Shown: positions 1 to 64,000, counted from the stretch's first letter. The stretch is DNA of 64,000 nucleotides from Bacteroidota bacterium (GCA_019637975.1 JAHBUR010000007.1:1-64000); one strand, 5' to 3'. Program-made: numbers and translations. Notes: generated by a model not told the origin, from the letters alone.

Positions 1-1
1 C

Positions 2-187
2 AATGGAGTTGAAATGCACGGCAACGGCGTCATCGATCAACAAATTGTCACCTTTGATTTCGGAGCAAGCGGATACACCCTCGGCCGTGCGCAAATGATT
101 CTCTCCGACAATGGAAGGGAAATGCGTGGGACCCTCTTCATACCCCTTACAGGCGCGTCCGAGAATGTTGTTCTTCGAAAGCGGTAG
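2..187 (+). CDS. C-terminal end of an unidentified protein (partial)
   Basis: An open frame runs from the window edge to a TAG at 185-187 and gives 61 residues ending in LRKR. The composition (GASGYTLGRAQ, then a short beta-rich segment) looks like the end of a globular or secreted protein, but no family is recognised. The start lies outside the window. No obvious terminator separates it from the TetR operon promoter. Reading frame continuity is the only evidence. Confidence 0.5.
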   Translation, partial: NGVEMHGNGVIDQQIVTFDFGASGYTLGRAQMILSDNGREMRGTLFIPLTGASENVVLRKR

Positions 188-257
188 TTTCAGACTTTTT
201 TTCTCACACCTACACAAACATGTCTACGTTTGGCTGCAACATCTGATATATCCTGCC

Positions 258-282
258 GTACTAACTGACCGTCAGTCAGTAC
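258..282. promoter_or_regulatory. Palindromic operator, probable TetR-family binding site
   Basis: A 25-base near-perfect palindrome has core ACTGAC-C-GTCAGT and flanks GTACT/AGTAC, with one mismatch between the arms. It lies about 35 bases upstream of a -35 box and 110 bases upstream of the TetR gene. This fits autoregulation of the efflux operon. The binding protein is inferred from position. Confidence 0.6.
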
Positions 283-314
283 CTTTACTAAAGTAAATTT
301 AATCTATCTTCGTA

Positions 315-343
315 TTGACAAATGGCTCGTCTTAAGCTATATT
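315..343 (+). promoter_or_regulatory. Sigma70-type promoter of the efflux operon
   Basis: TTGACA at 315-320 and TATATT at 338-343 are separated by exactly 17 bases. The initiation point would fall near 350, inside the second operator-like site and about 40 bases before the TetR start. Confidence 0.7.
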
Positions 344-356
344 TGAACCCATTAAA

Positions 357-372
357 TGACTATCAGTCAGTA
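357..372. promoter_or_regulatory. Second operator-like site at the transcription start
   Basis: TGACT-ATC-AGTCA is a short palindrome whose right side continues as TCAGTCAGTA, the same half-site as in the 258-282 palindrome. It sits just after the -10 box, where a bound repressor would block initiation. Confidence 0.45.
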
Positions 373-393
373 AATAGATTGGAGTAAATGGCA

Positions 394-1080
394 ATGGGCA
401 TAATTGAGCGAAAAGAGCGGGAAAAAGAACATCGCCGCGAAGAAATAGTAACGGCGGCTGAAAAAATCTTCTTTGAAAAAGGTCTTGCGACAGCCACAAT
501 GGACGAAATTGCAGAGGCCGCAGAACTGAGCAAAGGGACTCTGTATCTCTACTACAAGAGCAAAGAAGACCTCTACCTTGCAGTGGCAATGCGAGGCTCG
601 GAAATCATGTACAACATGTTTCTCGAAGCGACATCCCCCGAAAAATCCACGATTGAAAGAGTTGTCGGCCTTGGAGATGCATACTACCGGTTCTTCAAAG
701 AGAATCCCGACTACTTCAGAATGTACCAGTACTTCGACAATGCACAGTTCCACAGACAAGTATCGGAAGACATGCTCGGCAGCTGTGCGGCAAAGGATCA
801 GCGAGTTTGGGATCTCGTTATCGGGTTGATTCAACAGGGAATTGATGAAGGATTGTTTGATGCAGGCCTCGACGCAAAACAGGCGGCAATTATTCTCTGG
901 GCAAACGGCAATGCCATCATGCGATTGATGGACCGGGAGGATACCTACTTTACGGAACATATGAAGCTGGATCTGGAAGCGACATTGCAGAAAGCATACC
1001 AGTTGATTCTCGAAGGAATGATGACCAAGAAAGGAAAGACAAAATATCATGCAATCAGAAAGGTTGAGGTGGAAGACTGA
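394..1080 (+). CDS. TetR/AcrR family transcriptional regulator
   Basis: About 228 residues, the usual TetR length. The N-terminal HTH covers roughly residues 15-60: a helix with EKIFFEKG, then [25 protein letters not shown], which contains the family hallmark GTLYxYYxSKEDL. The C-terminal helical ligand domain is not specific. ATG at 394 is preferred because GGAG at 381-384 is 9 bases upstream; an in-frame ATG at 388 is too close to it. It is first in a TolC-adaptor-RND operon, and palindromes flank its promoter. A role as local repressor of the pump, relieved by a substrate, is inferred from context. Confidence 0.9.
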
Positions 1081-1081
1081 A

Positions 1082-2404
1082 ATGAAGAAGCTGTTCTTTA
1101 TACTTCTCGTGTTCGTCGGCATTACGACAGCGCAAGCACAACAAACGATTGAATTGACCGTCGAGAGAGCGATCACACTTGCGCTCGACAACAGCAAAGC
1201 GCTGCACGCGTCGCTCATGCGGTTGAACTACGCGGATGCAAAATCCTCGGAGGTCAATACGTCACGACTGCCCAATCTAAAATTCGTCGGCGGGTATACA
1301 CGTCTCAGCGACGTGCCGCCATTTGCCGTGACGTTGCCGCAACAACTCGGCGGAAACTCGTTTACGCTGGCTCCATCTGTTCTGAACAACTATGCAATGA
1401 AAGTCAGCTTGGAACAACCTCTCTTTGCCGGCTTCAAGCTCTCGGCGGTCTCGGCAGCGGCTGATTATTCAGCAAAGGCTTCCGAGCAGGAGTTCGCCCG
1501 CAGCAAATCGGATTTGATCTACAATACCAGAGCGGCATACTGGAATCTGTTCAAGGCGAGGGAGTTGAAGAAGGTCACCGACGAGAACGTCGAGCAAGTC
1601 AAGGCTCATCTTAAGGATGTCGAATTCATGCTCCAGCAGGGGATGGCGACAACAAGTGATGTGTTGAATGTTCAGGTTCAGCTTTCGGATGCTCAGCTCC
1701 GTCAGATTGAGGCGAACAACAATGTGCAACTGGCAATGATTTCGCTGAACAACACAATTGGCATTCCGTTGCAGACAAACATTGTCATTGACTCGGATAT
1801 CAACCACACGACGCAGGCAACGTACACAAATCTAAACTCCATTATCGGGAAGGCGATGGACGCTCGTCCGGAGTTGAAGGCAATGGAGTATCGGGTGAAA
1901 GCAACGGAAGCTGGAGTCACGGCCGCAAAGGCCGGTTGGTGGCCGCAGATTTTCCTGAGCGCCAACTACAACTACAACCGGCCGAACCAACGCATTCAGC
2001 CTGCGCAGGATATTTTCAAGGACACGTGGGATGTAACGCTGGGCGTTTCGCTCGATATCTGGAATTGGGGCAAGACACTCCATCAGACCGATCAGGCGAG
2101 CGCGCAGTACGAGGAGGCGAAAGATGGTTTTGCGCAGGTTCGTGACCAGGTGACGCTCGAAATCACTCAGGCCTTTCTGAATCTAAACCAGGCAAAGGAG
2201 CGGACGGTTGTTGCGGAGAAAGGTGTTCAGCAGGCGCAGGAGAGCTACCGTGTCACCAACAACCGCTTCAAAGAGGGTCTCGCGCAAAACAGTGACATGC
2301 TCGATGCGGAAGTCGCCCTCCTCACGGCGAAGACAAAGTACACGCAGGCACTTGTTGATCATGAGCTTGCCGAAGCGTGGCTGCTGCGCGCTATCGGCGG
2401 ATAA
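1082..2404 (+). CDS. TolC-family outer membrane efflux protein
   Basis: About 440 residues. The signal peptide is roughly residues 1-20, with cleavage after AQA. Two outer-membrane-efflux repeats follow, with long Ala/Gln-rich helices and motifs such as NxxRAAYWNLF and GLAQNSDMLDAEVALL near the C-terminus. It would form the trimeric outer-membrane channel and periplasmic tunnel of a tripartite pump. ATG at 1082 starts one base after the TetR stop, with GAGGTGG just upstream; an earlier in-frame ATG at 1049 would overlap the regulator and lacks a signal peptide. The gene is followed by adaptor and RND permease genes on the same strand. Two other RND permeases in the window (52785, 56111) have no TolC of their own and might share this one. 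Confidence 0.93.
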   Translation: MKKLFFILLVFVGITTAQAQQTIELTVERAITLALDNSKALHASLMRLNYADAKSSEVNTSRLPNLKFVGGYTRLSDVPPFAVTLPQQLGGNSFTLAPSVLNNYAMKVSLEQPLFAGFKLSAVSAAADYSAKASEQEFARSKSDLIYNTRAAYWNLFKARELKKVTDENVEQVKAHLKDVEFMLQQGMATTSDVLNVQVQLSDAQLRQIEANNNVQLAMISLNNTIGIPLQTNIVIDSDINHTTQATYTNLNSIIGKAMDARPELKAMEYRVKATEAGVTAAKAGWWPQIFLSANYNYNRPNQRIQPAQDIFKDTWDVTLGVSLDIWNWGKTLHQTDQASAQYEEAKDGFAQVRDQVTLEITQAFLNLNQAKERTVVAEKGVQQAQESYRVTNNRFKEGLAQNSDMLDAEVALLTAKTKYTQALVDHELAEAWLLRAIGG

Positions 2405-2450
2405 TCAAGAATGTACACAACCAACCTAACACTTTATTGAAGGAGTTTGT

Positions 2451-3500
2451 ATGAGAAGGGTAAAAATCATCGGAATCGGCGTTCTCATTCTCGGAGCGAT
2501 TGTCACAATTCTCCTCTACAACAAAACGCAGATGCAGGCGAAATCAAAGACAACAATTATTACCTCGTACCCGGTATCGGTAACGAGCGTGATGAAATCC
2601 CAACTATCCGAAACCCTCTCTCTGGTCGGGACGATAGCGGCGAACAATGATGTTGCCGTTGTCTCTGAAACGCAGGGACGGGTTGTTGCCATCAATGCAG
2701 GCGTGGGCGATTTCAAATCCTCCGGCGCCGTGCTTGTGCAGATTGATGATGAACTGAAGAAGGCGGACTTCATGAAGGCGGAAGTCAACTACGAGCGGGC
2801 GAAGAAAGACGCCGAGCGGTTCAAGAGTCTGCGGGAGGAACGCGCTGCCACGGAATGGCAGAAGGAAAATGCCTGGCAGGCGTTCAAGGTTGCCGAAGCG
2901 CAATACGTCCGCTCCCGCAAAGAGTATCGCGATACGAAGATCAGCACGCCGATTGCCGGAATTGTTACCTCTCGCCCTGTTGATGTCGGCACGATGGTGC
3001 AGCCGGGCATGGTGGTGGCGAACGTCGTTGATATTTCAAAGCTGAAAGTAAAGCTGAATGTCGCCGAGCAGGACGCATTCAAATTGAAGGCCGGCGACCC
3101 CGTCGAAATTACGACTGATGTCTATCCGGGGGTGAAGTTCGCCGGAAAGATTGCCAGCATCAGTGCCAAGGCGGATGAATCCCATACCTATCCCGTCGAG
3201 ATTACGCTTCCGAACAGCAAAGAACATCCGCTGAAGGCGGGTATGTTTGGCCGGGTGAATTTCGTCTCGATGACGCGGACGGAAACGCTTGCAATTCCCC
3301 GCGAAGCCCTCATCGGCAGTGTGAAGAATCCGCAGGTCTTCGTTATTGAAAACGGAATGGCGAAGCGACGCGATCTTGTGGTGGGCGACTTGATCGGCTC
3401 GAACATTGCCGTGCTGCAAGGGTTGCGTGAAGGCGAGACTGTCGTGGTAAGCGGCCAGAACAATCTGAAGGACAGCGTTACTGTTGACATCGTGAACTGA
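2451..3500 (+). CDS. RND efflux periplasmic adaptor (membrane fusion protein)
   Basis: 349 residues. An N-terminal membrane anchor (about 7-25) is followed by a lipoyl-like domain with GRVVAINAGVGD, a short alpha-hairpin, and the second lipoyl half with TPIAGIVTSRPVDVGTMVQPG. The beta-barrel and membrane-proximal domains end near the C-terminus. It joins the inner-membrane pump to TolC. AAGGAG precedes the ATG. It lies between TolC (46 bases upstream) and the RND permease (32 bases downstream), so one operon is likely. The hairpin looks short, as in AcrA/MexA-type adaptors of the Bacteroidetes/Chlorobi group. Confidence 0.93.
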   Translation: MRRVKIIGIGVLILGAIVTILLYNKTQMQAKSKTTIITSYPVSVTSVMKSQLSETLSLVGTIAANNDVAVVSETQGRVVAINAGVGDFKSSGAVLVQIDDELKKADFMKAEVNYERAKKDAERFKSLREERAATEWQKENAWQAFKVAEAQYVRSRKEYRDTKISTPIAGIVTSRPVDVGTMVQPGMVVANVVDISKLKVKLNVAEQDAFKLKAGDPVEITTDVYPGVKFAGKIASISAKADESHTYPVEITLPNSKEHPLKAGMFGRVNFVSMTRTETLAIPREALIGSVKNPQVFVIENGMAKRRDLVVGDLIGSNIAVLQGLREGETVVVSGQNNLKDSVTVDIVN

Positions 3501-3532
3501 GCGCTTGCCGGAATCGAAAGGAAAAGAATAGA

Positions 3533-6500
3533 ATGACACTCACTGAATTATCCATCAAACGTCCGACGCTTATCGTCGTCATCTTTGCGGCGCTAACTGT
3601 CGTCGGACTCTTCAGTCTCACCCAGCTCAAGTACGAGTTGCTGCCGAAGATTACACCTCCGTTCGTTGCCATCACGACTGTGTATCCGGGTGCTTCGCCG
3701 AACGAAGTGGAAACCTCCGTCACCAAGCTGATCGAGGACGCCGTCTCCGGCATCGACAAGATTTCGACGGTGTACGGGACATCTACCGAAGGCGCTTCGT
3801 TCGTCTCCATCGAATTCACGATGTCCGCTAATGTCAACATCGCTTTGCAGGATGTTCAGCGCAAAGTCAACGAGGTTGCATCCCGATTGCCTGACGGAGC
3901 CAAGACGCCGATTGTCTCGAAGTTTGCGCTCGACGAGCTTCCCGTTCTTCGCATGGGACTGACCGCCAACATGCCGTCACGCGAGTTCTATCAACTCGTC
4001 AAAGACAAGATTCAGGCGAAGCTGGCAAAGATTGCCGGTGTCGGTCAGATAACGCTTGTCGGCGGAGACGAGCGGGAAATCAAGGTGAACATTGATGCGC
4101 AGAAACTACGTTCGTACGGACTTTCGTTGTTGCAAGTAACGCAAGCAATCAAAACCTCGAATCTCGATTTTCCTACAGGGAAAGTAAAAGAAGGTGGTCA
4201 GCAGTATATTGTCCGCATTGCCGGAAAATTTTCTTCGGTTGATGCATTGCGTGATCTTGTCGTTGCGCAGTCAAAGCAGGGCGGGGACATCAAGCTGTCG
4301 GATATTGCCGAGATTGAAGATGGGCAGAAAGAGTACTCACAAATCAGCCGCATCGACGGCAAGACGTCGATTGGCGTACTCGTGTCGAAGCAATCCGATG
4401 CCAACACTGTTGACGTAAGCGCCCTTGTGCGGAAAGAAATTCCGAACATTGAGGAACTCTACAAAGAACACGGTCTGAAGTTCGATATTGCGCAGGACGG
4501 CTCGACGTTCACGCTCGATGCAGCCAATGCTGTGAAGAAAGATTTGGCGATTGCCGTGATTCTTGTCGCTATTGTGATGCTTGCATTCCTGCACAGCATT
4601 CGCAACTCCGTCATCGTCATGATTGCGATTCCGGCTTCGCTGATCTCGACATTCATTGCAATGTATGCGTTCGGGTTGACGCTGAACCTGATGACGCTGC
4701 TCGGGCTTTCGCTTGTGGTCGGCATTCTCGTTGACGACTCGATTGTGGTGTTGGAGAATATCTACCGCCATCTCGAAAAGGGGGATGAGAAACGTGTTGC
4801 CGCGTTGAAGGGACGAAACGAAATCGGCTTTGCTGCGCTTTCGATTACGCTTGTTGACGTTGTCGTGTTCGTGCCTCTTGCGCTCGTCTCCGGCCTCGTC
4901 GGTAACATCATGCGTGAGTTTGCGCTGACGGTCGTCTTCTCGACGTTGATGAGCTTGTTCGTCTCGTTCACGATTACGCCGCTTCTCGCGTCACGCTTTG
5001 CGAAGCTCGAACATCTCACCAAAAACTCTCTGCTCGGCAAGTTCGGCGTCTGGTTCGAAGCGAAATTCGATGCGATGACCCGTTCGTATCTCCAGATTCT
5101 TAAATGGGGATTGGCAAACCGCGGCAAAGTTGTCGGGATAACAGTTGCGCTGCTGATTGCTTCGTTTGCTCTCGTGCCCCTCGGGTTTATCGGATCGGAG
5201 TTCATTGCCGTGGCAGATCGCGGCGAGTTTGCCGTTACGCTCGAATTGCCTCCCGGTTCAACCGTCGAGAATACCAACTTCATTACGCAGCAGGCCGAGC
5301 GGATGATTTCGGAAATGCCTGAAGTGCGGAAGATGTTCGTCAACGTCGGCGCTTCGAGCGACGGATTCCTTGCACAATCCTCCAACAATATCGCCGAGTT
5401 GACGGTGACGCTTGTGCCGAAGCGCGAGCGCAAGAAATCCACCGACGCTGTTGCCGACGAGATCAAGCAGAAGTTAGCCGAAATCCCCGGCGCGAAAGTC
5501 CGTGCAAATCCCATCGGCATTTTCGGGACGGCAAATCAAACGCCCATTCAGCTTGTGGTCAGCGGCACGTCGTACGAAGACGCGAGGCATGCGGCAGAAC
5601 AGGTGGCCGATGTTGTGCGGAGAATCCCCGGCACCGCCGACGTTCGTCTCTCATCGGAAGAAGGAAAGCCGGAGACACGCGTCGAGATAGATAGGCAGAA
5701 AATGGCCGCTTTTGGCCTGAATTTGGCCGAAGTCGGGCAAACGCTGCGGGTAGCCTTCAACGGCGATGACGATTCGAAATTCCGTGACGGCGACAATGAG
5801 TACGCCATCCGCATCCTGTTCGATCAGTTCGACAGGTCGAAAACTTCGGACATCGGCAGCGTCACGTTCGTGAACCGCAAGGGACAATTGATTGAGCTGA
5901 AGCAGTTCGCCGACATCTACCAGGCAACCGGCCCGACGAAGTTGCAACGCCAGGACCGGAATCCTTCGGTCACCGTGTTGTCACAGGCAGTCGGACGCCC
6001 GAGCGGAAGCATCGGGGAGGATATCAGGGCGGGACTTGCAAAGGTCACGCTGCCGCAGGGCGTCACCATTGCGTACAAAGGAGACCTGCAAAACCAGGCG
6101 GAAGGATTCGCAAGCCTCGGCCTCGCGCTGATTGCCGCTGTGTTGTTCATGTACATGATTATGGTGGCGTTGTATGATTCGTACGTCTATCCGTTCGTCG
6201 TCATGTTCTCGGTTCCGGTGGCGATGATTGGCGCGTTGCTTGCGCTCGCGCTGACGATGAAGTCGCTGAGCATCTTCTCGATACTCGGAGTTATCATGCT
6301 TGTAGGATTGGTCGGCAAGAATGCTATTCTTCTCGTTGACCGCACAAACCAAATGCGCGCAGAGGCGAACCTGAGCACGTTTGATGCGCTGATTGAAGCG
6401 GGGCAGACACGTCTGCGTCCCATCATGATGACGACGGTGGCGATGGTGTTCGGCATGCTGCCGATTGCGATGAGTACCGAAGCGGGCGCCGAGTGGAAGT

Positions 6501-6697
6501 CCGGACTTGCGTGGGCAATCATCGGCGGACTCACCAGCTCGCTGCTGCTGACGCTCGTGCTCGTGCCCGTCGTGTACATGTACGTTGACAGCTTGAAAGA
6601 AAAAATCCCCGCTCTCTTCAGGCGCGTCGCGTGGACGAGCAAGCTCTCGCTGAAGAAACGCATCCCCGATTTGCATCCGCAGTTTCAGCCGGAGTAG
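3533..6697 (+). CDS. RND multidrug efflux permease (AcrB/HAE1-like)
   Basis: 1054 residues, normal for AcrB-type pumps, with 12 membrane segments in two halves and two large periplasmic loops. The proton relay is intact: adjacent Asp401-Asp402 in TM4 (GILVDDSIVVLEN) and Lys929 in TM10 (GLVGKNAILLVD). It uses proton import to drive substrate export through the adaptor and TolC encoded just upstream. The gene is the last of the TetR-led operon and is followed by a strong terminator at 6720. Substrate is not predictable. This intact relay is a useful contrast with the permease at 52785. Confidence 0.95.
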   Translation: MTLTELSIKRPTLIVVIFAALTVVGLFSLTQLKYELLPKITPPFVAITTVYPGASPNEVETSVTKLIEDAVSGIDKISTVYGTSTEGASFVSIEFTMSANVNIALQDVQRKVNEVASRLPDGAKTPIVSKFALDELPVLRMGLTANMPSREFYQLVKDKIQAKLAKIAGVGQITLVGGDEREIKVNIDAQKLRSYGLSLLQVTQAIKTSNLDFPTGKVKEGGQQYIVRIAGKFSSVDALRDLVVAQSKQGGDIKLSDIAEIEDGQKEYSQISRIDGKTSIGVLVSKQSDANTVDVSALVRKEIPNIEELYKEHGLKFDIAQDGSTFTLDAANAVKKDLAIAVILVAIVMLAFLHSIRNSVIVMIAIPASLISTFIAMYAFGLTLNLMTLLGLSLVVGILVDDSIVVLENIYRHLEKGDEKRVAALKGRNEIGFAALSITLVDVVVFVPLALVSGLVGNIMREFALTVVFSTLMSLFVSFTITPLLASRFAKLEHLTKNSLLGKFGVWFEAKFDAMTRSYLQILKWGLANRGKVVGITVALLIASFALVPLGFIGSEFIAVADRGEFAVTLELPPGSTVENTNFITQQAERMISEMPEVRKMFVNVGASSDGFLAQSSNNIAELTVTLVPKRERKKSTDAVADEIKQKLAEIPGAKVRANPIGIFGTANQTPIQLVVSGTSYEDARHAAEQVADVVRRIPGTADVRLSSEEGKPETRVEIDRQKMAAFGLNLAEVGQTLRVAFNGDDDSKFRDGDNEYAIRILFDQFDRSKTSDIGSVTFVNRKGQLIELKQFADIYQATGPTKLQRQDRNPSVTVLSQAVGRPSGSIGEDIRAGLAKVTLPQGVTIAYKGDLQNQAEGFASLGLALIAAVLFMYMIMVALYDSYVYPFVVMFSVPVAMIGALLALALTMKSLSIFSILGVIMLVGLVGKNAILLVDRTNQMRAEANLSTFDALIEAGQTRLRPIMMTTVAMVFGMLPIAMSTEAGAEWKSGLAWAIIGGLTSSLLLTLVLVPVVYMYVDSLKEKIPALFRRVAWTSKLSLKKRIPDLHPQFQPE

Positions 6698-6719
6698 GTG
6701 GGAAGTTCCGGTTGGTGAT

Positions 6720-6753
6720 AAGCCCTGAGCGCGAAAGCGCTTGGGGCTTTTTT
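6720..6753 (+). terminator. Rho-independent terminator of the efflux operon
   Basis: A stem of about 13 pairs (AAGCCC...GCGC / GCGC...GGGCTT) around a GAAA loop is followed directly by a run of T. It lies 22 bases after the RND stop codon. From here to 7115 no gene is seen; that 360-base gap holds this terminator and the promoter at 7040. Confidence 0.85.
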
Positions 6754-7039
6754 GCTTCCGCCATTCCGAGTCTGTCACGGTTTTTGCAAATCCCCCGAGT
6801 GCCGTGACAGAACATCAACCGGTTTGCTTTGGCAATAACAACTGCCTGATTGTCGCCACAGCACACTCGGGGGCAAGTCAGTCGTACCGACCGAGGAAAG
6901 CTGTCTCTGAGGAAGCCCATTCCCGAATTTGAATCAACTGTTTCAGCCGCTGCAGCAGATTTGTTTTGCTCCCGAAACCCCAAATGCTTGATATTTGGCC
7001 TTTTCTTGACGATCGGGTGAGAGTGGCCAAGATTTTAAC

Positions 7040-7068
7040 TTGACATTGTGTCGTGTGGATGTTACCAT
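7040..7068 (+). promoter_or_regulatory. Sigma70-type promoter before the YCF48-like gene
   Basis: TTGACA at 7040-7045 and TACCAT at 7063-7068 are separated by 17 bases. The first ATG with a good ribosome site, 7115, is about 40 bases downstream of the expected start point. Confidence 0.55.
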
Positions 7069-7114
7069 TCAAACGCCTGACAGTTCATCTCTACAATACC
7101 TGATGGAGGATGCT

Positions 7115-8407
7115 ATGGCACGTTTGGTACTGTCTCTCGCCGTTTTGCTTTCCTTTCCGCTCGCCTCACTTGCACAATGGTTGCAACAAGTTTCACCTTC
7201 CACCGAACTCTTATGGAAGATCAGATTCACGGATGCTGCGAATGGCTGGATCGTCGGTCAAACAAGACTTTACCGGACAACCGATGGTGGACAGAGTTGG
7301 AGTCCGAAAGACACCGTTATGAATCTGGGTTCCCTGCGTGCACTCAGCGGAGATGTTGCGATCTACTGCGAAGGGTGGCTGGGAACCGGCCCCAATCGCG
7401 GTATCCGGAAAACCACGGATGGGGGTTCGAGTTGGCGCTCCGTTGATACTGCACGTTATGTATATAATGACGCAAAATTCCCCACACCACAAATCGGGTA
7501 TGCCGCGGGCCGCGAAGCTTCGACCCAGCAGTACGTTCCTGCCATTCGCAAAACAACTGATGGGGGTGAAACCTGGGCGACAATCTTCAGCCTGAACGGC
7601 GGGGTTGATTTTCAAGCAGTTTCGTTTCTCGACCCAGACAATGGTTGGGCCATGACGTATTCTCCTGCGCTGATCTATCGCACCACAAATGCAGGAGCAG
7701 TTTGGACATTTCAGGATACCGTGGGCTTGTACAACGGCACAACCTATCCAATGAGAGATCTTGCATTTACAACGTTGGACAGCGGATGGGCTGTAGGTGG
7801 TATTGCGGGGACGTCCGTGATCTCCAAAACTACCAACGGGGGACAATCATGGATCCATTCAAGCGGGATTTCCAACACGATTCAGGAGATCGCGATGATA
7901 AACTCCCGGGTTGGATGGATTGTGGGGAGGGTGTGGAATGCTCCGCCACAACGAACAACGGACGGAGGAGTCACATGGCATGTGCAAAGCACTTCGCCAA
8001 ACCTCCCCGCGGGCGGATCAGGAATCTATTCGATCAGTATGCTGGATGAGAACAACGGGTGGCTTATCTTCAATCCACAAGGACGAGTGTACAAAACCAC
8101 GAACGGTGGCGCAACATCTGTGGAAAACAACGAAGTACTTCCGTCAGCAATTCAGCTTTTTCAAAACTATCCCAATCCTTTCAACCCGGGTACGCATATC
8201 AAGTTCACAATTGTGCGGCAGGGATTTGTTTCACTGAAGGTGTTTGACCTATCGGGAAGAGAAGTCGCCACATTGCTTGAGCGGGATATGTCCGTCGGAG
8301 AACACTCTGTTGAATGGAAGCCGGAGAACCTTGCAAGCGGTGTGTACCTGTACCAATTGCGACATGGGGCGACTACGGAAACGAGAAAGCTTGTCCTGCT
8401 TCGGTGA
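7115..8407 (+). CDS. Secreted YCF48/BNR-like beta-propeller protein with T9SS sorting domain
   Basis: About 430 residues from ATG 7115, which has GGAGGA 4-9 bases upstream and starts a clear signal peptide ending ASLAQ. The body has repeated blades of the type GWIVGxTxxYRTTDGGxxW and KTTNGGxSW, as in YCF48/photosystem-assembly-type and sortilin-like propellers. Near residue 345 the sequence turns into NYPNPFNP, followed by KVFDLSGREVATLL and SGVYLYQL, the C-terminal sorting domain for type IX secretion or surface attachment. Role is unknown; extracellular location is the firmest inference. It is a single-gene unit between its own promoter and terminator. Confidence 0.88.
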   Translation: MARLVLSLAVLLSFPLASLAQWLQQVSPSTELLWKIRFTDAANGWIVGQTRLYRTTDGGQSWSPKDTVMNLGSLRALSGDVAIYCEGWLGTGPNRGIRKTTDGGSSWRSVDTARYVYNDAKFPTPQIGYAAGREASTQQYVPAIRKTTDGGETWATIFSLNGGVDFQAVSFLDPDNGWAMTYSPALIYRTTNAGAVWTFQDTVGLYNGTTYPMRDLAFTTLDSGWAVGGIAGTSVISKTTNGGQSWIHSSGISNTIQEIAMINSRVGWIVGRVWNAPPQRTTDGGVTWHVQSTSPNLPAGGSGIYSISMLDENNGWLIFNPQGRVYKTTNGGATSVENNEVLPSAIQLFQNYPNPFNPGTHIKFTIVRQGFVSLKVFDLSGREVATLLERDMSVGEHSVEWKPENLASGVYLYQLRHGATTETRKLVLLR

Positions 8408-8431
8408 GGCATCGCGTTTCTTGAGAAACTC

Positions 8432-8462
8432 AACCCCGGACTTAATGGTTCGGGGTTTTTGT
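8432..8462 (+). terminator. Rho-independent terminator
   Basis: AACCCCGGAC and GTTCGGGGTT form a stem of about 10 pairs with one mismatch and a 6-base loop, followed by TTTTTG. It lies 25 bases after the YCF48-like gene. Confidence 0.8.
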
Positions 8463-8523
8463 TTTCACTCCCATTATCGCGTATATTCGCGTGACTTCTT
8501 TTAGACTAAAAAGCTTCAACCTC

Positions 8524-9216
8524 ATGCAAAAATCAGTTCTCATCGTTGACGACGAAAAAGACATCATTGACATGCTCAAGTACAATCTTGAGAAGGAAGG
8601 GTACAAAGTAGTCAGTGCCCGCGACGGCAGGAAAGCAGTGGAGCAGGCGAAGCAACTGCCCGACCTGATTGTACTTGATGTTATGATGCCGGAGATGGAT
8701 GGTTGGGAGGTGTGCAAGCAGCTCAAACGGGATGCGAAGACGGCGGCAATTCCGGTTCTGTTTCTGACGGCGAAGGGGACGGAGTTCGATGAGGTGCTCG
8801 GTCTCGAGTTGGGTGCCGATGACTACATCGTGAAGCCGGTTGCCGTCCGGACGCTTCTTGCTCGTGTGAAAACGGCTCTGCGCCGCAAGGAGAATGCAGC
8901 GACAGATCTTGCATCTCACGCCAATGAGATTCTCCGAGTGGACAAGCTGGAGATCAATGTCCCCAACTATACTGCCTCGGTCGGTAACAAGGAAATCACA
9001 CTGACGCGGAAGGAGTTCGAGACGCTCGTCTATCTTGCCCGCAACCGCGGCCGCGTGATGACGCGGGAAGTGTTGCTGAATGTTGTGTGGGGGCAGGACG
9101 TGCGGGTCGTTGACCGCACGGTGGATGTGCATATCAGCAAGATCCGCGAGAAACTCGGCGCTTACGGCGACTACATCGAAACGGTGAAGGGTGTCGGCTA
9201 CAGAATGAAAGCGTAA
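8524..9216 (+). CDS. phoB: Phosphate regulon response regulator (OmpR/PhoB family)
   Basis: 230 residues. The receiver domain (about 1-118) has Asp9 and Asp10, phosphoacceptor Asp52 in VLDVMMPEMDGW, a conserved Thr in FLTAKG and Lys in YIVKP. The winged-helix domain (about 130-230) has LTRKEFETLVYLARN and VDRTVDVHISKIREKLG. Start at ATG 8524 is chosen over 8491 because the receiver domain begins at once. The sensor kinase starts 4 bases after the stop. The name PhoB rests on the pst genes downstream and on Pho-box-like repeats at 11447 and 16370. PhoP-like regulators have the same architecture. Confidence 0.88.
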   Translation: MQKSVLIVDDEKDIIDMLKYNLEKEGYKVVSARDGRKAVEQAKQLPDLIVLDVMMPEMDGWEVCKQLKRDAKTAAIPVLFLTAKGTEFDEVLGLELGADDYIVKPVAVRTLLARVKTALRRKENAATDLASHANEILRVDKLEINVPNYTASVGNKEITLTRKEFETLVYLARNRGRVMTREVLLNVVWGQDVRVVDRTVDVHISKIREKLGAYGDYIETVKGVGYRMKA

Positions 9217-9219
9217 TCC

Positions 9220-10659
9220 GTGCGCCGCATTCAAACCAAAATCACGCTCACCTACGTTCTGCTGACGCTGTGCGCTTTTGCAGCACTTGCCGTGATCGCA
9301 AGTCTCACAACGGAATCCTATCTCACCAACCGGAAAACCGCGGAACTGTCGGAACGGATTGATGTCCTTTCCTCTCTTCTCAAGTCTGATACGCACGCCG
9401 GCACACTCCATCATCGTATCAAAACGCTTACGTTGGCTACGAACTTCCGCATCACACTGGTTGACGGAGCGGGCGTTGTTCTGGCAGATTCGGATGTTCC
9501 GCCCGACAGTACCGGCCGCATCAAGAACCATCTCTCGCGTCCAGAGATTCAACAGTCAATGCGCGGCGAAGTGGGGAGTGATGCACGCCGCAGCTCGACC
9601 GTGAATCAGGATTTCCTCTACGTTGCCAAATCCGTTGATTTCACGGGAGCCGAAGGCGAATTGGCCAATGTGAAAGTGTTCCGGCTCAGCGCCCATCTCG
9701 AAGACATTACGACGATGATACGGGAAGAACGCTTCAATATCATGATTGCGGGAGTTGTGGTGCTCGTGCTTGTCATCGGCATCAGTCTTTTCCTTTCGCG
9801 AAGACTTGCCACGCCGATGGAACGGATTGCCGGGGCGGTGGAGCAAATCCGTTCAGGCAATCTTGATACGAGGATTGAAGTAACGGGCAATGACGAGGTC
9901 GGCAGAGTGGCCCGGGCTGTCAACGAGATGGTCGAGAAACTCAAATCGGATATTGTTCAACTGAGAAAACTTGAGCGTGTGCGCAGCGAGTTCCTTGGGA
10001 ATGTCTCGCACGAATTGCGGACGCCGATTTTCTCGTTGCAGGGATTTCTGGAGACGTTGCTTGAAGGGGCAATTGACGATACGACGGTAAACAGGGATTT
10101 TGTCCAGAAGGCGTACAACCATTCCGTCCGGTTGAACACACTGCTTGGCGATCTCATTACGATCTCCCACATAGAATCGGGTGAGATGAAAATGAGTTTT
10201 CGCTATTTCAATCTCAACGAACTTCTCTCCTCCGTCATCGAAGAGTTCACGCCGACGGCGGAAAACAACAAGGTGAGTCTGCGGCTTGCTCCCAACCTTC
10301 CTGCCGATGTCGAGGTGCTGGGAGATAAGGAACGCCTGCATGTTGTGTTCGATAATTTGCTGGAGAATGCGATAAAGTACAACAAACCGGGTGGCGACGT
10401 GGTTGTGTCCTTCGAGCGTCACGATGGCAAAGTCCGCCTCAGCGTTGCGGATACAGGAGTCGGCATTGCGGCTGAACATCAGCCGAGAATTTTCGAGCGG
10501 TTCTATCGTGTTGACAGAAACCGCTCGCGGGAAGTCGGCGGCACCGGGCTCGGGCTTGCGATTGTGAAGCACATCATTGAAGCACATGGGAGCAGTGTTC
10601 AGATTCAAAGCACAGTGGGAAAGGGGAGTGTGTTCAGTTTTACGTTGAAGACAGCATAG
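9220..10659 (+). CDS. phoR: Phosphate regulon sensor histidine kinase (PhoR-like)
   Basis: 479 residues from a GTG start. TM1 is about 10-30. A periplasmic sensor of about 140 residues follows, then TM2 at about 173-193 and a HAMP domain at about 194-246. The phosphoacceptor is His264 in NVSHELRTP. The ATPase domain shows the N box (NLLENAIKYN), G1 (DTGVGI) and G2 (GGTGLGLAIVKHII). It phosphorylates the regulator encoded immediately upstream. The larger periplasmic domain, instead of PhoR's usual near-absence of one, is common in phosphate kinases of Gram-positives and Bacteroidetes. PhoU and PstSCAB in the same locus are the expected partners for phosphate sensing. Confidence 0.88.
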   Translation: MRRIQTKITLTYVLLTLCAFAALAVIASLTTESYLTNRKTAELSERIDVLSSLLKSDTHAGTLHHRIKTLTLATNFRITLVDGAGVVLADSDVPPDSTGRIKNHLSRPEIQQSMRGEVGSDARRSSTVNQDFLYVAKSVDFTGAEGELANVKVFRLSAHLEDITTMIREERFNIMIAGVVVLVLVIGISLFLSRRLATPMERIAGAVEQIRSGNLDTRIEVTGNDEVGRVARAVNEMVEKLKSDIVQLRKLERVRSEFLGNVSHELRTPIFSLQGFLETLLEGAIDDTTVNRDFVQKAYNHSVRLNTLLGDLITISHIESGEMKMSFRYFNLNELLSSVIEEFTPTAENNKVSLRLAPNLPADVEVLGDKERLHVVFDNLLENAIKYNKPGGDVVVSFERHDGKVRLSVADTGVGIAAEHQPRIFERFYRVDRNRSREVGGTGLGLAIVKHIIEAHGSSVQIQSTVGKGSVFSFTLKTA

Positions 10660-11382
10660 ATGAATAAATCGGGTCAGTCTCCTAAGGCGGTTGCATTGCC
10701 GCTTCTTCTCGCGTTGCTAACCGGTTGCGCTCCCGCTTCCTCGCCGACAAGAGTGGAAATCATCGAAGGCTTGGGATTGTTTGAGTCGCTGATCCCCGTT
10801 CCTGCGGATAGCATCATCGGGTTGTACGAACGGTACGATCCGGCAACATTCCACGCAATCTACAAAAACGACCTTGAGCTGGTGCAGCAGTTCATCGATT
10901 CGCTAAACACGCATCTCGATGAAGCATCGAGAATCGACACGCTTGCCATCGATCATGCAATTGAAAACTTCGGGAATGCCGCACGTATCGGGAAGACGAT
11001 CTTCATCTCCAGCAGCTACTTTTTTCTCTTCAACGATCCGGCGGTTGTCCGCTCGGTTGTGACGCACGAATTTGGCCATATCTATTTCGAGAAACTCACG
11101 AAGGCCGAGCGTGAAATCCTGGATCACATCTGGCGTGAGCTGCAGGAGCGGGCGCTGTTCTACATTTTCAGGGACGGGGAGTATTCGGAGAATGCAAAAT
11201 TCGGCGGCCACCCCGATGAAAGTCCGGCTGAGTTGTTTGCCTCCGCGTTCAATCTCTTCAACAACAAACAGGATGAGTTGAACGTCCGTCTCCGGTACGT
11301 CAGCACTGAACACCACCAGCTTGTAGAGAGACTGAGAAACCTCGTTGTTGCCAGTACGCTTCCGACTACATTACTTCCGTAA
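10660..11382 (+). CDS. Lipoprotein with HEXXH zinc-metalloprotease motif
   Basis: 240 residues. A lipobox LLTGC places the lipidated Cys at residue 23. Residues 136-140 are HEFGH, inside a helix after VVRSVVT, and a further acidic motif ESPAELFASAFN about 45-50 residues later could supply the third zinc ligand, as in gluzincin peptidases. ATG 10660 directly follows the kinase stop, so it is translationally linked with phoBR. It may be a periplasmic protease or a decayed one; no named family is recognised. Its presence in a phoBR operon is unusual and suggests a role in envelope turnover or signal modulation under phosphate stress, which is inference. Confidence 0.6.
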   Translation: MNKSGQSPKAVALPLLLALLTGCAPASSPTRVEIIEGLGLFESLIPVPADSIIGLYERYDPATFHAIYKNDLELVQQFIDSLNTHLDEASRIDTLAIDHAIENFGNAARIGKTIFISSSYFFLFNDPAVVRSVVTHEFGHIYFEKLTKAEREILDHIWRELQERALFYIFRDGEYSENAKFGGHPDESPAELFASAFNLFNNKQDELNVRLRYVSTEHHQLVERLRNLVVASTLPTTLLP

Positions 11383-11446
11383 CGTCTGATCCTCCGGCTT
11401 TTCTGCCAAAACCGCTTTTTCCCGTTCTCCCATTCTTCAATATTTC

Positions 11447-11477
11447 GTAAACCCCTCTTAACACTGCGGTAACACTG
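11447..11477 (+). promoter_or_regulatory. Pho-box-like direct repeats before the TonB receptor
   Basis: Hexamers GTAAAC (11447), TTAACA (11458) and GTAACA (11469) are spaced by exactly 11 bases on the coding strand, about 90-120 bases before the receptor start. PhoP/PhoB boxes consist of such TTAACA-like repeats, one per helical turn. The match is moderate here and stronger at 16370. Confidence 0.5.
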
Positions 11478-11568
11478 CTTTTGTAATTTTGCAGCGTGCA
11501 AATCAGATTTCTGCTTGAAATACCAACAGTCGTATCACTTTCACAAACATCATAAGGGTCAGGACCAC

Positions 11569-14295
11569 ATGATGAAGAACATCAGTGCTACCATTTTTCT
11601 GTTAGTCCTTTTGCTGGCAACCACCGGAATATTGCATGCACAGACGGGCGTGCTTGCCGGGAAAATCTTCGACCAACAGACAGGTGAAGAACTCGTCGGG
11701 GCGAACGTTCTGATCGTCGGGACGACAACCGGCGCAACAACGGACATTGACGGCAAGTACAGCGTCCGCAACATTCCGGTTGGAACGTACAGCGTCCGTA
11801 TTTCCTTCGTCGGCTACGGGTCAAAGACGGTCACTGACGTTGCGATCAAAGCGGGGCAGACGGCAACACTGAACGTGAGTCTTACATCTTCAACTGTTGA
11901 AGCCGATGAAATTGTGATAACGGCGGAGCGAGTGCGGGCAACAGAAAGCGCATTGTTGTCGGAACGCAAGAAAGCTGCGGCGATTGGCGATGGCATCAGC
12001 GCCGAGCAAATCAAGCGGGCGCCGGATGCGACGTCGGGCGATGCTCTGAAGCGTGTGACGGGTATTTCGGTTGTGGATAACAAGTTTGTGTACGTCCGCG
12101 GAATTACCGACCGCTATAACGGAACAACGGTCGACGGGGCTTCTGTGACAAGTACCGAAGTCGGGAAGAAAGGATTCTCCTTCGATCTCATTCCCTCCAA
12201 TCTCATCGAGAATACGACAGTAGTCAAGAGCGCAACGCCTGATCTGCCGGGAGATTTTACGGGAGGATTAGTGCAGGTGAATACGCTCGATATTCCGACC
12301 GATCGTCTCATCAAAGCGGGCGTGTCAAGTTCATACAACACCGTTTCGACCTCGAAAGAATTCTTAGTCTCGCAAGGTGGCAGGCGCGACTGGCTGGGAT
12401 ATGATGACGGCAGCAGGTCGATGCCTGCACAGGATGGCTCATTGACTGAGTTTGCCAAATCGCTGCCCAACAATTGGGCACCGAGTCAGAGGAAGGCGCC
12501 GTACAACGGTTCGTTTTCTCTCACATTCGGCGATCAGTTGGTCCTCGGCAATGAGGAGACGAGCGAAAGTCGTCTCGGACTCATCACGTCGCTTTCGTAC
12601 AGCAACAGTTTCCAACGCACGAATTTCAAGGTGAATGAACTGACCAGCGGAGGATTTCCTCTCCGGCGGTTCGACGGAGCAAAGGATGAGTATTCCGTGC
12701 TGTGGGGCGCAATCGTTAACGCGACGTATAAGATTTCCAATCTGCACAAGATCAGCCTGAAAAACAGCTACAATCGATCGGGGGAAGATCAGGTAAGCCA
12801 GTATCAGGGTGAGGACGGCAACACTGGAAGCGAAGTGCGCAGCACGGCAATTCGATGGACGCAGCGTTCGGCATATACCGGACAGATTGTCGGCGACCAT
12901 AATTTTCCCGAATTGGGTGGATTAATGTTACAGTGGCGCGGAACAGCCTCCTCGTCGCTGAGAGAAGATCCTGATAGAAAACTTGTACCGTACGTCAGGC
13001 AGATTGGTTCGGCGCCTGAGGATCCGTTCTACGTTGCAACGAGTGACCGGAGTTGGGAGAAGGCGAACGACAGAAGCAAAGGCCTCGGATTGGATTTTTC
13101 TCTCCCTGTCGGGAGTTTGAAAACAAAGGGTGGTTTGTACTACGAAGGACGAACCACCGATTACAAGATTCGCGCATACAGAATTACCGGGGTGGCCGGA
13201 ACTCCGTTTCAGTTGTACTCATTACCTATTGACAGCGTGTTTCGGCCCGAGAATCTCGGCGCGGGCGGGTTCGCATTCTTTGAAAACCCCAGCAACGCTG
13301 CCAGCTTCTACGATGGCGATCAAGAACTGATAGCGGGATATGCGATGATGGATGCGCCGTTTACAATTGCCGGACAGGACTTCCGTTTTGTCGGCGGCGC
13401 ACGTTTGGAGAATTCCCTGCAAACGTTGCGCAGCACACGCTCGCTGACCGACCCGACTCCCGAAACCACTCAACTCAAAAAGATTGATGCTCTCCCGTCG
13501 ATGAACCTGACGTACATCATCAATCCGATCACGAACTTCAGGATCGCGTACAGTCAATCATTGAACCGCCCCGAATTCCGGGAGCTTGCTCCGGTTGCAT
13601 ACTACGATTTCGACAGGCTCGAAACGGTGTTCGGAAACCCCACACTGCAGCGTGCTCTCATCAAGAATTATGATGCACGATTTGAACTGTTCCCGGCTCC
13701 GGGTGAAGTCGTTGCCGTCAGCTACTTTCACAAGGATCTCTCATCACCGATTGAAGAGATGATCGACGTTTCTTCGACGCCCATCCGAACCTACATCAAC
13801 TCCAACAGGGCAAAGAACAGGGGATGGGAAATCGAGTTCCGTAAGTCGTTGGACTTCCTCGGAGGCTACTTCAGCAACTTCATGCTGTACGGCAACTACA
13901 CAAGAATCACATCCGAGGTTGAGGTGCTGGATGAGGTGACGCCGGGTGTGTTTCAGATTTCGAAACGGCCGCTGCAGGGACAGTCGCCGTACATGGTCAA
14001 TCTGGGATTCTTCTTCACTGAGCCGACAACACGCACATCCGTCAGCATCTTCTACAACAAAGCCGGACGAAGAATCGATGCGGTCGGGTCTGCGATCAGC
14101 GAGCCTGATATCTATGAAGAGCCGCGGGATCTTGTCGATATCACGGTTTCCCAGCCGCTGTTCAACATGTTTGAGGTGAAGTTTGCAGTAAAGAATCTGA
14201 ATGGGCGGGAACAGTTCCTTTCGAAACGTGATCAAATCTATCGCAGTAACGACACGGGAACAACCTACTCATTCTCGTTGTCCGCAACATTGTAG
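11569..14295 (+). CDS. TonB-dependent outer membrane receptor, carboxypeptidase-regulatory N-domain
   Basis: About 908 residues. A signal peptide ends LHAQ. The carboxypeptidase-regulatory-like fold spans about 27-110 (GEELVGANVLIVGT, GKYSVRNIPVG). The plug domain follows (SGDALKRVTGISV, YVRGITDRYNGTTVDGA), then a 22-strand barrel to the C-terminus. ATG 11569 is chosen over the upstream TTG at 11515 because the signal peptide starts there. It imports a bound solute using TonB energy. A Pho-box-like element upstream and the pst genes downstream suggest a phosphate-related ligand such as an organophosphate or polyphosphate. The next gene encodes a secreted protein, a common receptor/surface-protein pairing. 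Confidence 0.88.
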   Translation: MMKNISATIFLLVLLLATTGILHAQTGVLAGKIFDQQTGEELVGANVLIVGTTTGATTDIDGKYSVRNIPVGTYSVRISFVGYGSKTVTDVAIKAGQTATLNVSLTSSTVEADEIVITAERVRATESALLSERKKAAAIGDGISAEQIKRAPDATSGDALKRVTGISVVDNKFVYVRGITDRYNGTTVDGASVTSTEVGKKGFSFDLIPSNLIENTTVVKSATPDLPGDFTGGLVQVNTLDIPTDRLIKAGVSSSYNTVSTSKEFLVSQGGRRDWLGYDDGSRSMPAQDGSLTEFAKSLPNNWAPSQRKAPYNGSFSLTFGDQLVLGNEETSESRLGLITSLSYSNSFQRTNFKVNELTSGGFPLRRFDGAKDEYSVLWGAIVNATYKISNLHKISLKNSYNRSGEDQVSQYQGEDGNTGSEVRSTAIRWTQRSAYTGQIVGDHNFPELGGLMLQWRGTASSSLREDPDRKLVPYVRQIGSAPEDPFYVATSDRSWEKANDRSKGLGLDFSLPVGSLKTKGGLYYEGRTTDYKIRAYRITGVAGTPFQLYSLPIDSVFRPENLGAGGFAFFENPSNAASFYDGDQELIAGYAMMDAPFTIAGQDFRFVGGARLENSLQTLRSTRSLTDPTPETTQLKKIDALPSMNLTYIINPITNFRIAYSQSLNRPEFRELAPVAYYDFDRLETVFGNPTLQRALIKNYDARFELFPAPGEVVAVSYFHKDLSSPIEEMIDVSSTPIRTYINSNRAKNRGWEIEFRKSLDFLGGYFSNFMLYGNYTRITSEVEVLDEVTPGVFQISKRPLQGQSPYMVNLGFFFTEPTTRTSVSIFYNKAGRRIDAVGSAISEPDIYEEPRDLVDITVSQPLFNMFEVKFAVKNLNGREQFLSKRDQIYRSNDTGTTYSFSLSATL

Positions 14296-14361
14296 CAAAG
14301 TGTTTCACAGGGTCAGGATTAATCAATCATCTTTTTCAATTTATCCCCGGGAGGTAACGTA

Positions 14362-16086
14362 ATGGTCAAGAGGATAGCAACTGTGTTGATCCTTGTACTC
14401 TGTAGTTCGTTTGCCCTTGCGCAGAAACCGCAAGTGGTTATTGGCGCAGGATTGGGAGCCGCGTTCAAGGCCCCGTATTTTCAACCGGGCGGTTCGGTGA
14501 GAAATCTCTCCGCCGACACTGCCTATATTCTGACAGGAATCTACTACGTTGATTCGTTGGCCGTCCTCAATATTGCGTCGGGAACAGTGATTCTCGGCGA
14601 CTCGGCTACAGGGGCCACGTTGTGCATCAAGCGGGGTGGAAAAATCTACGCGAACGGTACAGTAGATCGCCCGATCGTGTTTACGACGCGGAACAATCCC
14701 GGCGACCGGAGAGTCGGGCAGTGGGGTGGACTTATCCTGCTCGGTTCGGCTCGTAACAATCAAAGCCTGAACCAGACAATCGAAGGCGGACTTCATCCAT
14801 CAGCGGTGTACGGCGGCACAAACGATGATGATTCGAGCGGCGTCGTCCGTTACGTGCGCATCGAGTATGGTGGAATTCCATTCCTTACCGACAACGAGAT
14901 CAATGGATTGACGATGGGGAGTGTCGGTCGCCGTACAGTGATCGAGTACGTGCAAACAAGCTTCAACAATGACGACGGCTTTGAATGGTTTGGTGGAACA
15001 GTGAATGCACGTTACCTCGTCTCGTGGCGCAATCTTGATGATGATTTCGATTCGGATTTCGGCTGGAGCGGTCGTGTGCAGTTCGGGTACGCCTTGCGTG
15101 ACCCGGCAATTTTTGACGCAAGTACAGGAAGCAACTCCAACGGATTTGAGACGGACAATATGGGAGGTAGTTCCGGTCCCTGGCCGGCACGCCCGACAAC
15201 GAGCGGAATCTTTTCCAACATGACACTCATTGGCCCTGCTTCCGATACAAGCCAATACGGAAGCATTTCACCGAAACATGATTATGCGTTGTTCATCCGA
15301 AGGCGTTCTTCGATCAGTATTTACAACTCGTTGTTTGCCGGGTTCCGGCACGGGCTGGTGTTGCGCAATGACAGCACGCAGTGGAATGCAAGTGTTGACA
15401 GTCTGCAGATCCGCAACACCAGCATTCAAGCGGGTCGTCGGATGGTTGGTGTCGATACACCTCCGTCATCGTTCTCCGGATCAGGCGGGTTCAACGGCTT
15501 CAGCGGCGAATCATGGTTCCTGACATCGGGATGGGGTAATATCGGAACCACGCCGCGCCAACCTTCTGCCGTAGGTCTAAGCCCCGCGGCATTCACGTTC
15601 GGACCGGGCACAGACCCGCGCCCCGCACTTGGTTCCGAGCCTGTAACGGCTGGTACAAACTTCGCTAATGCGCGACTAAACGGGTTAGTCACAACTACAT
15701 ACCGCGGCGCATTCGATCCTGCATTGCCGATGAACCAACAATGGACTGCCGGCTGGACGAACTTCGATCCGCAGAACACGAACTACTTGACGAGCGTGAA
15801 AGAAGTATCGCAGACCGTTCCGCAGAAATTCGAGTTGGGTCAGAACTATCCCAATCCCTTCAACCCGACAACGAATATTGAGTTCCAGATTCCGAAGAGC
15901 AGCTTCGTAACGTTGAAGGTGTATAACATGCTTGGACAGGAAGTTGCAACGCTGGTGAATCAACTGTTGAGTGCAGGTTCATTCGTTGCCGATTTCGATG
16001 CGGCAAATCTCGCATCCGGTTCGTATATCTACCGCTTGAGTGCGGATGGCGCAGTACAGTCGCGCAAGATGATTCTCATGCGTTAA
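14362..16086 (+). CDS. Secreted T9SS-sorted protein paired with the TonB receptor
   Basis: 574 residues. GGGAGG precedes the ATG and a signal peptide ends ALAQ. The body has beta-helix-like features (NLSADTAYILTGIYYVDS, KIYANGTVDRPIVFTTRNN, GQWGGLILLG) of a family repeatedly found as secreted partners of TonB receptors in the FCB group. From about residue 491 the NYPNPFNP sorting domain begins, with LKVYNMLGQEVATLV and SGSYIYRL. It is expected on the cell surface or outside. Only 66 bases separate it from the receptor, so co-transcription and shared phosphate control are likely. No catalytic motif is recognised; ligand binding for the receptor is a plausible but unproven role. Confidence 0.82.
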   Translation: MVKRIATVLILVLCSSFALAQKPQVVIGAGLGAAFKAPYFQPGGSVRNLSADTAYILTGIYYVDSLAVLNIASGTVILGDSATGATLCIKRGGKIYANGTVDRPIVFTTRNNPGDRRVGQWGGLILLGSARNNQSLNQTIEGGLHPSAVYGGTNDDDSSGVVRYVRIEYGGIPFLTDNEINGLTMGSVGRRTVIEYVQTSFNNDDGFEWFGGTVNARYLVSWRNLDDDFDSDFGWSGRVQFGYALRDPAIFDASTGSNSNGFETDNMGGSSGPWPARPTTSGIFSNMTLIGPASDTSQYGSISPKHDYALFIRRRSSISIYNSLFAGFRHGLVLRNDSTQWNASVDSLQIRNTSIQAGRRMVGVDTPPSSFSGSGGFNGFSGESWFLTSGWGNIGTTPRQPSAVGLSPAAFTFGPGTDPRPALGSEPVTAGTNFANARLNGLVTTTYRGAFDPALPMNQQWTAGWTNFDPQNTNYLTSVKEVSQTVPQKFELGQNYPNPFNPTTNIEFQIPKSSFVTLKVYNMLGQEVATLVNQLLSAGSFVADFDAANLASGSYIYRLSADGAVQSRKMILMR

Positions 16087-16141
16087 CATGTGTGATGCAT
16101 CACGCCGGAGTGCATGGTGCTCACCGGCCGCTGATTCGGAG

Positions 16142-16224
16142 TTCTTTGGACATTGACTTGTACACAAATCCGTCAACATCTGTGGATAACCTGGAACGCG
16201 AGATGGATTGAACAGTCCAAAGAA
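16142..16224. repeat. Intergenic inverted repeat
   Basis: TTCTTTGGAC (16142-16151) and GTCCAAAGAA (16215-16224) are perfect 10-base arms around 63 bases. The 400-base gap from 16087 to 16485 holds this, the hairpin at 16277 and the Pho box at 16370, and no gene. Confidence 0.45.
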
Positions 16225-16276
16225 GGGTCTGCAAGGATATGCAGGTTTTCCACCCACTCCTTGATGGGATGGAACA

Positions 16277-16318
16277 GAGGCTTCACCAACGACTCTGACC
16301 CTCGTTGTGTGAAGCCTC
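16277..16318 (+). terminator. Strong hairpin, possible terminator or RNA structure
   Basis: GAGGCTTCACCAACGA pairs with TCGTTGTGTGAAGCCTC, 16 pairs with a single bulged base and a 9-base loop. CACCATTTTC follows, so the T run is poor. It lies 190 bases after the T9SS gene and just before the Pho box, so it may insulate the receptor operon from the pst operon. Confidence 0.4.
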
Positions 16319-16369
16319 ACCATTTTCATCGAATTCAAGCCAAAAAGATGCAAAACAATCGTTCAACTC

Positions 16370-16408
16370 TTTACAATTTCTTAACACTGGGTTTACATCG
16401 GATTAACC
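16370..16408 (+). promoter_or_regulatory. Pho box: four direct repeats at 11-base spacing
   Basis: TTTACA (16370), TTAACA (16381), TTTACA (16392) and TTAACC (16403) repeat at exactly 11-base intervals. Four repeats of this consensus are the textbook form of a PhoP/PhoB dimer-pair site. It precedes the phosphate-porin remnant and pstSCAB-phoU, so it probably drives the whole operon. Confidence 0.8.
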
Positions 16409-16484
16409 CGATCTGTGTAGATTTGTGCCCGATAGTTGCAAGGGACTATCACTACGGTCATTTACAACTACAAAGGGTCAGACT

Positions 16485-17128
16485 TTGTACTTCACCGCCA
16501 TCCTCCGGGCGGGCGCAATGGTGATGTGTATATCCACGACGGCACCCGCACAACAGGCAGAGCAGGATTCCTCGTTACGTGATGAAGTTGGATATCTCAA
16601 GGCAGTAGTTGAAGGTCTTCAGGAATCGTCAATAGGGTATCAGGGCATCGTCGAGCAGCTGCCGAAGATCGAAATCTCCGGCTATCTGCAGACGCAATTC
16701 CGATGGACTGATGTACATGGAACTTCCTCTCCGTTCTCCGGCGGCAACTATCCGGGGAACAGCAACACACTGATTCAGGTTCGTCGCGGCCGTATCAAAA
16801 TCAACTACGATAACGTTCTTACCCAATTCGTCCCGCAGTTCGACGCCGTTCCGACCGGGTTTTCCATCAAGGATGCATTTCTCTCCGTCACCGATCCGTG
16901 GATGCAATCATTCGGGTTTCAGATGGGTGTTCGACCGTGCGTTCGGGTACGAGATTTCCTTTTCCTTGAACATGCGCGAAGGCACGGGAACGTTCACGCA
17001 TGTTTCAAACACTGTCTCCCGGGCTGCGGACAGACGTCGGCATCTTCAACGGTACCGGGGCACATGCCAATGAGTTCGACAGTTTCAAAGATGTGAGCGG
17101 AAGGGTCGGCGCACGATTCGCATTTTGA
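16485..17128 (+). pseudogene. Decayed OprO/OprP-type phosphate-selective porin
   Basis: From a TTG at 16485 (AAGGG 8 bases upstream) there is a signal-peptide-like start ending APAQQ, a short coiled segment and a porin-like N-terminus (KIEISGYLQTQFRW, RRGRIKINYDN, IKDAFLSVTDPW). Around 16928 the coding jumps frame to VFDRAFGYEISFS, and near 16990 it jumps again to ERSRMFQTLSPG...VGIFNGTGAHANEF...GRVGARFAF followed by a stop. Two frameshifts plus an end at roughly 210 residues, against about 400 for the family, mark it as a pseudogene. It lies right behind the Pho box and before pstS, where a phosphate porin is expected. Confidence 0.8.
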
Positions 17129-17184
17129 AGATATCGGGGGCGCAATAGTTATTGTATTAAAGGACATCATAAGAAGGAGGCAAG

Positions 17185-18009
17185 ATGAAAACTATTCTGA
17201 TGCTCATTGTGGTTTCGTTCCCGGGTTTATCCTTTGTATCGGGAGCCGAGAAAATCACGGTCAAAGGTTCCGACACGATGGTGATTCTCGGGCAACGATG
17301 GGCGGAAATGTATATGCGGGCACACAAAGATGTTATTATTCAAGTAACCGGCGGGGGGTCGGGTACGGGCATCTCAGCGCTGATTAACGGCACCACGGAT
17401 ATCTGTAATTCTTCCCGTCCGATAAAAGAATCCGAGCGGGCGAAGTTGAGCGAGAAGCAAGGTTCACGCGGTGTCGAAATCAAATGCGCGCTCGACGGCC
17501 TTGCCATCTACGTACATGAATCGAACCCTGTAAAAGAGCTCACGCTCGGACAAATCAAAGATATCTATGTGGGCAAAATCAAGAATTGGAAAGAAGTCGG
17601 CGGGCTAGATCAACGTATCATTCTCTATAGCCGCGAGAACAACTCCGGCACATATGTGTATTTCAAAGATGAAGTCCTCGGTGGGATGGACTTCGCGAAG
17701 AATGCACAAAATATGGCCGGAACCGCGGCTGTCGTGAATGCTGTTGCGAAAGACAAAGCAAGCATTGGCTACGGCGGTGCAGCGTACGGCAAGGGGATTC
17801 GTGAGTTGAGTGTGAAGCAGGATGCCACCTCTCCCGCCTACGCTCCGACAATGGAAAACATCCGCACAGGAAAGTACCCGATCAGTCGGTTTCTGTTTAT
17901 GTACACAAAATCCCGCCCGAGCGGAGCATTAAAGAAATATATCGATTGGACGCTGAGCGCAGAAGGTCAGAAGATCGTTGGTGAAGTCGGATATTTCCCC
18001 ATCAGATAA
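17185..18009 (+). CDS. pstS: Phosphate ABC transporter substrate-binding protein
   Basis: 274 residues. AAGGAGG lies 6 bases before the ATG and a signal peptide ends VSGA. The mature N-terminus reads KITVKGSDTMV, and the phosphate-loop motif GGGSGTGISALINGTTDI is clear. Further on, SRENNSGTYVYFKDEVLG is the second ligand-loop region. Secreted to the periplasm, it delivers phosphate to PstCA. It is the first intact gene after the Pho box and the porin remnant. The length is that of the short PstS-type family common in Chlorobi and Bacteroidetes. Confidence 0.95.
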   Translation: MKTILMLIVVSFPGLSFVSGAEKITVKGSDTMVILGQRWAEMYMRAHKDVIIQVTGGGSGTGISALINGTTDICNSSRPIKESERAKLSEKQGSRGVEIKCALDGLAIYVHESNPVKELTLGQIKDIYVGKIKNWKEVGGLDQRIILYSRENNSGTYVYFKDEVLGGMDFAKNAQNMAGTAAVVNAVAKDKASIGYGGAAYGKGIRELSVKQDATSPAYAPTMENIRTGKYPISRFLFMYTKSRPSGALKKYIDWTLSAEGQKIVGEVGYFPIR

Positions 18010-18022
18010 CGGAACGAGAAAC

Positions 18023-19159
18023 GTGTCACCGACACAATTTGAAGACCAGGAAGCAACAACTTCAATCTCGGCCACACGGCCTCCCCCGAACAATGGCGGC
18101 AATCATGTGGGGAGGCTGAACAAAGCCGAGCTGAAGAAGAAATTCCGGCCTGGAGAATTTCTCGCGGAGAAGTTGGTCACCTCCGTGGCAATGGTTTCGC
18201 TTGCCGCCATTGTGCTGATTTTTCTGTTTGTGTTTCGTGAGGCGGCTCCGATTTTTGTGCATAAGGAAAAGCCTGTCCGCCCCGATGTGGTTGAAGAAGA
18301 GGAGACGTATGGCGAGGAGTTTTTGGGCGAAGGCGCTCAACGGCTCAGTGAGGAAAGTGCCGGCAAACCCTCGGTGGAATCCAGCGGCAGCGAGGGAGAG
18401 GCGTCGTTATCAAATCTTCTCTCCACAACGTGGCAACCTGTGGCAACCGAACCCAAGTACGGTCTGTGGCCGCTCATTGTCGGTACGTTGAAGGTGACGG
18501 TAATTGCCATAGTTATCGCCGCTCCCCTTGCGATTCTCGCCGCACTCTTTACCTCTTCCTTTGCGCCGCGTTGGTCGCGTGAATACATCAAGCCCGCGAT
18601 TGAATTGCTTGCCGGATTCCCGTCCGTTGTTATCGGGTTCTTTGCCCTCGTTACGCTTGCAACGGCAATGCAAAATGTGTTCGGCTACCAGTACAGATTG
18701 AACGTGCTGCTGGGCGGCATTGCGATGTCGCTTGCTGTCATTCCCATCGTTTACACCGTTTCGGAAGATGCGATCACGGCCGTTCCCCGATTCATAACGG
18801 AGGCATCGCTCGCGCTCGGCGCAACGAAATGGCAAACGGCATTGTTTGTTACTCTGCCTGCCGCGACACCGGGAGTGTTTGCCGCCATTCTGCTCGGCTT
18901 CGGCAGGGCATTCGGCGAAACCATGATTGTGCTGATGGCAACCGGCAACGCGGCGCTGATCTCCTGGAGTATTCTTGAACCTGTCCGAACGATGTCGGCA
19001 ACCATTGGCGCGGAGATGGCGGAAGTCGTGTTCGGCGATACGCATTATCATGTTCTCTTCTTCATCGGGGCGATTCTCTTCATCTTCACCTTCACACTCA
19101 ACGCCGTGGCGGAAGTATTCATTCGCCAGCGTTTGCTGAAACGGTTCAAGGGAGCGTAG
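18023..19159 (+). CDS. pstC: Phosphate ABC transporter permease PstC
   Basis: About 378 residues. GTG 18023 is preferred because it follows the pstS stop by 13 bases; an upstream in-frame GTG would overlap pstS. After a polar N-terminus and TM1 (about 45-67) there is an unusually acidic insert of about 75 residues (VVEEEETYGEEF, Ser/Glu-rich) before the five core helices. The permease signature is [22 protein letters not shown], with GRAFGETMIVLMA after it. It forms the membrane channel with PstA. The acidic loop is probably periplasmic and is not seen in E. coli PstC. Confidence 0.93.
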   Translation: MSPTQFEDQEATTSISATRPPPNNGGNHVGRLNKAELKKKFRPGEFLAEKLVTSVAMVSLAAIVLIFLFVFREAAPIFVHKEKPVRPDVVEEEETYGEEFLGEGAQRLSEESAGKPSVESSGSEGEASLSNLLSTTWQPVATEPKYGLWPLIVGTLKVTVIAIVIAAPLAILAALFTSSFAPRWSREYIKPAIELLAGFPSVVIGFFALVTLATAMQNVFGYQYRLNVLLGGIAMSLAVIPIVYTVSEDAITAVPRFITEASLALGATKWQTALFVTLPAATPGVFAAILLGFGRAFGETMIVLMATGNAALISWSILEPVRTMSATIGAEMAEVVFGDTHYHVLFFIGAILFIFTFTLNAVAEVFIRQRLLKRFKGA

Positions 19160-19161
19160 CG

Positions 19162-20067
19162 ATGAAACTGAAACGCCGTCTCATGGGATCGTGGGTTGTG
19201 GGCACCAGTGCAGTTGCCACGCTGACGATCATCGTCGTTATGCTGGTGATGACGGCAAGCATTGTGTGGGGAGCAAGGGACACGATTTCGTGGGAGTTTC
19301 TTACCGCTGCCCCGCGTGAGGGAATGACGGAAGGCGGAATCTTTCCTGCAATCGTCGGAACAGTGTTGCTGGTGTTGTTGATGTCGATCGCGGGAGTGCC
19401 TGCGGGCGCAATCACCGCCATCTACCTCAGCGAGTATGCCAGCCAGAAATCCGTCATTGCGCGCTCAATCCGGTTTGCTGTGAATACGTTGGCGGGCGTT
19501 CCTTCGATAGTGTTCGGGTTGTTCGGACTCGGGTTCTTCGTTCAGTTCGTTGGAGGGGGAATGGACGATATCTTTTCGGGAGGCGGAGAACTCCGTTGGG
19601 CGCAACCGAACATCCTCTGGGCAAGCCTCACGATGGCATTGCTGACATTACCGGTCGTGATTGTTTCCGTTGAGGAGGCGATCAAAACGGTGCCGCAGGA
19701 TTTACGGGCAGGAAGTCTCGCGCTCGGCGCCACAAAGTGGCAAACAATCTGGAAGGTTGTGCTTCCGAATTCGATGAACGGGATTTTCACAGGGGCGATC
19801 CTTGCGGTCAGCCGCGGCGCGGGTGAAGTGGCGCCCATTCTCTTCACCGGTGCGGCGTATTTTTTGCCGCATCTGCCGAACACCATCTCCGACCAGTTTA
19901 TGCACCTCGGCTACCACGTGTACATCATGTCGACGCAATCGACCAACGTCGATGCGACGAAAGGAATTCAATACGCCACAACACTGGTGCTGTTGGGGCT
20001 GACTGTAACACTCAATCTCTCGGCAATCATCCTCCGCTCGCGGATGAGAGGCCGGCAGATTCAATAG
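19162..20067 (+). CDS. pstA: Phosphate ABC transporter permease PstA
   Basis: 301 residues with six predicted membrane helices. The EAA-type loop reads [20 protein letters not shown], followed by [21 protein letters not shown], typical of PstA. The ATG is 2 bases after the pstC stop, with GGGAG in the end of pstC as ribosome site, so translation is coupled. It pairs with PstC as the transmembrane unit. Confidence 0.94.
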
Positions 20068-20069
20068 CG

Positions 20070-20840
20070 ATGACAACAATGCTTCCAACAACAAAAATAC
20101 GAACGCAGAATCTCAATCTGCATTACGGTCCCAAGCAGGCATTGAAAGATATCAGTATCGATATTCCTGTCAGACGTGTGACGGCATTCATCGGCCCTTC
20201 CGGCTGCGGGAAGTCAACATATCTGCGCAGTCTTAACCGGATGAATGATCTGATTGATGACGTCACGATTGACGGGAAGGTGTATATCGATGATGTTGAC
20301 ATCTATGACAAGGATGTTGACGTCGTGGAGTTACGCAAGCGGGTAGGGATGATCTTTCAGAAATCCAATCCCTTTCCAAAATCCATTTACGATAACGTTG
20401 CGTACGGCCCCCGCATCAACGGCGTGAAGGACAAGAAGAATCTGGATGAGATTGTCGAGCAAACCCTCATCCGTTCCGCTCTCTGGGCTGAAGTGAAAGA
20501 CGATTTACGCAAAAGCGCCCTTGCCCTTTCAGGCGGACAGCAACAGCGCCTCTGCATAGCCCGTGCCCTTGCCGTCGATCCGGAAGTGTTACTAATGGAC
20601 GAGCCGGCCAGCGCCCTCGACCCGATTGCCACGGCCAAGATTGAGGAACTGATTTATGAGTTGAAAGAGAAGTACACAATCGTTATTGTAACTCATAATA
20701 TGCAGCAGGCGGCCAGGGTCAGTGATTTTACCGCGTTCTTCTATCTGGGAGAGTTGATTGAGTACGATGAGACAAAGAAGATGTTCACAACTCCCGTCAA
20801 GAAGCAGACAGAGGAGTATATCACCGGACGATTCGGCTAA
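20070..20840 (+). CDS. pstB: Phosphate ABC transporter ATPase PstB
   Basis: 256 residues, the standard PstB length. Walker A is GPSGCGKST, the PstB-type [11 protein letters not shown] follows, the Q-loop is in [14 protein letters not shown], the signature is LSGGQQQR, Walker B is [13 protein letters not shown], and the switch His is in [11 protein letters not shown] 20070 is 2 bases after pstA; ATG 20079 is an alternative. It energises phosphate import and, with PhoU and PhoR, takes part in phosphate signalling. Confidence 0.96.
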
Positions 20841-20848
20841 GGGGCAAC

Positions 20849-21574
20849 ATGAACACAACACGAGGCATTCCGGAAAGGGAATTGATGCACAGACATTTCG
20901 AATACGAACTTGACGGACTGAAATCCAACATCATCAAAATTGCCAGTCTCGCCGAGCAGTCGATTGCCCAGTCCATCAAGTCGTTGCTCGAACAGAAGAA
21001 GGAGATTGCACGGCAGGTTATCGAATTCGACAAACAGATCGATGCCTACGAGATCGTCATCGACAATCACGTCGTGGATATTCTTGCGTTGCAGCAGCCT
21101 GTTGCCGTTGACTTGCGGTTTATTCTGGCGGCGTCAAAGATCAACAACGACCTGGAACGGATCGGCGACCACGCCGTCAACATCGCGCAGTCAGCCATTG
21201 TTCTTGCCGATGCCCCGTATATCAAACCCCTCGTGGATATTCCCGTCATGGCGGACACAACAAAGCAAATGCTGCGGGATGCGATCGACGCGTTTATCCA
21301 CCGGGATGCACAGAAGGCCCGCCGTGTTCTTGAGAACGATGATATGATCGACAATCTGAACAAGAAGATTGTCAACGATCTGGTTGTGCTGATGCGCAAG
21401 GATCAATCCACAATCGATCAGGCGCTGGATCTCATCCGGGTCAGCCGCAATCTGGAACGCGTGGCCGATCTCACGACCAACATAGCCGAGCAGGTGATTT
21501 TTATGGCGGAGGCGAGGGTGGTGAAACATCAGGGCGGTCACGAACAAACGCCCGGGGAAGAACCTACGCAGTAA
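20849..21574 (+). CDS. phoU: Phosphate signalling protein PhoU
   Basis: 241 residues: two three-helix bundles with the repeated PhoU motifs (DKQIDAYEIVIDNHVVDIL, ISRNLERVADL-type), metal-binding EIxxD patterns, and MAEARVVKHQ near the end. It links PstB transport activity to inhibition of the PhoR kinase. AAGGGG precedes the ATG and pstB ends 8 bases before. The last 290 bases recur at 28976-29189 as a degraded copy, so the gene's 3' end marks a rearrangement joint. Confidence 0.95.
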   Translation: MNTTRGIPERELMHRHFEYELDGLKSNIIKIASLAEQSIAQSIKSLLEQKKEIARQVIEFDKQIDAYEIVIDNHVVDILALQQPVAVDLRFILAASKINNDLERIGDHAVNIAQSAIVLADAPYIKPLVDIPVMADTTKQMLRDAIDAFIHRDAQKARRVLENDDMIDNLNKKIVNDLVVLMRKDQSTIDQALDLIRVSRNLERVADLTTNIAEQVIFMAEARVVKHQGGHEQTPGEEPTQ

Positions 21575-21591
21575 ATCCCAACACGACATCC
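21298..21591 (+). repeat. Left copy of a direct repeat (phoU 3' end and downstream)
   Basis: This stretch, from ACCGGGATGCACAG to ACATCC beyond the phoU stop, recurs at 28976-29189. By eye there are about 9 differences in the last 160 aligned bases; the right copy lacks about 85 internal bases. The bases after the phoU stop, read on the minus strand, would encode DVVLGFTA-stop, matching the end DVVLGLTS-stop of the desaturase at 29162. This copy therefore also carries a relic of that gene's end. Confidence 0.85.
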
Positions 21592-21628
21592 AAGGTTTGT
21601 GTCTTTGCTGAAAAAAAACTAAGAGCTA

Positions 21629-22609
21629 CTACACTTCAGTAAGATACAAATCAACCACTTTGCGAGACGGGATGACTCCCTTCATCAGCAAGAGGGAATA
21701 TCCGAGAACAATCCAACAGGCATCCCTCAATCGTTTTGTCAGGATGAACAGCGCCATGCTTGCCGGTGAGGCAGCAACCCCCAATGCCATGAGAATGCCG
21801 GCATACCCTGCCTCTTGAACTCCAATTCCTGCAGGAAGAAAGAACGCTCCGAGTCGAAGAGCAGAGACAAGAGCTTCAAGTGCAAGTGCGTCCTGAAAGC
21901 TGACGTTCAGGCTGATTGCGTGCAGGAGAATATATGTCTCCAGAAACTCCATCCACCAAGACGCGAAGTAATAAGAAGAAGAGCCGAGAAGGTGTCTGTG
22001 TCCTGCAGTCCGGATGGTCAAGAGACTCCTGTCGATAGTGACAAAGTCTTCTTTCTGCAGATTTACGAACTCGCTTACGTTCTTGATTGGAATACGTTTA
22101 AGGAGGTTGTGAAAACGGCTTGCGATTCCGGTGCCCCCGGCCAGGACCAAGATGCCCCACAGAATAACTCCCGCAGTTGAAACCGCAGCGATGAGAAGCC
22201 ACCCAAGCGCAGTATTGTGGAGAAAATGACTTGAGACCACGGAAACAGATCCGAAGGCGGCACCTACCCCAAGCAGCACGTATATGCATTGGCTGAATCC
22301 CAGAGACCAGCGGCGGACAATAGTGCCCACAAGACTCTCACGTGCAGGTATTCCCTTTTCTTTCTTCAAGAGAAATAGCCTCAGCGAATCAGCAAACGGA
22401 ACGCCGAAAGGAATGGACCTGGCGATTGCCTCTGATGAAATGTGGATGTTCAGGAGGGAGGTAAACGAAACAGTGCGCCTGTCGGTTGCCAGCATTGTGC
22501 GCCATCCGAGAACGTCCAGCACATGAAGCAAAACACCCGGAGCGAAAACGAACGGCAGGGTACATCCCAGAACAGTTATAAGGCGCCACAATTCGGTGAA
22601 GTCGATCAT
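21629..22609 (-). CDS. UPF0104/LPG-synthase-type membrane flippase domain protein
   Basis: 326 residues of mostly hydrophobic sequence with about 7-8 membrane segments. It resembles the lysylphosphatidylglycerol synthase N-terminal transmembrane domain: ARSIPFGVPFADSLRLFLLKKEKG in the first third and ALRLGAFFLPAGIGVQEAGY in the last third, the conserved Gly/Glu pattern of that family. No catalytic aminoacyl domain follows. Such stand-alone proteins are thought to move lipids or lipid-linked sugars across the membrane. It is last of a four-gene minus-strand cluster with a TPR protein, a phosphoesterase and a GT4 glycosyltransferase, which suggests export of a glycolipid. Confidence 0.78.
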   Translation of the reverse strand: MIDFTELWRLITVLGCTLPFVFAPGVLLHVLDVLGWRTMLATDRRTVSFTSLLNIHISSEAIARSIPFGVPFADSLRLFLLKKEKGIPARESLVGTIVRRWSLGFSQCIYVLLGVGAAFGSVSVVSSHFLHNTALGWLLIAAVSTAGVILWGILVLAGGTGIASRFHNLLKRIPIKNVSEFVNLQKEDFVTIDRSLLTIRTAGHRHLLGSSSYYFASWWMEFLETYILLHAISLNVSFQDALALEALVSALRLGAFFLPAGIGVQEAGYAGILMALGVAASPASMALFILTKRLRDACWIVLGYSLLLMKGVIPSRKVVDLYLTEV

Positions 22610-22618
22610 GACACCGCG

Positions 22619-23344
22619 TCAATCAGAAAGTCGGCTCACGATGTTTCGCATCTCAACGATGCGTGTACTGTCACTGCGTAGTGCTACTGCTACCTGCAAA
22701 GCGCTCAACAATTCGGCCTTTGCTTCCGCTGTGTGGCCCCAGTCGTGGTACACCATGCCAAGCTCGTACCGGTGGCGCATGACATCCGGCGCAAGGGCGA
22801 TTGCCTTGTTCAATGCTTCTACGGCCTCTCGATATCCGCCATCAGGCAATCCTCCGAGAAAAATGTTGGCAAGCTGGCGCTCGATCCAACTTACTCCGCC
22901 CAACGCACGATAGAATGAGCCGAGTATCGAGTATGCAATGTCATCATTCGGATTGAGCTCGATTGCACGTTGTGCTTCTCTATAAATTTCCCGCGCAAGC
23001 TTCACTTTCGTCGTACCGCCTTCATACATGGCAATATTTCCCAAAGCGGCTGCAAGCCACGTATGCCCATCGGCAATCTGTTCGTTCTGCTCGATACATG
23101 CTCTTGCATGCTGTTCAGCCTTTCGGTATAAGCGTTCGCGCCCGGAATCCGGCGATACGTCGGCAATGCTGATGGTAAGACGGGCAAGCCTCCACAAGAT
23201 CTCAGGTCGCGCAGGTGCCGCTGTCAGGGCAAGAACGTACAAGGACTCGGCTTCAGCGTACCGCATCCTCTTGTATTCCGTATCTCCGGCTGCAAGATAC
23301 GCCTCAACCGGAACCAGCATGAGTATAGCCAGCAAGGAAAGCAT
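22619..23344 (-). CDS. TPR-repeat periplasmic protein
   Basis: 241 residues from the ATG at 23344, which begins a signal peptide (LSLLAILMLVPVEAYLAAG). Helical repeat pairs follow, including DGHTWLAAALGNIAMYEGG, NPNDDIAYSILGSFYRALGG and APDVMRHRYELGMVYHDWG, typical of TPR proteins and of the regulator-of-microtubule-dynamics-like repeat group. An upstream in-frame start would add about 39 residues without a signal. It is located between the flippase (9 bases on) and the phosphoesterase. A scaffold role is inferred. Confidence 0.7.
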   Translation of the reverse strand: MLSLLAILMLVPVEAYLAAGDTEYKRMRYAEAESLYVLALTAAPARPEILWRLARLTISIADVSPDSGRERLYRKAEQHARACIEQNEQIADGHTWLAAALGNIAMYEGGTTKVKLAREIYREAQRAIELNPNDDIAYSILGSFYRALGGVSWIERQLANIFLGGLPDGGYREAVEALNKAIALAPDVMRHRYELGMVYHDWGHTAEAKAELLSALQVAVALRSDSTRIVEMRNIVSRLSD

Positions 23345-23390
23345 ACGATTGGTCGACTCAGGAATTGAGAAAGGAGAAAGATGAATGCAT

Positions 23391-24338
23391 CTACGCAGCT
23401 TCCGGAATGACCAGTTGATTTGCGGGGCGTAGCAATGGCTCGGTTGGTTGGGTTGCGGCAAATTGGGGCAGTTTTCTCAACGTCGTTTGAACTCCGGCGG
23501 GACTCACACGAATGAACGCAACATGAAAGGTGCTGTTGTCACCGAGTATGGAGCCGCCGGCGTTCAGGAAGCGAATTCCCTTTCTCATATACTCGTGGTT
23601 GCAGTGCACGTGCCCGTGCAGCACCAGGTCAACGCTCGATGCGGCAAACAGTTGCAGCAAGCGCTTCTTACCCCTGAGTTTCATTGTCTGGCGCTCCACA
23701 GCGTTCCAAACAGAGTGTGCTCTCCCTGCACCATTCGAGAGTATTTTGTTGAAGTGGTGATGTATGAGCACAAGTTTCCGTTTTTCCTTCAGGTGTTCGG
23801 CCATGAGAGTCTTTCTCAAGCGCTCAAACTGTTTGTCATCAACCTCGCCGTTGGAGCCGATCGGGTTCTTCACGCGCGAGTACCGTGCTATGGAATGCAC
23901 TCCAATGATTGCGACGCCGTCAAAAACCTTCACGAAAGGAGACGAGATGTCGGGACTGCTTTGTTCCGATGAATCAAAGACTTCATGAAAGTGCTCACGG
24001 AATTCTCTCATCTTCCGATCGTAGTTCGTCGTCTTGCAGCGTTTGGGGAATGAGAGGATTTCCTCGGCACGATGAACACCACCGTACACATCGTGGTTTC
24101 CGCAAAGAAGGGAAAGTTTCCGGGCGTCAAGCAGCCCGTAGTTTCTGAAGATCTTGCGGGTTGCCTCAAATTCCTTCTTCTCGCCGTTTGCCGTGATATC
24201 GCCTGTGATGACAACATGATCAGCCCCTTGTCGCAGGCAATACTCGATAAGCGAGCGGGTTTTCCTGATATTATGTCTCGAGTGGTCGAGACTAATGTGC
24301 AGATCCGAAAGATGGGCGATAGTAAACGGACGCTCCAT
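23391..24338 (-). CDS. Calcineurin-like metallophosphoesterase
   Basis: 315 residues from the ATG at 24338 (AAGGGGAG about 9 bases upstream). The metal-binding motifs are in order: HLSDLHIS, VITGDIT, CGNHDVY, LIHHHF and HGHVH. No signal peptide, so probably cytoplasmic or membrane-associated. It overlaps the end of the GT4 gene by 47 bases, so the two are co-translated. In phosphate-starved proteobacteria, a PlcP phospholipase of this superfamily works with a glycosyltransferase to swap phospholipids for glycolipids. The same pairing next to phoU makes that role attractive here. A CpdA-like nucleotide phosphodiesterase is the alternative. Confidence 0.85.
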   Translation of the reverse strand: MERPFTIAHLSDLHISLDHSRHNIRKTRSLIEYCLRQGADHVVITGDITANGEKKEFEATRKIFRNYGLLDARKLSLLCGNHDVYGGVHRAEEILSFPKRCKTTNYDRKMREFREHFHEVFDSSEQSSPDISSPFVKVFDGVAIIGVHSIARYSRVKNPIGSNGEVDDKQFERLRKTLMAEHLKEKRKLVLIHHHFNKILSNGAGRAHSVWNAVERQTMKLRGKKRLLQLFAASSVDLVLHGHVHCNHEYMRKGIRFLNAGGSILGDNSTFHVAFIRVSPAGVQTTLRKLPQFAATQPTEPLLRPANQLVIPEAA

Positions 24339-25500
24339 GTCCGCGTCTCCCCTTGCGTTCTTGAAATGATGAGAATTCATGCAGTACGTTGTGATAGCTT
24401 GTAAACATTCTGTTGAAAATGTGTTCCCACTGTTGCTGTTGAGCGAAAGCGAACGCTTGTTTGCTGACGCTCTCCCGCAGTCCGCGGTTATCGAGCAGCA
24501 ATTCGATGTTGCGTACAAGGTCGGTCGGGCATCGGGGCTTGGCCAGAAGTCCTGTCGCGCCTTCACGGATAATCCCGAACGCGCCCCCCTCCCGGGCACA
24601 GATAGGCGGCAGACCTGATGCCATCGCTTCGAGCGTAACGTTTCCGAAAGTCTCCGTTGTGGATGGAAACACGAACAGATCACTCGACGCATAGGCAACA
24701 GCCAAATCCCGTTTTGACTCGTGGCCGAGGAATATTGTTTCCGGCATTAGTCGTTTCAATTCTTCACGCACGGGCCCGTCTCCGGCTACCACAAAGACGG
24801 CATCATTTCTCTTCGCGGTAAGAATTTTGTACGCTTCGGCAAGCGTTTTCAAATCTTTCTCCCAGACAAGACGTCCAGCGAACAGAAGAACATGCTTTCC
24901 TTCTGCTCCAATTGTCGGTTTCCATGCCGGATCCTTCAGTCTGGGATTGAATGTCTCTGTATCGACACCATGGGGCAGGAACTCAAGTGTGCGTAGCCCG
25001 TGTGTGTAGAGCTCATCAAGAATCGGCTGCGACGGTACAAACACTCTCTGGCACCTGTTGTACAGCCGTCTGATATATGCCCAGCTCAATCCCTCAAGTG
25101 CCGTGATGTTGTAGTATTTCGCGTAGCTTGCGAAGTGAGTGTGATACGTTGCAACCACTGGAATGTTGTGCTGTTCACCAAACTTCACGGCTGCATAACC
25201 GAGGGAGCATGGACTATTGATGTGGAGAATGTCAGGCCGGAAGGCCCGCAATTCCTGCTCAAAATGTCGCGTGCCCGGTATTGCAAAACGGTAATCTTTG
25301 TACAATGGAAATGTCACGGAAGGCACGCGGTGGAACAGAGTGCCGTAGTCCGATGACGGGACAATGGGAGAGAAAAAGATGTGGCGAATATCGTTGGTAT
25401 TCAAGTAGCTGACGAGTCGATACAGCACACGGGTCACCCCGTCGTGTTCGGGGCGCATGGTGCCTGCGAAGTATGCGACGCGGATCGGGCGCCGAATCAA
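24292..25500 (-). CDS. GT4-family glycosyltransferase (mannosyl/lipid-glycosyl transferase-like)
   Basis: 402 residues. The N-terminal acceptor domain has RVAYFAGTMRPEHDGVTRV and IPVVATYHTHF. The C-terminal donor domain has LFAGRLVWEKDLKTLAEAY, VVAGDGP, and the family motif SSTTETFGNVTLEAMASGLP with the E-x7-E pair. The sequence resembles the MgtA/PimB/SqdX group that glycosylates lipids. TTG at 25500 is the only plausible start, because the first beta strand begins six residues later. It is first of a minus-strand cluster and is divergent from the glycosidase at 25775. Glycolipid synthesis under phosphate stress is inferred from neighbours. Confidence 0.88.
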   Translation of the reverse strand: MIRRPIRVAYFAGTMRPEHDGVTRVLYRLVSYLNTNDIRHIFFSPIVPSSDYGTLFHRVPSVTFPLYKDYRFAIPGTRHFEQELRAFRPDILHINSPCSLGYAAVKFGEQHNIPVVATYHTHFASYAKYYNITALEGLSWAYIRRLYNRCQRVFVPSQPILDELYTHGLRTLEFLPHGVDTETFNPRLKDPAWKPTIGAEGKHVLLFAGRLVWEKDLKTLAEAYKILTAKRNDAVFVVAGDGPVREELKRLMPETIFLGHESKRDLAVAYASSDLFVFPSTTETFGNVTLEAMASGLPPICAREGGAFGIIREGATGLLAKPRCPTDLVRNIELLLDNRGLRESVSKQAFAFAQQQQWEHIFNRMFTSYHNVLHEFSSFQERKGRRGHGASVYYRPSFGSAH

Positions 25501-25660
25501 TGCGCAACTCGCTGACGTCCGACAAAGAATTGCAGCGTAAGAACCACCGCGCTGATAAAGAAGAATGCTACCGATTTCACTTGTTTTTTCCTTTCAGAGT
25601 GCATTGTCATTTCTCTGGCTTCAGACGGTGATAAGATACCAACGCAATGTGATGTGTATG

Positions 25661-25688
25661 TTAGCATCTTGTAAACTGTCGGTTAAAT
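25661..25688 (+). promoter_or_regulatory. Weak Pho-box-like triplet between divergent genes
   Basis: TTAGCA (25661), TAAACT (25672) and TTAAAT (25683) keep the exact 11-base spacing of the Pho box at 16370, with poorer hexamer matches (5/6, 4/6, 4/6 to TTAACA). It lies in the 270-base gap between the glycosyltransferase and glycosidase genes. No other element is seen in that gap. Confidence 0.3.
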
Positions 25689-25774
25689 CTCTTCTCGCAA
25701 GTTGTTTATCGTTCGACTTCTCAGGATATTCGTGCCGAACAACAACTACATATTACTCAATCCGGAAGGCACGC

Positions 25775-28111
25775 TTGAGATTAATCGAAACCGGCGCAGC
25801 GTGGGTTGCGCGTATGCTGAATGTCCCCACGTTGGCCATTACGATGTTTAAGAAAGCAAATGAAGTAAGCGGCATCGATAAGGACACGCTGCCTACCGAG
25901 CTCATTCCCCTGAATACGATTCAGTTGTCACGCGGCCTTCTGAATTTCACCCTACTGCAGAGTATCCGAAACTGGGTCTTCCCTTACTGGGCGCATCAAC
26001 AGTATGATCCCTCCTCTCCGGCGTTCATTCCCCGTTCCCATCTCGGTCTCTCCATGAATCTGACGCATCGAAACTGGACGGCAGTGGGAAGCCCGGACTG
26101 TGATGTTGAGCCGATTGTTGACCCGCGTGGAATGGTAACACCATTCCGTGATGGTTGGTCGCTGGACGTATGGCTGTTGTATGATGGCAAACTCTACTGC
26201 CCCTCGCAGCAGCGTAACGTTCGTCAACGACTCGTAAATGATGTCCCTATCGTTGAAACGACAATTGAATCCGGCGACCTTGTTCTGGTTCTGACAACGT
26301 TTGTTGTCAAAACGGAGATGGTTCACCGGGCAGAGGTAAGGAACAACTCCACGACGCCGAAACATTTCAGGCTCTTCTTTGCCGTTCGACCATTTAACCC
26401 TGAGGGCATAGGTCTTGTTCATGATGTTCAGTTCGTTACACGTGACAACTGCTTCCTGGTAAACAACAGCGCCAAAGTTCATTTTGCCGAAGAACCTGTT
26501 CGTATTGCATGCTCTGGTTACGAGGGAGGGGATTGTGCAGGTTTTGTCGCCAATGCTGGGGTGAGCGACCGGCAAGAGGCGCATTGCACGGTTGGTCTGG
26601 GGAACGCGGCCGCTGGATTCGAGGGGGACCTCATTCCGCGCGCATCAAAATCCGTTGACGCGATCTGTTCTCTGCAATCGCCTTCGGTTCGATGGGACAA
26701 GAGTCTTTCTGATGATCCGGGAAACGTGTGGGCGAGCGCGTTGGAGAAGGGCTGTCTGTTTTCAACTCCCGATCAGCGTATCAATGCGCTCCTCACATCG
26801 TCTCTATCAACACTTCTCTTGTTTGTTGACAGGCACTCCATTACGCCGGGGCCATTCACGTATCATCAGTTCTGGTTTCGCGATACCGCATACATGCTCT
26901 GGGCGCTGGAGAAATTCGGGTTCAAGCAGCACATCGCAGACGTCATGCAGGGTTTTCGGGACAAACAACAGCGGTCAGGATACTTCCGATCTCAACAAGG
27001 CGAGTGGGACTCAAACGGCCAAGTGTTGTGGCTTGCATGGCAACACCTGCGCTACACGGGCGACACCGCGTTGGTGCAGGAGCAGTTGGAATCCTTGCGA
27101 CGCGGGGCAAGGTGGATCGAGAAGAAGCGTTTGATGGGAAGCATGACTGAGCCCTACTATGGCTTGTTGCCAAGAGGCATGAGCGCCGAACATCTCGGCC
27201 TGGCCGACTATTATTTCTGGGACAACTTCTGGTCGCTTGCTGGCCTTGAGTCGTATGCCGGGATATGCGATCACCTTGGTCTGTCCGGGGAGTCGGCACG
27301 CACATGCGATGTGCTGCATCAGTATCGCAGAGATGTTGAAAGGGCGATCCGAATTTCCCGGGAGAAATCCTCAACACAAGCAATAACAGCCGGCCCTTTT
27401 CGCAACATTGATTGCGGTATGATCGGATCTGTGTGTGCGTGGTATCCTCTTCAGTTGTTCAAGCCGGATGATGCCGGACTGGGTGAGACTCTTGAAGCAT
27501 TGCATAAGAGGTTTTTCAGAAACGGCATGTTCTTCCAGGATTTCATTCACAGCGGCATGAATGCCTACCTCACCCTTCAAGTGGCGCATGCATGGCTGTA
27601 CGGTGGCAACCGGAAGAGATTTTGGGAGATATTTTCCACTGTGTGCTCATTCGCCTCACCCACGATGAATTTTCCGGAAGCTATACATCCTGTCACGCTT
27701 GGCGGCTGTATGGGAGATGGGCATCATGGTTGGGCTGCGGCCGAAATTGCCCTGGCATTGCGGGATGCTTTTCTCTACGAACAAGAAACACCCAACGGTT
27801 CACATCTGATCCTTCTTGCCGGGGTGCCTGGCTCCTGGTTTTCATCCGGCAAGGAGTTTTTCGCAGAGAAGGCGTGTGTTCATGGCGGCGTTGTTGGTAT
27901 ACGCGTGCGCTGTTCGGCATCAATGATAGAGATACAGGTAGTGTTCGAACGAATCAATACATTTGCCCCCCAACGGATGTCTATGCGTCTGCCCGTTGCG
28001 GTGAGAAGTGTTTCTGTCGATGGTGAGTCATTCGTACGGTATCAATGCAAGGGGGATGAAACACACATTGAATTGGACGCACGATCAGTTGTTGTGCGAG
28101 TGTTTCAGTGA
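25775..28111 (+). CDS. Large (alpha/alpha)6-barrel glycosidase-like protein
   Basis: About 778 residues from TTG 25775 (GGAAGG 5 bases upstream). The open frame continues upstream to 25565 but that part looks non-coding; ATG 25814 is another option. The N-terminal half is beta-rich (WTAVGSPDCDVEPIVDPRG). The C-terminal half has helical-barrel motifs (HQFWFRDTAYMLWALEKFG, GEWDSNGQVLWLAWQHL, GDGHHGWAAAEIALALRDA) as in glycogen-debranching C-domains, GH15 and GH63. No signal peptide. It probably hydrolyses or rearranges a cytoplasmic glucan or glycan; the exact family is uncertain. It is divergent from the glycolipid-type cluster and inside the same phoU-bracketed block. Confidence 0.72.
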   Translation: MRLIETGAAWVARMLNVPTLAITMFKKANEVSGIDKDTLPTELIPLNTIQLSRGLLNFTLLQSIRNWVFPYWAHQQYDPSSPAFIPRSHLGLSMNLTHRNWTAVGSPDCDVEPIVDPRGMVTPFRDGWSLDVWLLYDGKLYCPSQQRNVRQRLVNDVPIVETTIESGDLVLVLTTFVVKTEMVHRAEVRNNSTTPKHFRLFFAVRPFNPEGIGLVHDVQFVTRDNCFLVNNSAKVHFAEEPVRIACSGYEGGDCAGFVANAGVSDRQEAHCTVGLGNAAAGFEGDLIPRASKSVDAICSLQSPSVRWDKSLSDDPGNVWASALEKGCLFSTPDQRINALLTSSLSTLLLFVDRHSITPGPFTYHQFWFRDTAYMLWALEKFGFKQHIADVMQGFRDKQQRSGYFRSQQGEWDSNGQVLWLAWQHLRYTGDTALVQEQLESLRRGARWIEKKRLMGSMTEPYYGLLPRGMSAEHLGLADYYFWDNFWSLAGLESYAGICDHLGLSGESARTCDVLHQYRRDVERAIRISREKSSTQAITAGPFRNIDCGMIGSVCAWYPLQLFKPDDAGLGETLEALHKRFFRNGMFFQDFIHSGMNAYLTLQVAHAWLYGGNRKRFWEIFSTVCSFASPTMNFPEAIHPVTLGGCMGDGHHGWAAAEIALALRDAFLYEQETPNGSHLILLAGVPGSWFSSGKEFFAEKACVHGGVVGIRVRCSASMIEIQVVFERINTFAPQRMSMRLPVAVRSVSVDGESFVRYQCKGDETHIELDARSVVVRVFQ

Positions 28112-28220
28112 TGGCAGAAATGGAATAATGTGAGGATGAAAACCGGACTGGAATTTGCACTTGAGTTGGCGGAATGCGCTACACGAGAAATTCTTCCGCG
28201 ATTGAGAGGCAGGAATCGGA

Positions 28221-28385
28221 TCAAGCGCCGGATTCCGGTTTCCGCTGCTGCATTTCCTTCAAGAGCGAAATCAGTTCCGCAACAGACGCAAATCGCAGAC
28301 CCTTGATGCGAGCCCATACGATCTTTTCATCGGCATCCAATTCCTGCGCAATCAGAATTGCATCCTCATAAACTGCTTCGCGCAT
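28221..28385 (-). CDS. Small hypothetical protein
   Basis: 54 residues from an ATG at 28385 preceded by GGAAGGA at 7-base spacing. The product is helical and charged (AILIAQELDADEKIVWARIKG). No family is recognised and no partner gene is obvious. The ribosome site and sensible composition are the only support. Confidence 0.4.
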   Translation of the reverse strand: MREAVYEDAILIAQELDADEKIVWARIKGLRFASVAELISLLKEMQQRKPESGA

Positions 28386-28434
28386 ACGTTGATCCTTCCC
28401 GTTGTGCATGATTATTCTTGTTCACAGAACGGCT

Positions 28435-28668
28435 TCATTCATACATCACATCCAAACCATCAGCATTGTTGTAAAAGGATGATCGTGACGATCTTTTGGG
28501 CTGTTGCACAGGAGGAATATGTCCCAACGAAAGGCGTATGTCATACTCGGCGCTGCATTTGCGATTGAGACATTTCACGAAGAAGAGATTTCTGATGGGC
28601 TGGGAGAGAATTCGAATCCGTCCCTTGTTGCACACTTTGCATGCTTTCATGTAGTCAATCCAAGCCAT
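28435..28668 (-). CDS. Small zinc-ribbon-like protein
   Basis: 77 residues. CKVC near residue 10 and CLNRKC about 24 residues later (CxxC...CxxxxC) form a plausible one-zinc ribbon. The tail is basic and Ser-rich. No good ribosome site is seen. The plus strand across the same bases has an ATG at 28519 with a perfect AGGAGG, so either strand may be the real one; the Cys pattern favours this strand. The rest of 28112-28975 shows no convincing gene. Confidence 0.35.
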   Translation of the reverse strand: MAWIDYMKACKVCNKGRIRILSQPIRNLFFVKCLNRKCSAEYDIRLSLGHIPPVQQPKRSSRSSFYNNADGLDVMYE

Positions 28669-28975
28669 GAGTTTGGGATTCGAGTCGAGATGCGTACGCT
28701 AATCGGGCGAGTGTTGCACAACTCCTCATACACAATATAGGCTGACGTTGTAACGTAATTGTTGCCTGAAGTTTAAGAGTCTTTTAAGACGTCACTCCGG
28801 CCTGGGGGGAATATTCTGAATCGTGGGAAATCACTTCGTTTCGGCCTTAGGAAGGTTGTGAAATAGCCGACGATCGAGGGACATCTCATGGTGCTTGCTT
28901 TGCGGCCGTTATTCTCTGCACATCCAAGAAGTTTCTATCAGGCCATTCCTTTGTCTTACCCCGACAGATGGAGAT

Positions 28976-29189
28976 CACCGGGATGCACAGGAGGCCCGCC
29001 GTAATCCACAATCGATCAGGCGCCGGATCTCATCCGGGTCAGCCGCAATCTTGAACGCATGGCCGACCTCACGACCAACATAGCCGAGCAGGTGATTTTT
29101 ATGGCGGAGGCAAGGGTGGTGAAACATCAGGGCGTTCACGAACAAACGCCCGGGGAAGAATCTACGAGGTCAATCCTAACACAACATCC
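28976..29189 (+). pseudogene. phoU: Truncated, degenerate second copy of the phoU 3' end
   Basis: It aligns with 21298-21591: ACCGGGATGCACAG...GCCCGCCGT, then a loss of about 85 bases, then near-identity from CAATCGATCAGGCGC through the phoU stop region. The deletion shifts the frame and the original stop codon is altered, so it cannot make PhoU. Its last bases overlap the 3' end of the desaturase at 29162. It is the right-hand joint of the 21600-28970 block. Confidence 0.88.
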
Positions 29190-30298
29190 CTGTCGAAAAT
29201 CCAGCTGAATTTTTCCTTCCCGGAAAAACTCACACGGTTAGCTAAATTCGCGTAGCGTTCCGAAAGGTTGCAGAGATAATCCTGCGCCTTCGCCGCAACA
29301 TCCGAGAGTCCCTGAATCGTCTCCAGTCTCCAATGTTCCACCAGATCCTCGATGATGTCCGAGTAATCCTTCACGGTGTACACGCCGGTTTTCTGCGCGA
29401 CAATCGAATACTTCTCGAACAGATTCTTGTCCCTGCCGTCGTACATGAGCACGGCGGGCATGGTGATTTTTGTTTTCATCATCTTCGCAAACGAGAGTAC
29501 CGCCTGCGCAGGGTCCAGGTCGAACACCTTGCTCATGAACAGCTTGTACGCCTTTTCGTGCCGTGCCTCGTCGCCCGCAATCAGGCCGCAGATTTTGTGG
29601 AGCATATCCTCGCCCGCTTTTTTTGCAAGCACGCCCACGTTGCGGTGCGAGATTTTCGTCGCTCGTTCCTGAAATGACGTATAGATGAATCCGAGATACG
29701 GATCGTCGCCCGTTTGCGGGTCGAAGCCGTTGTTGATGAGGTGATGGACTGTTGTTTCGACGGCCCGCATATCCACGCGGCCGGAGAGGTAGAGGTACTT
29801 GTTGAGCAAGTCGCCGTGGCGGTTTTCCTCCGCCGTCCAGCCGCGGCCCCACTGTGCCCACGGCGTGTCGCTTGCGCCGGTCGGGTCTTTCACGCCCTGC
29901 AGCCGGTTGATCCACGACTGGTAGGTGGGGAGCGCCTCCTCCGTTACCATATCGCCCACTAATACCACCAACAGTTCATCCGGCAGCACAGACGCTCGCG
30001 ACCGGAACTCGGCGAGTTGCGTGTGCCAGTCCTCCTGCGTAATGTCGGGTAGAAAATCGCTGGGCTGCCAGCTCTCCTCCACGGGTACGAGTAGTTCGGA
30101 GAGATGCTGCTTGACAAATCCCTCCATGCTTTTGATCACTTCAAACCGGGAAGAGGTTACGGGGATATCATTGTCAGACGCCACAAATCGCTCCATTCGA
30201 GTGGAATATTCAAAGAACTGTGACACAATATGACGCAATTCGGGGTGAATAACAAGGAGGGGGGAGTCAGAGTCACATGTCCTAGTCATGCAAACCAT
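29162..30298 (-). CDS. Acyl-ACP desaturase (ferritin-like di-iron)
   Basis: Up to 378 residues; homologous sequence clearly begins near residue 50 (FEVIKSMEGFVKQHLSELLVPVEESWQPSDFLPD), so ATG 30196 (344 residues) is a possible start. The two iron-binding motifs are EENRHG and DEARHEKAYK, as in plant-type stearoyl-ACP desaturases. It introduces a double bond into saturated acyl-ACP using O2 and ferredoxin, so the host meets oxygen. It is convergent with phoU relics: its last 8 codons lie in the duplicated repeat, meaning the two genes were neighbours before the 7.4 kb block appeared. Confidence 0.9.
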   Translation of the reverse strand: MVCMTRTCDSDSPLLVIHPELRHIVSQFFEYSTRMERFVASDNDIPVTSSRFEVIKSMEGFVKQHLSELLVPVEESWQPSDFLPDITQEDWHTQLAEFRSRASVLPDELLVVLVGDMVTEEALPTYQSWINRLQGVKDPTGASDTPWAQWGRGWTAEENRHGDLLNKYLYLSGRVDMRAVETTVHHLINNGFDPQTGDDPYLGFIYTSFQERATKISHRNVGVLAKKAGEDMLHKICGLIAGDEARHEKAYKLFMSKVFDLDPAQAVLSFAKMMKTKITMPAVLMYDGRDKNLFEKYSIVAQKTGVYTVKDYSDIIEDLVEHWRLETIQGLSDVAAKAQDYLCNLSERYANLANRVSFSGKEKFSWIFDRDVVLGLTS

Positions 30299-30302
30299 TG
30301 AG

Positions 30303-30322
30303 GGGCAGATTTACGTCTGCCC
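30303..30322. promoter_or_regulatory. Inverted repeat at the desaturase start, possible operator
   Basis: GGGCAGA and TCTGCCC are perfect 7-base arms around TTTACG, immediately upstream of the longest desaturase start. It could be an operator for a lipid-responsive repressor or a small hairpin. No other element is evident in 30299-30485. Confidence 0.3.
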
Positions 30323-30485
30323 TGTCCGTGTTAAGTGTGGCAAATGCTGTTGAAATCTGCAAACGCGGGAGGCAAAGTCGGGACACAAGATACGTCGCCG
30401 GTTGTCCGAAGGATTATGATGTTTGAAATATCGGAGATGTTTCGTTTTCACTTCCGATCATCCTCAATAGGTCTGACAGCTTTCT

Positions 30486-31409
30486 CTACTTTGGAGGAAC
30501 ACGCATGGGTATGTCGAGTGGCAATTCTGTTCTTCTTGCCCAATCCTGAAACGAGCCGTCGTAGATTCTTACATCATGGCCCAATAAACGGGCGGCGAAG
30601 TACACGACGCTGGCAGTCTGTCCAACGTGGCAGTACGCCACGACTTGTTCGCCTTCCTTTACTTCAGCATCACGAAAGAGCATCTTCAACGTCTCATAGT
30701 CCCTGTATTTTGAGAGCTCTCGCAAGAGAGAAGTGTAGGGAATATTTACGGCGCCGGGAACATGTCCGGCTCTTGCCATTCCGCCGGAATCAGCGCCGAC
30801 GTAGAAGTGGGGAAGTCGGGCATCCACAATCCGTGTTGAAGGGGAGTTCATTGACTTCATAATCCAATCCGCATTAACGACAACATCGGAGCGGGGGTGT
30901 GTTGTGAGAGTGCCGCGTTGAACTTCAGGAATTTCGGTTGAGAGCGGCCGCTTTTCTTCGCGCCATGCGTCCAATCCTCCATCCAAAACCGACAGTTTTC
31001 CGGCAAAACCAATCTGCTCCAGCGTCCAGAATAGGCGTGCAGCCGAAACAACGGCGCCATAAATCACAACATGTGAGTTGTCGGAAACACCGGCGGATTT
31101 AAATAGAGAGTCGAGTTGAGAAACGGGAGGGAGTTCGGACGTGAGTCCCGACCCCGGTGGTTGCGGCGGCGGCGTTACGATGGATTGCCACGGAACCAAA
31201 CGGGCACCGGGAATGTGCCCGGCGTAGTACTCACCTTTGGCAAACGCCACATGCAGAATAACGAGCGAGGGATCCTGCAAATGCTTGTGAAGCCATTCGG
31301 TTGTAACGAGGATGTGGCCGGAGGGCTTCCCGTCGGTTGCGTGCAACGCGTGCAATGGGAAGAGCGTTGTGAGAACGAGAACGGCGAGAGATGCGGTGAA
31401 TCGTGACAT
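30486..31409 (-). CDS. Periplasmic thiosulfate/3-mercaptopyruvate sulfurtransferase
   Basis: 307 residues. GGAGAAG precedes the ATG; a signal peptide ends LHAT. There are two rhodanese domains: the first (about 30-160) lacks the catalytic Cys, as usual for this family. The second (about 175-300) carries it in VAYCHVGQTASVVYF. GHIPGARLVPW and GHVPGAVNIPY are the two rhodanese CH2-like motifs. It transfers sulfane sulfur to cyanide or thiols in the periplasm. Monocistronic, divergent from the deformylase gene. Confidence 0.88.
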   Translation of the reverse strand: MSRFTASLAVLVLTTLFPLHALHATDGKPSGHILVTTEWLHKHLQDPSLVILHVAFAKGEYYAGHIPGARLVPWQSIVTPPPQPPGSGLTSELPPVSQLDSLFKSAGVSDNSHVVIYGAVVSAARLFWTLEQIGFAGKLSVLDGGLDAWREEKRPLSTEIPEVQRGTLTTHPRSDVVVNADWIMKSMNSPSTRIVDARLPHFYVGADSGGMARAGHVPGAVNIPYTSLLRELSKYRDYETLKMLFRDAEVKEGEQVVAYCHVGQTASVVYFAARLLGHDVRIYDGSFQDWARRTELPLDIPMRVPPK

Positions 31410-31538
31410 AGCTTCTCCGTTGAATATTTGTCGGAATGGATTGTGGCGGACTCTTCCCTGCTAACGCCCACCGGGCCGGAAAGTTGCACCGATTTCTTTT
31501 CTGGCGGAACTCGCGTACTTTCGGTTCAGGAGGAATGT

Positions 31539-32087
31539 ATGAAACAGGAAATTCTGTTGCTGGGGAATCCCGTCCTCAGGACGAAATGCAGGCCCGTGAA
31601 GAACTTCAACTCCCGGCAATTGCGCAGCGTTATCACCGATTTGCGTGACACGCTGTACGATTTCAGGAAACGCAACGGATTCGGCCGTGGCATTGCTGCC
31701 CCGCAAATCGGAATCACACGGCAAATCATCTTCATTCACATTAACGAACCCATCGCAATCATCAATCCGAGAATCATCAAACGCAGCAAAAGGCTCTGTT
31801 CGTTGTGGGATGATTGCTTCAGCTTCCCCAACCTCACCGTGAAGGTGAAACGACATTATTCTATAGAGGTTCGCTATCAAGATGAAATGGGGGAGAAGAA
31901 GACGCTACAAGCCAGCGGGGCACTTTCGGAACTATTGCAACACGAGATTGATCATCTGAACGGCGTTCTGGCAATTGATCGGGCGATCAACTCGACGCAC
32001 ATCATTCTTCGGTCCGAGTTCGAACTCCACAGAGATTTCTCACCACAAAGGCACAAAGGAACACGAAGTCTCACAAAGAATAAGTGA
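31539..32087 (+). CDS. Peptide deformylase-like protein with divergent motif 2
   Basis: 182 residues from ATG 31539 (AGGAGG upstream). Motif 1 is GRGIAAPQ (residues 49-56), motif 3 is HEIDH (135-139). Motif 2, normally EGCLS, is DDCFS (91-95): the metal-binding Cys is kept but the two preceding residues are replaced by Asp. The fold elements between motifs are conserved. Peptide deformylases remove the N-formyl group from nascent chains; a second, divergent copy often protects against inhibitors or acts on special substrates. The last ~15 residues are encoded by an intergenic repeat (32041-32130), so the natural C-terminus is extended. Confidence 0.8.
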   Translation: MKQEILLLGNPVLRTKCRPVKNFNSRQLRSVITDLRDTLYDFRKRNGFGRGIAAPQIGITRQIIFIHINEPIAIINPRIIKRSKRLCSLWDDCFSFPNLTVKVKRHYSIEVRYQDEMGEKKTLQASGALSELLQHEIDHLNGVLAIDRAINSTHIILRSEFELHRDFSPQRHKGTRSLTKNK

Positions 32088-32130
32088 CCAACCTTTGTGG
32101 AACTTTGTGTCACTTCGTGACTTCGTGTTG
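32041..32130. repeat. Imperfect inverted repeat of the CACAAAG/CTTTGTG type
   Basis: CACAAAGGCACAAAGGAACA on the left is mirrored by TTTGTGGAACTTTGTGTCAC and CACGAAGTC by GACTTCGTG on the right. It resembles a dispersed intergenic element seen in many bacterial genomes. It runs into the end of the deformylase reading frame. Confidence 0.55.
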
Positions 32131-32145
32131 AAAAACCATGTAACG

Positions 32146-33282
32146 CTAATCATCAGCCTCTGCTCTTCCCCAATTCGTCTTCACACAATACCCGAAAATC
32201 TTATCCGAGTAGTTCTTGAAAAGAGGGAACTCGATTCCGCTTCCCTCCAGCAGCTTGTCTGCATTTGACGAATCGAACAGACGGTTGACGGTGACGTAGG
32301 GAAGCAGCGTGTCGAGCTGCGACATGAGTGCATCTTCGCGTCCCCGCATTGCCGAGCGGCGCTTTTCGTATTCTTCTTTTGAGATGAATTCCATTGTGCG
32401 TGGATGTTTCAGCGGTGTATGCTTGTCGAAGTACTTCACGGCGGCAACAACCACTTCGTCGAGTCGGGCGGCACGGTTGGGTCCGGCGGTTATGTGGAAC
32501 ACCTTGCCAACGGATTCTTCTTTTGTGAGAATGTGAACCATCGCATCGTCCACCCAATCAATTGGCACCAAATCCATCAGTGTGTCGGGCGTGCCGGGGA
32601 CGTACGTGAGCAAGCCCTTCTGCACGAGGCGGAGAGGGATGTAGATAACGTTGAACGAGCTGGTTTTGCCCGTACGCGAATCGCCGATGATAATGCTGGG
32701 ACGGAAGACTGTACAAGGGATTTTGTCGAAGTTGTTCCGCACGATCCGCTCGGATTCGTTCTTCGACTGCTCGTACGTGTTGAAGAACTTCTGCCCCATC
32801 TCCAATTCGTCTTCGTAAATGTGACCGCCCCGCTGCCCGGACACCGACGAGCTGCCGATGTACACGAAGCGTTCAAGCCTTCCGCGTTCAGCGGCCATGT
32901 GGGCGATGGAAAGAAGCCGCTTCGTCCCGCCGCAATTCAGTGCCCGCGCTTCGTCAATCGGATGATCGAAGCGAATCGTGGCGGCGCCGTGCACAATGTG
33001 CGTCGCTTCCTTGACGATGCGCTCAATCTGCGCCGGGTTCAGGCCGCAATGATCAAGCCCCACATCACCCAATATCCCTTCAATGCGTTCCGGCGCATCG
33101 GGGATAGTGAACTCATCGGCAATCTGCCGGGCAATGTTCTGCGTACGCTCGTTCGCTTCGCCTTCGTCTTCTCCCCGCACAAGCAGTGTGATAGTTGAGT
33201 CCGGGAATTTGCTCAGCAGCCGCGGAATCAAATTCTTGCCGACCAATCCCGTGCCGCCGGTGATGAAGAAATGTTTGGACAT
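32146..33282 (-). CDS. SDR-type NAD(P)-dependent reductase/epimerase (acyl-CoA-reductase-like)
   Basis: 378 residues from ATG 33282. The Rossmann start is FITGGTGLVGKNLIPRLL, the active site is YEQSK (YxxxK) after VYIGSSSVSG, and MDLVPIDWVDDAMVHIL is the substrate-side motif of extended SDRs. The family with closest feel is the male-sterility/thioester-reductase NAD-binding group. It may reduce a fatty acyl thioester or act on a sugar. A longer frame upstream to 33387 is not needed. The neighbours give no clue to its substrate. Confidence 0.8.
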   Translation of the reverse strand: MSKHFFITGGTGLVGKNLIPRLLSKFPDSTITLLVRGEDEGEANERTQNIARQIADEFTIPDAPERIEGILGDVGLDHCGLNPAQIERIVKEATHIVHGAATIRFDHPIDEARALNCGGTKRLLSIAHMAAERGRLERFVYIGSSSVSGQRGGHIYEDELEMGQKFFNTYEQSKNESERIVRNNFDKIPCTVFRPSIIIGDSRTGKTSSFNVIYIPLRLVQKGLLTYVPGTPDTLMDLVPIDWVDDAMVHILTKEESVGKVFHITAGPNRAARLDEVVVAAVKYFDKHTPLKHPRTMEFISKEEYEKRRSAMRGREDALMSQLDTLLPYVTVNRLFDSSNADKLLEGSGIEFPLFKNYSDKIFGYCVKTNWGRAEADD

Positions 33283-33442
33283 GTCCGTTTCAGATATTGA
33301 ACTGGTAATACAAGATACAAAAAACACTGCTCTGTGAAAAAAGCAATCAAGTCGTCTGTTGGTTCGCGTTTCTGTTGAAACCTGCAACAGTGTCAGTTGA
33401 CCGAGAGGATTTGATCGTTATCGCTTTTCTTTGCGATTATTC

Positions 33443-33471
33443 TTGACTTCTTGCTGCGATGATGTTATATT
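33443..33471 (+). promoter_or_regulatory. Sigma70-type promoter with long leader
   Basis: TTGACT at 33443-33448 and TATATT at 33466-33471 are 17 bases apart. The leader to the lipoprotein start is about 250 bases and contains the repeat and microsatellite described next; no gene is seen in it. Confidence 0.6.
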
Positions 33472-33605
33472 GCGGCCAGTCGAAGATGTTCCAAGCTTGC
33501 TCACTTTGGTTTAGTTGTTCTTTGACTTGGATGAGAATGTGGGGTGGTGTGGCGATAGGGTTGTAGCTTCACCTTGGAAAGATGTCTCATCTCTTTTTGC
33601 CAAAT

Positions 33606-33650
33606 AGATTGGCGGAAGCATCTCCCGCCAGACGGATTGGCGGGCAGGCA
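33606..33650. repeat. Short GC-rich inverted/direct repeat in the leader
   Basis: ATTGGCGG...AAGCATCTCCCGCCA is followed by ATTGGCGGGCAGGCATCTC, so the unit ATTGGCGG...GCATCTC occurs twice, and CCCGCCA/TGGCGGG can pair. It abuts the TCTCA array, which may have grown from its CATCTC end. Confidence 0.5.
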
Positions 33651-33695
33651 TCTCATCTCATCTCATCTCATCTCATCTCATCTCATCTCATCTCA
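33651..33695 (+). repeat. Pentanucleotide microsatellite, TCTCA x 9
   Basis: Nine perfect copies of TCTCA, 35 bases before the lipoprotein start and inside the transcribed leader. Such arrays change length by slippage and could alter ribosome access or spacing. Confidence 0.9.
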
Positions 33696-33730
33696 TAATA
33701 GAGACTTTTATCTCTTAAGTGGAGGAGACT

Positions 33731-35056
33731 ATGAAGACCTATCTTCTGATTCCGACTTGCCTCGTACTTGCGTTCAGTTGCAAAAAAGACCCGCCCGTGG
33801 TGCCACCGCCACCGCAACAGGCAACAATAACACTCAAATCTGAAGACGCCAGTTGCACGGAAACCTGGTTGGCGGCAAGCACAACTGAAGTACCCGCCAC
33901 AGTCCGCCTCGTATTGCTTGGCCCGACTCCACAAACTAAACAGACCCTCCGACTGATTTCTCCCGACTCTCTGCTCATTGACGAAGGCCTTCTCCCCAAC
34001 CGCACCTACACCTACCAACTGCAAAAGCTCGGCAGTGACTCAAGCGTGCTTGAGACAAGCGCAGCCGTGCAACTGACGACAATGGACACAACGAGTCACA
34101 ACTTCACATGGCAGGTAGATACGTTGGGAGATGGTGGCAGCAGCGTGCTGTACGACGTAGCGATCATCAACGATACGTTGGTGTATGCAGTAGGGGAAAT
34201 CTGGAAACGGGATTCTTCGGGTAACTGGGTTAATCCTCCGTTTAACATCGCGCGGTGGAACGGTCAGCGATGGGAGTTAATGCGGCGGTTTTTTGATTGC
34301 CGTTTGTATTATCCCAATTGCGGCCCGGAGTTCTTCCTCTTCACTCCGATACGGGCGATCTTCGCATTTGGCCCTGACGATATATGGGTTGCAGCAGGCA
34401 CAGCACAGCATTTTGACGGAGCCAACTGGACAGAGCATGCCGGCGTACAGGGTGTGGGGAGTGCAAACAAGATTTGGGGAAGCAATTCGGATGACCTCTG
34501 GTTTGTTGGCAACAACGGGTTCATTGTACACAAATCAGGTACGACATGGCGCCAATTGGAGAGCGGGACGAGGGTATCGCTCAATGATGTGTGGGGTAAA
34601 AACAATCGATGGACAGGAGAAAACCAGATACTGGTAGCTGCATCGAACAAGTACGAAGGAGGTGAAAAGAAACTTCTGCGAATCAATCAGCATTGGGTTC
34701 TCGATTCTCTCGCATGGCCTATGCAAACTAGAAGAATCCACTCAGTTTGGTTCGACATGAATTCACGAGTTTACACTTCGGGCGGAGGCGTTTTCGCCAT
34801 TCAACGGGGGAACTCTTGGGCGGAGCAACAATTGCCGCTGATTTACACGAACAGCATACGTGGGACAGCAGCCAATGATATCTTTGTGGTCGGAGACTTC
34901 AGGTTTGCCGGGCACTTCAATGGAGTACGTTGGCACGTGTATCCCGAAATCTGGTTAGGCTCGGGGCTTTACCATTCAGTTGCGGCAAAAGGGACCATGA
35001 TCGTTGCTGTAGGGTGGTTAGGGAGTCGCGGAATAGCTCTTATTGGTCGAAGATGA
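33731..35056 (+). CDS. Secreted lipoprotein with propeller-like repeats
   Basis: 441 residues from ATG 33731 (GGAGGAG upstream). The lipobox is LAFSC with the Cys near residue 17, then KKDPP and a Pro stretch. An N-terminal beta domain (about 30-115) precedes repeats of the type DDIWVAAGTAQHFDGANWTEH and DDLWFVGNNGFIVHKSGTTW, typical of a beta-propeller. Function unknown; outer-membrane or surface location likely. It stands alone behind a promoter, a long leader and a microsatellite, so its level may vary between cells. Confidence 0.72.
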   Translation: MKTYLLIPTCLVLAFSCKKDPPVVPPPPQQATITLKSEDASCTETWLAASTTEVPATVRLVLLGPTPQTKQTLRLISPDSLLIDEGLLPNRTYTYQLQKLGSDSSVLETSAAVQLTTMDTTSHNFTWQVDTLGDGGSSVLYDVAIINDTLVYAVGEIWKRDSSGNWVNPPFNIARWNGQRWELMRRFFDCRLYYPNCGPEFFLFTPIRAIFAFGPDDIWVAAGTAQHFDGANWTEHAGVQGVGSANKIWGSNSDDLWFVGNNGFIVHKSGTTWRQLESGTRVSLNDVWGKNNRWTGENQILVAASNKYEGGEKKLLRINQHWVLDSLAWPMQTRRIHSVWFDMNSRVYTSGGGVFAIQRGNSWAEQQLPLIYTNSIRGTAANDIFVVGDFRFAGHFNGVRWHVYPEIWLGSGLYHSVAAKGTMIVAVGWLGSRGIALIGRR

Positions 35057-35114
35057 ACAAGAACAAGACGTGAAAGGAGGGTAAACATCAAGGGCATAGA
35101 AGAATCAGAACAAA

Positions 35115-35200
35115 CTGCCCCAATGCTGTGAACATCGGGGCAGGTACCACGCAGAACAAAGCCGCAGGTTGATTTAGAGAAGGGGTAGTTTGCCTTCTCT
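35115..35200. repeat. Two tandem hairpins between lipoprotein and T9SS genes
   Basis: CTGCCCC...GGGGCAG (35115-35143) and AGAGAAGG...CCTTCTCT (35176-35200) are perfect short stems. Neither has a long T run. They may end the upstream transcript or shape the leader of the next gene; the gap holds no gene. Confidence 0.4.
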
Positions 35201-35272
35201 GGCGTCTCTGTCTGCATTCACAAGATAAGTAGAGTCAACTGATTTTGCAATCAACACAAAAGGAGATGAATC

Positions 35273-38200
35273 ATGAAACGCATGATAGGCTTATTTGTCT
35301 TACTCAGCGGGATTGCTCTCCTGCAGTCCCCAATGCCGGCTCAGACCCAAGTCGGGCCTTTGGATTTTGACATCGGCAAGAGCGCTGAGTACTGGCCCAG
35401 TGGTTACTTCTATTGGGGTGGTAGCGGACAAACCTCGTATCCGGTCGGTCGGTTCCTAAGTGGCCAAACCATTCACACCGACAGGGTCTTCTTTCAATGG
35501 AACTTTTCAGGAGCACAAATCCCGGAAGACGCCACAGTTGCCTCGGCACGCCTTCAAGTCACGGCCTCAGGGGAGTCAGGCCAAAGTCCACCGGAGTTCA
35601 ACTTTTGGATATCTACAAACGATTACGACCTCTCGACTCCACCGTCAGCGCAAACACTCTACCTGTCGGCGAACAGCAGTATCGTTGCATCCAACCAGCA
35701 GACTTCGAATTTCACGTATACAGCTGATTTCGGACAATCGTCCGATTTCGTGTCTGCGTTGCAGGCATCTCTATCGGCGGAACGCTTCGTAATCGGCATT
35801 GTAAGTTCGACTGAAGGGAGTGGTGTAGGATATTCGTATAGAGTTCCCGGCCTTGGCTCCCCCTTTGTGCCTGTGAAGCTCACGATTTGGATCGCGCCGC
35901 AAGAAGTAACGGCAGACCAAGTATTCGAGGACGACGAGCGTATCCAAGCTAGTAAAATTGGTCACTGGGAAGAAAACGCTTTTGCGGAATATGTCGTACC
36001 TGAATACTTTGAGTTCGAATTGAACACAACGCAAACCTTCAGAGCCGATACTACTGTCTGGCCCAACGAAACGACGAATTACGATGAAAAGTACCATACC
36101 TGGAATGCTTCCGACGATGTCGTTAACCATCGAGATTTTCTGATTCAACCGGGACTCTCGATAGTGAAATCACAATTCAGGAGAGTGAACAACGCGACAA
36201 TCCAAGCCCAGCTTCTTGATGGTGGTAATCCTGGTGGCACTATAGACTTTAAGGACCCTTGGCTGATTGATACTGCCGACGCGAAAGGTCCCAAAAACCG
36301 CAGCATGAACCCAAGATGGCGAACGCAATCATCTCCTTTCAGCAATACTACTTCCAACACTTGGTACAAAGGCGTGTTCTTGAACCAATCCTTTGGCGGT
36401 ACTTCACCCTACTACTCCGTCGGCGCGCCGTTTGAGAACACAATTAACAGCCATTTGGCATACTTCCAGAATTGGTCGGGCAGTAGTGTGACGCATCATG
36501 ACCCATCTCAACAACAAACCCCCGTTGTTTTCATCGCATCCGGCGCAACTTCTGTGGCACAGTACAAAGGCAAGCTTCTCTCCTCCGTTAGCAACCCTAC
36601 CGGCAGCAACAGCCAGCGGGTTGTCGCAGGGATTCCGTATGGAACCCACGGAGAGGAGTTGTATGCCCTTGCCTATCCCAGCGCGGGCGAACTTTGGTGG
36701 AATGTTTCGTTCGACAACGGATCGACCTGGTGGAATGAAAAACGGTTCACTAATAGTGGGGGTACGGCAAGTGCGCCATCAATTGCCCTTTGGACCGAGT
36801 GCGTCACAAGCAGTCCTTTAAATGATCCGTGCGATACAGACTTGTATGCCGTGTACCGGAAGCAGTCCGGCGGCAATTACCAAATCATGTTTACCATACC
36901 GCCGTTTCCGGAGGCCGGAATCTCGTCCTCAGTTCAACTCAACTCGACGTCAATCAGCACCAATATTGACACGAGACCCGTCATCACACGCGTCGATTAT
37001 TTCGGCGGTCCGTGGCTGTACGCGTTTTGGGAAGGTACGGGAGGTTTATGGATGAATTTCGCGTATCCGGAGAATGGCGACTGGGAATGGGCTGGTGAAG
37101 ACTTGCGATACTCCGGTTATTTGAGCCCGAGCGTTTCCGGGGTCAGCGATGTGAATTTCTTCCTGACGTATGACAATAGGGATGATGTGAAGATCATCGA
37201 CTACGTTGGCGCGGTTGATGAAGTCGTACCGGCGAGTGTTGCTCCGCTCTCACGCTCCTCGCAGGTAAGCGCCAACACGTCGAACAGTCCCGGGGAAGCT
37301 CATGTTGTGTGGGAAGCATCGAACCCGCAGCAAGAGGAGCAACAACGAGTTATGTACCAACGCTGGTATGATGATAATTGGGACGAAGCTCATGAATTCG
37401 CCAGCTATTCCCCTGCTGTCGATTTCTCACGTCCCACGGTCAGCAGTTTGTCCTCCGGAAAGGTGGTTTGCGCATGGGATAACGGGTCGAGCACATACAA
37501 GGCTGAGAACGAGGGCGAGGAATGGATGGTAACCGAAGTATACGAGTCGTTGATCCATCCGAACCTTGTTATTGCCGGGTCTAACGATCCGCTTGCCTCG
37601 ACGCGGATTGCCGGAACAGCACCTTCTGGGCCGCCACACGAACTGGTATTTGGCACAGAGACAGACAATACCGACAAGAGCACATTAAGTTCCGTCGTTC
37701 CCACACAGTACGGCAGGCGGGCTGTTGTTGCCCGGCGGCCTTACCATGAGAAAAAATCGTTGCGCGAACGGACAGTGGCAGAACGGCTGGATCCTGCAGA
37801 AGCCGACACATCGGCATACTTCTTTGTAGAGGTATCCGCGATAGATCTGAAACTCTCAAACGGAACAATTGTGCCACTCGAGTTCACAAACGAAACGAGT
37901 CCGGCACCAAACGAGAACTCAGTGTGGAGCAGACTTTCAACATCGCCTCTTACCCTGCCAGCTAATGTTGATAGTGTATTCGTTGAGGGGGTCGCAGTCA
38001 TGCACGGCTTTTCCAATCTTGTGAATCGTGAAATCGGCCTCTCATTTGATGTGATCGATGCCGACAACGGTACGCTGATCAAGCGTGTCAACAGGGAAAG
38101 GATCTATCAGTCAAACGGGAAAGGGAATCTCTCTTTGCGTGACCGGCTTGAAGGTCTGCACGGCCGACGGGTGTTCCTGAAACCAACGGTGCGAGGTTTT

Positions 38201-38602
38201 GCAGGAAACAGCCGCAATCTCGTTACAACTGTTGTGCATGTGCATACTGTTCTTGACGAGCTCTCGCGAAACCAGAACCTTTTGACCAAGCAAGATCACA
38301 GCCGAAAGTCAGAGATCCCAACCACTTTTGCAGTTCATGCGAACTATCCCAATCCCTTCAATCCATCGACGACAATCAAATTTGAGTTGCCGGAAAACAG
38401 CAGCGTGAGTTTGGTGGTGTACGATGTTCTTGGAAGAGAAGTGGCACAGTTGGTCAGTGGTTCTCGTGAAGCCGGTTATCACTCAGCAACGTGGGATGCC
38501 TCGAACATGTCCAGTGGCGTCTACTTCGCTCGGTTCACGGCGACCGATGCGAACGGAAGTATTCGGCTGAACAAAGTCAACAAATTGCTACTGACGAAGT
38601 GA
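35273..38602 (+). CDS. Large secreted protein with T9SS sorting domain
   Basis: 1109 residues. AAAGGAG precedes the ATG and a signal peptide ends MPAQ. Residues 25-220 look like a DNRLRE/carbohydrate-binding-type beta sandwich (VFFQWNFSGAQIPEDATVASARLQV). The long middle is rich in Ser, Thr, Asn, Gly and Trp, with exo-sialidase-like segments (GELWWNVSFDNGSTWW) of a propeller. From about residue 1020 NYPNPFNP, SLVVYDVLGREVAQLV and SGVYFARF form the sorting domain. No catalytic site is recognised. It is followed by a good terminator. Confidence 0.8.
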   Translation: MKRMIGLFVLLSGIALLQSPMPAQTQVGPLDFDIGKSAEYWPSGYFYWGGSGQTSYPVGRFLSGQTIHTDRVFFQWNFSGAQIPEDATVASARLQVTASGESGQSPPEFNFWISTNDYDLSTPPSAQTLYLSANSSIVASNQQTSNFTYTADFGQSSDFVSALQASLSAERFVIGIVSSTEGSGVGYSYRVPGLGSPFVPVKLTIWIAPQEVTADQVFEDDERIQASKIGHWEENAFAEYVVPEYFEFELNTTQTFRADTTVWPNETTNYDEKYHTWNASDDVVNHRDFLIQPGLSIVKSQFRRVNNATIQAQLLDGGNPGGTIDFKDPWLIDTADAKGPKNRSMNPRWRTQSSPFSNTTSNTWYKGVFLNQSFGGTSPYYSVGAPFENTINSHLAYFQNWSGSSVTHHDPSQQQTPVVFIASGATSVAQYKGKLLSSVSNPTGSNSQRVVAGIPYGTHGEELYALAYPSAGELWWNVSFDNGSTWWNEKRFTNSGGTASAPSIALWTECVTSSPLNDPCDTDLYAVYRKQSGGNYQIMFTIPPFPEAGISSSVQLNSTSISTNIDTRPVITRVDYFGGPWLYAFWEGTGGLWMNFAYPENGDWEWAGEDLRYSGYLSPSVSGVSDVNFFLTYDNRDDVKIIDYVGAVDEVVPASVAPLSRSSQVSANTSNSPGEAHVVWEASNPQQEEQQRVMYQRWYDDNWDEAHEFASYSPAVDFSRPTVSSLSSGKVVCAWDNGSSTYKAENEGEEWMVTEVYESLIHPNLVIAGSNDPLASTRIAGTAPSGPPHELVFGTETDNTDKSTLSSVVPTQYGRRAVVARRPYHEKKSLRERTVAERLDPAEADTSAYFFVEVSAIDLKLSNGTIVPLEFTNETSPAPNENSVWSRLSTSPLTLPANVDSVFVEGVAVMHGFSNLVNREIGLSFDVIDADNGTLIKRVNRERIYQSNGKGNLSLRDRLEGLHGRRVFLKPTVRGFAGNSRNLVTTVVHVHTVLDELSRNQNLLTKQDHSRKSEIPTTFAVHANYPNPFNPSTTIKFELPENSSVSLVVYDVLGREVAQLVSGSREAGYHSATWDASNMSSGVYFARFTATDANGSIRLNKVNKLLLTK

Positions 38603-38618
38603 ACATTTGCTGAACACA

Positions 38619-38641
38619 AAAGCCCTGCACAGCAGGGCTTT
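38619..38641 (+). terminator. Rho-independent terminator
   Basis: AAAGCCCTGC and GCAGGGCTTT form a perfect 10-pair stem with a 3-base loop, 16 bases after the T9SS gene stop. It may serve the convergent gene at 38676 as well. Confidence 0.85.
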
Positions 38642-38675
38642 CTAATCTGTCAATAGGCGAACGGATGTAGTTACT

Positions 38676-39785
38676 TTACACCTTCATCGCAGGCCTCTCA
38701 ACGGGGAATCCGCTTTTCAGCCAGGCAACAGTCCCGCCCGTGAGGTTCTTCACGTTCGTGTAGCCGAGTTGCTGCAGCAAATGCGCGGCTTCCATTGAGC
38801 GACTGCCGGTTGCGCAAATGCTCACAATCTCTGTTGACTTATCCTGCGGTAGCTCGGCAGTACGATGTTTCAACTCCCGCACGGAGATATTCTGCACGCC
38901 CTCGATTGCTCCCATCGACATCAATTCAAATGGTTCACGGACATCGAGCAGATGGAGGTTGTTCTTCTCATTCATCAACTTCATCAGCTCCTGGGGCGTT
39001 ATGTTTTTGAATGAATCCGTTGGCTGCGGAACACGCTGCACGCCGCATTGCAGCGTCATCTTGCCGCCTGTTGCAGAAGCTTCCGCAAGAGGGGGGAAGA
39101 AATCTTCAACGAATTGCATGTACTCCGCTTTTGTGCGGCGTTCGAGGAAAGGATTTGTACGCTTTTCATCTCCGAGCAATGCGTACACATTCTCCTCATA
39201 GTCGTGCCCGGGATACATTTTTGTCGAGTCGGGGAGGGGAAGAATTTTGTTCATCAGGCTGTCGTATTGTTCCTCCATATTGCCGCCGGGCAAATCGCTT
39301 CGCCCCGCCTGGCCGATAAGCAACAAATCGCCCGTGAAAATACTGTCGCCGACGTGCATCGTAATGTGATTATCCGTATGTCCCGGCGTAAACAGGACTT
39401 TGATACTCATTGTTCCCGACGTGATCACATCGCCATCATTCACATACATATCAATCGGAATCTTGGCGTTCGCCCTGAGAATATCGCCGATGCCGAATTT
39501 GTCTCCCTGATCAATCACCTTCCACTTGTTTTTCGTATTCTCGTGCATCACGATTTTTGCGCCGAACAGTTTCTGCAATTCGCCGGCTCCCGTGACGTGA
39601 TCGGCATGTGTGTGCGTGTCGAAGATATGCGTCAGCGTCACGTGCGCGTTCCGGATCATTGCAGAAATCGTCTCAACATCTTCAATGTTGGGATCTATGA
39701 GAACGGCATTCTTCCCCGTCTCATCAATCAGCAGATACGAGAGTGTTCCCGTTCCGTCCATTGAGCGGATCTGTTCAACCTTCAT
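38676..39785 (-). CDS. MBL-fold hydrolase fused to a rhodanese domain (persulfide-dioxygenase-like)
   Basis: 369 residues from ATG 39785; the longer frame to 39944 lacks support. The metallo-beta-lactamase domain (about 1-240) has THTHADH and later metal ligands in PGHTDNH and PGHDY. The C-terminal rhodanese domain (about 265-365) has the catalytic Cys in VSICATGSRSMEAAHLL. This architecture is that of ETHE1/CstB-type enzymes that oxidise glutathione persulfide or sulfide-derived persulfide. With the sulfurtransferase at 30486 it suggests sulfide/persulfide handling. A glyoxalase II-like role is the alternative. Confidence 0.88.
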   Translation of the reverse strand: MKVEQIRSMDGTGTLSYLLIDETGKNAVLIDPNIEDVETISAMIRNAHVTLTHIFDTHTHADHVTGAGELQKLFGAKIVMHENTKNKWKVIDQGDKFGIGDILRANAKIPIDMYVNDGDVITSGTMSIKVLFTPGHTDNHITMHVGDSIFTGDLLLIGQAGRSDLPGGNMEEQYDSLMNKILPLPDSTKMYPGHDYEENVYALLGDEKRTNPFLERRTKAEYMQFVEDFFPPLAEASATGGKMTLQCGVQRVPQPTDSFKNITPQELMKLMNEKNNLHLLDVREPFELMSMGAIEGVQNISVRELKHRTAELPQDKSTEIVSICATGSRSMEAAHLLQQLGYTNVKNLTGGTVAWLKSGFPVERPAMKV

Positions 39786-39982
39786 AGTCGGTGCCTCGAA
39801 GAGATGTGATAGCTGTGAAAGAACTGTTTCATTGCATAGAGTATAAAAAAAGAACGCATGTCGTTCAAGGGAAGAGTTCCGCGAGAACTGAAAAAATCGT
39901 ACGGGCACAATCCGATTTTGCTTGCATCTCTTCGTGAAAGACATATTATAGTATCAGGGTTTCAAATCCACATTCAAGTGAA

Positions 39983-40336
39983 ATGGCAAGAGTATTCCGA
40001 CATACCGTTGTTCTGTGTGTAGCCGCGCTGTACTTTGTGGCAGCTACCGCTACGGCGGCGTTCTTGACCGGTTTGGTCAATGATGCACCGGTACATCAGG
40101 TTGTTGGCAAGAGCCAGAATCAGTGCGGGAATGTGTCGGGGGCGCTGCTTGTCCAAGTGGCGAAAATCCCGGTTTCAAAGCAAGTTTCGCTTCCTCCGGG
40201 AATTCTGGTTGCTGCAGGCTCGGCTGCCGGAGTTCCTGTGGTGTTGCAGCAGTACGCCCGCGAATCGTCAATACTCTTCTCGCCGGTTGATCTCTCGCCA
40301 AAATCAAGCCGGGCACCTCCCGCTCATCTGATCTGA
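39983..40336 (+). CDS. Hypothetical protein with signal peptide
   Basis: 117 residues. The N-terminus FRHTVVLCVAALYFVAATATA is a signal or anchor, followed by a Val/Gly/Pro-rich stretch of low complexity and a polar tail. No domain is recognised. No strong ribosome site precedes the ATG. It is placed before the zinc-finger trio but separated by 140 bases. Confidence 0.4.
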   Translation: MARVFRHTVVLCVAALYFVAATATAAFLTGLVNDAPVHQVVGKSQNQCGNVSGALLVQVAKIPVSKQVSLPPGILVAAGSAAGVPVVLQQYARESSILFSPVDLSPKSSRAPPAHLI

Positions 40337-40479
40337 TCAGATGTCTGTGGCCGCGGTCCGCGGCATGCAGACAAATTGATTCTACCAATCGTTCCTTGTA
40401 GTTGTTTACAAGCAGTCAGTTGGCAATACTTGCCGGCTCGACTGTTGATCATTCTTTTCAAGAAGAGAGGGAGGAAGAA

Positions 40480-40815
40480 ATGACAGAAGCATTGCTTGAT
40501 ATGCGCGTGCCTGCTGCAAGCCATATCGACAGGTTGTTCCGGTATTTCGAGAACACCTACAGGATTGACTCGCATGTACAAGAGAAACTCCGGGAATCGC
40601 CGCGCGTGGAGGCGCTCGACAGGATCATGGCGTTCCGCGCAGACCCGTGGTACGGTGAACTGCGGGCCGCGCTCGACAGAATTGAGAGGGGATGTTACGG
40701 CATGTGTACTGTGTGCAGAATGTCCATTTGTACGGAGAAACTGCGCCGCTCGCCGACGGCCCGGATTTGTGATGCGTGTGCAGGGAAATACGGGCTCGAA
40801 GCTTTTGATGTATGA
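40480..40815 (+). CDS. DksA/TraR-type zinc-finger protein (1 of cluster)
   Basis: 111 residues from ATG 40480 (GAGGGAGGAAG upstream). The N-terminal helix region is followed by a C4 finger: CTVC near residue 77 and CDAC near residue 100 in a DksA/TraR context (RGCYGMCTVCRMSI). DksA proteins bind the RNA polymerase secondary channel; short TraR-like ones may act without ppGpp. It is the first of three small zinc-binding proteins in 1 kb. Confidence 0.8.
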   Translation: MTEALLDMRVPAASHIDRLFRYFENTYRIDSHVQEKLRESPRVEALDRIMAFRADPWYGELRAALDRIERGCYGMCTVCRMSICTEKLRRSPTARICDACAGKYGLEAFDV

Positions 40816-40840
40816 ATAACAAATCGAGGAGGGACGAACG

Positions 40841-41047
40841 ATGCGCTACACAACTTCCATTCAATGCAAACGATGCGGCTCCGCCATGATCGTGATGAAG
40901 CGAAGGGGAAGCAGCGGCGAGCAATACATATGTCCGCAATGCGCGGGACATCAACGCTGCCCGCAATCACGCGGCAGGGAGGAGCCGTTGACGGAATATC
41001 ATGCTACCTATAACAGAACACACTATGGCAGAGATCATACTGCCTGA
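40841..41047 (+). CDS. Small zinc-ribbon protein
   Basis: 68 residues. GAGGAGGG lies just before the ATG. CKRC at residues 9-12 and CPQC near 31-34 form a zinc ribbon; a third CPQ follows. The tail is polar and charged. It lies between two DksA-type genes with gaps of 25 and 16 bases, so the three are probably one transcript. Its end overlaps a possible upstream start of the next frame. Function unknown. Confidence 0.65.
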   Translation: MRYTTSIQCKRCGSAMIVMKRRGSSGEQYICPQCAGHQRCPQSRGREEPLTEYHATYNRTHYGRDHTA

Positions 41048-41063
41048 AAGGAGGCACAATACC

Positions 41064-41495
41064 ATGAGAGCAACAACAAGACAGCAGATGAAATCGGCCC
41101 TGCAGAATTTTCCCGTCCGCAAGCGCAGAGCTGCGACGCCCGCCTCAGGTTATACAAAGGCCGAGCTGGAAGAATTCAAGCTTGCGATGGAAGAAATGGC
41201 TTCGCAGATCCGGCAGGATATCAGGGCGTACAATCGCATTCTTGACACCAATACGCAGAGCAGAGAGGAACAGAGTCAGGCGGCGTATTTCCTCAATCGC
41301 CAGACTGAACTGCTGCGTCATATTGAATCGGCGATGACGCGCATCCGGATGGGTGTGTTCGGCACGTGTGTCGGATGCGGCGAGAAGATCGAAAAGGAAC
41401 GATTGCTTGCGGTTCCCCACACTCAACTGTGTGTCGATTGCAAGAATCGCGGCAGGTCAGCACGAAGAATTACCGCAATGAGTACTGCCCAGTAA
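41064..41495 (+). CDS. DksA/TraR-type zinc-finger protein (3 of cluster)
   Basis: 143 residues from ATG 41064, with AGGAGG 9 bases upstream; earlier in-frame ATGs overlap the zinc-ribbon gene. A helical N-domain (KAELEEFKLAMEEMASQI) precedes the finger CVGC...CVDC (GTCVGCGEKIEKERLL, HTQLCVDCK), the classical DksA layout. It lacks the exact DxxDxA tip of E. coli DksA as far as can be seen. A regulator of RNA polymerase is the family role. Confidence 0.82.
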   Translation: MRATTRQQMKSALQNFPVRKRRAATPASGYTKAELEEFKLAMEEMASQIRQDIRAYNRILDTNTQSREEQSQAAYFLNRQTELLRHIESAMTRIRMGVFGTCVGCGEKIEKERLLAVPHTQLCVDCKNRGRSARRITAMSTAQ

Positions 41496-41510
41496 TTGAA
41501 GTCCAAGCCG

Positions 41511-41567
41511 GCCGGCGGGTGAAACGCCCGAAGGTGAGATCGCGCGGCGCTTGGTGTCCCCGCCGGC
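41511..41567. repeat. GC-rich inverted repeat between convergent genes
   Basis: GCCGGCGGG (41511-41519) and CCCGCCGGC (41559-41567) pair around 39 bases that include a smaller hairpin GGGTG-AAA-CGCCC. It sits 80 bases between the convergent stop codons of the DksA-type gene and the phosphatase. No T run; a structured RNA or bidirectional end signal is possible. Confidence 0.4.
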
Positions 41568-41574
41568 TGCACCA

Positions 41575-42804
41575 TTATTCCACCCTCTTGATCACAACAA
41601 GAGTCCTGTCATCATTGTACTTGCCTTTTGCGCTGAAGCGTGCTACATCGTCGAGGAGGCCAAGGGCGATTTCCTTTGCTGTTTTCCTTCTCAACGAGGC
41701 GAGGCGCCTCATGAGCCTCTTCTCGGAATACTCCTTTCGTAACGGACTCATCGCTTCGGTGACGCCGTCAGTTGAAAGGAGGAGAGTATCGTCTTTTCCA
41801 ATCAGCACGCTTTCACGCCGGAATTTCTGATCGGCGAACGGCCCGACGATCGTTCCTGTGGGATTGAGAACCTCAACGTTGCCCGATTTGCCGCGGCACA
41901 ACAGGGGACGCGTGTGACCCGCATTGACGTACACACAAAGTCCCTGTGAGTCGTCAGTTAGTTCGGCAAGAACGAGCGTGAGGAAGCTCTCGTCGGGGAA
42001 TGCCTGATGAACAAGCGTATTCAGATTCCGGACGAGTGTGCTGACTTTGATGTTATGCATCGCCCCCATCCGCAAGGCGCCGGACGCATACAGTGCCTGA
42101 ACAGCCGCGGGGATTCCCTTCGTGGCGGCATCGCCGATAACAATATCAACCCGATCCTTTTCGGGACTGATCACGTAGTCGAAGAAATCACCGCCGACGC
42201 TTCTGTCGGGCAGCGATACGCCGTAGATGTCATAATGGTGGAAATGCAATTCCGGTTCGGGAAGAATGCTCTGCTGAATCATCCGCGCTTTCTCCAGCTC
42301 TTTTTCGAGCGTGGTGGATTTCAGCTCGTGCCGGCGGCTGCGCAACATTCTGCTCACCGTCATGCTGATGATGTCGAGTGCGGGTGCCTCCTCCTCGTGT
42401 GTGAGATTGGTGTTGAAGGTGAGGATGTACTCGTACAATCGCATTCCTTCTGCATGCACTTTCTCGCCGACACCTGTCGCCGAGTATGTGAGTATGCCGC
42501 GACGGCGCAGGTAGTCGTTCGTTTCGTCGGAGACGATTGTTCTTTCCTCGGCGAGCTTCAGGAATGGGGGATACTCGGCAACTGTCAATACGAAGCCTTT
42601 TCGAATCCGCTTCAACGAACCGAGCTGCGAAACGAGGCGGTATGCAGCGGACGAAGATTCCAATCTCCAGAGCCGCCCTCCGAGAATATCGATGCCTTTG
42701 TGTTTGATGATCTGATGAAGAACGTGCGTGAGAAACTGTTCGGGATGTTCGAACTTCTCCGTGTCAAAACTCTCGATCGTCTTTTGAAGCTGGCGATGGT
42801 CCAT
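41575..42804 (-). CDS. PP2C-type (SpoIIE/RsbU) protein phosphatase with GAF-like N-domain
   Basis: 409 residues. Residues 1-160 look like a GAF-type sensory domain. A coiled linker follows (LEKELEKARMIQQSILPEP), then the SpoIIE phosphatase domain. Metal-binding Asp motifs are SVGGDFFDY, IGDAATKG, LSTDGVTEA and YNDDRTLVV. Such proteins dephosphorylate anti-sigma antagonists in partner-switching stress control, but no anti-sigma or STAS gene is in view. Soluble, single gene, convergent with the zinc-finger cluster. Confidence 0.87.
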   Translation of the reverse strand: MDHRQLQKTIESFDTEKFEHPEQFLTHVLHQIIKHKGIDILGGRLWRLESSSAAYRLVSQLGSLKRIRKGFVLTVAEYPPFLKLAEERTIVSDETNDYLRRRGILTYSATGVGEKVHAEGMRLYEYILTFNTNLTHEEEAPALDIISMTVSRMLRSRRHELKSTTLEKELEKARMIQQSILPEPELHFHHYDIYGVSLPDRSVGGDFFDYVISPEKDRVDIVIGDAATKGIPAAVQALYASGALRMGAMHNIKVSTLVRNLNTLVHQAFPDESFLTLVLAELTDDSQGLCVYVNAGHTRPLLCRGKSGNVEVLNPTGTIVGPFADQKFRRESVLIGKDDTLLLSTDGVTEAMSPLRKEYSEKRLMRRLASLRRKTAKEIALGLLDDVARFSAKGKYNDDRTLVVIKRVE

Positions 42805-42956
42805 TCTTTACCGTTCAGGACGTGATGTAAAAAGGAAAGTCTCCGTATCAAGGTAGGAAAAATACGGAAGCCGGGCAAAGCATGCCGGCCACTGTGATTT
42901 CTTGCTTTCCCTTTCCCTTTCCCGTAACTTTGTTCCAACAACAAAGGACATCGGAT

Positions 42957-43361
42957 ATGGCATTCTGGCTTCTCAAGACCGAACCGTCAACATACTCCTA
43001 CGCTGATTTGGAGAGGGATGTGAAGACGACGTGGGACGGTGTGAGCAACAATCTTGCATTGAAGCATATTCGTTCGATGAAAAAAGGCGATCTTGCCTTC
43101 ATCTATCATTCGGGTGGCGAAAAGGCTGTTGTTGGAATTGCCGAGATCGTTTCGAATCCGTACCCCGATCCGAAGCAACAGGACGGGAAGCTTGCAGTTG
43201 TTGACCTCAAACCGAAAGGGAAGTTGAACACTCCTGTCACGCTTGCCGCAGTGAAAGCGCGGAAGGAGTTCGCACAATTCGAGCTTGTGCGCATGTCACG
43301 GCTCTCCGTCATGCCCGTTCCTGCCGCGTTGTGGAAAAGCCTTCTCACAATGTCGAAATAA
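42957..43361 (+). CDS. EVE-domain protein
   Basis: 134 residues from ATG 42957. FWLLKTEPSTYSYADL, WDGVSNNLALKHIRSM and GDLAFIYHSGGEKAVVGIAEI are the EVE (YTH/PUA-like) signature. The family reads modified bases in RNA or DNA and sometimes sits beside restriction systems; none is near here. The C-terminus is a little short against the usual 140-155 residues. The transporter gene starts 8 bases after its stop. Confidence 0.9.
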   Translation: MAFWLLKTEPSTYSYADLERDVKTTWDGVSNNLALKHIRSMKKGDLAFIYHSGGEKAVVGIAEIVSNPYPDPKQQDGKLAVVDLKPKGKLNTPVTLAAVKARKEFAQFELVRMSRLSVMPVPAALWKSLLTMSK

Positions 43362-43368
43362 CATTTCG

Positions 43369-44682
43369 ATGGAAATTGTTTACGGCATTCTGAAGATTGC
43401 CTCTGTGTTCGCGCTGGTGTTCCTCAACGGCTTTTTCGTTGCCGCCGAGTTTGCCATTGTCAAAGTTCGCATGACCCAAATTGAACCTCTCATCAAGAGT
43501 GGTTTGAAGCGGGCCAGGCTTGCCCAGCAAGTTATTACGCATCTTGACGCATATCTCTCCGCGACGCAACTCGGCATTACACTGACAAGCCTCGGACTCG
43601 GGTGGCTCGGCGAACCGTTCGTTGCCCACATGCTTCAGCCGTTGTTTGTGCTCGCCGGCATCACGAACCCGACAGCGGTCGCGGCGGTGTCCTTCGGCGT
43701 TGCGTTTAGCATCATCACGTTCCTCCATATCGTTCTCGGCGAGTTGGCGCCGAAATCGCTCGCTATTCAGCGGGCGCAGAAGGTAACATTGGGAGTTGCC
43801 GCGCCGCTTCACCTGTTCTTTGTCGTTTTCAAACCGGCAATCTGGCTTCTTAACGGAACCGCAAACTACTTTCTGCGGGCAGTCGGCATCGAGCCCGTCG
43901 GCGAAAGCGATTTGGCGCATTCGGAAGAAGAGTTGCGCATTCTGCTCAGTCAAGGGAAGACGATTTCAACGACAAGCCGGAGCATTCTTCTTCGCGCAAT
44001 GGAACTGCGTGACCGGACGGTCCGTGAGGTGATGGTACCCCGAACGCAAATCGTCTATCTCTCAACAGACAAATCGCCCGACGAGAGCTTGAAGATCGCC
44101 CTCGAAAGTCAATTCACACGCTACCCGCTGTGTGAGAACGACCTTGATAATGTTCTGGGGATGATCCACCTGAAAGATCTGTTCAGGATGAAGGCACAGC
44201 AGGTCGGGCCTTCCGTACCCGGCGGGCGCGGGGCGCAACTGTTGAGTATCAAGCGTGAGCTGTTGTTCGTTCCCGAAACCACTCCGCTCGAAAAAATGCT
44301 GAATACCTTCCTGACAAAAAGAGTGTTGATGGCAATCGTCGTGGATGAGTACGGCGGCACAGCGGGATTGATTACGCTGGAGAATGTGTTAGAAGAACTT
44401 GTCGGAGAAATCCGTGACGAGTTCGACGTTGAGCCGCTGATGGTGCAAAAAGTGAACGAAGGAGAATATACAATCGACGGCACGATGCCGCTTCATGATT
44501 TTGCACGCATGTTCGAAGTCGTGCCCGATACCAAGGATGTCGTGACGGTGAGCGGATATGTCGTTCATCTGCTCGGCCGTGTTCCCGAAAAGGGGGCAAC
44601 ACTGCGGATCGATCAGTGGAACGGAACTATCGAGAGCGTTGACAAGAAGAAAGTTAAGCAACTCCGCATTCGCAAAGCGTAG
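43369..44682 (+). CDS. CNNM/CorC-type membrane transporter (hemolysin C-like)
   Basis: 437 residues from ATG 43369, just after the EVE gene. A DUF21 membrane domain (about 1-190, 3-4 helices: FALVFLNGFFVAAEFAIVKVRMTQ) precedes a CBS pair (about 205-330; REVMVPRTQIVYL, DEYGGTAGLITLENVLEEL) and a CorC_HlyC domain (about 345-435; DGTMPLHDFARMF). Members handle Mg/Co efflux or are called hemolysin-like. No toxin function is implied. Confidence 0.92.
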   Translation: MEIVYGILKIASVFALVFLNGFFVAAEFAIVKVRMTQIEPLIKSGLKRARLAQQVITHLDAYLSATQLGITLTSLGLGWLGEPFVAHMLQPLFVLAGITNPTAVAAVSFGVAFSIITFLHIVLGELAPKSLAIQRAQKVTLGVAAPLHLFFVVFKPAIWLLNGTANYFLRAVGIEPVGESDLAHSEEELRILLSQGKTISTTSRSILLRAMELRDRTVREVMVPRTQIVYLSTDKSPDESLKIALESQFTRYPLCENDLDNVLGMIHLKDLFRMKAQQVGPSVPGGRGAQLLSIKRELLFVPETTPLEKMLNTFLTKRVLMAIVVDEYGGTAGLITLENVLEELVGEIRDEFDVEPLMVQKVNEGEYTIDGTMPLHDFARMFEVVPDTKDVVTVSGYVVHLLGRVPEKGATLRIDQWNGTIESVDKKKVKQLRIRKA

Positions 44683-44690
44683 ACCCCGCA

Positions 44691-44735
44691 AACTCTATGA
44701 ACTCTACAAACTCTACAAACTCTACGAACTCTACG
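44691..44735 (+). repeat. 9-base tandem repeat at the start of an outer-membrane protein gene
   Basis: AACTCTAC[A/G] units with one variant, five in a row, cover the start codon of the next gene, which overlaps the first unit (AACTCTATG). In frame they encode Asn-Ser-Thr repeats. Length changes would keep the frame but lengthen the region before the signal peptide. Confidence 0.85.
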
Positions 44736-45446
44736 AACTCGGAACTCTTTCGGGTCACACTCTTCTTCCTTCTCACCTTTCTCGTCGTTCCCCCACTTGC
44801 CGCGCAATACTACGAGCGCTCACCGGCGGGAAGTTCAAATCGCTTTGTGCATTTAGGCTACCTGCAGCGAACGTTCGAGCCACGTTACTCGAATACATCG
44901 CCCGATTCCCTCATCATCAACTACCGCCGAGTCATGCCGACAATCGGATTCCGGGAGGGGATGGTTGACGTGACGTTCGGCTATACGCGCTTCACACTTC
45001 GCGGGGTTGATAAAACGGCAGTGCACGCCGCCATAACAGTCGGCAATGAATTCCCCCTGACCTTCTCGCCGACGCACGGAGTGTTTCTCCCCCTCATGAT
45101 CTCAACAGATTACACACGCAGCGACAACACCGGCACCGACAAGGAGAATTTCAACATCGGCAGTTTAGGTATCGGGGCGGGATTGAAGTACAGGTTCCGT
45201 CAGCCGCGGTTTGAGTTCTCCATTCACGCAACCGAAGCGGTACACTGGAGCTTTGAAGGCTTCAACACCGGAACGGGATTCTCAGCCGCGACAACCGGTG
45301 AAGTATTGTTTGTGTTCCGCAATGCCGTTCTGTTCGAGGGCATCACACTCGGCTATCGTTTTCGCTATCAAACGTGGAACATGAACAACGCGGCATTCGA
45401 CTACAAGGCGCTATCCCACGGTGCATTTCTGGGCGTGATGTTTTGA
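44697..45446 (+). CDS. Outer-membrane beta-barrel-like protein
   Basis: 249 residues. The first 15 residues are NST repeats from the 9-base array, then a signal peptide (LFRVTLFFLLTFLVVPPLAAQ). The mature part alternates hydrophobic and polar residues with aromatic girdles (VDVTFGYTRFTL, GLKYRFRQPRFEFSIHATEAV, GITLGYRFRYQTW) and ends in phenylalanine, all usual for outer-membrane beta barrels. Family not identified. The real translation start could be further downstream if the array is excluded. Confidence 0.65.
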   Translation: MNSTNSTNSTNSTNSELFRVTLFFLLTFLVVPPLAAQYYERSPAGSSNRFVHLGYLQRTFEPRYSNTSPDSLIINYRRVMPTIGFREGMVDVTFGYTRFTLRGVDKTAVHAAITVGNEFPLTFSPTHGVFLPLMISTDYTRSDNTGTDKENFNIGSLGIGAGLKYRFRQPRFEFSIHATEAVHWSFEGFNTGTGFSAATTGEVLFVFRNAVLFEGITLGYRFRYQTWNMNNAAFDYKALSHGAFLGVMF

Positions 45447-45584
45447 GTACTATCTCCTGCTGATTCCGCGGCTGTGGGGGAACCCATCCTCTTGCTTCTT
45501 GTTACCAATTACTATCAGCTCAGAAACAACTCAGAGTTGAAGAATCACTTTTTCGTTTCTTCCCATAGCTCTTTTGGCTTGCTC

Positions 45585-45662
45585 ATGTCCCTCAGCCCCC
45601 TCTCCACATCCCGCCCCGTTACCGTGCCGTTCGTTTTCTCCACGTCCCCGCCGAAGTATTGA
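45585..45662 (+). pseudogene. Fragment of an RND permease start (joint 1)
   Basis: 25 codons reading MSLSPLSTSRPVTV then a diverged tail and stop. The first 14 residues and the preceding ~40 bases match the start of the RND permease at 52785 and the fragment at 49600. It marks the left edge of the duplicated cassette region. The rest of 45447-45729 holds no gene. Confidence 0.75.
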
Positions 45663-45729
45663 CATTCTCCGCCCGGATGCGTTTCTTGTCGGCATCCTGA
45701 TTCCCTTCTCTTCATTTGGTTGAGGGCCT

Positions 45730-46956
45730 ATGCCGCGACGACGAACACTCCTTCTGTGGACTTTCAGCATTCCCCTGATTGGACTCATTGCGTATCTCGC
45801 CACACGATCAGCAGATACATCTCCTCCCGAACGCGCCAACGCGGTGAGTGAAGTTGATGGCGATGTCCGGTTTCCCGTCACGGTTGCTGTAGCGGAGCGG
45901 GGAGTGCTTGCAAAGAGCATTGGCGCCAATGGCATACTGCGCGCACGGCGCGAGGTGGAATTGCTTGCGCGTGTTGGCGGTGATGTTGTTGGCGTGTATG
46001 CACAGAACGGCAAGCACGTCGGCAAAGGTGATCTGTTAGTGAAGTTGGATGATCGCGAGTCCCGTCTTGCGTATGAGAAGGCCTCGACAGCGCTGCTTGC
46101 CGCGCAGATTGAGTACCGGGCACTCAGCACGTCCGAGTTTCTTGCCGGACCCGATTCGGCGCGTGTGCAGGAGGAGCTTACCCGCGTGCGTCAGCGGCTT
46201 GCGGATGCGGAGAGCGCCTACCGGACAAAGAAGATAGACGAGGCTGCACTGGCGCGAGCACGGCGCGAATACGAAGCCGCGAACGCCTATCTGCTCGTTG
46301 ACCGCGGCGACATTATTGCCAACAAAAGCGGACTCGCGGCGACGCAGGAAGCCTACACCCGCGCAAAGTTGGATTTGGAGGCAACCGAACTCCGTGCCCC
46401 GTTTGCAGGTTACGTCGGCAATCTCGACCTCACCGTTGGCAAGCGCGTACAGGCGGGGACAGCAATCTGCAATGTCGTTGACCTCTCGACTCTGCTTGTG
46501 GATGTTGATGTGATTGAGAGCGAAGCGCCGCGTGTGCAGCCGGGACAACGCGCCGAGCTGACCGTTGCCGCGCTGCCGGGCAAAACCTTCACGGGCAAAG
46601 TCATAACCCGCAACCCGATGATTGATCCCAAAACCAAAACTCTTAAAGTAACGATTGAACTGACCAACCTTCCCACCTCCAACTCGCTGATGCCGGGGAT
46701 GTACGCAACAGTGAGAATCCAAACCGAAATCTTTGCCAGCCGACTGCTTGTACCGAAGGCTGCGCTGCTTGTGCGCGACCAGCGCACGCTCGTGTTTGTG
46801 GCACAGCAAGGACTTGCCAAGTGGCACTACGTTGATGTTGAAGATGAGAATGAACGCTACATTGCCATCCGCTCAGGTATCGAGACGGGCGACACGGTGA
46901 TTGTGGACGGACACTACACACTGGCGCATGATGCAAGGATACGCGTAACAAAATAG
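45730..46956 (+). CDS. RND efflux periplasmic adaptor (second system)
   Basis: 408 residues. N-terminal anchor (about 8-25), lipoyl halves (NGILRARREVELLARVGGDV and ELRAPFAGYVGNLDLTVGKRV), a hairpin with Arg/Ala-rich helices, and barrel plus membrane-proximal domains to the C-terminus. GAGGG lies upstream. The permeases that should work with it start 5.8 kb downstream (52785 and 56111), separated by the two cassettes. A shortened copy of this gene is at 49794. No TolC gene is in this operon. Confidence 0.92.
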   Translation: MPRRRTLLLWTFSIPLIGLIAYLATRSADTSPPERANAVSEVDGDVRFPVTVAVAERGVLAKSIGANGILRARREVELLARVGGDVVGVYAQNGKHVGKGDLLVKLDDRESRLAYEKASTALLAAQIEYRALSTSEFLAGPDSARVQEELTRVRQRLADAESAYRTKKIDEAALARARREYEAANAYLLVDRGDIIANKSGLAATQEAYTRAKLDLEATELRAPFAGYVGNLDLTVGKRVQAGTAICNVVDLSTLLVDVDVIESEAPRVQPGQRAELTVAALPGKTFTGKVITRNPMIDPKTKTLKVTIELTNLPTSNSLMPGMYATVRIQTEIFASRLLVPKAALLVRDQRTLVFVAQQGLAKWHYVDVEDENERYIAIRSGIETGDTVIVDGHYTLAHDARIRVTK

Positions 46957-46973
46957 ACCTTGAAACATTAAGT

Positions 46974-47010
46974 CCCCTCTGCGGGAGGGTATGTGCGCGA
47001 GGGAGAGGGG
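46974..47010. repeat. Dispersed-type palindrome (CCCCTCT...AGAGGGG)
   Basis: CCCCTCT and AGAGGGG flank a GC-rich core, followed by AACGCAGTGAGGACGGGGTG. This kind of intergenic element is common in many genomes. Nothing else is seen between the adaptor and the HTH gene. Confidence 0.5.
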
Positions 47011-47115
47011 TGTCCGAACGCAGTGAGGACGGGGTGTGAAAAAGACAACGACTCCGATAACCACGGTCGACATATTTCAAACACTTTTCTTGTCCCTAAC
47101 TTGGAGGTATATCCC

Positions 47116-47535
47116 ATGTCAATAGACACCTCACTACTCAAAACCTGGATACGCGAAAACCCGGAGAAGGCGTGCAGCGCAAAGGTTGTGGCGGCACATC
47201 ATGGGTTGCTCATTGATTCCGCGCGAAAGGAATTTCATCGAAAGGAGAGGATGACACTCGGGCAATTTGTTTCCGATGTGCGACTGGAGTTTGTACAGCA
47301 GCAGCTTCAGACAACAGAGAAGGCCTGTTTTGAGATTGCGAGTGAACTTCGATTGCGAGATGATGTTCTTGCTCGCTGGTTTAAGCAACGGACCGGTATG
47401 ACGATGGAAGAATTCCGACGCAAGAATGGGAAAACCCAAAGCCAACGGGGGGGGGTAAACCTAAGCGACGATAACGTCATGTCCGAAATTGCAAACCATT
47501 ATTGCAAACCGAAATTGCAAAGAGAATTTGCTTGA
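47116..47535 (+). CDS. AraC-type HTH protein, copy 1, with G9 tract
   Basis: 139 residues from ATG 47116, with TTGGAGG upstream. After a short N-terminus it is essentially an AraC/XylS DNA-binding domain with two HTHs (PEKACSAKVVAAHHGL and CFEIASELRLRDDVLARWFKQRTGMTMEEFRR). No ligand domain. A run of nine G (47447-47455) within the reading frame precedes a 27-residue tail; a change of one G either way would bring a stop at once or within seven codons. The tail ends CKPKLQREFA. The second copy at 50262 is the same length with the same tract. Likely local regulator of the cassette. Confidence 0.78.
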   Translation: MSIDTSLLKTWIRENPEKACSAKVVAAHHGLLIDSARKEFHRKERMTLGQFVSDVRLEFVQQQLQTTEKACFEIASELRLRDDVLARWFKQRTGMTMEEFRRKNGKTQSQRGGVNLSDDNVMSEIANHYCKPKLQREFA

Positions 47536-47609
47536 CGATCAGATAGGGAGACACTGTATTCATCTCCGAATTCACATTATCCACTTCTTCAAAAAACGTT
47601 GGAGGCATC

Positions 47610-47828
47610 ATGAAAAGAGCATTGTATTCACTCTCGGTGGTGGTTGTGCTTGCTCTCGAGATTGTTTTCTTCACTCAGCAAGCGAAAGCGGCATGTGCCA
47701 GTGCAGATTGCGGTGGTGGAGCATCGGTGCAATGTTGTGGCTACACTTGCACGTCAGGTCCCAGTTCGTGTCAATGTGTAGGGCCAAACGGAGAACCTCA
47801 ATCGTCTGGTGCTTGCGCCGGATCATGA
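47610..47828 (+). CDS. Small secreted Cys-rich peptide, copy 1
   Basis: 72 residues. TTGGAGG precedes the ATG. The signal peptide is about 1-27 (VVVLALEIVFFTQQAKA), leaving about 45 residues with 8 Cys, many Gly and Ser (CGGGASVQCCGYTC, CQCVGPNG). The stop overlaps the start of the propeller gene (ATGA), a sign of translational coupling. In Bacteroidetes, NVEALA-type small peptides precede propeller lipoproteins in the same way; the NVEALA motif itself is absent. It may be a disulfide-stabilised extracellular or periplasmic peptide. Confidence 0.7.
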   Translation: MKRALYSLSVVVVLALEIVFFTQQAKAACASADCGGGASVQCCGYTCTSGPSSCQCVGPNGEPQSSGACAGS

Positions 47829-48934
47829 CCGCAACAAGTGTGACTCGTAATCTGTTCATCGTTGCATTGTGTCATTCGGTGGTGGTGCTTCCGCACTACG
47901 CACAGGAAGCACCACTGGATGTAACGCAGGAACTGCAACTTGTCCAAGAAATAGAAGCTCCGCCGAATGCACCCAACCACCTATGGGCATGGGTACAATC
48001 AATGGGTCTAGACGAGAGCGAAACAAGATTGGTGTTATTTGACAGTCGCATGACGCGCATCAGTGTCCTCGACCTACGTAACTTTGAGCTTTTAGCGACG
48101 TGGGGCAAACAGGGGAGAGGGCCGGGAGAGCTTGCAAACTATTCTGCTTGGGTGACCATGAAGAAAGGGAAAGTTGTGTTCTGCCAAGACTTCAAGGTTT
48201 CCTATTTTTCTGTAGACGGAAGATTCTTGGACAAGGATGTTCCCTTGCTGGGACGTGCCGGTTGGTACTCACTTTCCACGCATCAATCTGTAGGGGTCGA
48301 TAGCAGTGGAAGTCTTTACTATCTTGCCGGTCAAAATGCGGCCAATTGGGAAATCCGTTGCAGAGCAATTGATGGGCATGACCGAGTCGTCTTTTCGCGA
48401 ACCGCTGCACGCCTGTTTCAAATACCGGACAAGGGCGGTATCTCGTTTGGAACACATCCTGATGGGTCCTGTGTGGTTTCATTCGGTCACAAGCCACTCC
48501 TGATAAAGTTCGATACGCACGGAAACGTCGAATGGGTTCGCGAGTTCCTTAAGGATCTCTCTTCCGGAGTGGCAAACCAGATAATGGATCAATATGAAAA
48601 GATCATAAAGAAGAACTTGCCCTATCCGTGGTCGGCATTTTGGTTGGACAGCACTTACACGGTGCTTACGCTACCATTAGATTGGACAAAGGAACGTATC
48701 GGCAAACCTAGTATCCTATATTTCTTTTTTAACAGTAAGACAGGAAGGCTTATGAAAGTGTCCTATCCGAGTCAAAACGTGGTGGAGCGCCCAAGCAAGG
48801 GAGAAAACGATGTTGGGACACATACGCTGTACGCGCCATGGGCAGTAGCCCATTCGCGCGGATACCTCTACGCCTTTTGCTACAACAACTCACGTCTGGT
48901 GAAGTACAAGTTACTGTGGAGCGAACCCAAATAA
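47825..48934 (+). CDS. 6-bladed beta-propeller protein, copy 1
   Basis: 369 residues from ATG 47825, which overlaps the peptide stop. A signal-like segment ends YAQEAP. Blades follow with motifs like TRISVLDLRNFELLATWGKQG and GPGELANYSAW, then several YLxDG-type turns; this resembles the 6-bladed propellers of Bacteroidetes. It probably stays in the periplasm or on the outer membrane. Gene order peptide-propeller-thioredoxin repeats at 50760-52620. The larger frame that starts at 47489 is not used because it overlaps the peptide in another frame. Confidence 0.68.
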   Translation: MTATSVTRNLFIVALCHSVVVLPHYAQEAPLDVTQELQLVQEIEAPPNAPNHLWAWVQSMGLDESETRLVLFDSRMTRISVLDLRNFELLATWGKQGRGPGELANYSAWVTMKKGKVVFCQDFKVSYFSVDGRFLDKDVPLLGRAGWYSLSTHQSVGVDSSGSLYYLAGQNAANWEIRCRAIDGHDRVVFSRTAARLFQIPDKGGISFGTHPDGSCVVSFGHKPLLIKFDTHGNVEWVREFLKDLSSGVANQIMDQYEKIIKKNLPYPWSAFWLDSTYTVLTLPLDWTKERIGKPSILYFFFNSKTGRLMKVSYPSQNVVERPSKGENDVGTHTLYAPWAVAHSRGYLYAFCYNNSRLVKYKLLWSEPK

Positions 48935-48944
48935 AGTTCAAGGC

Positions 48945-49489
48945 ATGAAACGCTTTTTGAAATCAGCCTGCTTCTTCTCTTGCTGGGGAATGGCATTTTC
49001 TTGTACATGACGTGGAGGAGTCAACGGACCCCATCTGTGCAGCCATCCGGTACGAGCGACATTCCTACATATGAAAAGGAACTTACTGCAACAGTGTTAT
49101 CCTTAGCCAAACGTCCATTGACAATTGAGATCCTAGTTCGGAAGGATCACTGTGGCAGTTGCGTTGAGCAAGCCTTGATGTATTGCCTGATGCTCGCGGG
49201 TCGGGTTCCCATTGTCGTAGCGTATTATTCACCGTCGCCATCACAGCGAGAGGGTGAGAGATTTGCGCAACAGTTTGGTATTCCTGAGAGTTTGGTTGTT
49301 CGCCATCTGACAATTTCCCCAACAGATTCACTGCTGTGGTCCGGGAACGGACCTACGGCGGTAGTGAGAGATACGCAGAACGGGACTCGCTATTTGATAC
49401 ATGTCAGCACCTCATCAGATCGTGCTCGAACAGAGACGTTCTACAAAACGCTGCTTCATGCAATAAGCATTCGGAGTCCTCAACAATAG
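48945..49489 (+). CDS. Thioredoxin-like protein, copy 1, with probable frameshift at its start
   Basis: Read from the only ATG (48945) the frame stops after 21 codons. If the T5 run at 48954-48958 had one more T, the N-terminus would read MKRFFEISLLLLLGNGIFLYM, a perfect membrane anchor, and join the open frame to 49489. Without the extra base the product would have to start at TTG 48980 (169 residues). The body has a CGSC motif (DHCGSCVEQALMYC) of a thioredoxin/redoxin fold. It is the fourth gene of cassette 1. Confidence 0.55.
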
Positions 49490-49599
49490 CAGTTGACCCC
49501 CGCGCTGTCGAGCAGCCACTTTTTACTTTGCATCCGCAATCCATCAAGTGATATTCACCCCCCTTTTTCGTTTCTTCCCGTATCATCCTTGGCTTGTTC

Positions 49600-49698
49600 A
49601 TGTCCCTAAGTTCGCTCTCCACATCCCGCCCCGTTACCGTACTGATGTTCTACATCGGCGTGGTGATGCTTGGTGCGATTGCGTTCTTCCTGTCCTAG
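49600..49698 (+). pseudogene. Fragment of an RND permease start (joint 2)
   Basis: 32 codons (SSLSTSRPVTVLMFYIGVVM, then AIAFFLS-stop) nearly identical to the first 31 codons of the permease at 52785, with the same ~45 bases upstream. After the TAG the sequence is unrelated until 49794. It marks the boundary between cassette 1 and cassette 2. Confidence 0.85.
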
Positions 49699-49793
49699 GT
49701 TTGCGTCTACCGCGAATACGGTATTGACAATCCGTTGTCTTTTCCGCAACTTGACGGCGTGAAACGTTCGCCTCCCAAACGCGTCGGCAATCC

Positions 49794-50126
49794 ATGGTAC
49801 AACGACGCACACTCATTCTTCTTGCCTCCGGTACCAACCTTCCCACCTCCAACTCGCTGATGCCCGGGATGTATGCAACAGTGAGAATCCAAACCGAAAT
49901 CTTTGCCAACCGCCTGCTTGTGCCGAAGGCAGCGCTGCTTGTGCGCGACCAACGGACACTCGTATTCACAGCGCAGCAGGGCCTTGCCAAGTGGCACTAT
50001 GTTGATGTCGAAGATGAGAACGAACGCTTCATTGCCATCCGCTCGGGCATCACACCGGGCGACACGGTGATTGTTGACGGGCACTACACATTAGCACATG
50101 ATGCGAGGATACGCGTAACACCATAG
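49794..50126 (+). pseudogene. Adaptor gene remnant with large internal deletion
   Basis: 110 codons: the first 13 residues (MVQRRTLILLASG) resemble the start of the adaptor at 45730, then the sequence jumps to TNLPTSNSLMPGMYATVRIQ and follows that adaptor to its end almost without change. About 290 codons are missing, including both lipoyl halves. It is in frame, so a short product could be made, but it cannot act as an adaptor. Confidence 0.85.
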
Positions 50127-50143
50127 TCTGAAATAATTCCCAC

Positions 50144-50243
50144 GAGACGTGGACGAGAAGTCCCATCTTTTCAGGCGAGAGCGCCGAGATTGTTTCCGAT
50201 ACGAAACTGTTCATCAATGAATGCGAGTTTTCGTCCACGTCTC
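50144..50243. repeat. 100-base element with 13-base terminal inverted repeats
   Basis: GAGACGTGGACGA at 50144-50156 and its exact reverse complement at 50231-50243 bracket 74 bases. Inside is a second palindrome, GTTTC-CGATAC-GAAAC (50192-50207). It fills the gap between the adaptor remnant and the second HTH gene; the matching gap at copy 1 holds different sequence. It could be a MITE-like insertion or an operator region. Confidence 0.6.
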
Positions 50244-50261
50244 TAGCTGGAGGTATATCCC

Positions 50262-50681
50262 ATGTCAATAGACACCTCACTACTCAAAACCTGGATACGC
50301 GAAAACCCGGAGAAGGCGCCGAGCGCGAAGATTGTGGCAGTTCATCACGGATTCCCGATTGATTCCGTCCGCAAGGAATTTCATCGAAAGGAAGGAATGA
50401 CGCTCGGGCGATTCATCGCTGACACTCGATTGGAGTTTGTGCAGAAAGTGCTGCTTACGACAGAGAAGACCTGTTTCGAGATTGCGAGTGAACTTCAATT
50501 GCGTGAAGATGTTCTCGCCCGGTGGTACAAGCAACGGACCGGGATAACGATGGAGGGATTTCGGCGCAAGAATGGGACAACCCAAACCCAACGGGGGGGG
50601 GTAAACCCAAGCGACGATAACGTCATGTCCGAAATTGCAAACCATTATTGCAAACCGAAATTGCAAAGAGAATTTGCTTGA
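50262..50681 (+). CDS. AraC-type HTH protein, copy 2, with G9 tract
   Basis: 139 residues, same length and layout as the protein at 47116, with about three quarters identity. The G9 run is at 50593-50601. The first ~70 bases, including the ribosome site, and the last ~100 bases are nearly or fully identical between copies, while the centre has many changes. CFEIASELQLREDVLARWYK is the second HTH. It is expected to control cassette 2 or both cassettes. Confidence 0.78.
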   Translation: MSIDTSLLKTWIRENPEKAPSAKIVAVHHGFPIDSVRKEFHRKEGMTLGRFIADTRLEFVQKVLLTTEKTCFEIASELQLREDVLARWYKQRTGITMEGFRRKNGTTQTQRGGVNPSDDNVMSEIANHYCKPKLQREFA

Positions 50682-50759
50682 CTTCGCTCTTCGAGGAGAC
50701 TATCTTTAGCGCGCAAGCCATCAGTCAACAACCACATAGACTCTTCACAGGAGGCAAAG

Positions 50760-50975
50760 ATGAAAAAGACCAATCGAATACTACTGCTCACCTTTCTGCT
50801 TGCAATGGCTGCGGAAGTGTTTTTCATTACCACCGCGCATAAGGTCGAGGCACAACCTGAAATGAACGGCCATATGCGAAACTGCGTTATTCTCGACTCT
50901 CTGTTTTATGCGTGCGCCAAACCCGGCAACGAATGTCTCTCCGGGGTTACTTGTGACGGTCAAGTTGGTGACTAA
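50760..50975 (+). CDS. Small secreted Cys peptide, copy 2
   Basis: 71 residues. AGGAGG lies 5 bases before the ATG. The signal peptide is about 1-31 (ILLLTFLLAMAAEVFFITTA); the mature part has 4 Cys (NCVILDSLFYACAKPGNECL, TCDGQ), fewer than copy 1. The signal halves are alike between copies; the mature parts are not, so the peptides have diverged in the exported region. The propeller gene starts 2 bases after its stop. Confidence 0.7.
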   Translation: MKKTNRILLLTFLLAMAAEVFFITTAHKVEAQPEMNGHMRNCVILDSLFYACAKPGNECLSGVTCDGQVGD

Positions 50976-50977
50976 GA

Positions 50978-52036
50978 ATGCACAAAACACTCCTTGCCCT
51001 TAAGTATTTATTTTGCCTCTGCTTGGCCTACGGATGTTCGCAAGAGGCGAAAACTCCGCATCCGCCACTTGAGAGGGGCGTAGAGGAGCGTATTAAGAGT
51101 GCGAACGGGTTTGAGGATCTTTTCGAAGTTGTATCAACTTTGGAATTATCAACGCCAGCCGGCATGGTGGTGGGGTTTGTTGACGTGATGGCTGAGGATT
51201 CTCACGGGCGACTGTACCTTCGAGATCGAACTGCGCGGCTTGTGTACCTGTTTGATGAGAACGGTAGGTTCGTGAAGCAAGTAGGAGGCCGCGGGAAAGG
51301 AGAAGGGGAGTATGAAAGCACGGGGGCTCTCCTCTTCGATGACGAAAGCAAAACACTCTACCACTATGACAACTCTCTGTTGAGAATGACAACATTCGAT
51401 GAGGGGGGTGCTTTTCTGCGGTCATTCAGCACGAAATTGGATCTCGTCACGCACATCTACGTAGCACGTGGCTCGCTGAACCTCTTTCGTCCATCGACTT
51501 GGCTTGATCACACGATATACCTCGTTGACGCCAACGGAACAGTAGTTACGGCCTTTGGGGAAACGGGTCTGAAGAAGGAAGAGAAACGGGAGGCAGTCGG
51601 CGGAGCATGGGCTGCTCATGATGCCGGTTTTTTCTATGGGCTCGCGTGGGGTAACACCATCCACGACTATTCGTATTCGGGAGAACGAATCAACAGTTTC
51701 ACCATTGACAATCCACTGCGAAAAGAAGTTGCCTATCTTCCTAACGGGACCGTTGACGTGCTCAGTTCGTGGCCGATTACGGGTGTGTTTGTTGTACGCA
51801 ATCAACTTCTTATTACCCAGTTCACCATCTTTGGAAAGCCCGGCGAGCAAGCAAAGGCGATGCTCGACGTGTACGACCTGAGCGGTCACCTCATCAAAGG
51901 CGGGTTTGTTTCTGATCAATTACTCAGACGTGCGAACACGCGCGGCGATTTCCTCTCGATCACATATCCCCCTCTCTCCCCGCAAGACCAGCTGAAAAAT
52001 CCAACCATTGTCAGAAGAAAATTCAAACTGCTGTGA
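50978..52036 (+). CDS. 6-bladed beta-propeller lipoprotein, copy 2
   Basis: 352 residues. The lipobox is LAYGC with Cys at residue 20. Blade-like repeats include DSHGRLYLRDRTARLVYLFD, GRFVKQVGGRGKGEGEY and YDLSGHLIKGGF, a pattern seen in 6-bladed propellers of Bacteroidetes (BF3164-type). It differs much from copy 1 but has the same order of motifs (GKGEGEY vs GRGPGEL). The thioredoxin-like gene overlaps its stop (GTGA). Confidence 0.75.
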   Translation: MHKTLLALKYLFCLCLAYGCSQEAKTPHPPLERGVEERIKSANGFEDLFEVVSTLELSTPAGMVVGFVDVMAEDSHGRLYLRDRTARLVYLFDENGRFVKQVGGRGKGEGEYESTGALLFDDESKTLYHYDNSLLRMTTFDEGGAFLRSFSTKLDLVTHIYVARGSLNLFRPSTWLDHTIYLVDANGTVVTAFGETGLKKEEKREAVGGAWAAHDAGFFYGLAWGNTIHDYSYSGERINSFTIDNPLRKEVAYLPNGTVDVLSSWPITGVFVVRNQLLITQFTIFGKPGEQAKAMLDVYDLSGHLIKGGFVSDQLLRRANTRGDFLSITYPPLSPQDQLKNPTIVRRKFKLL

Positions 52037-52620
52037 GTGGGAGAGTGTTCTGTATGCTTCTCGTAGCACTTCCCACGGTGGGAGGCTTTCTCTTGTTTGT
52101 TATTCTTCTGCAGGATCGCTCTGCGCACAGGGCAACTATTGCACAGTATGCTTCGGAACGGGAATCCCGCGTGTACAGGTATGGTCAATTGGGGCTCCTC
52201 ATTCCGGACACGTTGGGCAAGAGCGTCAGCGGTGACATTATCGATCGCACATTTTTCTCTCAAAGGAGGGCGACACTCATTGCCTTTGTCAGTGAATACG
52301 CATGCAAGCCATGTGTTGAACATGAAATTGCTTGGTGGGATTCACTCCGTGTGAGGTACGGTAACAGGTTCGGTATTGTTGTCGTGGCGGACTACCCCGA
52401 ACGTGTAAGGATACTGCGACTTGCGAAGGAATACAAACTTGACTATCCGATTGTTCACCAGCAAATCGAGTTTGCCTTTGAGCACTTTGGTGTGACTGTT
52501 ACACCGCGGACATTCTTGGTCAGTGATCGGGGCAGAGTCCTTCTGCAGCATTGGACCCGTCCGGACGATCTTGCCGATATAGACTCATTCTATGCAATTG
52601 TGGAATCATATCTGATGTAA
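52033..52620 (+). CDS. Thioredoxin-like (TlpA/redoxin) protein, copy 2
   Basis: 195 residues from GTG 52033, which overlaps the propeller stop. An N-terminal membrane anchor (about 7-27) leads to a periplasmic thioredoxin fold with catalytic Cys91 and Cys94 (YACKPC), a cis-Pro region VTPRTFLV and RGRVLLQHW. It would reduce or form disulfides in the periplasm; the Cys-rich peptide two genes upstream is the obvious candidate partner. ATG 52054 is a second possible start. Fourth gene of cassette 2. Confidence 0.82.
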   Translation: MSGRVFCMLLVALPTVGGFLLFVILLQDRSAHRATIAQYASERESRVYRYGQLGLLIPDTLGKSVSGDIIDRTFFSQRRATLIAFVSEYACKPCVEHEIAWWDSLRVRYGNRFGIVVVADYPERVRILRLAKEYKLDYPIVHQQIEFAFEHFGVTVTPRTFLVSDRGRVLLQHWTRPDDLADIDSFYAIVESYLM

Positions 52621-52784
52621 GTCCCGGCCTATCAAGATTCTATTCAAGCCATCGGAAAGGGGGCAGACTTTCTTGCCGAGCTTCACCACAGCGTCCTCTC
52701 CTCCCACCGTGAGCGAGGGGCAAGACGCATGAGTGACATTCACCCCCCTTTTTCGTTTCTTCCCGTAGTGCTCTTGACTGGCTC

Positions 52785-55700
52785 ATGTCCCTAAGCTCCC
52801 TCTCCATATCCCGCCCCGTTACCGTGCTGATGTTCTACATCGGCGTGGTGATGCTTGGCGTTATTGCGTTCTTCAATCTCAGCGTTGATTTTCTTCCCCC
52901 CATCAAAATTCCGAAGCTCACCGTCCAGACGTCGTATCCCAACACGTCGCCGGAAGAAGTGGAGCGGCGGGTGACGCAACCGGTGGAGGCGGCGCTCGCA
53001 ACAGTCGTCGGCGCAAAACGGATTTCCTCCATCTCACGCGATGCGCAATCCGTGGTAACGGTGGAATTCTATTGGGGCACGGATATGGACTTTGCCCTGC
53101 TGGAAGTCCGTGAGAAGTTGGATCAAATGCGTGGCATGCTGCCGCGCGAAGCAGGCCGCCCGACAATCCTCCGCATTAATCCCTCGACAGAACCGGTGAT
53201 GACGATAGCGTTGTCTGCGGCTTCTTCCTCAGGCGACCTCACCACCGTGTCCGCCGGAGGGGGACGGGGCGAGGGCGGATACACTGGACGCAGCGGTCGT
53301 GACTGGAGTCCCGACCAACAGTCGGGTTTGATGGAACTGAAAGAGACGGCGCGGGCGCTGGTCAAGAAGAGAATAGAACAGATTGACGGCGTTGCGCAAG
53401 TGAGCGTGTTGGGCGGAGTGGAGCGGGAGATTCACGTTGTTACAGACGGACAGAAGTTGGAGGCGCTTGGCCTCTCGCTCGACCAGATGTCGCAAGCGCT
53501 CGCACAATCCAATGTGAGTCTCCCCGGCGGCTCAATCAAGAAGGGGCTATTCCGCTATCCGCTCAGAACCCTCGGCGAGTTCAAGTCGCCGGATGACATT
53601 CGTTCCGTTGTTGTGCATACGACGCCGTCGGGACGGCTCGTGCGTGTGTCCGACGTTGCTGTTGTGCGTGATACGATTAAGGAACGGACAGGAATCACGC
53701 GCTACAACGGCAGCGAGGTGATTGCCCTGCACATCCGCAAAGAATCAGGTACAAACACGATTGAAGTCTCAGGACGGATTCACGAAGTGCTGAATCAACT
53801 CCGCGGCGAGTATCCGTCACTGCACCTCAGCGTCATCGCCGATCAGGGGGAGTTCATTGGGCAATCCATCGCCGATGTACAGCAGGCGATTGCCATCGGG
53901 GCGGTGTTAGCGTTTGTTGTGCTCTTCCTCTTCCTGCGGCGTGCGCGCTATCCGCTCATCATCGGGGTCACGATCCCCGTCTCGCTACTCGCTACATGCA
54001 TCGTGATGTACTTTCTCAACATCAATCTCAACATCATCTCACTCACCGGACTTGCGCTCGGCATCGGCATGTTGGGGGATAATGCGATTATTATGATCGA
54101 GAACGTGACACGCTTGCGCGAGAAGGGAATGCTGTTGCTGGACGCCGTGTTGGAAGGCTCGAAAGAAATCAATCTTGCTGTCACCGCCTCAACGCTCACG
54201 AACGTCGCGATCTTCCTCCCGATCATATTTGTCGAAGGCGTGGCATCGCAACTCTTCGTTGATATGGGAGTGACGATGTCCGTGTCGCTGCTTGTCTCGC
54301 TGTTCGTTGCCGTGACCCTCGTGCCGATGCTGCTTTCGCGTGAAAAGTCAGATACTACCAAACGCAGCAGCGGCGGGATGTTAGAACGTCTCGTCCTGTG
54401 GGTGAAGGAGACGAGTGAAGCGGCGTTGGACAAGTATCTCGTGTGGGCGCTTGCACATCGCGGGAGAGTGGTTGCGGCGACTGTCGCGCTGTTTGCGGCA
54501 GCAGTTACCGTTGCGTTCTTCATCCGCAGCGAACCTGCACCCGATATTGATCAGAGCCGGTTCACGATTCAGATGACGTTCCCGAAAGGCGCGACGCTCG
54601 AAGCTGTCTCGAACAGCGTGGCAGAGATGGAACGGCGGCTGCTTCATCTTGACGGCGTAGCGGGAGTGTATTCTGCCATGGGCATTACGGATGAGACGAG
54701 CATCTGGCGTGTTGAGGACGCGGCGCTTGAACGGGCGACGATGGAGGTACGGGTGAAGCAGGCGGCGTTGACGGCGCGTGTGTTGGAGGACGGGCGCAAT
54801 GTGGTGGCCGCGCTGCAACAGGGCACATCGGGTGTGGAGTTTGCCATCCGCTCGCGCGGCACGACCTTCGAGCAAATCCTCCGCCCCGAAGTGAACGACC
54901 TGAGAATCCGTGTCACCGGCAAAGACCCCGCAGTTGTGGCGCAGATTGCCGGACGCTTCGCCCGGCAACTCCACTCCGTACAAGGAGTTACCGGTATCCG
55001 GACGTCACTGCAGCTCGGCACGCCGGAGTATAGAATTGAAATTGACCGAGACGAAGCGAAGCTGCACGGACTGAGTGTGCAAAGCATCGCGGCATTCATC
55101 AGGCAACAGGTGCAGGGCGCGGAGGCAACGGCGCTCAACGAGTTCGACAGGAAGGTGACGATCCGTGTCCGCAATACGCATGTAAACAACCTCGATGCAA
55201 TGCTTGATGCGATGATTGGCGGCGCGCCGCTGCGCAACTTCGTGCGTTGGCAAGAAGCAACAAGTGAAGGCGAAATCTGGCGCGAGAACCAGCAGCGTGC
55301 GCAGGTGATTCTCGCTAATGTGCATGAGCGTTCATTGGGGAGTGTTGTTGATGAGCTTGAACGAAACGCCAAGGCATTTACAATGTCTGCCGGTTATGCC
55401 ATCAGTATCGGCGGAGAGAATGAAGAGATACGCGAGTCGTTCCGCAGTCTGCTGATCATCATTCTGCTTTCCCTCTTTCTGGTGTACATGATTCTTGCGG
55501 CGCAGTATGAGTCGGTGCTCTATCCGTTTGTCATTTTGCTGACGAGTCCGTTGGCGTTCATCGGCGCCATCGGTGCAATGGCGCTGACGGGACAGGCGTA
55601 CAACGTCATGTCGCTGATCGGCCTCGTCATCATGATTGGCGCGGTGGATAATGATGCAGTGATTGTGGTGGATGTGATCACGGCGTTGCGGCGCGCAGGA

Positions 55701-55934
55701 GTTCCACTCCACGAAGCAATCCGTGAGGGAATGAAGCAACGCCTCCGCCCGATTTTGATGACAACGGCGACGACCGTGTTGGGCATTATTCCGTTGTTCT
55801 TCGAGTTCGGCACCGGTTCCGAGCTTGTGCGGGCGCTGACCGTGCCGATTGTGGGGGGATTGGTCGCGTCAACAGTTTTTACCGTTGTCGCGATTCCGAT
55901 TGTGTACACGTTGATTGATAACCAAGCCTCGTAG
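52785..55934 (+). CDS. RND efflux permease lacking the usual proton-relay residues
   Basis: 1049 residues with the full 12-helix RND layout. In TM4 the usual Asp-Asp pair is Asp432-Asn433 (GMLGDNAIIMIEN), and in TM10 the usual Lys is Asn956 (GAVDNDAVIVV). A low-complexity insert of about 35 residues (Ser/Gly-rich, GGGRGEGG) lies near residues 145-180 of the first porter loop. It is followed 176 bases later by a second, different permease, so the two may form a mixed trimer like MdtBC. The adaptor is probably the one at 45730. Its 5' end is duplicated at 45585 and 49600. Confidence 0.9.
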   Translation: MSLSSLSISRPVTVLMFYIGVVMLGVIAFFNLSVDFLPPIKIPKLTVQTSYPNTSPEEVERRVTQPVEAALATVVGAKRISSISRDAQSVVTVEFYWGTDMDFALLEVREKLDQMRGMLPREAGRPTILRINPSTEPVMTIALSAASSSGDLTTVSAGGGRGEGGYTGRSGRDWSPDQQSGLMELKETARALVKKRIEQIDGVAQVSVLGGVEREIHVVTDGQKLEALGLSLDQMSQALAQSNVSLPGGSIKKGLFRYPLRTLGEFKSPDDIRSVVVHTTPSGRLVRVSDVAVVRDTIKERTGITRYNGSEVIALHIRKESGTNTIEVSGRIHEVLNQLRGEYPSLHLSVIADQGEFIGQSIADVQQAIAIGAVLAFVVLFLFLRRARYPLIIGVTIPVSLLATCIVMYFLNINLNIISLTGLALGIGMLGDNAIIMIENVTRLREKGMLLLDAVLEGSKEINLAVTASTLTNVAIFLPIIFVEGVASQLFVDMGVTMSVSLLVSLFVAVTLVPMLLSREKSDTTKRSSGGMLERLVLWVKETSEAALDKYLVWALAHRGRVVAATVALFAAAVTVAFFIRSEPAPDIDQSRFTIQMTFPKGATLEAVSNSVAEMERRLLHLDGVAGVYSAMGITDETSIWRVEDAALERATMEVRVKQAALTARVLEDGRNVVAALQQGTSGVEFAIRSRGTTFEQILRPEVNDLRIRVTGKDPAVVAQIAGRFARQLHSVQGVTGIRTSLQLGTPEYRIEIDRDEAKLHGLSVQSIAAFIRQQVQGAEATALNEFDRKVTIRVRNTHVNNLDAMLDAMIGGAPLRNFVRWQEATSEGEIWRENQQRAQVILANVHERSLGSVVDELERNAKAFTMSAGYAISIGGENEEIRESFRSLLIIILLSLFLVYMILAAQYESVLYPFVILLTSPLAFIGAIGAMALTGQAYNVMSLIGLVIMIGAVDNDAVIVVDVITALRRAGVPLHEAIREGMKQRLRPILMTTATTVLGIIPLFFEFGTGSELVRALTVPIVGGLVASTVFTVVAIPIVYTLIDNQAS

Positions 55935-56110
55935 GGAGAGATTCTTCTGGCTGATGGTATTGAACTCCTACGCCGTTCGAGAATCGGTTTTGAATTTCAT
56001 GGGCTACAAACTTGTTGCTCCTATGGCAAGGGCGTTGACTTCCCCGATCCAAATTGCTATGATGGGAGCGAAGCGTAGAAACGGGAGCTTGTTCTCGCTT
56101 CCTTGTAGAG

Positions 56111-59100
56111 GTGGCAATCTCTAATACAACTTCACCCTTCGACCTGCACGTTGTGAGGAATTCACTTTCACATCTTCTTCACCGTCCTGTCGCCGTCAGC
56201 ATGGTCTGCGGCGCGGTTGTGCTTGCGGGATTGTTTGCGTTTACGCGGTTGCCCATCGAGCTTTCACCTTCCATTGATTTTCCCAGTCTCACCATCAACA
56301 CCTCGTGGGGAAACACGTCGCCCGAAACAGTTGAGCAGTTTATCACCGCGCCAATCGAAGAAGTGGCGAACACCGTTGCAGGAGCGAAGAATATCCGCTC
56401 CCGCTCGTCCGAAGGGCGCTCGTCGGTGGATGTGGAGTTTGAGCAGGGAACCGACATGAATTTTGCGCGGCTTGAGTTGTACGAGAAGTTGGCTGCGCTT
56501 TCGGAGACATTCCCTGCGGGCATCGGGGTCCCCGTTATCACCCGCTACGTGCCGGAGGATTTCAGGGAGTTGCAGGGGTTTCTCACGTTTGCTCTCGCAT
56601 CGAAGATGAGCGCCGCAGCATTGCGCACGTATGCCGTGGAGCGCATTGTGCCCGCACTGACTTCAATCAAAGGAGTTGCGCGTGTCGAAACTATTGGTGG
56701 CGAGGAGCGTGAAGTGCATATCCTGCTCGATCCGAAGCGTGTAGCCTCCGCCGGGCTGACCGTTGATGGCGTGCTCACTGAATTGCGGGAGGTCGAGTTC
56801 AATGCGCCCGTAGGCGTATTGCAGCGCGGCGCGGGCAGGATGATCGTTGCAGTACACAACAGTAACGCCCGCATTGACGATATTCTGGACTTGCCGCTGC
56901 GCGCTCAAGCCAATACGCTGCTTCGTTTGCGCGATATCGCCACCGCGCACGACACCATCGCCGAAACGCGCAGCATCTACCGCATTGATGGCAAACCCTC
57001 CATCACTTTAGTCATTGACAAAGAGCCGAACATCAACACCACCCAAGTCGCCGACCGCGTCAGTGCCCGCTTGGACGAACTTGCCGCCGCATTCCCCGGC
57101 AATCTCTCACTTACAAAAATCGTGGACAAGAGCCGACAGATGCGCGAGGAGTTGGAGAACTTGCGGCGCGAGGTCTTCTTCTCCATCTTCTTCATCTGGC
57201 TTGTGTTGGTTGTGGCGCTCGGAAGTCTGCGCGCCCCGCTCGTGCTGATGTCGTCGTTGGTCATTTCGCTCGCGGGCACCCTGCTTATCTTCTGGCTACT
57301 CGGACTCGGCTTGCATCTTCTCACGCTTGCGGGACTCGTCCTCGGCTTCGGGCGGGTTGTGGATGATTCGATCGTTGTGTTGGATAACATTCAACGTCGC
57401 AACGATACATCCGATGCCGGCATTGCCTCTGCCGTCGCTCAGGTGCGTCTTCCGGTCATTGCTTCAACCATTACCACAATTGGCGCGCTGCTGCCGATTG
57501 CGTTCCTGCCGCAGGATGTGAGGCCGTATTTCCGCGAGTTCGGGCTTGCCGTCGGGATTGCGTTGGTGATGTCGCTGCTTGTCTCGTTCACTGTCATCCC
57601 GGTGTTGATTCGCAACGTACCTGCTGTGCTTGCAACGAGCGGAAGGTTTGAGAGTACAGGCAATCGTATTCTCGCCGCATACAGAAAGATCCTCGGCTGG
57701 TGTCTGCGCTGGCGGAAGAGTGTACTTGCGGCAGTTGTCCTCGCGTTCGGCTTGCCTGTGTGGCTGCTTCCGGAACGGATTGATGCTGAACATCTTCCTG
57801 CACGAATCTACAACGCAGTGTTCGCAAGCGAGCCGATGATGGCCGCTCGTCCGTATCTCAACGCGGCACTCGGTGGTGCTTCGCATCTCTTCTTTACCAA
57901 AGTCACGAAGGGAGAAGTGTGGGAATGGGGGAACGAAACGTATCTCGTGGTGCGTGTCGGCTTTCCGCAAGGGACCGAGCTTCATCGGTACGATGATGTG
58001 GCGCGACTCATCGAGCGTGAAGTTCAAACGGCGCATGAGGGCGTCAGTCTCATGACGACGCGTATCGTTGACGACTACGCTTCGGTACGTGTGGATTTTG
58101 ACGGGAAGGCCTCAATGACGGCTCTGCCGTATGTAGTGAAAAACCGGCTGACGGTGTTGGCGGCACAAACAGGCGGTGCTTCGATTTCGGTGTCCGGCTT
58201 CGGGCCCGGCTTCTACTCCGGCGGCGAATCGGCGCCGAGTTTTTATGTGAAGGTGTTGGGATATAACTACGGAAAGGTGAAAGAACTTGCCGAACAGTTC
58301 AAGCAACGCCTCGAACGCAACCCGCGTATTGCCGAGGTGGATATTGACAGAACATTCGGCCGCTGGCCGAAATCTACCGAGTTGGTGATGAGCTTCGACC
58401 GCGAAGCCGTTGCCGCGCATCATTTCACGGCAGCGGACATCATGCCGTGGATCGGCAGCATGACGCGCGGGACGGTTGACCGGCAAACCGTTTCGCTCGG
58501 CGGCGAGCGAGTCCCTCTGGTTGCAAAGATGCGGGGCTTTGATTCCGCGACTGTACAAGAGTTATTCCGCGAGCCGATAGTGAATGCGCACAGCGAAACG
58601 GTGCCTCTTGGCGCGCTTGTGCAGCTTGATGAACGGCGCGTTATGTCGCAGATAACGCGGGAGAACCAGCAGTATGTCCGTTGGATTTCGTTCGAGTATC
58701 GCGGGCCGTTCAGGTATGGCGATCAGTTTGTCGAATCCACCATCAACGCAATGCCGCTGCCGCACGGGTACAAGTTCGACAAGTCTTTTGCCTGGTTTAT
58801 CATGTCCGAACGTGACAAGTCCTCCATGCTTTGGCTTGCGCTTGTTGCCCTGGTCATTGTCTTCATGGTAACGGCCTCACTCTACGAGTCGTTTACCAGG
58901 CCTCTCATCGTGATTCTCACTGTTCCCCTCTCACTGATCGGATTGTTTCTTGCGTTCTATTGGACGGACACACCGTTCGGTCGCGGCGGGTACGCGTCGG
59001 CCATGTTGCTCACCGGTATCGTCGTGTCGAATGCCATTCTCTTGATTGATTATGTGGCGAAGCGCGTTCAAGCCGACTCGGTTTCGGTAAACGTCCTTGT

Positions 59101-59308
59101 GTATGCCTCTGCGGACAGGTTACGCCCGATCATGATGACCTCGCTGACCACGATAGGCGCTCTTCTCCCCTTATTGCTCTGGAGTCCCTCTTCCGGTATA
59201 TGGTACTCACTTGCCCTCGGAACAATTGGCGGGCTTTGCACATCAACCCTGTTGACACTCGTGGTAGTGCCGGCCGTCCTTGCGGTTGTGTACAGGGCAC
59301 GCACGTAG
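56111..59308 (+). CDS. Second RND efflux permease of the tandem pair
   Basis: 1065 residues from a GTG. TM4 keeps Asp418-Asp419 (GRVVDDSIVVLDN), but the TM10 Lys is Ser973 (GIVVSNAILLIDY). The N-terminal loop reads LPIELSPSIDFPSLTINTSW. It is only distantly similar to the permease upstream, as expected for heteromeric partners, not a recent duplicate. The 176 bases between the two genes contain no gene. Substrate unknown. Confidence 0.9.
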   Translation: MAISNTTSPFDLHVVRNSLSHLLHRPVAVSMVCGAVVLAGLFAFTRLPIELSPSIDFPSLTINTSWGNTSPETVEQFITAPIEEVANTVAGAKNIRSRSSEGRSSVDVEFEQGTDMNFARLELYEKLAALSETFPAGIGVPVITRYVPEDFRELQGFLTFALASKMSAAALRTYAVERIVPALTSIKGVARVETIGGEEREVHILLDPKRVASAGLTVDGVLTELREVEFNAPVGVLQRGAGRMIVAVHNSNARIDDILDLPLRAQANTLLRLRDIATAHDTIAETRSIYRIDGKPSITLVIDKEPNINTTQVADRVSARLDELAAAFPGNLSLTKIVDKSRQMREELENLRREVFFSIFFIWLVLVVALGSLRAPLVLMSSLVISLAGTLLIFWLLGLGLHLLTLAGLVLGFGRVVDDSIVVLDNIQRRNDTSDAGIASAVAQVRLPVIASTITTIGALLPIAFLPQDVRPYFREFGLAVGIALVMSLLVSFTVIPVLIRNVPAVLATSGRFESTGNRILAAYRKILGWCLRWRKSVLAAVVLAFGLPVWLLPERIDAEHLPARIYNAVFASEPMMAARPYLNAALGGASHLFFTKVTKGEVWEWGNETYLVVRVGFPQGTELHRYDDVARLIEREVQTAHEGVSLMTTRIVDDYASVRVDFDGKASMTALPYVVKNRLTVLAAQTGGASISVSGFGPGFYSGGESAPSFYVKVLGYNYGKVKELAEQFKQRLERNPRIAEVDIDRTFGRWPKSTELVMSFDREAVAAHHFTAADIMPWIGSMTRGTVDRQTVSLGGERVPLVAKMRGFDSATVQELFREPIVNAHSETVPLGALVQLDERRVMSQITRENQQYVRWISFEYRGPFRYGDQFVESTINAMPLPHGYKFDKSFAWFIMSERDKSSMLWLALVALVIVFMVTASLYESFTRPLIVILTVPLSLIGLFLAFYWTDTPFGRGGYASAMLLTGIVVSNAILLIDYVAKRVQADSVSVNVLVYASADRLRPIMMTSLTTIGALLPLLLWSPSSGIWYSLALGTIGGLCTSTLLTLVVVPAVLAVVYRART

Positions 59309-59381
59309 TGGGATTTCTCGCGAAGATTCTGTATTCTGGAATTGGTACCAAGCATATTCTCATTTGTTTTATTGGCGGTAT

Positions 59382-60383
59382 ATGAAAGCCATCCTTCTCG
59401 AATCCAAAGCCGAACCGTTGCATCTCAAGGAAGTCGCCAGACCTGTCATCGGAGACGACGGGGTTCTCATCAAACTCAAAGCGTCAGCTCTTAATCATCG
59501 CGACAATTACATTCAGCAGGGAACATATCCCCGCACAACCTATCCTATCATCATCGGCTCCGACGGGGCGGGAGTTGTCGAAGATGTGGGGAAGAATGTC
59601 GGACGCAACCTTGTCAGGTCAGATGTCATCATCAATCCGGGGTACAACTGGGGGGAGAATCCGAAGGCGCAACAGAAGAGTTTCACCGTTCTCGGATTTC
59701 CGGAGAACGGAACGCTTGCAGAGTATATTGCAGTACCGTCGAGATATGTCAGGCCGAAGCCTCAACATCTTACGTTCGAAGATGCGGCGGCGCTTGCACT
59801 TGTCGGATTAACGGCGTACCGGGCGTTGTTCACACGAGGCAACCTGCAGGCTGGCGAGCGAGTACTGGTCACGGGCATCGGTGGCGGCGTGGCCGTGACG
59901 GCGTTGCAGTTTGCGCTTGCTGCGGGTGCGAAGGTGTTTGTCACATCAGGTTCAGACGAGAAGATTGCGAAAGCCGTTTCGCTCGGAGCAAGTGGAGGCG
60001 TGAACTACACAGCCGAAACATGGGCCGATGAGCTGCAGAAGCGTGCAGGCGGTTTTGACTTGATTGTTGATGGCGCGGCGGGACCGGGTTTCGCGAGATT
60101 GTTAGATATTGCCGCGCCCGGCGGGAGAATCGTCAACTACGGCTCGGTGCAAGGCAAAATCCAGAATGCCGAAGCTGCACGCATCTACTGGAAGCAACTC
60201 TCCATTCTCGGCTCGACGATGGGGACGGGGGAGGAGTTTGCTGCAATGCTTCGCTTCGTGGAACAGCACAACATCACACCCGTCATCGATTCAGTCTTTT
60301 CTCTTGCCGATGCGGAGAAGGCGATGCAGCGATTAGCAGGCGGGAAGCAGTTTGGGAAGGTGGTGTTGAGGCATGATCCGTAG
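59382..60383 (+). CDS. MDR-family quinone oxidoreductase / zinc-independent alcohol dehydrogenase-like
   Basis: 333 residues from ATG 59382. The N-terminal GroES-like domain has ALNHRDNYIQQGTYP and PIIIGSDGAGVVEDVG. The Rossmann domain has GERVLVTGIGGGVAVTALQF and later GGRIVNYGSVQG. The catalytic-zinc Cys and His of alcohol dehydrogenases are not evident, so NAD(P)H-dependent quinone or enoyl reduction is likely. Single gene, downstream of the RND pair by 73 bases; any link is speculative. From 60384 to 60679 no gene or convincing promoter is seen. Confidence 0.88.
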   Translation: MKAILLESKAEPLHLKEVARPVIGDDGVLIKLKASALNHRDNYIQQGTYPRTTYPIIIGSDGAGVVEDVGKNVGRNLVRSDVIINPGYNWGENPKAQQKSFTVLGFPENGTLAEYIAVPSRYVRPKPQHLTFEDAAALALVGLTAYRALFTRGNLQAGERVLVTGIGGGVAVTALQFALAAGAKVFVTSGSDEKIAKAVSLGASGGVNYTAETWADELQKRAGGFDLIVDGAAGPGFARLLDIAAPGGRIVNYGSVQGKIQNAEAARIYWKQLSILGSTMGTGEEFAAMLRFVEQHNITPVIDSVFSLADAEKAMQRLAGGKQFGKVVLRHDP

Positions 60384-60679
60384 TACACTCAGCCTTCATA
60401 CGCTGAACGCTTGATATTCATCTTCTACTTCGCCATATTAAAATCAGGTTGAGCAACCAGCGCTCCGCTGTTCTCCAGCCTTTCCTCTGTTCATTTCCAC
60501 ACACACTCTCCTGATGTATCTTCCCGCTGGGAATTCTGATACCTTCGCGCTACGCAAATAGCGATACGCATTAGCGTTGTTATGTCCCGGCCAGAGATAA
60601 GAGGCTGCTGTGTGCGGTCCGGCCCGTTACCGCGTTGATGGGGGAAATTAATCTTGACAAACTGTTCGAAAGTCTTCAC

Positions 60680-63109
60680 ATGGTACGCTTGTACATTCTT
60701 TCCTTATGTATTCTTATCGCTTCTTTACAGTCCCTTCATGCGCAGCGGGGAAATCCTGTCACGCCGGCGGAAGGGCCGTCGTTGTTGTTCGACGTTGACC
60801 CCGTCTTGCAGCAGTTGGCGGGCGCCATCGATTCATCGCGCCTGATCGCTTCGCTTCAGCGGCTGGAAGCATTCCGGACGAGGCATTCCAGCACCGACTC
60901 GCTGGTTGCCGCGAAGAACTGGCTCGTGACGAAGTTTCAGGAATACGGCTACAGCGACGTTCTCCAACATAACTTCACATGGAGCAGCCGCACATTGCAG
61001 AATATTGTCGTGACAAAAACGGGAACGCGTTTTCCCAACACGTACGTACTGCTCATCGGCCACTACGATTCGATCAGCGAAACGCCGACCTCCCTTGCGC
61101 CGGGCGTGAATGATAACGGGTCGGGCATTGCATTGATTCTCGAAGTTGCCCGGCTGCTTGCTTCGAAGAACCTCGACTATTCCGTCCGGTTTATTTGCTT
61201 TTCAGCGGAAGAACAGGGACTTGTCGGCAGCAGGGCCTACGTGCAGAATGTCGTTGTTCCCGAGAACCACAACATCAAGATCGTCATTAATGTGGACGAG
61301 ATCGGCGGGTACCGCGGCAACGCAAATACGATGGTGAAAGTTGAGAGGGATGAAGACAACTCTCCCTCATCAAACAACGAAGCGTCAGCCCGCTACACAG
61401 ATACACTTGCTGCAATTACGCGAACGTACTCGACGCTGACGACTACCATCACGAATGCCTACGGCAGCGACTACATGTCGTTTGAAGATGCCGGGTATGT
61501 GATTACGGGATATTACGAAGGAATTGAGACACCGCATTATCACCGGAGTACCGATAATTTTGCGAATGTCGATCCCCAATACCTCTATCAAATTACCAGG
61601 GGAGCCATAGCAGGCGTGGCGCATTTTGCAGGAATCCAACGAAAATACTTGAACATCCTTCACTCACCGCACGGCGACACGCAGGATAGTTCGAGAAATA
61701 TCCAGCTCGATGCACAGCTGTTGACCTCGGCCCCGATTCTTCAGGGACAGGTTTTCTTCCGGACGAACACCCATCCGGCATATTCAGCCGTGCCGATGTC
61801 GCAGGTGGGAAGCGCAGGTGATTCGCTGCTGTACCGCGGGTTCATCCCGAAACAGCCGTACGGCACAACGGTTTCATACTTTCTGAAGTTTGCCAACGGG
61901 GATACAGTTCTGTCAACGTTTCCCGCTGACACGACTTCGCCGATTGTGTTTCATGTTGCTGGCGACTCGGTTCCGCCGGCTATCACACATTCAGCTCTCT
62001 CCAACAAATCTTACCTTGACAATCCTTATGAAATTCGTGCAACGATCACCGACCAAAACAGCATATCGCTCGCGTGGATCGAGTACAAAGCCAATGGAGG
62101 AACGCTCCGGCTTGACACGATGGAGCAAGTAAGCGGGAACATGTGGCGCGGCTACATTCGTGGCCCGTTCACGCCCGGCGATCGCATTGAGTACGCCATT
62201 TATGCGAAGGACGGATCGTTCTCGGGAAACCTTGCCAAGCTTCCCGAAGCGGGTTGGTTTTCATGGAGGGTGTTGAATTCGATTCTGCTGGATTTTGAAA
62301 ACTCGAACGGCGGCTTTGAAGGCTCGGGCGACTGGAGTTGGGGTTTGATTGGCACGACGGACATTCCGGCTCCGCCCCGCGGCCAGCGCGTGTGGGCGAC
62401 GAATCTCGGAGGGAACTATGCGAACAACCTGAATTCAGTTCTCGAATCTCCTCCGTTCGATCTCTCCAACAAAGCCGAAGGCGTGCTCACGTTCACGCAT
62501 CTGTATCGCATCGAGCCGAACAACGACGGCGGCAACTTCTGGGTGTCGGTTGATAGTGGTGCCTTTCAGCTTATGACCCCGCAAGGGAACTACCCTTTTT
62601 CGTCCATTGTCGCACTCGGCGGCCCCGGCTACTCCGGCAATTCAACGGGTTGGGTGGAAGCGGGCTTTCCGCTTTCGACGTTTACGAACCATCGTGTCCG
62701 ATTCCGGTTCCGGTTTTCGAGCGACTGGCTGACGAACCATCGCGGATGGTACATCGATGAGATGCGTGTCGACTATCTCGATTCGGTAACCGTGGGAACA
62801 CAGCCGGACAATCTCCAGCTTCCGGCTCAGACTTCGCTCGGGCACGGTTACCCTAATCCTTTCAATCCCAAAACAAACATCCCGTTTTCCGTTGACAGCC
62901 GGGGCGGGCGTGTAAGGATTACAGTTTTTGATCTGCTCGGCCGGGAAGTGACGACGCTCGTCAACGATTACAAACCGGTCGGCTTCTACACCGTCGAGTG
63001 GAATGCCTCGGCGGCCTCGAGCGGAATCTACATCGTTCGCATGGATGTGACACAACAGGAGGGTGGTGGATCTCCCGTTGCCGCACGCAAACTGATTCTC
63101 ATGAAATGA
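60680..63109 (+). CDS. Secreted M28-family aminopeptidase with T9SS sorting domain
   Basis: 809 residues from ATG 60680; signal peptide ends LHAQ. The M28 domain (about 40-330) shows zinc ligands in IGHYDS, PGVNDNGSG (bridging Asp), SAEEQG (catalytic and metal Glu), NVDEIGG and PHYHRSTD. Beta-sandwich domains follow, including one of the MAM/jelly-roll kind (LDFENSNGGFEGSGDWSWG). The tail from about residue 728 reads YPNPFNPKTNI, ITVFDLLGREVTTLV and SGIYIVRM. It would release N-terminal amino acids from peptides outside the cell. Confidence 0.9.
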   Translation: MVRLYILSLCILIASLQSLHAQRGNPVTPAEGPSLLFDVDPVLQQLAGAIDSSRLIASLQRLEAFRTRHSSTDSLVAAKNWLVTKFQEYGYSDVLQHNFTWSSRTLQNIVVTKTGTRFPNTYVLLIGHYDSISETPTSLAPGVNDNGSGIALILEVARLLASKNLDYSVRFICFSAEEQGLVGSRAYVQNVVVPENHNIKIVINVDEIGGYRGNANTMVKVERDEDNSPSSNNEASARYTDTLAAITRTYSTLTTTITNAYGSDYMSFEDAGYVITGYYEGIETPHYHRSTDNFANVDPQYLYQITRGAIAGVAHFAGIQRKYLNILHSPHGDTQDSSRNIQLDAQLLTSAPILQGQVFFRTNTHPAYSAVPMSQVGSAGDSLLYRGFIPKQPYGTTVSYFLKFANGDTVLSTFPADTTSPIVFHVAGDSVPPAITHSALSNKSYLDNPYEIRATITDQNSISLAWIEYKANGGTLRLDTMEQVSGNMWRGYIRGPFTPGDRIEYAIYAKDGSFSGNLAKLPEAGWFSWRVLNSILLDFENSNGGFEGSGDWSWGLIGTTDIPAPPRGQRVWATNLGGNYANNLNSVLESPPFDLSNKAEGVLTFTHLYRIEPNNDGGNFWVSVDSGAFQLMTPQGNYPFSSIVALGGPGYSGNSTGWVEAGFPLSTFTNHRVRFRFRFSSDWLTNHRGWYIDEMRVDYLDSVTVGTQPDNLQLPAQTSLGHGYPNPFNPKTNIPFSVDSRGGRVRITVFDLLGREVTTLVNDYKPVGFYTVEWNASAASSGIYIVRMDVTQQEGGGSPVAARKLILMK

Positions 63110-63152
63110 GGATCACACTTCATCAATCAACCAAAGAAAAGGAATAGGTGGA

Positions 63153-64000
63153 ATGAGATCACAGTTCACAATCATAGCTGCAGGTGTTATTGCGGGGATG
63201 GTGTGTGGAGGCTTCTCTCCTCTCCCGGCGCAGTCGCTCAGTAAGATGGGGGGACAGGCGGCAGGGGCGGGTGTCTATGCCGATGCTCCTCCGGCACCGA
63301 TGACGTTATCCAATCTGAAGGTCGGCCCGTTGAGCGGCACACCGGAAACGATGGCAAGAGAGTTTCTCCGGAGCCAATCTCAACGCTTCAACATGAAGTC
63401 CGATCTTTCCGACCTCACAGTCTCGCTGGTGCAGGAAAGTCCGGCGGGCTACCATGTTCGATTCAACCAGAACTACGACGGCATTCCGGTGTACCAATCG
63501 GACGTTGTTGTCAGCATTGACCGGAAGAACTATGTCGAGTTCTTTGCGTCGAATTACAAGCCGGGGATATCCGTTCCTACAGTCAGCGCTGCCATGAGCG
63601 GGAATGCGGCCATACAATCCGCAAGTACTCATTTGGGAGTCCGTGGAGAATTGCACGGCCCGCAGACTTCGCAGTTGATGGTAAAGATGGAAAAAGGAAC
63701 GGCGAAGCTCGCGTATCGTATTGTTCTTCCCGCGTTTGAACCGCGGGGCGATTGGGAAGTATTTGTTGACGCCCGCAGCGGCGAAGTCATCAGCGTGACG
63801 GATATGACATGCTTCCACGGCCCGTCGGAGCAAGGTGGACGCAACTCCAGGGTATTGAAAGTGGATGGAAGCGGCTACGTGTTCGATCCCGATCCGCTTT
63901 CCACGGCGGGCGCAACATACGGCACGGGCGGCTACGTTGACAACAATGACGCCGACTCGCCCGAGCTCAATGCCGAGCGGAAACTTCGCACGCTCCGTGA
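63153..64000 (+). CDS. Secreted metalloprotease precursor, N-terminal part (M36/fungalysin-like)
   Basis: 282 codons to the window edge with no stop. AAGGAATAGGTGG lies upstream of the ATG; a signal peptide ends PLPAQ. Residues about 100-165 resemble the FTP propeptide (VRFNQNYDGIPVYQSDVVVS) that keeps thermolysin- and fungalysin-type proteases inactive, and about 190-235 the PepSY-like half (WEVFVDARSGEVISV). The catalytic HEXXH part is not in the window. Adjacent to the M28 gene, so a peptide-scavenging set is likely. Confidence 0.72.
   Translation, partial: MRSQFTIIAAGVIAGMVCGGFSPLPAQSLSKMGGQAAGAGVYADAPPAPMTLSNLKVGPLSGTPETMAREFLRSQSQRFNMKSDLSDLTVSLVQESPAGYHVRFNQNYDGIPVYQSDVVVSIDRKNYVEFFASNYKPGISVPTVSAAMSGNAAIQSASTHLGVRGELHGPQTSQLMVKMEKGTAKLAYRIVLPAFEPRGDWEVFVDARSGEVISVTDMTCFHGPSEQGGRNSRVLKVDGSGYVFDPDPLSTAGATYGTGGYVDNNDADSPELNAERKLRTLR

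Follow-up and report, generated by a model that had tools for sequence, protein, structure and literature searches.

A phoU-linked gene block in a Bacteroidota genome, bracketed by copies of its target joint, is a likely relocated cassette with a predicted Pho box

Why should the 3' end of a phosphate regulator gene stand on both sides of a block of other genes? In the window (the whole 64,000-nucleotide stretch of Bacteroidota DNA analyzed here), phoU is followed by genes for a flippase, a TPR protein, a phosphoesterase and a GT4 glycosyltransferase, in this order and divergent from a glycosidase gene, and then by a desaturase gene (Table 1). The first-pass annotation had proposed that phoU and the desaturase gene were once convergent neighbors and that the block came between them with duplication of the joint. 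We consider it likely that the block is a relocated cassette that entered the phoU/desaturase joint additively, with a relative as the likely donor and PhoB as its probable regulator.

The duplicated joint and its counterparts in sister genomes

The block is indeed bracketed by direct repeats of the phoU 3' end, which are 94% identical. They align in two colinear pieces, one of 187 nt (21405-21591/29003-29189, 94% identity, spacing of 7598) and one of 27 nt (21299-21325/28976-29002, 96% identity, spacing of 7677). Because these spacings differ, the right copy must have lost 79 bases; the loss noted earlier is therefore real, but its size, put at about 85 bases, was an overestimate. The block proper comprises 7384 bp (21592-28975). 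Between the copies, 13 of the 214 aligned bases differ (8/186 outside the desaturase tail and 5/28 inside it), and most differences affect the first or second position of phoU codons, a pattern expected of a right copy that is no longer read as phoU. The next-best direct repeats within 18-33 kb measure 20 to 30 nt at 70 to 90% identity, and the phoU 3' end matches only two places in the entire 4.25-Mb genome, namely, the left and the right copy, which rules out a chance repeat. The desaturase open reading frame ends inside the right copy, while the left copy still encodes the last eight residues of this protein on the minus strand (complement of 21564-21591, DVVLGFTA-stop versus DVVLGLTS-stop), both as first described.

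Table 1. Features of the block, its flanks and the porin promoter, in window coordinates
Feature	Position	Strand	Evidence
Four-unit predicted Pho box upstream of Pho-locus porin	16370..16407	+	motif as in block
phoU, 241 aa, intact; 3' end is the left repeat	20849..21574	+	PF01895 E 7e-47; 91% identical to G001 phoU
Left copy of duplicated joint: phoU 3' end plus last 28 bases of ancestral desaturase end	21299..21591	+	
44 bp without match in G001, candidate filler or old flippase spacer	21592..21635	.	G001 match begins at query base 45
Flippase-like membrane protein (LPG_synthase_TM / HpnL-like)	21629..22609	-	PF03706 E 1e-22; 84% to G001 C12
TPR protein	22619..23344	-	TPR families; 88% to G001 C12
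Calcineurin-like metallophosphoesterase (MPE)	23391..24362	-	PF00149 E 3e-15; 90% to G001 C12
GT4 glycosyltransferase	24292..25500	-	PF00534/PF13439; 92% to G001 C12
Predicted Pho box, divergent GT4/GH promoter	25649..25686	-	TTAAC-N6-TTTAC-N6-CTAAC
GH15-like glycoside hydrolase (GH; distant)	25772..28111	+	TIGR01577 E 5e-10, below cutoff; 87% to G001 C12
31-codon stub of HisN/inositol-monophosphatase-type gene	28115..28207	+	intact gene in G001 C12
Fossil of cytochrome c upstream region, ending at about the expected cytochrome start codon	28780..28975	.	
Right copy of duplicated joint: phoU remnant lacking 79 bp after 29002, living desaturase end	28976..29189	+	
Acyl-ACP desaturase-type gene	29162..30298	-	PF03405 E 4e-141; phoU neighbor in G001 and G002

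The genus comparison covered three genomes, the window genome and its sisters G001 and G002, whose contigs were matched, along with more distant relatives, in a contig search with the desaturase. The predefined check for the proposed former neighborhood was positive: in G001, phoU (C14:85984-86667) and the desaturase gene (C14:87034-88125) are convergent, about 340 bp apart and free of the block, the order being pstS-pstC-pstA-pstB-phoU and then directly the desaturase gene. This contig is publicly available as CAADGV010000014.1, from an uncultured Chlorobi bacterium. In G002 (C59), a single NAD-epimerase-like gene separates phoU from the desaturase gene, and block DNA is absent from that whole genome. 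The situation in which all relatives carry the block at this joint was thus not seen. The phoU end is single copy at the orthologous target in both sisters, and these two block-free joints support the proposal that the block came between phoU and the desaturase gene with the joint duplicated.

Several further observations concern the Pho locus itself. In G001 the spacer between phoU and the desaturase gene (L036 8695-9000) is a repeat-like sequence with GGGGTGAAA.. motifs on both strands and has no similarity to the block. The dS of phoU to its G001 counterpart is 1.40 versus 0.44 to 0.80 for its operon neighbors, and identity drops from near 20900, as if one lineage had received a foreign phoU allele. 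The Pho-locus porin gene (16425-17185) is shorter than its 480-aa homologue in G001, and the first pstS copy of G001 is missing in the window genome, where about 1.6 kb appears deleted. Elsewhere in the window (45548-52874), direct repeats of 80 to 300 nt, spaced by about 3.15 to 3.2 kb and 83 to 89% identical, suggest a tandemly duplicated gene unit of about 3 kb.

A former address beside a cytochrome c gene

The whole block is present in G001 on another contig, C12, at 88% DNA identity, where it lies between a multiheme cytochrome c gene and a FecCD permease/obg pair. The matches to C12 cover 21636-28106 (88%), 28123-28203 (85%) and 28209-28925 (83%), and the last two of these flank the place in the HisN-like stub where about 1.04 kb has been lost. 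At the corresponding site of the window genome (C17), no block separates the cytochrome gene (23628-24977) from FecCD (25168-26178), the two lying about 190 bp apart. The block is single copy in the window genome as well as in G001.

The last ∼190 bp of the block, up to the start of the phoU repeat, align with the region upstream of the cytochrome gene. The Smith-Waterman score of this fossil was 127 against G001 C12 and 50 against the window genome's own C17, compared with maxima of 31 (C12) and 30 (C17) in 500 shuffles each. It follows from this alignment that the block once stood directly upstream of the cytochrome gene. No phoU-like sequence was found in 34 kb of G001 C12, and the cassette sits there without flanking repeats of the phoU type. 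At the flippase stop in G001 we also observed a MITE-like element of about 183 bp (L050 16550-16732) with terminal inverted repeats TGATGTTACGCAAA; among the other loci searched, only the overlapping L052 contains it.

Base composition, compared as the first-pass annotation had proposed, does not set the block apart (51.4% GC versus 50.97 to 56.4% in 7.4-kb windows). A foreign composition was thus rejected as a mark of the block; an indistinct GC content is what would be expected if it stems from a close relative or from the same lineage. Neither plasmids nor PDB contained a match to the MPE sequence, the GH had a negligible sequence match in PDB and no Pfam match, the plasmid relatives of GT4 among the matches listed were all 30 to 36% identical and stood in unrelated contexts, and an Rfam search of 20.5-31.5 kb returned no match.

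Origin and mode of entry

Whether the cassette was imported or moved within the genome can be judged from the fossil and from synonymous divergence. A copying of the genome's own cassette from the C17 site to phoU, followed by deletion of the original, would explain why C17 is empty exactly where G001 carries the block and why the block is single copy, and the divergence of the block from G001 lies inside the genomic range. If the cassette had been copied from its own C17 at the time the phoU repeats arose, however, an identity of about 94% between fossil and C17 would be expected, matching that of the two repeats. Only 66 of 113 sites (58%) agree, for which P is about 1e-7 even if the true divergence were 20%; the fossil is also closer to G001 (68%). 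The dS values of the block genes to G001 (0.33 to 0.44) are slightly below those of 18 background genes (0.31 to 1.40, median of about 0.59), a small difference (Mann-Whitney P of 0.015). Together, the divergence of the fossil from C17 and the slightly low block dS favor import from a relative, and the donor was most likely a related genome or another lineage of the genus rather than the own C17 site; polarity and donor are both read from one sister in this genus of three genomes. The within-genome hop would be rescued if gene conversion had given the phoU repeats too young an appearance, or if a foreign allele had taken the place of the original C17 sequence. We consider import appreciably the more credible of the two and the hop unlikely, if still a serious competitor.

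Other modes of entry account for the repeats less well. A circle carrying the cassette and a phoU/desaturase segment could have integrated by a single, Campbell-type crossover, which yields direct repeats of the length of the homology and keeps both genes, and such a circle model has been proposed for transposed genes in plants (PMC2869330). Since the G001 C12 block has no adjacent phoU-like sequence, the circle would first have had to acquire phoU, and we find this route doubtful, a little more so than the hop. A site-specific integrative element using the phoU 3' end as its attachment site would regenerate that end on entry, and the direct repeats do resemble attL and attR, but at 293 bp, and with the tail of the neighboring gene included, the repeat greatly exceeds the length of a core site, no recombinase is found among the identified genes and no tRNA lies nearby, and G001 has the same cassette without such repeats; we give this reading very little credence. 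An assembly artefact or chimeric contig might be suspected in a draft of 68 contigs. The copies, however, differ by 6% and by the 79-bp deletion and are no simple assembly duplication, and the right copy leaves the reading frame of the desaturase unbroken. Together with the coherent history told by the fossil end and the empty C17 site, this makes an artefact highly improbable. More generally, the five assigned block genes include no recombinase, transposase or integrase, no tRNA was found near the block and no strong pair of inverted repeats at its ends; together with the lack of phoU homology in the G001 copy, this argues against an integrase, a transposon or a simple Campbell event. A transposon or IS composite was rejected for want of a terminal inverted repeat pair and a transposase.

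Under the preferred reading, an imported and additively inserted cassette, the former home would have been the site between the cytochrome c gene and the FecCD permease, as still seen in G001. Insertion in the window lineage would have copied 293 bp of the target onto both sides, so that both neighbors stayed intact. The right copy would have lost its 79 bp later, and the block would have lost most of the HisN-like gene. The joining likely proceeded by break repair or template switching: replication would leave phoU just past the desaturase stop, copy the cassette and re-enter 293 bp upstream. Such a one-step event with a 293-bp re-entry would explain the long target duplication. As a bacterial case, the relocation is well resolved but mechanistically ordinary.

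The closest described pattern is that of transposed genes in Arabidopsis (Woodhouse et al. 2010, PMC2869330). Direct repeats of about 30 to 290 bp, mostly genic, flank these genes and correspond to the orthologous target of A. lyrata; at the parent site they are sometimes lacking. In both systems, nontransposon genes have been relocated between sister species and are flanked by repeats that correspond to an orthologous empty target, the repeat being single copy at the sister's empty site and the insert residing elsewhere in the sister (here, G001 C12). In contrast to the circle model, the repeat sequence is not found at the parent site (in 34 kb of C12). The present case also differs from Arabidopsis: it concerns a bacterium and a multigene cassette whose donor was probably another species, and one end retains a fossil of the former neighbor's promoter. 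Bacterial homology-facilitated illegitimate recombination (e.g., PMC3240628) resembles our case in the additive entry of nonmobile chromosomal DNA without an integrase. It uses homology at one end, whereas the G001 block copy has no phoU homology, both joints look illegitimate here and the target is duplicated.

Predicted phosphate control and distribution of the cassette

The divergent GT4/GH promoter is highly conserved between the window genome and G001 and holds the motif TTAAC-N6-TTTAC-N6-CTAAC. Scanning for this exact pattern, which was derived from the promoter itself, returned two loci each in the whole window genome and the whole G001 genome, the cassette and the porin gene upstream of pst, and one occurrence in the whole of G002, upstream of the porin homologue. 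In three further genomes, the motif also stands upstream of pst-proximal genes that resemble those for outer membrane proteins. A TWAC array with an 11-base period and 0 or 1 mismatches was present in all nine cassette promoters examined, compared with 0 to 3 of 200 composition shuffles per promoter; since the relaxed pattern was set after several promoters had been seen, the nine-promoter result describes these promoters and is no blind test, and the exact whole-genome scan is the stronger evidence. A scan for E. coli-type Pho boxes gave nothing convincing. The window encodes a PhoB-like regulator at 8491-9216, whose best NCBIfam match is the Bacteroidetes PhoB (252 bits, against a cutoff of 270). 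Because the motif is common to the cassette promoter and the Pho-locus porin promoter, we predict that the cassette is probably PhoB controlled and switched on when phosphate runs out.

Judged from its gene content, the cassette may act in membrane or glycan remodeling during phosphate starvation. The MPE start overlaps the GT4 3' end, the MPE-GT4 pair is conserved in nine cassettes, and the best NCBIfam match of GT4 is GlcNAc-phosphatidylglycerol synthase (NF053787, E 8e-54, below cutoff). In PlcP-Agt lipid remodeling, a phosphoesterase and a glycosyltransferase acting under phosphate starvation likewise share an operon for which a Pho box is predicted (ISME J 2015, PMC4796936). Given the overlap of the MPE gene with one whose best relative is a lipid glycosyltransferase, and the flippase-like protein beside them, the cassette could plausibly be a glycolipid/phospholipid remodeling set that works like PlcP-Agt. 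This likeness is one of gene arrangement. The MPE is placed by its PF00149 superfamily match, and any substrate assigned to it would be a sequence-based prediction. Three genes of the cassette, those for the flippase, the TPR protein and the GH15-like enzyme, have no place in PlcP-Agt.

The MPE-GT4|GH core occurs in about half of 21 family genomes. Its neighbors are pst-phoU in G004; genes for M48, TonB and secreted proteins matching window positions 10.6-16 kb in G013, with the desaturase gene 13 kb further on; and a TolC-MFP-RND system that adjoins the cassette in G008 and G018 and lies about 9 kb away in G015. Within genus g7 (loci L071, L077 and L072), where this efflux system is beside the cassette or about 9 kb from it, the RND protein is 70 to 73% identical to the one at window positions 3533-6697. 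Since these varied neighbors are all pieces of the window's Pho neighborhood, the cassette has probably been associated with this neighborhood for a long time and has probably moved around it more than once; its linkage to the Pho region may predate the phoU insertion. A broader proposal, that a nonmobile, Pho-regulated cassette has been repeatedly exchanged in the family and re-inserted beside Pho-locus genes, in a recurrent, possibly selected, integrase-free additive return that duplicates long stretches of target, is tentative, and we think it rather improbable.

The locus preserves an unusually complete record of a relocation, with a filled and an empty target, a filled and an empty donor-type site, the target duplication and a promoter fossil. 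It shows that a multigene cassette can come to lie behind a regulatory gene with no mobile element involved and with both neighbors unharmed. For the family, it provides a testable predicted Pho box and points to an uncharacterized cassette that may serve in phosphate starvation.
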